Virus record (IMG/VR): IMGVR_UViG_3300024428_000358
Span: 1 to 20,806 of that record
Length of the DNA stretch: 20,806 nucleotides
Strand: one strand, 5' to 3'
From: a virus
The first letter of the stretch is position 1. Each line of letters begins with the position of its first letter. The translations under genes and the position numbers were made by a program. Positions 1 to 20,806 of the stretch are shown here, piece after piece. Below the pieces are notes generated by a model. The model did no database searches and was not told the origin of the DNA. It was given only the letters and a program-made list of their open reading frames with translations.

Positions 1-87
1 ATTGTCAACGTTAATTTCTATAACAGGTTGACCTAATGCTCTTAAAGCGTAATCTTTTAATTGTTCTCTTGTTGTTGGTGTTGCCAT
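1..87 (-). CDS. Phage virion structural protein, N-terminal fragment
   Basis: Only the first 29 residues are inside the window; the gene runs off the left edge. It begins MATPTTREQLKDYALRALG and continues with PVIEINVDN. From memory, this start (a YxLRxLGxPVIEINVD pattern) is typical of a neck or baseplate-associated structural protein of T4-like marine phages, but I cannot fix the exact homologue from 29 residues. The ATG is at 85-87. It is the last visible gene of the leftward late block, separated from the next gene by 24 bases that hold a late-promoter-like GATAAATA. Family assignment is recall-based; reading frame and start are clear. Confidence 0.7.
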   Translation of the reverse strand, partial: MATPTTREQLKDYALRALGQPVIEINVDN

Positions 88-92
88 AATTC

Positions 93-100
93 TATTTATC
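93..100 (-). promoter_or_regulatory. T4-type late promoter motif (GATAAATA)
   Basis: The minus strand reads GATAAATA here, one mismatch from the T4 late consensus TATAAATA and fitting the NATAAATA motif described in T4-like cyanophages. It lies between two same-strand genes. The last A is only six bases from the downstream ATG at 87, so a transcript starting at the usual distance would have almost no leader. Confidence 0.5.
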
Positions 101-111
101 CCTCTTTTTAA

Positions 112-1158
112 CTACCTTGCCGTCGCCGGAACGTTATTACTACCTACTATACTCTGGCCAAAAGCCATGTAAATATAGGTTCCACCATCAGCATTTGTTT
201 CTGTGCCTGAAGCCCTACATTTGAAACCATTAGATAATTTGTCTATTGAATAACCTTGATCAACTTTCTCATTATCATTATTATTAGCTTGTAGTATCTT
301 ATCTTCACCATTCAAACTTCTTTTTGTATCCTGCATATTCCAATCATTAGCAGTATCAATTCGCTTAACTATAAGAAAATCCGGTCTAAAGCCGGTGTAA
401 CAAAATGGGCCATCGGTACTTCCGTTCCCGGTATAGGATCCGAATTTTGAATAGCCAGCTTTTTCAGCGAAGCAGTAAGCTATGTAAGTTGAACCACTGG
501 CTGCATTTACACCACTATTACTACCTAATAAAAATGCACTAGAAGTTGGAACATTATCAAAATTACCAGAGTCGGTAGTTTCTGCATTAGAGGCGTCAAG
601 ATATAAATATTTTGCATGACTACCTAAACCTTTATGATAAACAGTCCAATTAGTTGAGCCAGTCGTTTGTTTAATCATAATCACAGACGGAACAGCACCT
701 AACCCATGGCCAACTGTCGCTCCCGCTACTGTATTACCAACATACTTAACAATACTGAATCCTGCTGTAGTATTAACACTGACAGTTGAGGTTATGGTTC
801 CATCTGTATTAGATGAACCTGTACCATTTGCTTTCCAGTTCCATGATACAAAACTATCTCCACTTTTATTAGTTTCTCCATTACTACCATCTGCACCCAC
901 AGAAAAACCATCACTATCAAAAGATACAAAAGAACCCGTATAAGTATCTTCACTATTAGATAGGTTTGGTCTTAAAAATTTTGTAGGACCTCTTACTGCG
1001 TCTACAAAACAATGATTATAACCGCTTGTTGTTCTAGTCTTATGCCAGTTCATATCTGGCTGAAATCCTACGCCTGTTATAGATTGTGATGAACCTGTTC
1101 CTGTATAAAGTTTAGTACTAATATAATTACTAGATTTATTTATTGTAGTGTAAGCCAT
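112..1158 (-). CDS. Virion surface/tail-fibre-like protein with three repeated GF-PD modules
   Basis: 348 residues, no signal peptide or membrane segment. The protein appears built from three related modules. Each carries a G[FL]xxxPxxxxxK core: GFQPDMNWHK at 31-40, GLGAVPSVIMIK at 152-163 and GFRPDFLIVKR at 256-266. Each is followed by a Gly/Ser/Asn-rich beta segment ending in an aromatic strand (FVSWNWKAN, YIAYCFAEKAG, YIYMAFGQS). From memory this architecture is common in marine phage proteins encoded beside tail fibres. A role as an adhesin or virion decoration is inferred from composition and neighbours. The ATG overlaps the upstream gene's stop as TAATG, fixing the start; an AAAGGA Shine-Dalgarno lies about 12 bases upstream. 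No enzymatic motif is seen. Confidence 0.8.
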   Translation of the reverse strand: MAYTTINKSSNYISTKLYTGTGSSQSITGVGFQPDMNWHKTRTTSGYNHCFVDAVRGPTKFLRPNLSNSEDTYTGSFVSFDSDGFSVGADGSNGETNKSGDSFVSWNWKANGTGSSNTDGTITSTVSVNTTAGFSIVKYVGNTVAGATVGHGLGAVPSVIMIKQTTGSTNWTVYHKGLGSHAKYLYLDASNAETTDSGNFDNVPTSSAFLLGSNSGVNAASGSTYIAYCFAEKAGYSKFGSYTGNGSTDGPFCYTGFRPDFLIVKRIDTANDWNMQDTKRSLNGEDKILQANNNDNEKVDQGYSIDKLSNGFKCRASGTETNADGGTYIYMAFGQSIVGSNNVPATAR

Positions 1159-2504
1159 TATTCGTTAAGTCCTTTCGTGCTCAAGGCCGTAAATCCGGCG
1201 GGAACATCATATTCAAATATTCCTATTCCTGAGGCGTTTGTTCCTGCTGATGATACTGCTGTTGTTCCAAAGTAGCCATTGCCAAAATTTGCATGCCAGA
1301 TTCCATTATCATTCCAGTGAGATACTCCAAATCCTAATACACCTTCCGCTGTTCTAGATGAAATATTATAACCATTTGAACCTGTTGTTGGATTACCAGA
1401 CATTATGTAAGTTCCATTTTTATGCCAATACAATTTAGAATTATCAATATCTACTGCTACACCTATAATATCTCCAGTTGTGTAAGTGCTTCCTGATCCT
1501 GAATTTGAACCACCATTATAAATGTCTCCAGTTGGATGCCAACCAGTACCATTACCACCAATATACATATCTGCGTCATATTTTTCTTGTGCTACTATTC
1601 CCACATAAGGATAAGAACCACCTGTTGAACCTATTTCTTGTAATTTAAATTCTGCATAAAATTTACCAGAAGGCATACCAAGAGTTGATATTGATTGTCT
1701 TTGTCCAACATCTCCTGTCATTGAAGCTACATTATTACCATTTGAATAAGTTATACCAGAAAGAGTTTGTGCTGAAGTATTAAATGTAGCAAATACATTG
1801 GCTGGACAATCCTCAGTTTTTGTAAGTGTACCACTTAAAGTAAAATTATTACTATTAGATGATTGGTCTGTAATTGTGTTTCCATCTTTTAAAATTGTAA
1901 AACCATTATTACCTAATGTAAAACTAGGAGAAGTTTTAATTGTCCATTCTCCGGTTGTTGAATCTTCTTCACCAAATGTATCTGCGTCATAACAATATCC
2001 ATCTGACATATGAACATGGCTTATAATACCATCATGGTAATAATAACCTGAACCACTACCTGCACCTATAGTAAAAGTTTTATTATTACTATTTAAGTCA
2101 TTCCAAAAAACATCTTGTGCAGGTAAATTATTTGTTGCGTAAGATATTTGTTCTCCATTTACATAAATTTTCAATCTATCCGCTTGTGTTGATTGTGTAG
2201 TATCTCCTGCAAAAACAAAATGATACCAACCATTAATATCTCTAAATGCTTGTGTAGTGCTATTATAATTACCACCTGTTCCTCCTTCAGAAGGATTATA
2301 AATAGTCATAATATTACTGCCATCATCATCTCTAAAAACACAAGCCATACCAGTACCATCATACCAACCACCTTCAGTACACCATAATCCAGTCATAACA
2401 CTTGAAACACCTTTCGGAACAGTTCTTTTAACCCACATTGATAATGTAAATTTTTTTCTATTTGTACCTGCTGTTTGTGTTCTTGTTAATTTTGTACTAG
2501 CCAT
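1158..2504 (-). CDS. LamG-like and SPRY-domain tail fibre/adhesin
   Basis: 448 residues. The N-terminal half (about 15-205) has the concanavalin A/LamG pattern: FTLSMWVKR at 19-27, a W-Y-H-F-V-F strand near 93-98, LKIYVNGE at 111-118 and a Gly/Tyr-rich calcium-lectin-like stretch. Residues about 279-412 match a SPRY domain: GKFYAEFKL, then GDIIGVAVDIDNSKLYWHKN at 344-363, then LGFGVSHWNDNG. Both are beta-sandwich binding folds, so a role in recognising host surface glycan or protein is likely. The gene is joined to both neighbours by TAATG one-base overlaps, placing it in a single leftward late transcript with the genes at 112 and 2504. Domain calls are by motif reading only. Confidence 0.85.
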   Translation of the reverse strand: MASTKLTRTQTAGTNRKKFTLSMWVKRTVPKGVSSVMTGLWCTEGGWYDGTGMACVFRDDDGSNIMTIYNPSEGGTGGNYNSTTQAFRDINGWYHFVFAGDTTQSTQADRLKIYVNGEQISYATNNLPAQDVFWNDLNSNNKTFTIGAGSGSGYYYHDGIISHVHMSDGYCYDADTFGEEDSTTGEWTIKTSPSFTLGNNGFTILKDGNTITDQSSNSNNFTLSGTLTKTEDCPANVFATFNTSAQTLSGITYSNGNNVASMTGDVGQRQSISTLGMPSGKFYAEFKLQEIGSTGGSYPYVGIVAQEKYDADMYIGGNGTGWHPTGDIYNGGSNSGSGSTYTTGDIIGVAVDIDNSKLYWHKNGTYIMSGNPTTGSNGYNISSRTAEGVLGFGVSHWNDNGIWHANFGNGYFGTTAVSSAGTNASGIGIFEYDVPAGFTALSTKGLNE

Positions 2505-3679
2505 TAGTTAAACTGAGCTCCTCCTGTTGCACCGTAAGATGTTGTAATAGAAAACGATCTATCTACTGTTTGTGATTCAGCATCCGTTATTCTTACGGTA
2601 AAATTATATGTTGTGGCTGTAGTTGAACTACCACCTAAATTTGTTGTTGTTATTGCTCCAGTGGAACTATTTAGTGAACAGTTTGCTTGTGAAGCATTTG
2701 TTAATACGTTTGTTGTTTCAGAAAATGTAATAGCACTGTCTGAACTACCAGCTAATGTTGCAACTGTTCCTGAAAATCCACCTGCAATAGAACCTAAACT
2801 GCCTGCTGAAGTTGAAAAAGTTGGAGCAGCTGATACAGATAATAAAGCTGATGAAGATAATACAGCATTACCATCTGGATTTTCTATTCTTAATTTATAA
2901 CTTGCATTAACACTTAAAGTAAATGTTGCTACAATAGTTGTTGAATTAGTAAACGCAATTGAATCGGCAGGATACCAAATACCTGTAGAAGTATTTAATG
3001 CCTCTACTTGTGGTATAGAAGTGAAATTTGTTCCTGTAATTGTAACTGCTGTTGATGTACTTGTGACAACGGCTGTAGGACTTATTGAACTTATTGTTGG
3101 TACTGTTGCAGGAGTTATTGCTGTACCACCTACTGTTAGTGTACCATCTACTTCTAAACTTGTACCATTTATTAACATTAATTTATCAGACTTCCATCTT
3201 CCTGTAATAGCATTAGAGCCTGCTTTTTTATGTGTAAATTCTAGTATGCCATCTTCGGTACCATCACTTGCATCCGAAATTTTTGCTGTAATTTTAGCAT
3301 ATATTATTTCTTGATCGGCGTCATTTTCGCCTTTGAATTTTATTTGTCCTAGATAATCTCCGTCATCAGGACTTGAGCTGTTTCTTTTTAATGTTATAAC
3401 AGGACCAGCTGAACTTGAATCTTCAGTAGTTGTTGCTAGAAAAGTATCATCTGTTGATGTATTGGTAAGTGTTAACGATGTACCTCCATCAGCAGTACCG
3501 GCAGAACCAGTATAACCAACACCTATTGAACCAGTATAACCTATAACACCTTGTGATCCTGTAAATCCACCTGTTAATGGTTGTAAAGCCCATGCCTCGC
3601 CATTCCATTTCCATGTACGTAAACCTAAATTATACGTATCATTAGTAGACGGTCCTGACGGAAAGTTTATTGTTGGCAT
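2504..3679 (-). CDS. Tail-fibre protein with short collagen-like linker, IPT/TIG and Ig-like domains
   Basis: 391 residues. Residues 1-37 form an N-terminal cap (NFPSGPSTNDTYNLG then WKWNGEAWALQPL) shared with the gene at 4777-5673. A short Gly-X-Y run follows at 38-61 (GFTGSQG, GYTGS). Residues about 65-190 are a beta-rich segment with a SDKLMLINGTSLEVDGTLTVGG signature seen in phage fibres. Residues about 193-283 read as an IPT/TIG domain (PTISSISPTAV, VTITGTNF, YKLRIENPDG). Residues 284-391 resemble a putative Ig/He_PIG repeat (SLNSSTGAI, YNFTVRITDAES). The start has an AAAAGGA Shine-Dalgarno 11 bases upstream and two tandem late promoters beyond it, so this gene opens a new transcription unit. 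The likely role is a virion fibre for host attachment. Confidence 0.85.
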   Translation of the reverse strand: MPTINFPSGPSTNDTYNLGLRTWKWNGEAWALQPLTGGFTGSQGVIGYTGSIGVGYTGSAGTADGGTSLTLTNTSTDDTFLATTTEDSSSAGPVITLKRNSSSPDDGDYLGQIKFKGENDADQEIIYAKITAKISDASDGTEDGILEFTHKKAGSNAITGRWKSDKLMLINGTSLEVDGTLTVGGTAITPATVPTISSISPTAVVTSTSTAVTITGTNFTSIPQVEALNTSTGIWYPADSIAFTNSTTIVATFTLSVNASYKLRIENPDGNAVLSSSALLSVSAAPTFSTSAGSLGSIAGGFSGTVATLAGSSDSAITFSETTNVLTNASQANCSLNSSTGAITTTNLGGSSTTATTYNFTVRITDAESQTVDRSFSITTSYGATGGAQFN

Positions 3680-3713
3680 TTAAATTCTATCCTTTTAAGT
3701 TTCTCGTTCCACA

Positions 3714-3730
3714 TATTTATAATATTTATA
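3714..3730 (-). promoter_or_regulatory. Tandem T4-type late promoters (two TATAAATA)
   Basis: Two exact TATAAATA motifs on the minus strand, at 3723-3730 and 3714-3721, nine bases apart. They lie between the terminator at 3756-3791 and the start of the fibre gene at 3679. They would drive the leftward genes 2504-3679, 1158-2504 and 112-1158. The duplication may raise output or allow two start sites. Confidence 0.75.
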
Positions 3731-3755
3731 CTGACTTTAGGACAGCTATTTTCCA

Positions 3756-3791
3756 ATAAAAAACCCCCGAAACCTAAGCTTCGGGGGTTAA
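3756..3791 (-). terminator. Rho-independent terminator
   Basis: A perfect 10-bp inverted repeat AACCCCCGAA (3762-3771) and TTCGGGGGTT (3780-3789) encloses an 8-base loop. On the minus strand the stem runs directly into six Ts (3758-3763 on the plus strand are As). It lies just 3' of the gene at 3818-4747 and ends the transcript coming from the right. Its GC-rich stem stands out from the AT-rich surroundings. A weaker T-rich tract on the plus side could make it bidirectional. Confidence 0.92.
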
Positions 3792-3817
3792 TCTTTTTCT
3801 TTGATTACTATAGATTA

Positions 3818-4747
3818 TTATGCTTTAACAATCTTTAGCGTGTGAGTTGCAGCTGTCGTTACCGAACCTGCTGGAAACTCTTGCGCTCTGTAGTCATCAC
3901 CAACTTGTCTAGTTTGGTAATTAGAACCATCAAGTATAGTGTTAGCCATACCTGAACCTCTTGTAGTACCAGAACCATTAAAGTTATATCTAATAGTATA
4001 TCCGTCTGTTGAAGCACTTGCAGTCGCTCTAATCCACTCTTGACACAAAGTATCAAAAGCTGAACCAGATTGTTGTAAGTGATTTGAGCCGTCTATATTC
4101 ATTAGACTTTCGTAAGATGACGTAGCACCATTTACTCTTTGTAAATAGTAACTAGTAATCGTAGTTGGGTTATCCAATGAGTGGTCACCAATTGATCCAG
4201 CAGCATAAGCGCCAGTGTTGGCTCTTGTGTCTACGAATATTGGTGTGTTTGCACCACTAACTTCAGTAGCACCACTAACAGACGCTGAAGATGATATAAA
4301 ATATGTACCACCTTGTTGCGTTGTAGTTGTACTCGCTGTAAGTAAGTCAATAGCAGGATGTAAGAACGTGTCCTTAATATCTGCTAAAGGCATAGCATGA
4401 ACTTCACCACCACTTGTGTAGTATACCGGCCATGTTGTACCTGTGTCAGCTGTCGGTGTAACCGAAGCAACTGTCTGACTAACTTTGTCATAGTTTGTCG
4501 TTACAGTTTGAGGGTTCTGTGTTGTACCTGATCCTGGAAAAGAAGATGAACTGTTAGAAACAGTACCTGCTTTTAATCTAGTATCAGAAATTGCTCCTAA
4601 AGAGCCACTTGAACCTACTACTGATAACGTAACTGACGGCGATAGAGAATATTGATAAACAATATTATCTACCACTGCGTCAACCTGAGCTGAAGTCATT
4701 TCAATAAGATCACTACCGTTGTATATTAGCGGGTTTCTTGTTGCCAT
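3818..4747 (-). CDS. Virion structural protein (marine T4-like phage type)
   Basis: 309 residues, rich in Ser, Thr, Gly and Ala, no membrane segments. It starts MATRNPLIYNGSDLIEMTSAQ and continues VYQYSLSPSVTLSV, a start I recall from virion structural proteins of T4-like cyanophages and pelagiphages. The C-terminal part (RVNGATSSYESLMN, WIRATASASTDGYTIRYN) is predicted beta-rich. A clear AAGGAG Shine-Dalgarno lies nine bases before the ATG. The gene follows the collagen-like fibre after 29 bases and ends at a strong terminator, so it closes that transcription unit. The precise virion role is unknown. Confidence 0.8.
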   Translation of the reverse strand: MATRNPLIYNGSDLIEMTSAQVDAVVDNIVYQYSLSPSVTLSVVGSSGSLGAISDTRLKAGTVSNSSSSFPGSGTTQNPQTVTTNYDKVSQTVASVTPTADTGTTWPVYYTSGGEVHAMPLADIKDTFLHPAIDLLTASTTTTQQGGTYFISSSASVSGATEVSGANTPIFVDTRANTGAYAAGSIGDHSLDNPTTITSYYLQRVNGATSSYESLMNIDGSNHLQQSGSAFDTLCQEWIRATASASTDGYTIRYNFNGSGTTRGSGMANTILDGSNYQTRQVGDDYRAQEFPAGSVTTAATHTLKIVKA

Positions 4748-4776
4748 TATTTATTTCTCCTTATTTGCTCTGCTTA

Positions 4777-5673
4777 CTATGAAGCGTTACCTATGATTGT
4801 TTTTAATGTAGTACCTGAACTATTTTTGATTAGTAAAGTTACAGCTGAGCTGAAGTTACTTGAATCAACAGTGTCTACTTGGTCACCTTTTGATCCTGTA
4901 AATCCAACAACACCTTGGTTAGAAAGCTCTACCCATTGTACTGAATTACCGTCATTGTAGTAAAAGTATTGAACACCAGTTGCGTTATCTACCCAGATAT
5001 CGCCTTCGCCTACGCCTGAAGTTGGCGGAGAAGCTGATGTTGTAATATCAAGATTACCTTCAGATCCAGTGTAACCAATGTCACCTTTTGATCCTGTGAA
5101 ACCTGTATCACCTTTTGATCCTGTGAACCCTTTAGATCCTGTGAAACCAATGTCCCCTTTAGATCCAGTGTAACCAATGTCACCTTTTGATCCTGTGAAA
5201 CCTTTTGATCCAGTGAAACCAATATCACCTTTAGATCCTGTGAAACCAATATCACCTTTTGAACCAGTGAAACCAGTGTCCCCTTTAGAACCTGTGAAAC
5301 CAATTGTACCTGAAAGGTCAGATACGAATGAGTATGCTGAACCGTTCCATAGGTATAATCTAGAGTTTTCTGAGTCTGTTAATGACCCATTTTCAATGAT
5401 AGCAAATTCACCAGTAGCTATGCCTGATGGACTTGTATCCGCTGATAAGTTAGCGACACTAGTATATGTCTTCGCAATGTTGAAGCCTAAACCAGTATCC
5501 CCTTTAGAACCTGTATACCCGATATCACCTTTAGAACCAGTATAACCGATTGATCCAGTGAAACCTGCTGTAAGAGGCTGTAGTGCCCAACCGTTACCGT
5601 TCCATTTCCACTGTCTTGTACCGAGAGTGTATATGTCGTTTAACGAGGGACTATTTGGAAAGTTAATTGCCAT
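4777..5673 (-). CDS. Collagen-like tail-fibre protein
   Basis: 298 residues. The N-terminal cap (1-36, NFPNSPSLNDIYTLG then WKWNGNGWALQPL) is paralogous to that of the gene at 2504-3679. A first Gly-X-Y run covers about 37-63. Residues about 64-124 are an inserted globular segment (SPSGIATGEFAIIENGS, SRLYLWNGSAYSF). A second Gly-X-Y run at 125-208 has 28 uninterrupted triplets built from GFTGSKGD[IT]. The C-terminal segment (ITTSASPPTSG then WVDNATGVQYFYYNDGNS) is shared with the gene at 5829-7349. Collagen-like runs form trimeric rod segments in phage fibres, so this is probably a trimeric fibre. An AGGAG Shine-Dalgarno lies nine bases before the ATG, and a late promoter lies about 100 bases upstream. 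Confidence 0.9.
   Translation of the reverse strand: MAINFPNSPSLNDIYTLGTRQWKWNGNGWALQPLTAGFTGSIGYTGSKGDIGYTGSKGDTGLGFNIAKTYTSVANLSADTSPSGIATGEFAIIENGSLTDSENSRLYLWNGSAYSFVSDLSGTIGFTGSKGDTGFTGSKGDIGFTGSKGDIGFTGSKGFTGSKGDIGYTGSKGDIGFTGSKGFTGSKGDTGFTGSKGDIGYTGSEGNLDITTSASPPTSGVGEGDIWVDNATGVQYFYYNDGNSVQWVELSNQGVVGFTGSKGDQVDTVDSSNFSSAVTLLIKNSSGTTLKTIIGNAS
5050..5301 (-). repeat. Collagen-like coding repeat, 28 Gly-X-Y triplets
   Basis: In-frame 27-bp and 18-bp units encode GFTGSKGDI, GFTGSKGDT and GFTGSK. The unit sequences are nearly identical at DNA level, so slippage or unequal recombination could change rod length. Shadow open frames in other frames here come from the repeat and are not genes. 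Confidence 0.9.
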
Positions 5674-5828
5674 TTTGTTTGTCTCCTAATTTATTATTGT
5701 TTTTTTTAATTAAAAAATTCAATTTCGTCAATAGTATAATTCTTGCAAGAAAAGTATTTCGTTTCTTTTCTACATCTATTTATAATATAATTCTTCTTCA
5801 AATCTGTTAATAATACAATAGTTTTTAA
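5674..5828. other. AT-rich intergenic leader between fibre genes
   Basis: 155 bases without a gene. It contains the late promoter at 5777-5784 and a leader of about 100 bases before the Shine-Dalgarno of the gene starting at 5673. A 7-bp AT-only inverted repeat (ATAGTTT 5818-5824 with AAACTAT 5831-5837) overlaps the stop codon of the upstream gene. It is too weak to call a terminator. No small open frame with a ribosome site was seen. Confidence 0.6.
5777..5784 (-). promoter_or_regulatory. T4-type late promoter (TATAAATA)
   Basis: An exact TATAAATA on the minus strand in the gap between two fibre genes, reading towards the gene that starts at 5673. Its position in a non-coding gap, and the recurrence of the same motif before other minus-strand genes, support a real promoter rather than an AT-rich coincidence. 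Confidence 0.7.
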
Positions 5829-7349
5829 TTAAACTATAGTAATTGTTCCTACCATAGAACCATGCGATGAACATTGATAGTACAATGTCGCAGGAGCACT
5901 CATAGGAACATGAAATATAACTACACCTGTTGATCCCGAGGCGTTATTATCAGTAACACCTGTATTATATACTGTTCCACCTGTACCTGTAGTAGATTGT
6001 ATTCTAAATGGATGTCCACTAGTTGTATTTCTAAAGTAATATGTTTGACCTTTTTTAAGGTAGATAGTAGGATTATCGCCACTTGTACTAGGGAATCCTG
6101 CACCATCAAATCTGTATGCACTTGAACCATTGGCTGTTACAACAAATTGTGAAATTGGAGTTTGTGTTTGTACCCAACCTGAACCATCATAAACTAAAGT
6201 ATGGCCTTTTTGTGGTGTACTAATAGTTACGTCTGTAAGAGCAGATAATGTGCTAGCACCAGATGAACCTGTAAATCCTACAACACCTTGGTTACTTAAT
6301 TCTACCCATTGATTACTGTTACCATCGTTCATGTAGAAGTATTGAATACCTGTTGCGTCATCAATCCAAACGTCACCAATACCTGCTGAACCTGGAGGAG
6401 TTGAAGCAACTGCTACATCTAAATTTCCCTCTGAACCTGTATAACCTATTACACCTTGATCACCTTTTGATCCTGAAAAACCTATTGAACCTGTATAACC
6501 AATTATACCTTGATCGCCTTTTGATCCTGAAAAACCTACTGTACCTTGATCACCTTTTGATCCTGAATATCCTATATCTCCTTTTGAACCTGAAAAACCT
6601 ACAGCACCATCTGAACCATCAGCACCTGCTGTACCGGTATCTCCTTTTGATCCTGAAAAACCTACAGCGCCGGCTGAACCTGCGTCACCTTTTGATCCTG
6701 AATATCCTAAATCTCCTTTTGAACCTGAAAATCCTACAGCACCTGCTGTTCCTGTATCTCCTTTTGATCCTGAAAAACCTATAGTACCTTGATCACCTTT
6801 TGATCCTGAAAAACCTACAGTACCTTGATCACCTTTTGAACCTGAAAAACCTACAGCACCTGCTGTTCCTGTATCTCCTTTTGATCCTGAAAAACCTACA
6901 GTACCTTGATCACCTTTTGATCCTGAATATCCTATAGCGCCTGCTGATCCTGTAAAACCTACAGCACCTGCTGATCCTGTAAAACCTATAGCGCCGGCTG
7001 ATCCTGTATAACCTGATCCACCACCAACACTGAATAATGACCAGTTGGCGTCGGCATTTGGCACTGCACCTGTAACGCTACTACGTACTTCACTACCTTG
7101 AAGTTTGTAAGTATAATATTTGTCTGCTGTGTATGTAGTTGAACCTGAAGTATATCCATTTTTAACATATACTAACATACCCTCTGTTATTCTTGCACCT
7201 GGAATATCTGTTAATCTATCTCCACTATCACCAGAAATACTTTGAAGTGTACCTCTAACTTCCGTATCTATAACGATAGGCGAGTTAGTGCCGGTACTCC
7301 ATGTTCCTGGCCAGACGTTTCGTGTTAGACCATCGTAATTTGTAGCCAT
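5829..7349 (-). CDS. Collagen-like tail fibre with C-terminal cupredoxin-like domain
   Basis: 506 residues. Residues 1-112 are an N-terminal attachment-type domain (YDGLTRNVWPGTWSTG, GARITEGMLVYVKNGYTSGS). Residues 113-310 are 66 Gly-X-Y triplets (GFSGSKGDQ, GFTGSAGA). Residues 311-365 repeat the WIDDATGIQYFYMNDGNS segment of the gene at 4777-5673. Residues about 402-506 look like a cupredoxin: a beta sandwich with GHPFRI (H446) and, near the end, YYQCSSHGSMVGTI with C493, H496 and M499. His plus Cys-x2-His-x2-Met is the arrangement of a type 1 copper site with a short amicyanin-like loop. Copper binding is inferred and the domain may be only structural. An AGGAG Shine-Dalgarno lies six bases from the ATG; one base separates it from the upstream gene's stop. 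Confidence 0.88.
   Translation of the reverse strand: MATNYDGLTRNVWPGTWSTGTNSPIVIDTEVRGTLQSISGDSGDRLTDIPGARITEGMLVYVKNGYTSGSTTYTADKYYTYKLQGSEVRSSVTGAVPNADANWSLFSVGGGSGYTGSAGAIGFTGSAGAVGFTGSAGAIGYSGSKGDQGTVGFSGSKGDTGTAGAVGFSGSKGDQGTVGFSGSKGDQGTIGFSGSKGDTGTAGAVGFSGSKGDLGYSGSKGDAGSAGAVGFSGSKGDTGTAGADGSDGAVGFSGSKGDIGYSGSKGDQGTVGFSGSKGDQGIIGYTGSIGFSGSKGDQGVIGYTGSEGNLDVAVASTPPGSAGIGDVWIDDATGIQYFYMNDGNSNQWVELSNQGVVGFTGSSGASTLSALTDVTISTPQKGHTLVYDGSGWVQTQTPISQFVVTANGSSAYRFDGAGFPSTSGDNPTIYLKKGQTYYFRNTTSGHPFRIQSTTGTGGTVYNTGVTDNNASGSTGVVIFHVPMSAPATLYYQCSSHGSMVGTITIV
6420..7013 (-). repeat. Collagen-like coding repeat, 66 Gly-X-Y triplets
   Basis: Repeated 9-residue units such as GFSGSKGDQ and GFSGSKGDT, interleaved with GTAGAV and ADGSDGAV units. 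Many units share near-identical DNA with each other and with the repeat at 8587-9267. The antisense Leu-rich open frame over it is a by-product of the repeat. Confidence 0.9.
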
Positions 7350-7350
7350 A

Positions 7351-9315
7351 CTATGCTCCTATCTCCACGTAAGTTGTTCCTGGTTGTAAAGTAAATCCAT
7401 ATAAATGATAACTTTCTCCTGTTTGTCCTGACAATGGTGAATCAGGTACTAGTGTAATTGTTCCACCATCTGTTGTACTAACATCACTTAATAATCCTGC
7501 ACTTGCACCTGTTTTAAATGTACCAGGTTGAGACGCTGAATTTTTAACAGCAAACCAAAATGCTCTAGGATTTGAATCTGAATTATTAACTGATTGTACT
7601 GAAAATGTTCTTGTTTGATCTGCCAACTGATTAACTGCCGATTCAAAACCTGTAGATGTTGAATCATCTATTATATCGGCAACTGCTGGAGGTGTTCCTA
7701 CTCCTGTTGTCCAGATCCAGAAAGACGGATACGTAAATGAGGCAGATACGTTGCTTGTTGTTGACGACTGATCTGTCGTATATGAGGTGCCTGTTACATC
7801 AACAGGTCTTGTGAACGTACACGTATTTGAGACAGTACGTGTATCGCTTGTATTGTCTTTGTGTATAGGTGATGTAAATGTAAATGTCCCACTCACATAT
7901 CCGCTTCCTGAATTTGTACTCAAAGTACCACCACTTGCTGTTAAAGCATGTGAAGTGTTACTTGAATTTGATATACCACTTGTGTTAGTAGAGTACGATG
8001 TACTAGCATAAGATTTTAAAAATGTTTTTCCGCTAACATTATTTTTAGATAAACTCATAGACGCTGTTGACCAATTTACAGAAAAACTTGTATTTGATTC
8101 TGTATATTCTGATTCACTGCCGTCATTATGATTAAATTTAATTGTTGCACCAGCCGAACCTCCAGTACGACTAGTTGATATTGGTCTAATATATGAGTTT
8201 GTATTGTCTACAGTAAAAGTTTGATTCCAATCTACACCACCTGCTGGTGTTTGTGATTTACTTCCTGCTGAATAATTACTTAAAGTACCGTTAACACTTC
8301 CACTTGTTTGAGTGATAGAGTAAACTGAACTTATATAATCGTTTGTAACGTCACTAGGATTATCTACAGATACAGAAAATCCTGTTGCTGGTACATCCCA
8401 ATTATTAGTACTTGAAGGATTACCTGAAGCTGAAAATGAAGGAGTAAAAGTTGCTAAAGTTAATCTTAAAAGATCACCTGAAAATTCTGCTGTTCTAACT
8501 GTACTTGTTACACCACTTTCTTTATAACCTGTAAGTGTTCTATAATCTCCTGAAGTTGTAAATACAAAAGGAGAATCTCCTCCTCCTGATCCTGCTGATC
8601 CTGTAAAACCTACGGCACCTACTGAACCAGTATAACCACCACCTGGTCCTTGAGGACCTGTGGCACCTGCTGAACCAGTGTAACCTACACCGATTGATCC
8701 TGTAAAACCTACGGCGCCATCTGAACCATCAGCACCTGCTGTTCCTGTATCTCCTTTTGATCCTGAATAACCTATTACGCCTTGATCACCTTTTGATCCT
8801 GAAAAACCTACGGCGCCAGCTGAGCCTGCGTCACCTTTTGATCCTGAAAAACCTGTTACACCTTGTATACCTTGTGAACCTGTATCTCCTTTTGATCCTG
8901 AAAAACCTGTGGCGCCAGTTGAACCTGCGTCACCTTTTGATCCTGTGTATCCTGCTCCGGTAGAACCAGTAAAACCAACAGCACCATCTGATCCGTCTGA
9001 ACCATCAGCACCTTTTGATCCTGTGTAACCTACTCCTGTTGAACCAGTGAAACCAACTGTACCAGATGAACCTGTGTACCCTAAACCTCCTGAGGATCCT
9101 GTAAAACCTACAGCACCTACTGAACCAGTGTAACCACCACCTGGTCCTTGAGCACCAACTGATCCTGTGAAACCTTGTGAACCTGAATAACCACCTGGTG
9201 ACCCAGCGGCTCCGTCAGCCCCTTTGGAACCTGTAAAACCTGTTGGACCTCCTGATCCTGTGTAACCTATACGTCCTAGGCCGACACGAACACCGGCGTT
9301 CTTAATTACTGGCAT
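7351..9315 (-). CDS. Large collagen-like tail-fibre protein
   Basis: 654 residues. A short N-terminal cap (MPVIKNAGVRVGLGRI) leads straight into a collagen-like rod at 17-243 made of GYTGS, GFTGS and GFSGSKGD units. Residues about 247-654 are a long Ser/Thr/Asn-rich beta domain (SPFVFTTSGDYRTLTGYKES, FSVSVDNPSDVTNDYISS, WFAVKNSASQPGTF) ending YGFTLQPGTTYVEIGA. I recall similar long domains in cyanophage fibres, but no enzymatic motif is visible. It is the first gene of the leftward fibre block. A GAGGGAG Shine-Dalgarno-like sequence lies about 15 bases upstream of the ATG and a late promoter lies at 9384-9391. Role: virion fibre, probably trimeric. Confidence 0.88.
   Translation of the reverse strand: MPVIKNAGVRVGLGRIGYTGSGGPTGFTGSKGADGAAGSPGGYSGSQGFTGSVGAQGPGGGYTGSVGAVGFTGSSGGLGYTGSSGTVGFTGSTGVGYTGSKGADGSDGSDGAVGFTGSTGAGYTGSKGDAGSTGATGFSGSKGDTGSQGIQGVTGFSGSKGDAGSAGAVGFSGSKGDQGVIGYSGSKGDTGTAGADGSDGAVGFTGSIGVGYTGSAGATGPQGPGGGYTGSVGAVGFTGSAGSGGGDSPFVFTTSGDYRTLTGYKESGVTSTVRTAEFSGDLLRLTLATFTPSFSASGNPSSTNNWDVPATGFSVSVDNPSDVTNDYISSVYSITQTSGSVNGTLSNYSAGSKSQTPAGGVDWNQTFTVDNTNSYIRPISTSRTGGSAGATIKFNHNDGSESEYTESNTSFSVNWSTASMSLSKNNVSGKTFLKSYASTSYSTNTSGISNSSNTSHALTASGGTLSTNSGSGYVSGTFTFTSPIHKDNTSDTRTVSNTCTFTRPVDVTGTSYTTDQSSTTSNVSASFTYPSFWIWTTGVGTPPAVADIIDDSTSTGFESAVNQLADQTRTFSVQSVNNSDSNPRAFWFAVKNSASQPGTFKTGASAGLLSDVSTTDGGTITLVPDSPLSGQTGESYHLYGFTLQPGTTYVEIGA
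8587..9267 (-). repeat. Collagen-like coding repeat
   Basis: Gly-X-Y repeat encoding residues 17-243 of the fibre. Units are more varied than in the other two fibres, with GPGGGYTGSVGAVGFTGS occurring twice and KGADGSDGSDGAVGFTGS-type units. It shares DNA-level units with 6420-7013. Confidence 0.88.
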
Positions 9316-9353
9316 ATTGCGATACTTATCTCCCTCATATTAATGTCCAAGCA

Positions 9354-9382
9354 TTGACATTTTTTTAGTATTCTGTTATAGT
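9354..9382 (+). promoter_or_regulatory. Sigma70-like promoter for the glycosyltransferase pair
   Basis: TTGACA at 9354-9359, a 17-base spacer, then TATAGT at 9377-9382: five of six -10 positions and all -35 positions match consensus. The expected start is near 9389, giving a leader of about 35 bases before the ATG at 9424. It points into the plus-strand module 9424-12848. Confidence 0.8.
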
Positions 9383-9383
9383 A

Positions 9384-9395
9384 TATTTATAAATA
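9384..9395. promoter_or_regulatory. Palindromic, bidirectional T4-type late promoter
   Basis: TATTTATAAATA is a perfect 12-bp palindrome containing TATAAATA on both strands (plus 9388-9395, minus 9384-9391). It sits in the only divergent gap between the fibre block (leftward) and the glycosyltransferase pair (rightward), so one element can fire late transcription both ways. It directly abuts the sigma70-like -10 at 9377-9382. Confidence 0.65.
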
Positions 9396-9423
9396 AACTG
9401 TAGTGAGTTGGTAATTTAAATAA

Positions 9424-11454
9424 ATGATTTCTATTGCATTTTTAGATATAATTGGTCTTCCGTATGACGGAGATACATTAAAGAAAAGAGGCCTTGGTGG
9501 TAGCGAGTCTGCGACTATCTTGATGGCCAAAGAACTAACAAAGTTAGGTTTCAAAGTAACCATTTTCAATAACTGTAATAAAGATTCAAACCTTGCAAGA
9601 GAAGGCACTTACGATGGTGTACAATACTTTGACAATACTATTTTAGATTATAAAAGTGATTTTAAATTTGATATTGTAATTTCATTAAGAACTATAATTC
9701 CTTTTATAACACCTAACTTATACAAACAGTTTGAAGGATATAATCCTCAAAGATATTCAGCAATCACAGCTAACGCTAGACATAAAGCAGTTTGGATGCA
9801 TGACACATTTGCAAACGGCGATCTTATATTAGAAGACCTTTTAGTACAAGGACATATAGATGAAGTATTTACTTTATCAGATTTTCATTCAACTTATGTA
9901 ATGAATTGTGACCATGGTAAAAGAAGAAACATGGAAGTATTAAAACACAAATTTTTTCAAACTAGAAACGGAATAGTAACTTATAAAAATGATGTTGATA
10001 TAAGAAAGAAAGATCCACACTTATATGTTTTCAATGCAGCTTTCACAAAAGGTATGGCACCTTTAGTTAACGATATATGGCCAAAAATAAAAGCAAAAAT
10101 ACCTGAAGCTAAACTAATATGTATTGGTGGTTTTTATGTTTTTCCAGGACAAGAGTTAGACGCTCAAGGAAAAGAATGGACTAAAATGTCAAATGATCCT
10201 AAAAATAAAAATTTAGGTATAGAATTTACAGGTGTTATAAAACAATCTGAAATAGCAGATATATTAGAAAGAGCAAGTTACAAATTATTTCCAGGTGCTT
10301 TTCCTGAAACATTTGGTATATCATCTTTAGAGGCAATAGCATATAATACACCTATCATCGGTACACGTTTTGGTGCTTTAGAAGAAACAGCAGTTAGTGA
10401 AGCTTGTTATATGATAGACTATGCAATAGAACCAAACTCTTTATTTCCATTTATACCTAAAGAAAGACAAGTAGAAAAATTTGTCCACACCGTAATAATG
10501 GCTCACCATAATAGATATTTACACCAACAAAAACAATATGCTTGTAATCAAATTAAAGGAGTTGTTGGTTGGGACTCTGTAGCCTTACAGTGGAAACAAC
10601 ATCTATATAGACAATTAGGAAATTACTTATCAAAAGAAGAATATAGAAAAGTATGTCATATAAATTCTAGAGTTAAAAAAGTTTTTGGTAGAAGATTTAC
10701 TAATATAGAAGAAAATTATTTACCAAGAAAAGTAGAACAAAAGATAGTTATAATATCTCCTACTTACAACTCTGAAAGATATATTAACAACTGTATTGAA
10801 TCAGTTGTCTCACAAGATTATGATAACTATGAAATGATTGTAATTGATGACGCTTCTACAGATAACACTTATAACATTGCCAAAAGGTGGGAAAGTGATA
10901 AAATAAAAGTGATTCGTAATGAAGAAAATAAAGGCGCTGTTAGAAATCAAATAGAGTCTATAAGAAAATATTGTAAAGAAGATGACATTGTTATGTTTTT
11001 AGATGGTGATGATTCTTTTATAAATGATAATGAGATACTTCACTTTTACAATAATCTTTATGACGGTACTACAGAATTTACCTATGGGTCTTGTTACTCA
11101 ATGGTTGATAGAATACCTTTGATAGCACAAAACTATCCAGAGGAAATAAAACAAAAGAAAGAATATAGAAAATACAAATTTAATTGGAATATGCCATACA
11201 CACATTTGAGAACATTTAAAGCAGGACTTTTAAATGATATTGATGACAGTAATTTCCAAGACGAAAACAAAAACTGGTACAAAGCCGGTGGAGACGGTTC
11301 TATATTTTACTCACTTATAGAACAAGCCGATCCAGACAAGGTAAAAGTTGTATCAGATATAGTCTATAATTATAATGATATAAATCCTTTAAACGATTAT
11401 AAAATTAACGGTGATGAACAAACAAAAAATGCGAATAGGATAATTAACCAATGA
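9424..11454 (+). CDS. Bifunctional glycosyltransferase, GT4-like + GT2 fusion
   Basis: 676 residues with two catalytic modules. Residues about 1-400 are GT-B type: LGGSESATILMAKEL near the start is the GGSE acceptor-loop motif, and ETFGISSLE places the E-x7-E pair at E295 and E303, followed by NTPIIGTRFGALEE, as in GT4 retaining enzymes. Residues about 440-640 are a GT2 (GT-A) module with KIVIISPTYNSERY, IDDASTDNT and a D-x-D at D527-G-D529. It probably transfers two different sugars from nucleotide-sugar donors in the host cytoplasm. Host glycan is one possible acceptor, a virion protein another. No strong Shine-Dalgarno was seen; GTGAG about 18 bases upstream is weak. Its stop overlaps the next start as ATGA. 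Specific sugars cannot be read from sequence. Confidence 0.88.
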   Translation: MISIAFLDIIGLPYDGDTLKKRGLGGSESATILMAKELTKLGFKVTIFNNCNKDSNLAREGTYDGVQYFDNTILDYKSDFKFDIVISLRTIIPFITPNLYKQFEGYNPQRYSAITANARHKAVWMHDTFANGDLILEDLLVQGHIDEVFTLSDFHSTYVMNCDHGKRRNMEVLKHKFFQTRNGIVTYKNDVDIRKKDPHLYVFNAAFTKGMAPLVNDIWPKIKAKIPEAKLICIGGFYVFPGQELDAQGKEWTKMSNDPKNKNLGIEFTGVIKQSEIADILERASYKLFPGAFPETFGISSLEAIAYNTPIIGTRFGALEETAVSEACYMIDYAIEPNSLFPFIPKERQVEKFVHTVIMAHHNRYLHQQKQYACNQIKGVVGWDSVALQWKQHLYRQLGNYLSKEEYRKVCHINSRVKKVFGRRFTNIEENYLPRKVEQKIVIISPTYNSERYINNCIESVVSQDYDNYEMIVIDDASTDNTYNIAKRWESDKIKVIRNEENKGAVRNQIESIRKYCKEDDIVMFLDGDDSFINDNEILHFYNNLYDGTTEFTYGSCYSMVDRIPLIAQNYPEEIKQKKEYRKYKFNWNMPYTHLRTFKAGLLNDIDDSNFQDENKNWYKAGGDGSIFYSLIEQADPDKVKVVSDIVYNYNDINPLNDYKINGDEQTKNANRIINQ

Positions 11455-12848
11455 AAAAAATATTAATAGCAATACCAACAAACAAGTATATAGAACCAGA
11501 AACATACAAAGCAATATATGATCTTACAGTACCAGAAGGATACAAAGTTGAATTTCAATTTTTCTTTGGTTATCAAGTAGATCAAATTAGAAATTTAATT
11601 GCTAAATGGGGAGAACATTATGATTATTTGTTTTCAGTAGACAGTGATATATCTTTTGATAAAGATACACTAGTTAAAATGTTAGCACATGATGTAGATA
11701 TTGTATCAGGTCTTTATATTCAAAGAATACCAGGAACACACTCATTAGAAATTTATGAAGCCGCTAACAATGGTGGCTCTAGACGTATTCCTTTTGTAAA
11801 AGTTAAAGATACTCCGTTTTTAGAAATAGTTGGTTGTGGTATGGGTTGTGCCCTTATTAAAGGAAAAGTATTTAGAGAAGTTGGTTATCCTCAATACACA
11901 TATCATTCAGCACTTGATCATAACAATACATTATCCGAAGATGTTGACTTTTGTAGAAAAGCAAGAGCAAAAGGTTTTAAAATATGGGCAGATACTACAA
12001 TACGTTGTAGACACACAGGTAACAGCACATTTGAAGTAGGACAAATTATGGACAATCGTAATATGTTTGAAGAAAAAACACCAGTTGTAAATGATTTAGG
12101 CCACGATACAGCAACATATGTAACAGAGGTTGAAGGCAAAGGTGTTAAAGATACTAGATTTATTGATAAGACTGCAAAAGATGTTAAGAGAGTATATCCA
12201 GGTATTGATCCTAAAACTGGAAAATATGCACTAGAAGTAAATGAAGGAGAAAAATTTACTGGTGATAGTGTAGAGTATACTTCATTAGCAGACGCAGTAC
12301 AAAGATTAAAAAATCCTATTGGACAAAGTATGGAGATCGGTGTTAGACTAGGTTTAGGAAGTAAAACTATTATAGACGCATATAGACATTATCATCCTAA
12401 AACTAGTCTTGTTCATTTAGGTGTTGATCCATATGGTAATATTGACTATGCAGCTTCTGATAGTGTATTAGCCAGAAAATTTAACTATGATAATTTAATG
12501 AGAAAAACTACATTAATAAATTTTGCTGAAGATTATCCAGAGTTTCATCTTGTAAACCTAGAAGATTCAGAATTTATGAATAGTTTTGCTAATGGTTATC
12601 CTGTCTATGATGAATATAAAAGAATGATAGACAAATATGAAATGATACACTTTGACGGTCCACATGATACAAAAAGTGTTTTAAAAGAAGCAGTATTCTT
12701 TAATCAAAGAAAAGCAGATCAAACTATATGGGTTTTTGACGATATAAGTGGTTTAAATTGGGCTACTTTAGAAAACTTTCTGACTAAAGCACAGTTTAAA
12801 CTTGTGACAAAAGGTATGAACAAAGCAATGTTTGAATATCTTGCTTAA
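11451..12848 (+). CDS. GT2-like glycosyltransferase fused to a class I methyltransferase-like domain
   Basis: 465 residues. Residues 1-about 200 are a GT-A/GT2 domain: ILIAIPTNKYIEPET, D64-S-D66 in LFSVDSDISFD, the IVGCGMGCALIKG segment and EDVDFCRKARAKGFKIWAD, typical of GT2 acceptor-side motifs. Residues about 270-465 resemble a SAM-dependent methyltransferase of the Methyltransf_24 type: SMEIGVRLGLGSKTI (motif I region, about 293-306), HLGVDPYGN, and MIHFDGPHDTKSVLKEA followed by WVFDDISG. A fused sugar transferase and methyltransferase suggests a capped or methylated glycan. Translation is coupled to the preceding gene through ATGA. The gene converges on the small virion gene, sharing a TTAA in the stop codons. 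The methyltransferase call is less certain than the GT2 call. Confidence 0.82.
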   Translation: MKKILIAIPTNKYIEPETYKAIYDLTVPEGYKVEFQFFFGYQVDQIRNLIAKWGEHYDYLFSVDSDISFDKDTLVKMLAHDVDIVSGLYIQRIPGTHSLEIYEAANNGGSRRIPFVKVKDTPFLEIVGCGMGCALIKGKVFREVGYPQYTYHSALDHNNTLSEDVDFCRKARAKGFKIWADTTIRCRHTGNSTFEVGQIMDNRNMFEEKTPVVNDLGHDTATYVTEVEGKGVKDTRFIDKTAKDVKRVYPGIDPKTGKYALEVNEGEKFTGDSVEYTSLADAVQRLKNPIGQSMEIGVRLGLGSKTIIDAYRHYHPKTSLVHLGVDPYGNIDYAASDSVLARKFNYDNLMRKTTLINFAEDYPEFHLVNLEDSEFMNSFANGYPVYDEYKRMIDKYEMIHFDGPHDTKSVLKEAVFFNQRKADQTIWVFDDISGLNWATLENFLTKAQFKLVTKGMNKAMFEYLA

Positions 12849-13186
12849 AAAGCTCTGACTACAGATGGAGTTACGATAGCAATACCCTCTAATAAACGAG
12901 TAACAGTACTATCAGCGTGAGTAGCTACAACGTCAAATACATGACGGCCTGCTACTAAAGCTTTTGTTTGATCGGCAGTTAAACTTATAGTTACCACACC
13001 CTCTGTAGGATTTGTTACTGTACAAGTAAATACTACTCTAGGATATGTTGTTGAATATCCTTTAGCAATTTTTGCCACCATTGTGTAACCAGTAAGATCA
13101 AAATCTGTACCGTCAGCGTTAGTGACTTCTAAATCGTATGTAAAATTAGACCCTTGGTCTATCGTTAAGTTTGCTATGCCAGCCAT
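12845..13186 (-). CDS. Small Ig-like virion/baseplate-associated protein
   Basis: 113 residues, all-beta by composition. The pattern LTIDQGSNFTYDLEVTNADG, then FDLTGYTMVAKIAK, then GVVTISLTADQTKAL and GRHVFDVVATHADSTVTRLL is that of small phage proteins with a BppU-N-terminal-like or Ig-like fold. I recall these in many tailed phages near fibre and baseplate genes. It sits alone on the minus strand between two plus-strand cargo modules, with its own late promoter ending six bases before the ATG. Its stop overlaps the convergent gene by four bases. The probable role is a virion structural component; partner unknown. Confidence 0.75.
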   Translation of the reverse strand: MAGIANLTIDQGSNFTYDLEVTNADGTDFDLTGYTMVAKIAKGYSTTYPRVVFTCTVTNPTEGVVTISLTADQTKALVAGRHVFDVVATHADSTVTRLLEGIAIVTPSVVRAF

Positions 13187-13191
13187 ACAGT

Positions 13192-13199
13192 TATTTATA
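13192..13199 (-). promoter_or_regulatory. T4-type late promoter (TATAAATA)
   Basis: An exact TATAAATA on the minus strand. Its last A lies six bases from the ATG at 13186, so the expected start falls at or next to the start codon. No Shine-Dalgarno fits between them, which suggests a leaderless or near-leaderless late mRNA, or a motif used with an unusual start. Confidence 0.6.
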
Positions 13200-13208
13200 T
13201 TCGGAAAG

Positions 13209-13237
13209 TTGCCATTTTAGATAAAATATTGTATACT
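13209..13237 (+). promoter_or_regulatory. Sigma70-like promoter of the riboswitch-btuB unit
   Basis: TTGCCA at 13209-13214, a 17-base spacer, and TATACT at 13232-13237: each hexamer has one mismatch from consensus. The expected start near 13244 is about nine bases before the riboswitch's closing helix at 13253, so the whole aptamer would be the 5' end of the mRNA. Confidence 0.78.
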
Positions 13238-13247
13238 ATATAGTATA
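13232..13247. repeat. 16-bp perfect palindrome over the btuB -10/start region
   Basis: TATACTATATAGTATA reads the same on both strands. It covers the -10 hexamer and the expected start point, a typical place for a repressor operator. Low-complexity AT composition makes chance a real alternative, and no regulator gene is in the window. Confidence 0.5.
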
Positions 13248-13252
13248 TAACA

Positions 13253-13356
13253 ATGGCCTAAAAGCGTAGTGGGAAAGTGACGTGAAATTCGTTCAGATTA
13301 CTTGATACGGTTATACTCCGAATGCCACCTAGGCCATACAACGAGCAAGGAGACTC
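13253..13356 (+). promoter_or_regulatory. Hydroxocobalamin riboswitch (env8-like, class II cobalamin)
   Basis: An RNA leader that senses cobalamin and controls translation of the receptor gene. An 8-bp closing helix pairs ATGGCCTA (13253-13260) with TAGGCCAT (13330-13337). Inside are the cobalamin-family core elements: GTGGGAA at 13269-13275, a GTGAAATTC loop region at 13282-13290 closed by GACG/CGTT, a CGG/CCG hairpin at 13308-13320, and GCCACC at 13324-13329. Downstream, GAG (13343-13345) pairs with CTC (13354-13356) to present AAGGAG (13347-13352), the Shine-Dalgarno, in a loop; CTCC at 13316-13319 is complementary to it. From memory the element matches the structurally solved env8 HyCbl riboswitch at nearly every base. 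In that family, ligand binding locks an L5-L13 kissing loop that hides the ribosome site, so cobalamin would repress translation. Confidence 0.95.
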
Positions 13357-13359
13357 AAC

Positions 13360-14967
13360 ATGATAAGATTAATTCTTATATTAATCTTGGTATGGGCTAA
13401 TGTTGCCTATTCCAAAGAAGACGATTGTAAATGGGATGATGATATTCCTTGTCTTACAATATATCCAAACATAAACAACTCAAACGCATTAGGTGATAAG
13501 ATAACACCTACACGTACAATTAAAAAATCTGAAATTGAAAAGTATAATCTAATTGATTTACCTAAAGTATTAAACTATGTTCAAGGTTTAGACATAACTC
13601 AATCAGGTCCTACAGGTCAACAATCATCGGTGTTTTTAAGAGGCACTAATTCTAATCACACATTAGTATTATTAAATGGAATACCAATCAATGACTACTC
13701 TACACCTACAGGCGCCCACGATGTTGGTCAAGACTTTATGTTTAATGTTGTACAAATAGATGTATACAAAGGGTCACAAGGTGCTCATTGGGGAGCAGAC
13801 GCTGTTGGTGGTGCAATTAATTTTAGAACAACTGTAGATTATGATAAAAAATTAAGTATTGGTGGTAACGGTAATGATAAAACTATTAGTGGTAATTACT
13901 ATACTAGATTAAATGACTTTGATATATCTGTTTCAGCTGGCGAACATAAGTCACAAAACGTTTCTGCTTTATCAGGCGCTGACGAAAAAGATGGAACAAA
14001 TAATAAAACAATAGGTGTTAATGTAAGTAAATGGTACGATCTTGTACATTGGCGAACATCTTGGTTTGCAAGAAACACTTTCTCTGATATAGATGGTCAT
14101 AGTGTTTCTATACAAGACGGTAAATGGGCAGATAATACTTTCTTTGCCTTACAAACAGGTATTGATTATTTAAATAACAGTTTAACTTTTCATACACACG
14201 AATATGATAGAGACTATGACGACTCTCATTATGAAAGTGAAAACTATACAGTAAGAGGAACACATCAAAAAGAAAAATATGGTTTTGGCTTTGATTACAA
14301 ACATAATGAATCTTTAGCAAGTCAACATCATAATCTAGGATACTTCTTTAATTTTTCACATAATATATTTTCATATCATCATAGGTTTGATGAAGAACAT
14401 GAAACATATAAATTAGGTTTCTTTAAAGAGATAGAAGATGGTTTAAGTATAAGTGGTAGTACATCAACAAGTTATAAAGATAAGACAACATGGACTGCTA
14501 TTGAATATGGAGAATCACAAGAGTTAACATTAACTAAAAATAATTTTGCAACAACTATATTTAAAAATGATATTGGTGATTTAAATACTGACGGTATAGA
14601 GTTTAGTTATAATCAAGAAAATTCTAAATTTTTTATTAGTCATTTAAATAGTAAAAAGATTGATGTAGTACAATTAAGAAGACCTAATTGGTCTCTTGGT
14701 TTTATGCATACAAAAGAATTAGAAAATAACTTTTCTATAACTACTAATTACAAATATAAAGGCAGACATTTAGATGTACATAATTCTAATTGGTCAACTA
14801 TAACAATGCCTGAAACACATTTGTTAGATTTAAATCTTGGATATAATTATTACGGTATAGACTTTGGTGTTAGTTTGTTAAATTTGTTTGATGAAAATTA
14901 TGAATCACCTCATGGGTTTAGTCAAGAAGGAAGAAAGTTTACTTTAGGATTTAATAAATCTTTTTAA
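13360..14967 (+). CDS. btuB: BtuB-like TonB-dependent outer-membrane cobalamin receptor
   Basis: 535 residues, against about 614 in E. coli BtuB. Residues 1-18 are a signal peptide (MIRLILILILVWANVAYS). The plug at about 45-160 follows BtuB closely: LPKVLNYVQGLDITQSG, SSVFLRGTNSNHTLVLLNG, then VYKGSQGAHWGADAVGGAIN. The rest is a beta barrel rich in alternating aromatic strands. The C-terminus (LLNLFDENYESPHGF, GRKFTLGFNKSF) matches the BtuB C-terminal barrel and ends in Phe, as needed for outer-membrane insertion. The segment before the plug has C23 and C31 and a divergent TonB box (CLTIYPN where BtuB has a TLVVTAN-like box). The start is fixed by AAGGAG seven bases upstream inside the riboswitch hairpin. 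The stop overlaps the convergent radical SAM gene by four bases. Base composition resembles its neighbours. Function: cobalamin uptake into the periplasm; receptor decoy is an alternative. Confidence 0.93.
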   Translation: MIRLILILILVWANVAYSKEDDCKWDDDIPCLTIYPNINNSNALGDKITPTRTIKKSEIEKYNLIDLPKVLNYVQGLDITQSGPTGQQSSVFLRGTNSNHTLVLLNGIPINDYSTPTGAHDVGQDFMFNVVQIDVYKGSQGAHWGADAVGGAINFRTTVDYDKKLSIGGNGNDKTISGNYYTRLNDFDISVSAGEHKSQNVSALSGADEKDGTNNKTIGVNVSKWYDLVHWRTSWFARNTFSDIDGHSVSIQDGKWADNTFFALQTGIDYLNNSLTFHTHEYDRDYDDSHYESENYTVRGTHQKEKYGFGFDYKHNESLASQHHNLGYFFNFSHNIFSYHHRFDEEHETYKLGFFKEIEDGLSISGSTSTSYKDKTTWTAIEYGESQELTLTKNNFATTIFKNDIGDLNTDGIEFSYNQENSKFFISHLNSKKIDVVQLRRPNWSLGFMHTKELENNFSITTNYKYKGRHLDVHNSNWSTITMPETHLLDLNLGYNYYGIDFGVSLLNLFDENYESPHGFSQEGRKFTLGFNKSF

Positions 14968-16265
14968 CTTTGAACGTGTAATTGAGAAGATTTTTTCTTT
15001 CTAGGGTGATCAATTCCTATAGACTTTCTGTTTTCATTTAGTTTATCGGATTTATATCTTTCTATTTTATCAATACAATGTTGTTGAAACCGATAACCTA
15101 ATTGATTACCTAATTCATAAACTTTTATGAATCTTTGAAATCTTATATCAAAGTCAGAGTTTTGATTTTTCCATTTGAAGCCAAATTCTCCACCAAACAA
15201 TTCTCTATGTTCAAAGTCTAAAGGTGTATTTTCAAAGGTCATCATAACGTGGTGAGATATACTAATTAAATGTGAATACTTTGCATAGTCTCTTAATAGT
15301 TGCATAGTATCCTCAAACATTTCTTCCGTTTCCGTAGGATATCCTACAATCAGTAAGAACTTCATATTAATTTTTCTTTCTCCTAGATTAGTAACAAAGT
15401 ATTTTATATCATCATTAGTAAACTTTTTTTTCATATGATTTCTAACACTTTCATTACCTGATTCTATACCCATTTCTAAACCATTGCAACCAGAGTTTGC
15501 CAAATTATCAAAATCTTCTTGCGAAAAAGTCTTTTCAGCTCTAACAATAAACTGTCCTTCCCATTTTACTTTTTTCTTTTTTATAGATAATTCGTAAACC
15601 ATATCCCTAAAATGTTTCATTGAACCATTAACCAATGAATCAGAAAATGCTATCTTTTCAGATTTAGTATGTTCAGCAACACTATGTATTTCATCAGCAA
15701 TTTTCTTACCTGATTTCCATCTAAATTTTGGCCAGATACTTGCGACATCACAGAAAGTACAATTTCTAACACAACCTCTAGAACCAGATATTATAAATCT
15801 TCCATATTTGTGTTCCTTTATTACGTCTGAATAATCTGGTGGTGGCAAATCTTCTATGTTTTCTATCTGTTTTGGTGGTCTTCCGTTAATACCAGGATAA
15901 TCAAAATTTCCTTTTAGAAATTCTTGTACAGCATATTCTCCTTCTCCTACTATAAAATTTTTAGAAGGCCATTTTATATCAACACCTGATCCTCCGTAAA
16001 AAGCATTATCATATTTTTCTCCTAATTTTAAACCATCTTCTTTTTGCATAAAAGAAAATACAGATATACCTAACCATCTAAATTTATATTTTGCAATTTC
16101 TTTGTGTATATTTTCTAAAGTATCTAATTGATTACCATCTATAACTTTAATTTTAAATCCTAATGGTTCTAAATATCCTTTTAAAAAAGAAGGACCAGGT
16201 GCAGGTTTACCTTTGTCCATTCCTGGCAGTGATGTAATAACGGCGTCATATAATATATTATCCAT
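14964..16265 (-). CDS. Radical SAM protein with B12-binding-like N-terminal domain
   Basis: 433 residues from the ATG at 16265. That start overlaps the upstream stop as TAATG; a longer frame from 16313 would intrude 49 bases into the upstream gene and is less likely. Residues about 1-120 resemble the Rossmann cobalamin-binding region of class B (B12-dependent) radical SAM enzymes: PGPSFLKGYLEPLGFKIKVI, WLGISVFSFM and FIVGEGEYAVQEFLKG. The classic DxHxxG cobalamin-ligand motif is absent, as in many class B enzymes. The [4Fe-4S] cluster motif is C165-x3-C169-x2-C172 in GSRGCVRNCTFCDVAS. Later EMGIESGNESVRNHM and FLLIVGYPTET are typical of this superfamily. The reaction is unknown; methylation or another radical modification of a glycan or small molecule is possible. 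Last gene of a leftward three-gene operon. Confidence 0.85.
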   Translation of the reverse strand: MDNILYDAVITSLPGMDKGKPAPGPSFLKGYLEPLGFKIKVIDGNQLDTLENIHKEIAKYKFRWLGISVFSFMQKEDGLKLGEKYDNAFYGGSGVDIKWPSKNFIVGEGEYAVQEFLKGNFDYPGINGRPPKQIENIEDLPPPDYSDVIKEHKYGRFIISGSRGCVRNCTFCDVASIWPKFRWKSGKKIADEIHSVAEHTKSEKIAFSDSLVNGSMKHFRDMVYELSIKKKKVKWEGQFIVRAEKTFSQEDFDNLANSGCNGLEMGIESGNESVRNHMKKKFTNDDIKYFVTNLGERKINMKFLLIVGYPTETEEMFEDTMQLLRDYAKYSHLISISHHVMMTFENTPLDFEHRELFGGEFGFKWKNQNSDFDIRFQRFIKVYELGNQLGYRFQQHCIDKIERYKSDKLNENRKSIGIDHPRKKKSSQLHVQS

Positions 16266-16720
16266 TAATAAGGTAGTCCTCCGACAATATGAGTACGATC
16301 TTCTTTTGAACAATTTAATGCTGTATGTTTTTTTCTAGTGTCTATTACATACGCCTCTCCTGTGGCTGGTATGTGTATTCTATCATTATCTAGTAATAAG
16401 AAACAGTGTTCATTTGTTACTATTGGTATATGCAATCTTTGTGTCAAGTCATTATGCCATAGATAACATGCTTTAGGTTTCATTCTCATTAATCTTGTTC
16501 TAGTAAGTTTATGTTCTTTCATTATACTATTGATATAAGGTATATCAAATAAAGGAACAGTATATGTGTGTTCTACTTTATCTACGTCATAACCTTTACC
16601 AGCTCCTTCTTCAGGATCCATGTCTTTAGAATAACCTTGTAGATATAATTGTTTATTATAATCTGGTAAAGTTTCTAACTCTTTTTTAATCTTTTCTAAA
16701 TCGTACTGGTAAGTCTTCAT
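16265..16720 (-). CDS. Aspartyl/asparaginyl beta-hydroxylase-like 2OG-Fe(II) oxygenase
   Basis: 151 residues. The C-terminal two thirds carry the 2-oxoglutarate/iron pattern of the Asp/Asn beta-hydroxylase fold: H89-x-D91 in YLWHNDLTQRLHIPI, then GEAYVIDTRKKHTALN with H132 as the distal iron ligand, then EDRTHIVGGL with R142 as the likely 2-oxoglutarate contact. The protein is close to single-domain size, with no membrane segment, so it is probably a cytoplasmic hydroxylase. The substrate is unknown; proteins, amino acids or small molecules are all possible. Its ATG overlaps the small upstream gene as ATGA and its stop overlaps the radical SAM start as TAATG, so the three genes are translationally coupled. 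Confidence 0.75.
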   Translation of the reverse strand: MKTYQYDLEKIKKELETLPDYNKQLYLQGYSKDMDPEEGAGKGYDVDKVEHTYTVPLFDIPYINSIMKEHKLTRTRLMRMKPKACYLWHNDLTQRLHIPIVTNEHCFLLLDNDRIHIPATGEAYVIDTRKKHTALNCSKEDRTHIVGGLPY

Positions 16721-16887
16721 AAACTCATTCTCTTTTTAGATAATCTTAACTTATCTTTCATTTTTAGTTTTAATTTTTTTAATGTACGTAAATCTGTCCA
16801 ACTTCTTGAACCACGTCTAGTTTCTCTTTTTACTTCAGCTTCTTTAACTTGTTTTTTTAGGTCTTTGTGTTTTTGTTTTATAGTCAT
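16717..16887 (-). CDS. Small basic YdcH/DUF465-like protein
   Basis: 56 residues, highly basic: MTIKQKHKDLKKQVKEAEVK, then RETRRGSRSW, then LRTLKKLKLKMKDKLRLSKK. The pattern of a heptad helix followed by LKKxKLxxKDxL resembles the YdcH/DUF465 family of small helical hairpin proteins, whose function is not established. A GGAGG Shine-Dalgarno lies four bases before the ATG, and the stop overlaps the next start as ATGA, supporting a real gene. It is the first gene of the leftward operon, 21 bases downstream of a late promoter. Nucleic-acid or membrane-surface binding is possible from charge, but unproven. Confidence 0.72.
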   Translation of the reverse strand: MTIKQKHKDLKKQVKEAEVKRETRRGSRSWTDLRTLKKLKLKMKDKLRLSKKRMSL

Positions 16888-16908
16888 ATAGCCTCCATGT
16901 TATATAAC

Positions 16909-16916
16909 TATTTATA
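16909..16916 (-). promoter_or_regulatory. T4-type late promoter (TATAAATA)
   Basis: An exact TATAAATA on the minus strand in the divergent gap, 21 bases before the ATG at 16887. It would drive the YdcH-like, oxygenase and radical SAM genes. A plus-strand GATAAATA at 16922-16929 lies beside it and might add late transcription rightwards. Confidence 0.65.
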
Positions 16917-16938
16917 AGACGGATAAATATGCATAACA

Positions 16939-16967
16939 TTGACAAATTAATCAAAAAATGTTATAAT
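16939..16967 (+). promoter_or_regulatory. Consensus sigma70 promoter of the glycan cluster
   Basis: TTGACA at 16939-16944, exactly 17 bases, then TATAAT at 16962-16967: a full match to the bacterial housekeeping consensus. Only five bases separate the -10 from the ATG at 16973, so the predicted start is on or next to the start codon and there is no Shine-Dalgarno. The mRNA is probably leaderless at its first gene. Confidence 0.8.
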
Positions 16968-16972
16968 AATAT

Positions 16973-17839
16973 ATGAATAGATTAAATGTAATAGTGACTT
17001 CTAAACCAGGCGATGGTTTAATGCATTATAGTTTTGAACAAGTACAATATCTAAACGATTTAGGTATTAATGCAAAACTTATAATCATACCTCACTACAA
17101 ATTTACCAAAGAAACTTATATAGAGGCCTTAACAGAAAAGTATATACATATGAAAAATGTATACTTTGATTATGAAGAAGCTGATGTAAATTTAATTATG
17201 GGTAGAAGTATGTTAACTTTAGCATATAAGAGTATCAAAGATTATGATAAAGATACACAATTGACTTTACGTTTGTTATTTAAGAAACCTCTCATATCAG
17301 TATATTCAGAAAACCACCCTAAAGAATATCCTTTAGCACTAGAATTTTTTAAACCAGAAAGAGTAATTGACTTATGCGACCACGAGGTATATGTTAATGG
17401 TATAGGTAGACAATTTGAAAAGATTATTAACTACAGTGTATATAAACCTATAGTCAGAGACGTTAAGTTTAAGTATCTATTTTTAGGTACAAACGAAAGT
17501 TATTATACTGAACTAAAAAAACATATTCACAAATACCAAAATCATGGTATCTTGGCATACAAAGATAAGTACATAGACCATAATTTAAATCATGTATTTG
17601 TGCCTGTAAAAAATTTATTAGGTATGTTTGATACTTACGTTTATACTAAACACACATTTGATCCGGCACCAAGATTAATGCAAGAGTGTCGTTTCTTTGG
17701 AATGAATTTTATATATGCAAGAGATAAAAATATTAAAGACGCAGGACCTGTTTATTATAAAAGACCGGCATACTGTTTAACGGACCCGACAAATAAAAGT
17801 AATATAAATACACTTGTAGAAGCTATAAATCAATTATAA
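16973..17839 (+). CDS. GT-B glycosyltransferase-like protein
   Basis: 288 residues. The N-terminus (NRLNVIVTSKPGDGLMHYSF, QVQYLNDLGINAKLIIIP) looks like the first Rossmann half of a GT-B enzyme. A second half begins near KFKYLFLGTNESYYTEL, and HTFDPAPRLMQECRFFGMNF (about 226-245) resembles the donor-side E-rich segment of GT-B transferases. Exact family not recognised. It opens the rightward cluster and has no ribosome site before its ATG, the promoter being immediately upstream. Its stop overlaps the radical SAM start as TAATG. The co-transcribed aminotransferase and SGNH-like genes support a role in surface glycan synthesis. Confidence 0.65.
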   Translation: MNRLNVIVTSKPGDGLMHYSFEQVQYLNDLGINAKLIIIPHYKFTKETYIEALTEKYIHMKNVYFDYEEADVNLIMGRSMLTLAYKSIKDYDKDTQLTLRLLFKKPLISVYSENHPKEYPLALEFFKPERVIDLCDHEVYVNGIGRQFEKIINYSVYKPIVRDVKFKYLFLGTNESYYTELKKHIHKYQNHGILAYKDKYIDHNLNHVFVPVKNLLGMFDTYVYTKHTFDPAPRLMQECRFFGMNFIYARDKNIKDAGPVYYKRPAYCLTDPTNKSNINTLVEAINQL

Positions 17840-18522
17840 TGTCATATTTTAAAAAAAGATTACACGCACTGAATTTGGATTTATCTCATAGATGTCCTTT
17901 AGAATGTCCTAATTGTCAAAGACAAACAGCCTTTACAAAAAGAGGTTTGATACCACATGGACGTGATCTAACGTTGCATGAAATGGATATTATAACAGAT
18001 CATTTTAAATCAGTTGGCTTTTGTGGACAATTATCGGATCCTGTACATCACCCTAGATTTAATGAAATACTAGAACTATTTAATAAAAAAAATGTTGGAG
18101 TTATGGTTCACAGCGCAGCCACAGCTAAACCTATATCATGGTTTATTAAATCATTTAAAGCATATCCAAATGCAAGGTGGGTATTTGCCTGTGACGGCTT
18201 ACCAAAAGATAGTCATAAGTATAGAAAAAATCAAGACGGAGAAAAGATGTTTGAGATAATGAAAATAGCAAAACAACATTTAAATACCACACCACAATGG
18301 CAATACATAATATTTAACTACAATGAAGATAATATAGAACAAGCTAAAAAAATGGCTTCAGACAATGGAATTGAATTTATATTAGTACAATCTTCCAGAT
18401 GGAGAGACGAAAATGGAAAACCAGATCCTTTAAAACCAAGAGGTTCTTCCGGAATTAAAACACTATTAACAAAACAAACTGAAAAAGATAGACAAGGAAA
18501 TTATGAATGGCAAAAGAAATAG
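17839..18522 (+). CDS. Radical SAM enzyme, N-terminal (core) part of a split radical SAM/SPASM protein
   Basis: 227 residues. The [4Fe-4S]-SAM motif is C19-x3-C23-x2-C26 in LSHRCPLECPNCQRQ, near the N-terminus as in SPASM-type radical SAM proteins. Later segments (GFCGQLSDPVHHPRF, RWVFACDGLPKDSHKYRKNQ) fit the partial TIM barrel. It stops at 18520-18522, 16 bases after the start of the next frame, which holds the matching C-terminal Fe-S domain in the -1 frame. An A-AAG-AAA heptamer at 18513-18519, just before the stop, is a plausible bacterial -1 slippery site. Product: either half of a two-subunit enzyme or a fusion made by frameshifting. Substrate unknown; the neighbours suggest glycan or peptide modification. 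Confidence 0.8.
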   Translation: MSYFKKRLHALNLDLSHRCPLECPNCQRQTAFTKRGLIPHGRDLTLHEMDIITDHFKSVGFCGQLSDPVHHPRFNEILELFNKKNVGVMVHSAATAKPISWFIKSFKAYPNARWVFACDGLPKDSHKYRKNQDGEKMFEIMKIAKQHLNTTPQWQYIIFNYNEDNIEQAKKMASDNGIEFILVQSSRWRDENGKPDPLKPRGSSGIKTLLTKQTEKDRQGNYEWQKK

Positions 18523-18923
18523 TTAAATTAAGTCCTCTTTGTTTACCGGATCCAAAAGGTAAAAGGCCAGGTAGAAATGGTCAAAAACATGTTATGCCTA
18601 TGGCAGTTAATAATAGAGGTTATTTACTACCATGTTGTTGGTGTGATGAAAAAAATATAACAGCTTCAAAACAATTTAAACCTTTGTATGACGTAAGTAA
18701 ACTTGAAGACTATAATAATATAAATGAAATACTTGAAACAAAAGAATGGGTTGAGTTTGAAAATGATTTAATTAATGCTAGAGATATAGGAGATGAAGAC
18801 AGTTTAAAAAAAGTACAACCAGTTTGTATACATCACTGTAAAGTAAGAAAAGAAGAAGATAAAATGAAAATAGAAACTCACTTTTCAGCTGAGGGTAAAA
18901 AAGTAGTAGAGGAAATAAAATAA
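18507..18923 (+). CDS. SPASM-like C-terminal iron-sulfur domain of the split radical SAM protein
   Basis: 138 residues, no radical SAM motif of its own. The cysteines look like an auxiliary-cluster (SPASM-like) domain: C12, then G38-x4-C43 in NRGYLLPCCWCDEKN with C44 and C46, then C107 and C111 in VCIHHCKV. Such domains normally follow the radical SAM core in one chain. Here the frame is -1 to the upstream gene and overlaps it by 16 bases. An AAGGAA Shine-Dalgarno seven bases before the ATG would allow independent initiation. Both parts lack further stops, so the break is recent, a sequence error, programmed, or stably split. Its stop overlaps the aminotransferase start as TAATG. Confidence 0.72.
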   Translation: MAKEIVKLSPLCLPDPKGKRPGRNGQKHVMPMAVNNRGYLLPCCWCDEKNITASKQFKPLYDVSKLEDYNNINEILETKEWVEFENDLINARDIGDEDSLKKVQPVCIHHCKVRKEEDKMKIETHFSAEGKKVVEEIK

Positions 18924-19975
18924 TGGATTCATGGAATAAAGAATATGCACTAAACAAAGAAGAATATCTTAAACTTTTTGATGAGTGTATGCAAGAAAAA
19001 CAAGAACAGAATATAGAGTTTCTAGAAAAAACAATTACAGATACAATAGGAAAAAAATACGCTGTTGCTTGTCAAAACGGAACAGACGCTTTAATGTTTT
19101 CTTTAAAATGTTTAGATATAAAACCAGGCGATGAAGTATTAACAACCAACTTTTCGTGGATATCAACAGCGTCTTGTATATCTATGGTAGGTGCAACTCC
19201 TGTATTTTGCGATATAGATAAAGAAACTTATCATATATCACTTGACAGTATCAAACGTATGTATTCAGACAAAGTAAAAGCAATTGTCTATCCACATTTA
19301 TTTGGTAATATGTCAGACATAACAGAGATATTAAAATTTTGTAAAGAAAAAAACATATCATTTATAGAAGACGCAGCTCAGGCCATAGGTTCTAGTCTTA
19401 ACGGTGTTAAAGCGGGTACTCTAGGAGAATTAAGTACAATAAGTTTTAATGCGAACAAAACGATAGGTGGAATCGCCGGAGGTGGTGTGGTATTAACAGA
19501 TAACAAAGACTACGCTGATATGTGTATCAAGTTAAGAAAACATGGTAACCATGAGATACTAGGATACAACTCTAAAATGTTATTCTTTAATGCAAAGTTT
19601 ATTGATTATAGATTAAAGAAACTAGATCAGTATGTTGAGGCTAAACAAATAGTAGCAAAAAAATATGATGAACAATTAAAAGATGACATAATTACGCAAT
19701 CAACCTCAAATGGTGTTAATCATACGTATCATAAATATATTGTAAGATTTGAAGACAAAGAAACAAGAAACAGAGTTAAAAAAAGATTAAATGCCAATGT
19801 ACACTATGAAAAACCTATATCTGAACGCCCTATGTATAAAAACATATCACATAGAAGCGATGATTGTATTAATTGTAAACATATCAGTGATACAATTTTA
19901 ACATTACCAATTGATCCTTTTTTAACAGATGAAGAAATAAATAACACATGTAATACAATATTAGCCTCACTATGA
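18923..19975 (+). CDS. DegT/DnrJ/EryC1/StrS-type PLP sugar aminotransferase
   Basis: 350 residues, close to family length. The fold and active site of nucleotide-sugar aminotransferases are clear: CQNGTDALMFSLKCL (phosphate-binding N-terminal loop), DEVLTTNFSWISTASCIS, ATPVFCDID, then EDAAQAIGSS with D150 and Q153, and SFNANKTIGG with the PLP Schiff-base lysine K179. It would transfer an amino group to a keto-sugar nucleotide, making an amino sugar for surface polysaccharide. The AGGG-like GGGG motif follows K179 as GGIAGGG. It is coupled to both neighbours (TAATG upstream, ATGA downstream). The specific sugar cannot be deduced. Confidence 0.92.
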   Translation: MDSWNKEYALNKEEYLKLFDECMQEKQEQNIEFLEKTITDTIGKKYAVACQNGTDALMFSLKCLDIKPGDEVLTTNFSWISTASCISMVGATPVFCDIDKETYHISLDSIKRMYSDKVKAIVYPHLFGNMSDITEILKFCKEKNISFIEDAAQAIGSSLNGVKAGTLGELSTISFNANKTIGGIAGGGVVLTDNKDYADMCIKLRKHGNHEILGYNSKMLFFNAKFIDYRLKKLDQYVEAKQIVAKKYDEQLKDDIITQSTSNGVNHTYHKYIVRFEDKETRNRVKKRLNANVHYEKPISERPMYKNISHRSDDCINCKHISDTILTLPIDPFLTDEEINNTCNTILASL

Positions 19976-20274
19976 TAGAAATAATAGCAAATCAAACTTT
20001 AGATCAAATCAGTTACATTGATAGTAACGGTAATCCTGTTGCTATAACTGATCAAAATCTTATTAAGACCTGTCAAATGATAAAAAGAGCATTAGGCACC
20101 AGTGATATATTTGATGAGAGTTTAATTAATGAGTACAATGAACCGGTTTATGAATATATAGTTGAAAAAACTTATATAACACCAGAGTATGATTACGGTC
20201 CATTAAACTTTAAAGAAGGACCTAAACAAAAAATAAAAATAGCATTTAATAAATTATTCTGGAGTAAAATATGA
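19972..20274 (+). CDS. Hypothetical protein of the glycan cluster
   Basis: 100 residues, not recognised. It begins MIEIIANQTLDQISYIDSNG, has a central acidic helix-like part and a basic C-terminus (GPKQKIKIAFNKLFWSKI). No signal peptide, membrane span or cysteine motif. ATGA overlaps on both sides tie it into the rightward operon between the aminotransferase and the SGNH-like gene. A small accessory to those enzymes is possible but not shown. Confidence 0.7.
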   Translation: MIEIIANQTLDQISYIDSNGNPVAITDQNLIKTCQMIKRALGTSDIFDESLINEYNEPVYEYIVEKTYITPEYDYGPLNFKEGPKQKIKIAFNKLFWSKI

Positions 20275-20806
20275 AAAAAATATTAATAGCTGGTGGTGAT
20301 AGTTTTACAGATAAAAATTTTGCGAGTTATATACATCCTGAAATAGATTGCTCTTGGCCAAAATGGCCAGAGTTGTTAGCAGAAAAACTAGATATGGAAT
20401 GTATCAATGTAGCAAATTCTGGTTATGGAAATGATTATATTTATGAATCTGTACTTGAAACAATATCTAATACAGATAAAGAAAGAATAGGATTAGTTGT
20501 AGTAGGTTGGTCACAAGCACAAAGAAAAACTTGGCAAGAGACAAAAAAATTAATCTGGAAAGTTAAAAGACATGATTCAGATGGTGATATTTTTGGTTGG
20601 ACAAAAAGATCATTAAGGTACTATTTAAGTTATCAAAATCTCTGTCAAAGATGGAATTTAAAATATTTACACTTTCAAACAATACCTTTATTTTCTTCTT
20701 GGTTAGAAGGATCGTGGCCAGATGATACTGAAATTGTGGAAAAAATGAAATTAAATTTAGATCCAGAGAAAATGCCTAGACTTAAATATCCTGGAAATAA
20801 AGAACT
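20271..20806 (+). CDS. SGNH/GDSL hydrolase-like protein, 3'-truncated by window edge
   Basis: At least 178 residues; the frame is open to the right edge. It begins MKKILIAGGDSFTD: GGDS at 8-11 is the block I motif with S11 as candidate nucleophile. NVANSGYGND at 46-55 fits block II/III with the conserved Gly and Asn (G51 or G53, N54). A LVVVGWSQ strand follows at about 76-83. The catalytic Asp-His near the C-terminus would lie outside the window. SGNH proteins in glycan clusters are often O-acetyl esterases or transferases; here that is inference. The ATG overlaps the upstream stop as ATGA, which sets the start. Confidence 0.75.
   Translation, partial: MKKILIAGGDSFTDKNFASYIHPEIDCSWPKWPELLAEKLDMECINVANSGYGNDYIYESVLETISNTDKERIGLVVVGWSQAQRKTWQETKKLIWKVKRHDSDGDIFGWTKRSLRYYLSYQNLCQRWNLKYLHFQTIPLFSSWLEGSWPDDTEIVEKMKLNLDPEKMPRLKYPGNKE

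Follow-up and report, generated by a model that had tools for sequence, protein, structure and literature searches.

It is likely that the window (the whole stretch of DNA analysed, a linear IMG/VR virus record of 20,806 bases) carries a phage gene for a BtuB-like receptor led by a compact env8-type class II cobalamin riboswitch, that cobalamin represses translation of this receptor, and that uptake of vitamin B12 is thereby gated, with radical SAM enzymes as its likeliest users. A host-type sigma-70 promoter would transcribe the receptor gene. Under cobalamin scarcity, L13 and the Shine-Dalgarno sequence within it would be free and the receptor would be translated; when cobalamin is bound to the aptamer, L5 would kiss L13, the ribosome site would be closed and translation would stop. 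Only infected cells short of B12 would thus gain additional uptake capacity from the phage, and the extra B12 would most likely be used by B12-dependent radical SAM enzymes of the phage or the host, not by ribonucleotide reductase (RNR).

Aptamer, expression platform and kissing loop

A sigma-70-like promoter was located at 13209-13237 on the plus strand, with a -35 box TTGCCA (13209-13214), a 17-nt spacer and a -10 box TATACT (13232-13237); the same spacing and TTGACA/TATAAT-like boxes recur in other phage leaders (L038, L047, L049, L020). The covariance-model scan proposed in the initial annotation was run over the whole window with cmscan, and the Rfam family RF01689 (AdoCbl-II) matched 13255-13335 on the plus strand at 73.5 bits (E=6.7e-17; gathering cut-off 36.5 bits), complete from model position 1 to 81 and with no insertion or deletion. 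It is the sole match above the gathering score in the window, and it was reproduced by a second search. On this match and on the covariation described below, 13255-13335 is a class II cobalamin riboswitch aptamer, and the claim that the leader holds the elements of that class was borne out. Matches to rdlD and IS1222_FSE elsewhere in the window were below threshold and were judged to be chance; the weak rdlD match (3758-3805, minus strand) covers a GC-rich hairpin with a run of T behind it, most likely an intrinsic terminator.

The remainder of the interval first noticed, 13336-13356, is the expression platform. It contains the P13/L13 hairpin GAG-CAAGGAGA-CTC (13343-13356, plus strand), in which P13 is formed by GAG 13343-13345 and CTC 13354-13356 and L13 includes CAAG 13346-13349. 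The Shine-Dalgarno sequence AAGGAG (13347-13352, plus strand) sits within the L13 loop CAAGGAGA, 7 nt before the ATG at 13360, just as the initial annotation had described a hairpin that carries it, and its position inside L13 is common to all compact leaders. Plain RNA folding of the leader was no better than that of shuffles (z=-0.77), as expected for an RNA stabilised by a ligand and a pseudoknot, and was therefore not counted as evidence.

Thirty distinct leaders from phages and SAR11 were aligned. In the aptamer helices, standard pairs make up 95.8% of the pair cells versus 76.5% in shuffles; two-sided changes occur in 15 of the 22 aptamer pairs, a count reached by none of 500 shuffles, and neither shuffles nor slid registers approach the real alignment in paired cells or covariation score. 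P1 and P13 of the compact phage leader also carry compensated changes, among them AAG/CTT in P13 of L049. The L5 kissing loop (13300-13304, plus strand) offers CTTG at 13301-13304 to the CAAG of L13, which in compact leaders overlaps the Shine-Dalgarno sequence. L5 and L13 are complementary in all 30 leaders parsed by script, and L032, which fell outside the script's parse, gives the same reading by eye. Four compensating types of L5/L13 were found. Compact phage leaders have CTTG/CAAG and some longer phage leaders CCAG/CTGG; of the SAR11 leaders, most have CCTG/CAGG and one has CCCG/CGGG. Each L13 suits its own L5 alone, with no fit across types. This kissing loop, as read from the aligned leaders, is the strongest mechanistic evidence in the analysis. 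Because the loops are complementary with compensating types and L13 contains the Shine-Dalgarno sequence, repression of translation by bound cobalamin is the best-supported mechanism. In the E. coli btuB riboswitch, cobalamin likewise represses through an L5-L13 kissing loop, with an aptamer of a different subclass.

The env8HyCbl riboswitch (PDB 4FRN, 4FRG) resembles the window's leader in its Rfam class and in having the Shine-Dalgarno sequence in a P13 loop that kisses L5 near the start codon. Seven of its residues are named in the literature (A9, G12, U13, G19, A20, A68 and U69; PMC12138973, PMC11838749). All seven fit the window when G13255 is numbered 1; the likeness to env8 that the initial annotation had put forward holds at these positions, and the match at nearly every base that it named would agree with them. 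The published RNA would have C39, and the window, with T39, would then differ from it by one base; two other phage loci (L006, L019) have C at this position. The leader is apparently the same RNA as the crystallised env8HyCbl, as judged from the seven published residues. In E. coli, env8 with cobalamin represses translation through this kissing loop (PMC11838749, PMC10907184, PMC10653944), by cobalamin-dependent occlusion of the Shine-Dalgarno site (PMC11838749, PMC10907184); the env8 kissing loop contains a mismatch and a bulge (PMC10653944). By analogy, the window's RNA may act by the same occlusion, and its ligand may be of the hydroxocobalamin or methylcobalamin type. The natural context of env8 is not given in the literature examined, whereas that of the window's leader is a phage gene for a predicted B12 receptor.

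The receptor gene in phages and SAR11

The gene downstream of the leader (13360-14967, plus strand), which the initial annotation had left without a name, encodes a BtuB-like TonB-dependent outer-membrane receptor of 535 aa with a signal peptide, a plug (Pfam Plug, E=1.4e-18) and a 22-strand barrel. Its best solved relatives by sequence are structures of E. coli BtuB (2e-23). An AlphaFold2 model (pLDDT 86, pTM 0.85) has 22 barrel strands, and the top 12 PDB fold matches of the model are all BtuB, with TM scores up to 0.85. The phage protein shares the TonB-dependent B12 receptor fold of E. coli BtuB but is shorter and only about 19-20% identical to it over the fold alignment. Among NCBIfam models, those of B12 receptors score best yet far under their cut-offs (TIGR01779, 97.6 versus 599.7; NF007926, 91.8 versus 836), and the receptor is therefore named BtuB-like, another corrinoid or another substrate being possible. 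Sequence and model together suggest that it transports B12.

Upstream, on the minus strand, is a phage gene (12845-13186) that matches phrog_1084 and phrog_3304 (L-shaped tail fiber protein assembly) and is a conserved neighbour of the receptor gene across many loci. The other virion-type genes of the window are mostly tail-fibre proteins (112-9315, minus strand), with long collagen-like GFTGSKGD repeats at 4777-9315 on the minus strand. On the other side, adjoining the receptor gene, 14964-19975 contains genes for a radical SAM protein, an Asp/Asn hydroxylase, a SPASM-like protein and a DegT aminotransferase, a cluster suggestive of surface-sugar or peptide modification.

Close relatives of the receptor are encoded at 27 loci in viral contigs. 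When 2.9 million viral contigs were scanned with a pattern of the aptamer core, 32 stretches were found, two of them by chance and the rest in 30 other viral contigs with the compact leader, each time before a receptor gene. Large contigs of 172 kb and 115 kb are among them; their receptors share only 42% and 27% identity, respectively, with that of the window. In a sister contig of the window (G009), the receptor gene occurs together with a T4-like gp23 that is 87% identical to that of Pelagibacter phage Mosig and 75% identical to that of Methylophilales phage Melnitz. No gp23 was found in the two largest contigs, so their phage type rests on their relatives. The marine-phage context that the initial annotation suggested is upheld by these contigs, and the carriers are probably marine T4-like (pelagimyophage-type) phages. 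Among the annotated phages of INPHARED, there was no DNA match to the locus, and protein matches were limited to short plug matches in bacterial or unannotated records. Other structured leader RNAs are known from marine T4-like phages, namely the glutamine riboswitch of Melnitz and Mosig and the manA and wcaG motifs of cyanophages (PMC9004378, PMC2864571), but they differ in ligand and gene, and none reported there controls a vitamin transporter.

The best cellular matches to the receptor alignment in the genome collection were 18 loci of Pelagibacteraceae (SAR11). AdoCbl-II is present in 15 of these 18 genomes, the extracted leaders lying just upstream of the receptor gene, and it scores above its cut-off in 47 of 397 sampled genomes of the SAR11 order. 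SAR11 btuB loci thus resemble the phage locus in that a riboswitch of this class immediately precedes a homologous receptor gene, the nearest cellular one, but the SAR11 receptors are only about 32-38% identical to that of the window. In the SAR11 leaders the expression platform is longer, L13 lies a long way upstream of the Shine-Dalgarno sequence, and residue 68 is G in most of them (A68 in the window). Neither the 397 SAR11-order genomes, which gave short, weak matches only, nor 385 genomes of the same class, searched without a positive control, yielded the compact env8 form. In a quick tree supported by SH-aLRT only, phage and SAR11 receptors stand apart from those of other bacteria, save for one sequence from a Flavobacteriaceae MAG, and the SAR11 receptors form one branch. 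The exceptional sequence comes from an 8.5-kb contig (L190), possibly a mis-binned phage contig. The SAR11 btuB leaders (L252-L266) have a long conserved stretch from the aptamer to the Shine-Dalgarno sequence (AGTCCGCTGTTGAATGAAGGCCAGGAAAAGTCTAGTTCTACAATG...), which is a different expression platform, and the loci are adjoined by B12-type radical SAM genes.

Exchange, gain or loss of the leader

Loci L047 and L117 have a common promoter and are 92-99% identical in the DNA of the mature receptor, whereas their leaders are 34% and their signal-peptide regions 54% identical; conversely, L047 and the window are 99% identical in the leader and 95% in the signal-peptide region versus 77-89% in the rest. 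In this comparison (L047 3276-3442; L117 upstream of 1317; window 13255-13422), promoter and mature receptor are unchanged around the module. The riboswitch is absent and the promoter kept in L017, L018, L117, L118, L120 and L122-L127, where the transcript would start almost at the ATG and be leaderless or nearly so. The identity pattern and the riboswitch-free promoters lead to the conclusion that riboswitch and signal-peptide codons behave as a swappable module, gained or lost as a unit, with either direction of change compatible with the alignments. Since many related phages have the receptor gene without a riboswitch, control by the riboswitch is not essential. In L049 and L032, the leader is 84-87% conserved versus at most about 61% for the receptor.

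Two further features were observed upstream of receptor genes. In L012, L013 and L014, promoter and riboswitch stand about 70 bases further apart, and this additional stretch includes a long hairpin (985-1062 in L012); the hairpin of L012 does not fold better than shuffles (z=-1.34) and has no Rfam match. In L145 and L150, a tRNA-like sequence, as read by eye, appears to lie directly upstream of the receptor gene.

Probable users of B12 and alternative readings

The convergent neighbour of the receptor gene (14964-16265, minus strand) encodes a radical SAM protein with a Rossmann-like N-terminal domain. Its radical SAM core is clear (PF04055, 1.7e-19), with invariant CxxxCxxC cysteines; its N-terminal match to PF02310 has E=0.068, and several relatives give 1.4e-6 to 3.4e-4, all under the cut-off. 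Fold matches include the B12-binding enzymes MgmA, TsrM and OxsB, but also AprD4 and MiaB, so that enzymes using no B12 are among them. A profile made from phage proteins alone matches the radical SAM part alone. A match of the radical SAM alignment to profiles of cobalamin enzymes was discounted, as that alignment had taken in SAR11 members and without them matched in the core only. From sequence and model, the protein is probably of the B12-binding kind. A radical SAM relative accompanies the receptor gene in several layouts. In the lineage of the window the two genes converge and abut; in G001 and L147 the radical SAM gene lies downstream, in L119 upstream, and in G002 the two diverge. In the 172-kb contig G001, the single radical SAM relative is 608 bases from the receptor gene. 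In SAR11, six of the seven genes tested beside btuB encode radical SAM proteins that also match a B12-binding domain, five of them over the cut-off. B12-dependent radical SAM enzymes of the phage or its host would be the likeliest users of the extra B12.

A B12-dependent RNR of the phage might be expected to be served instead, as phages characteristically require a supply of dNTPs and the large RNR subunit is encoded in five contigs. The phage RNR examined is class I, with an ATP-cone NrdA and an adjacent ORF of about 366 aa that reads as NrdB, as is the case in phage contigs long enough to show it, and the SAR11 enzyme is likewise class I with an adjoining small-subunit gene. Import of B12 for RNR was therefore rejected as extremely improbable. 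As for what the riboswitch senses, the family name AdoCbl-II would favour adenosylcobalamin over hydroxocobalamin or methylcobalamin, but the beta-axial pocket of env8 is lined by A20 and A68, both present in the window, and env8 binds MeCbl and CNCbl with nanomolar affinity; adenosylcobalamin is a distinctly unlikely ligand.

The receptor might instead serve mainly to alter the cell surface, by receptor replacement or superinfection exclusion, with the riboswitch as a relic of its bacterial origin. Phages often use TonB-dependent proteins as receptors, the gene adjoins tail-fibre and glycosyltransferase genes, and many phage copies are without the riboswitch. Against this, the compensated changes in P1 and P13 indicate that the compact leader itself is under selection in phages. 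In L049 and L032 its conservation exceeds that of the receptor, in L047 it has been transferred to a different receptor copy, and an exclusion factor would hardly be expected to be repressed by B12; a role mainly in surface change is accordingly unlikely, and B12 uptake under riboswitch control is preferred. There is scarcely any chance that the locus is bacterial DNA mis-joined to a phage contig, as the initial annotation had considered, or that it was recently acquired from a host by accident. The window is a linear record of 20.8 kb and relatives exist in SAR11, but the same junctions are seen in many independent contigs; the lineage of the window has conserved phage flanks; 30 other viral contigs carry the compact leader; gp23 and the receptor gene share contig G009; the phage receptors branch apart from the SAR11 clade, at the 32-38% identity given for the window's; and the compact leader was not seen in the SAR11-order and same-class genomes. 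It is possible, and here proposed only tentatively, that the compact env8 riboswitch is a phage invention, a minimal switch trimmed from the longer SAR11-type btuB leader and circulating with the signal-peptide codons among marine T4-like phages, that gates B12 import in infected cells for B12-dependent radical SAM enzymes.

A crystallised model riboswitch whose natural owner was previously unknown has its probable home in marine T4-like phages, before a B12-receptor gene. A question is also raised about the hosts: SAR11 is without MetH (PMC12478193) and has a class I RNR, yet some of its lineages keep a riboswitch-led btuB, with radical SAM genes of the B12 type alongside. Literature searches found no report of a phage locus combining a cobalamin riboswitch with a receptor; within that literature, the locus would be the first case both of a cobalamin riboswitch in a phage and of a phage vitamin receptor gated by a riboswitch. 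It suggests that B12 is limiting while marine bacteria are infected.
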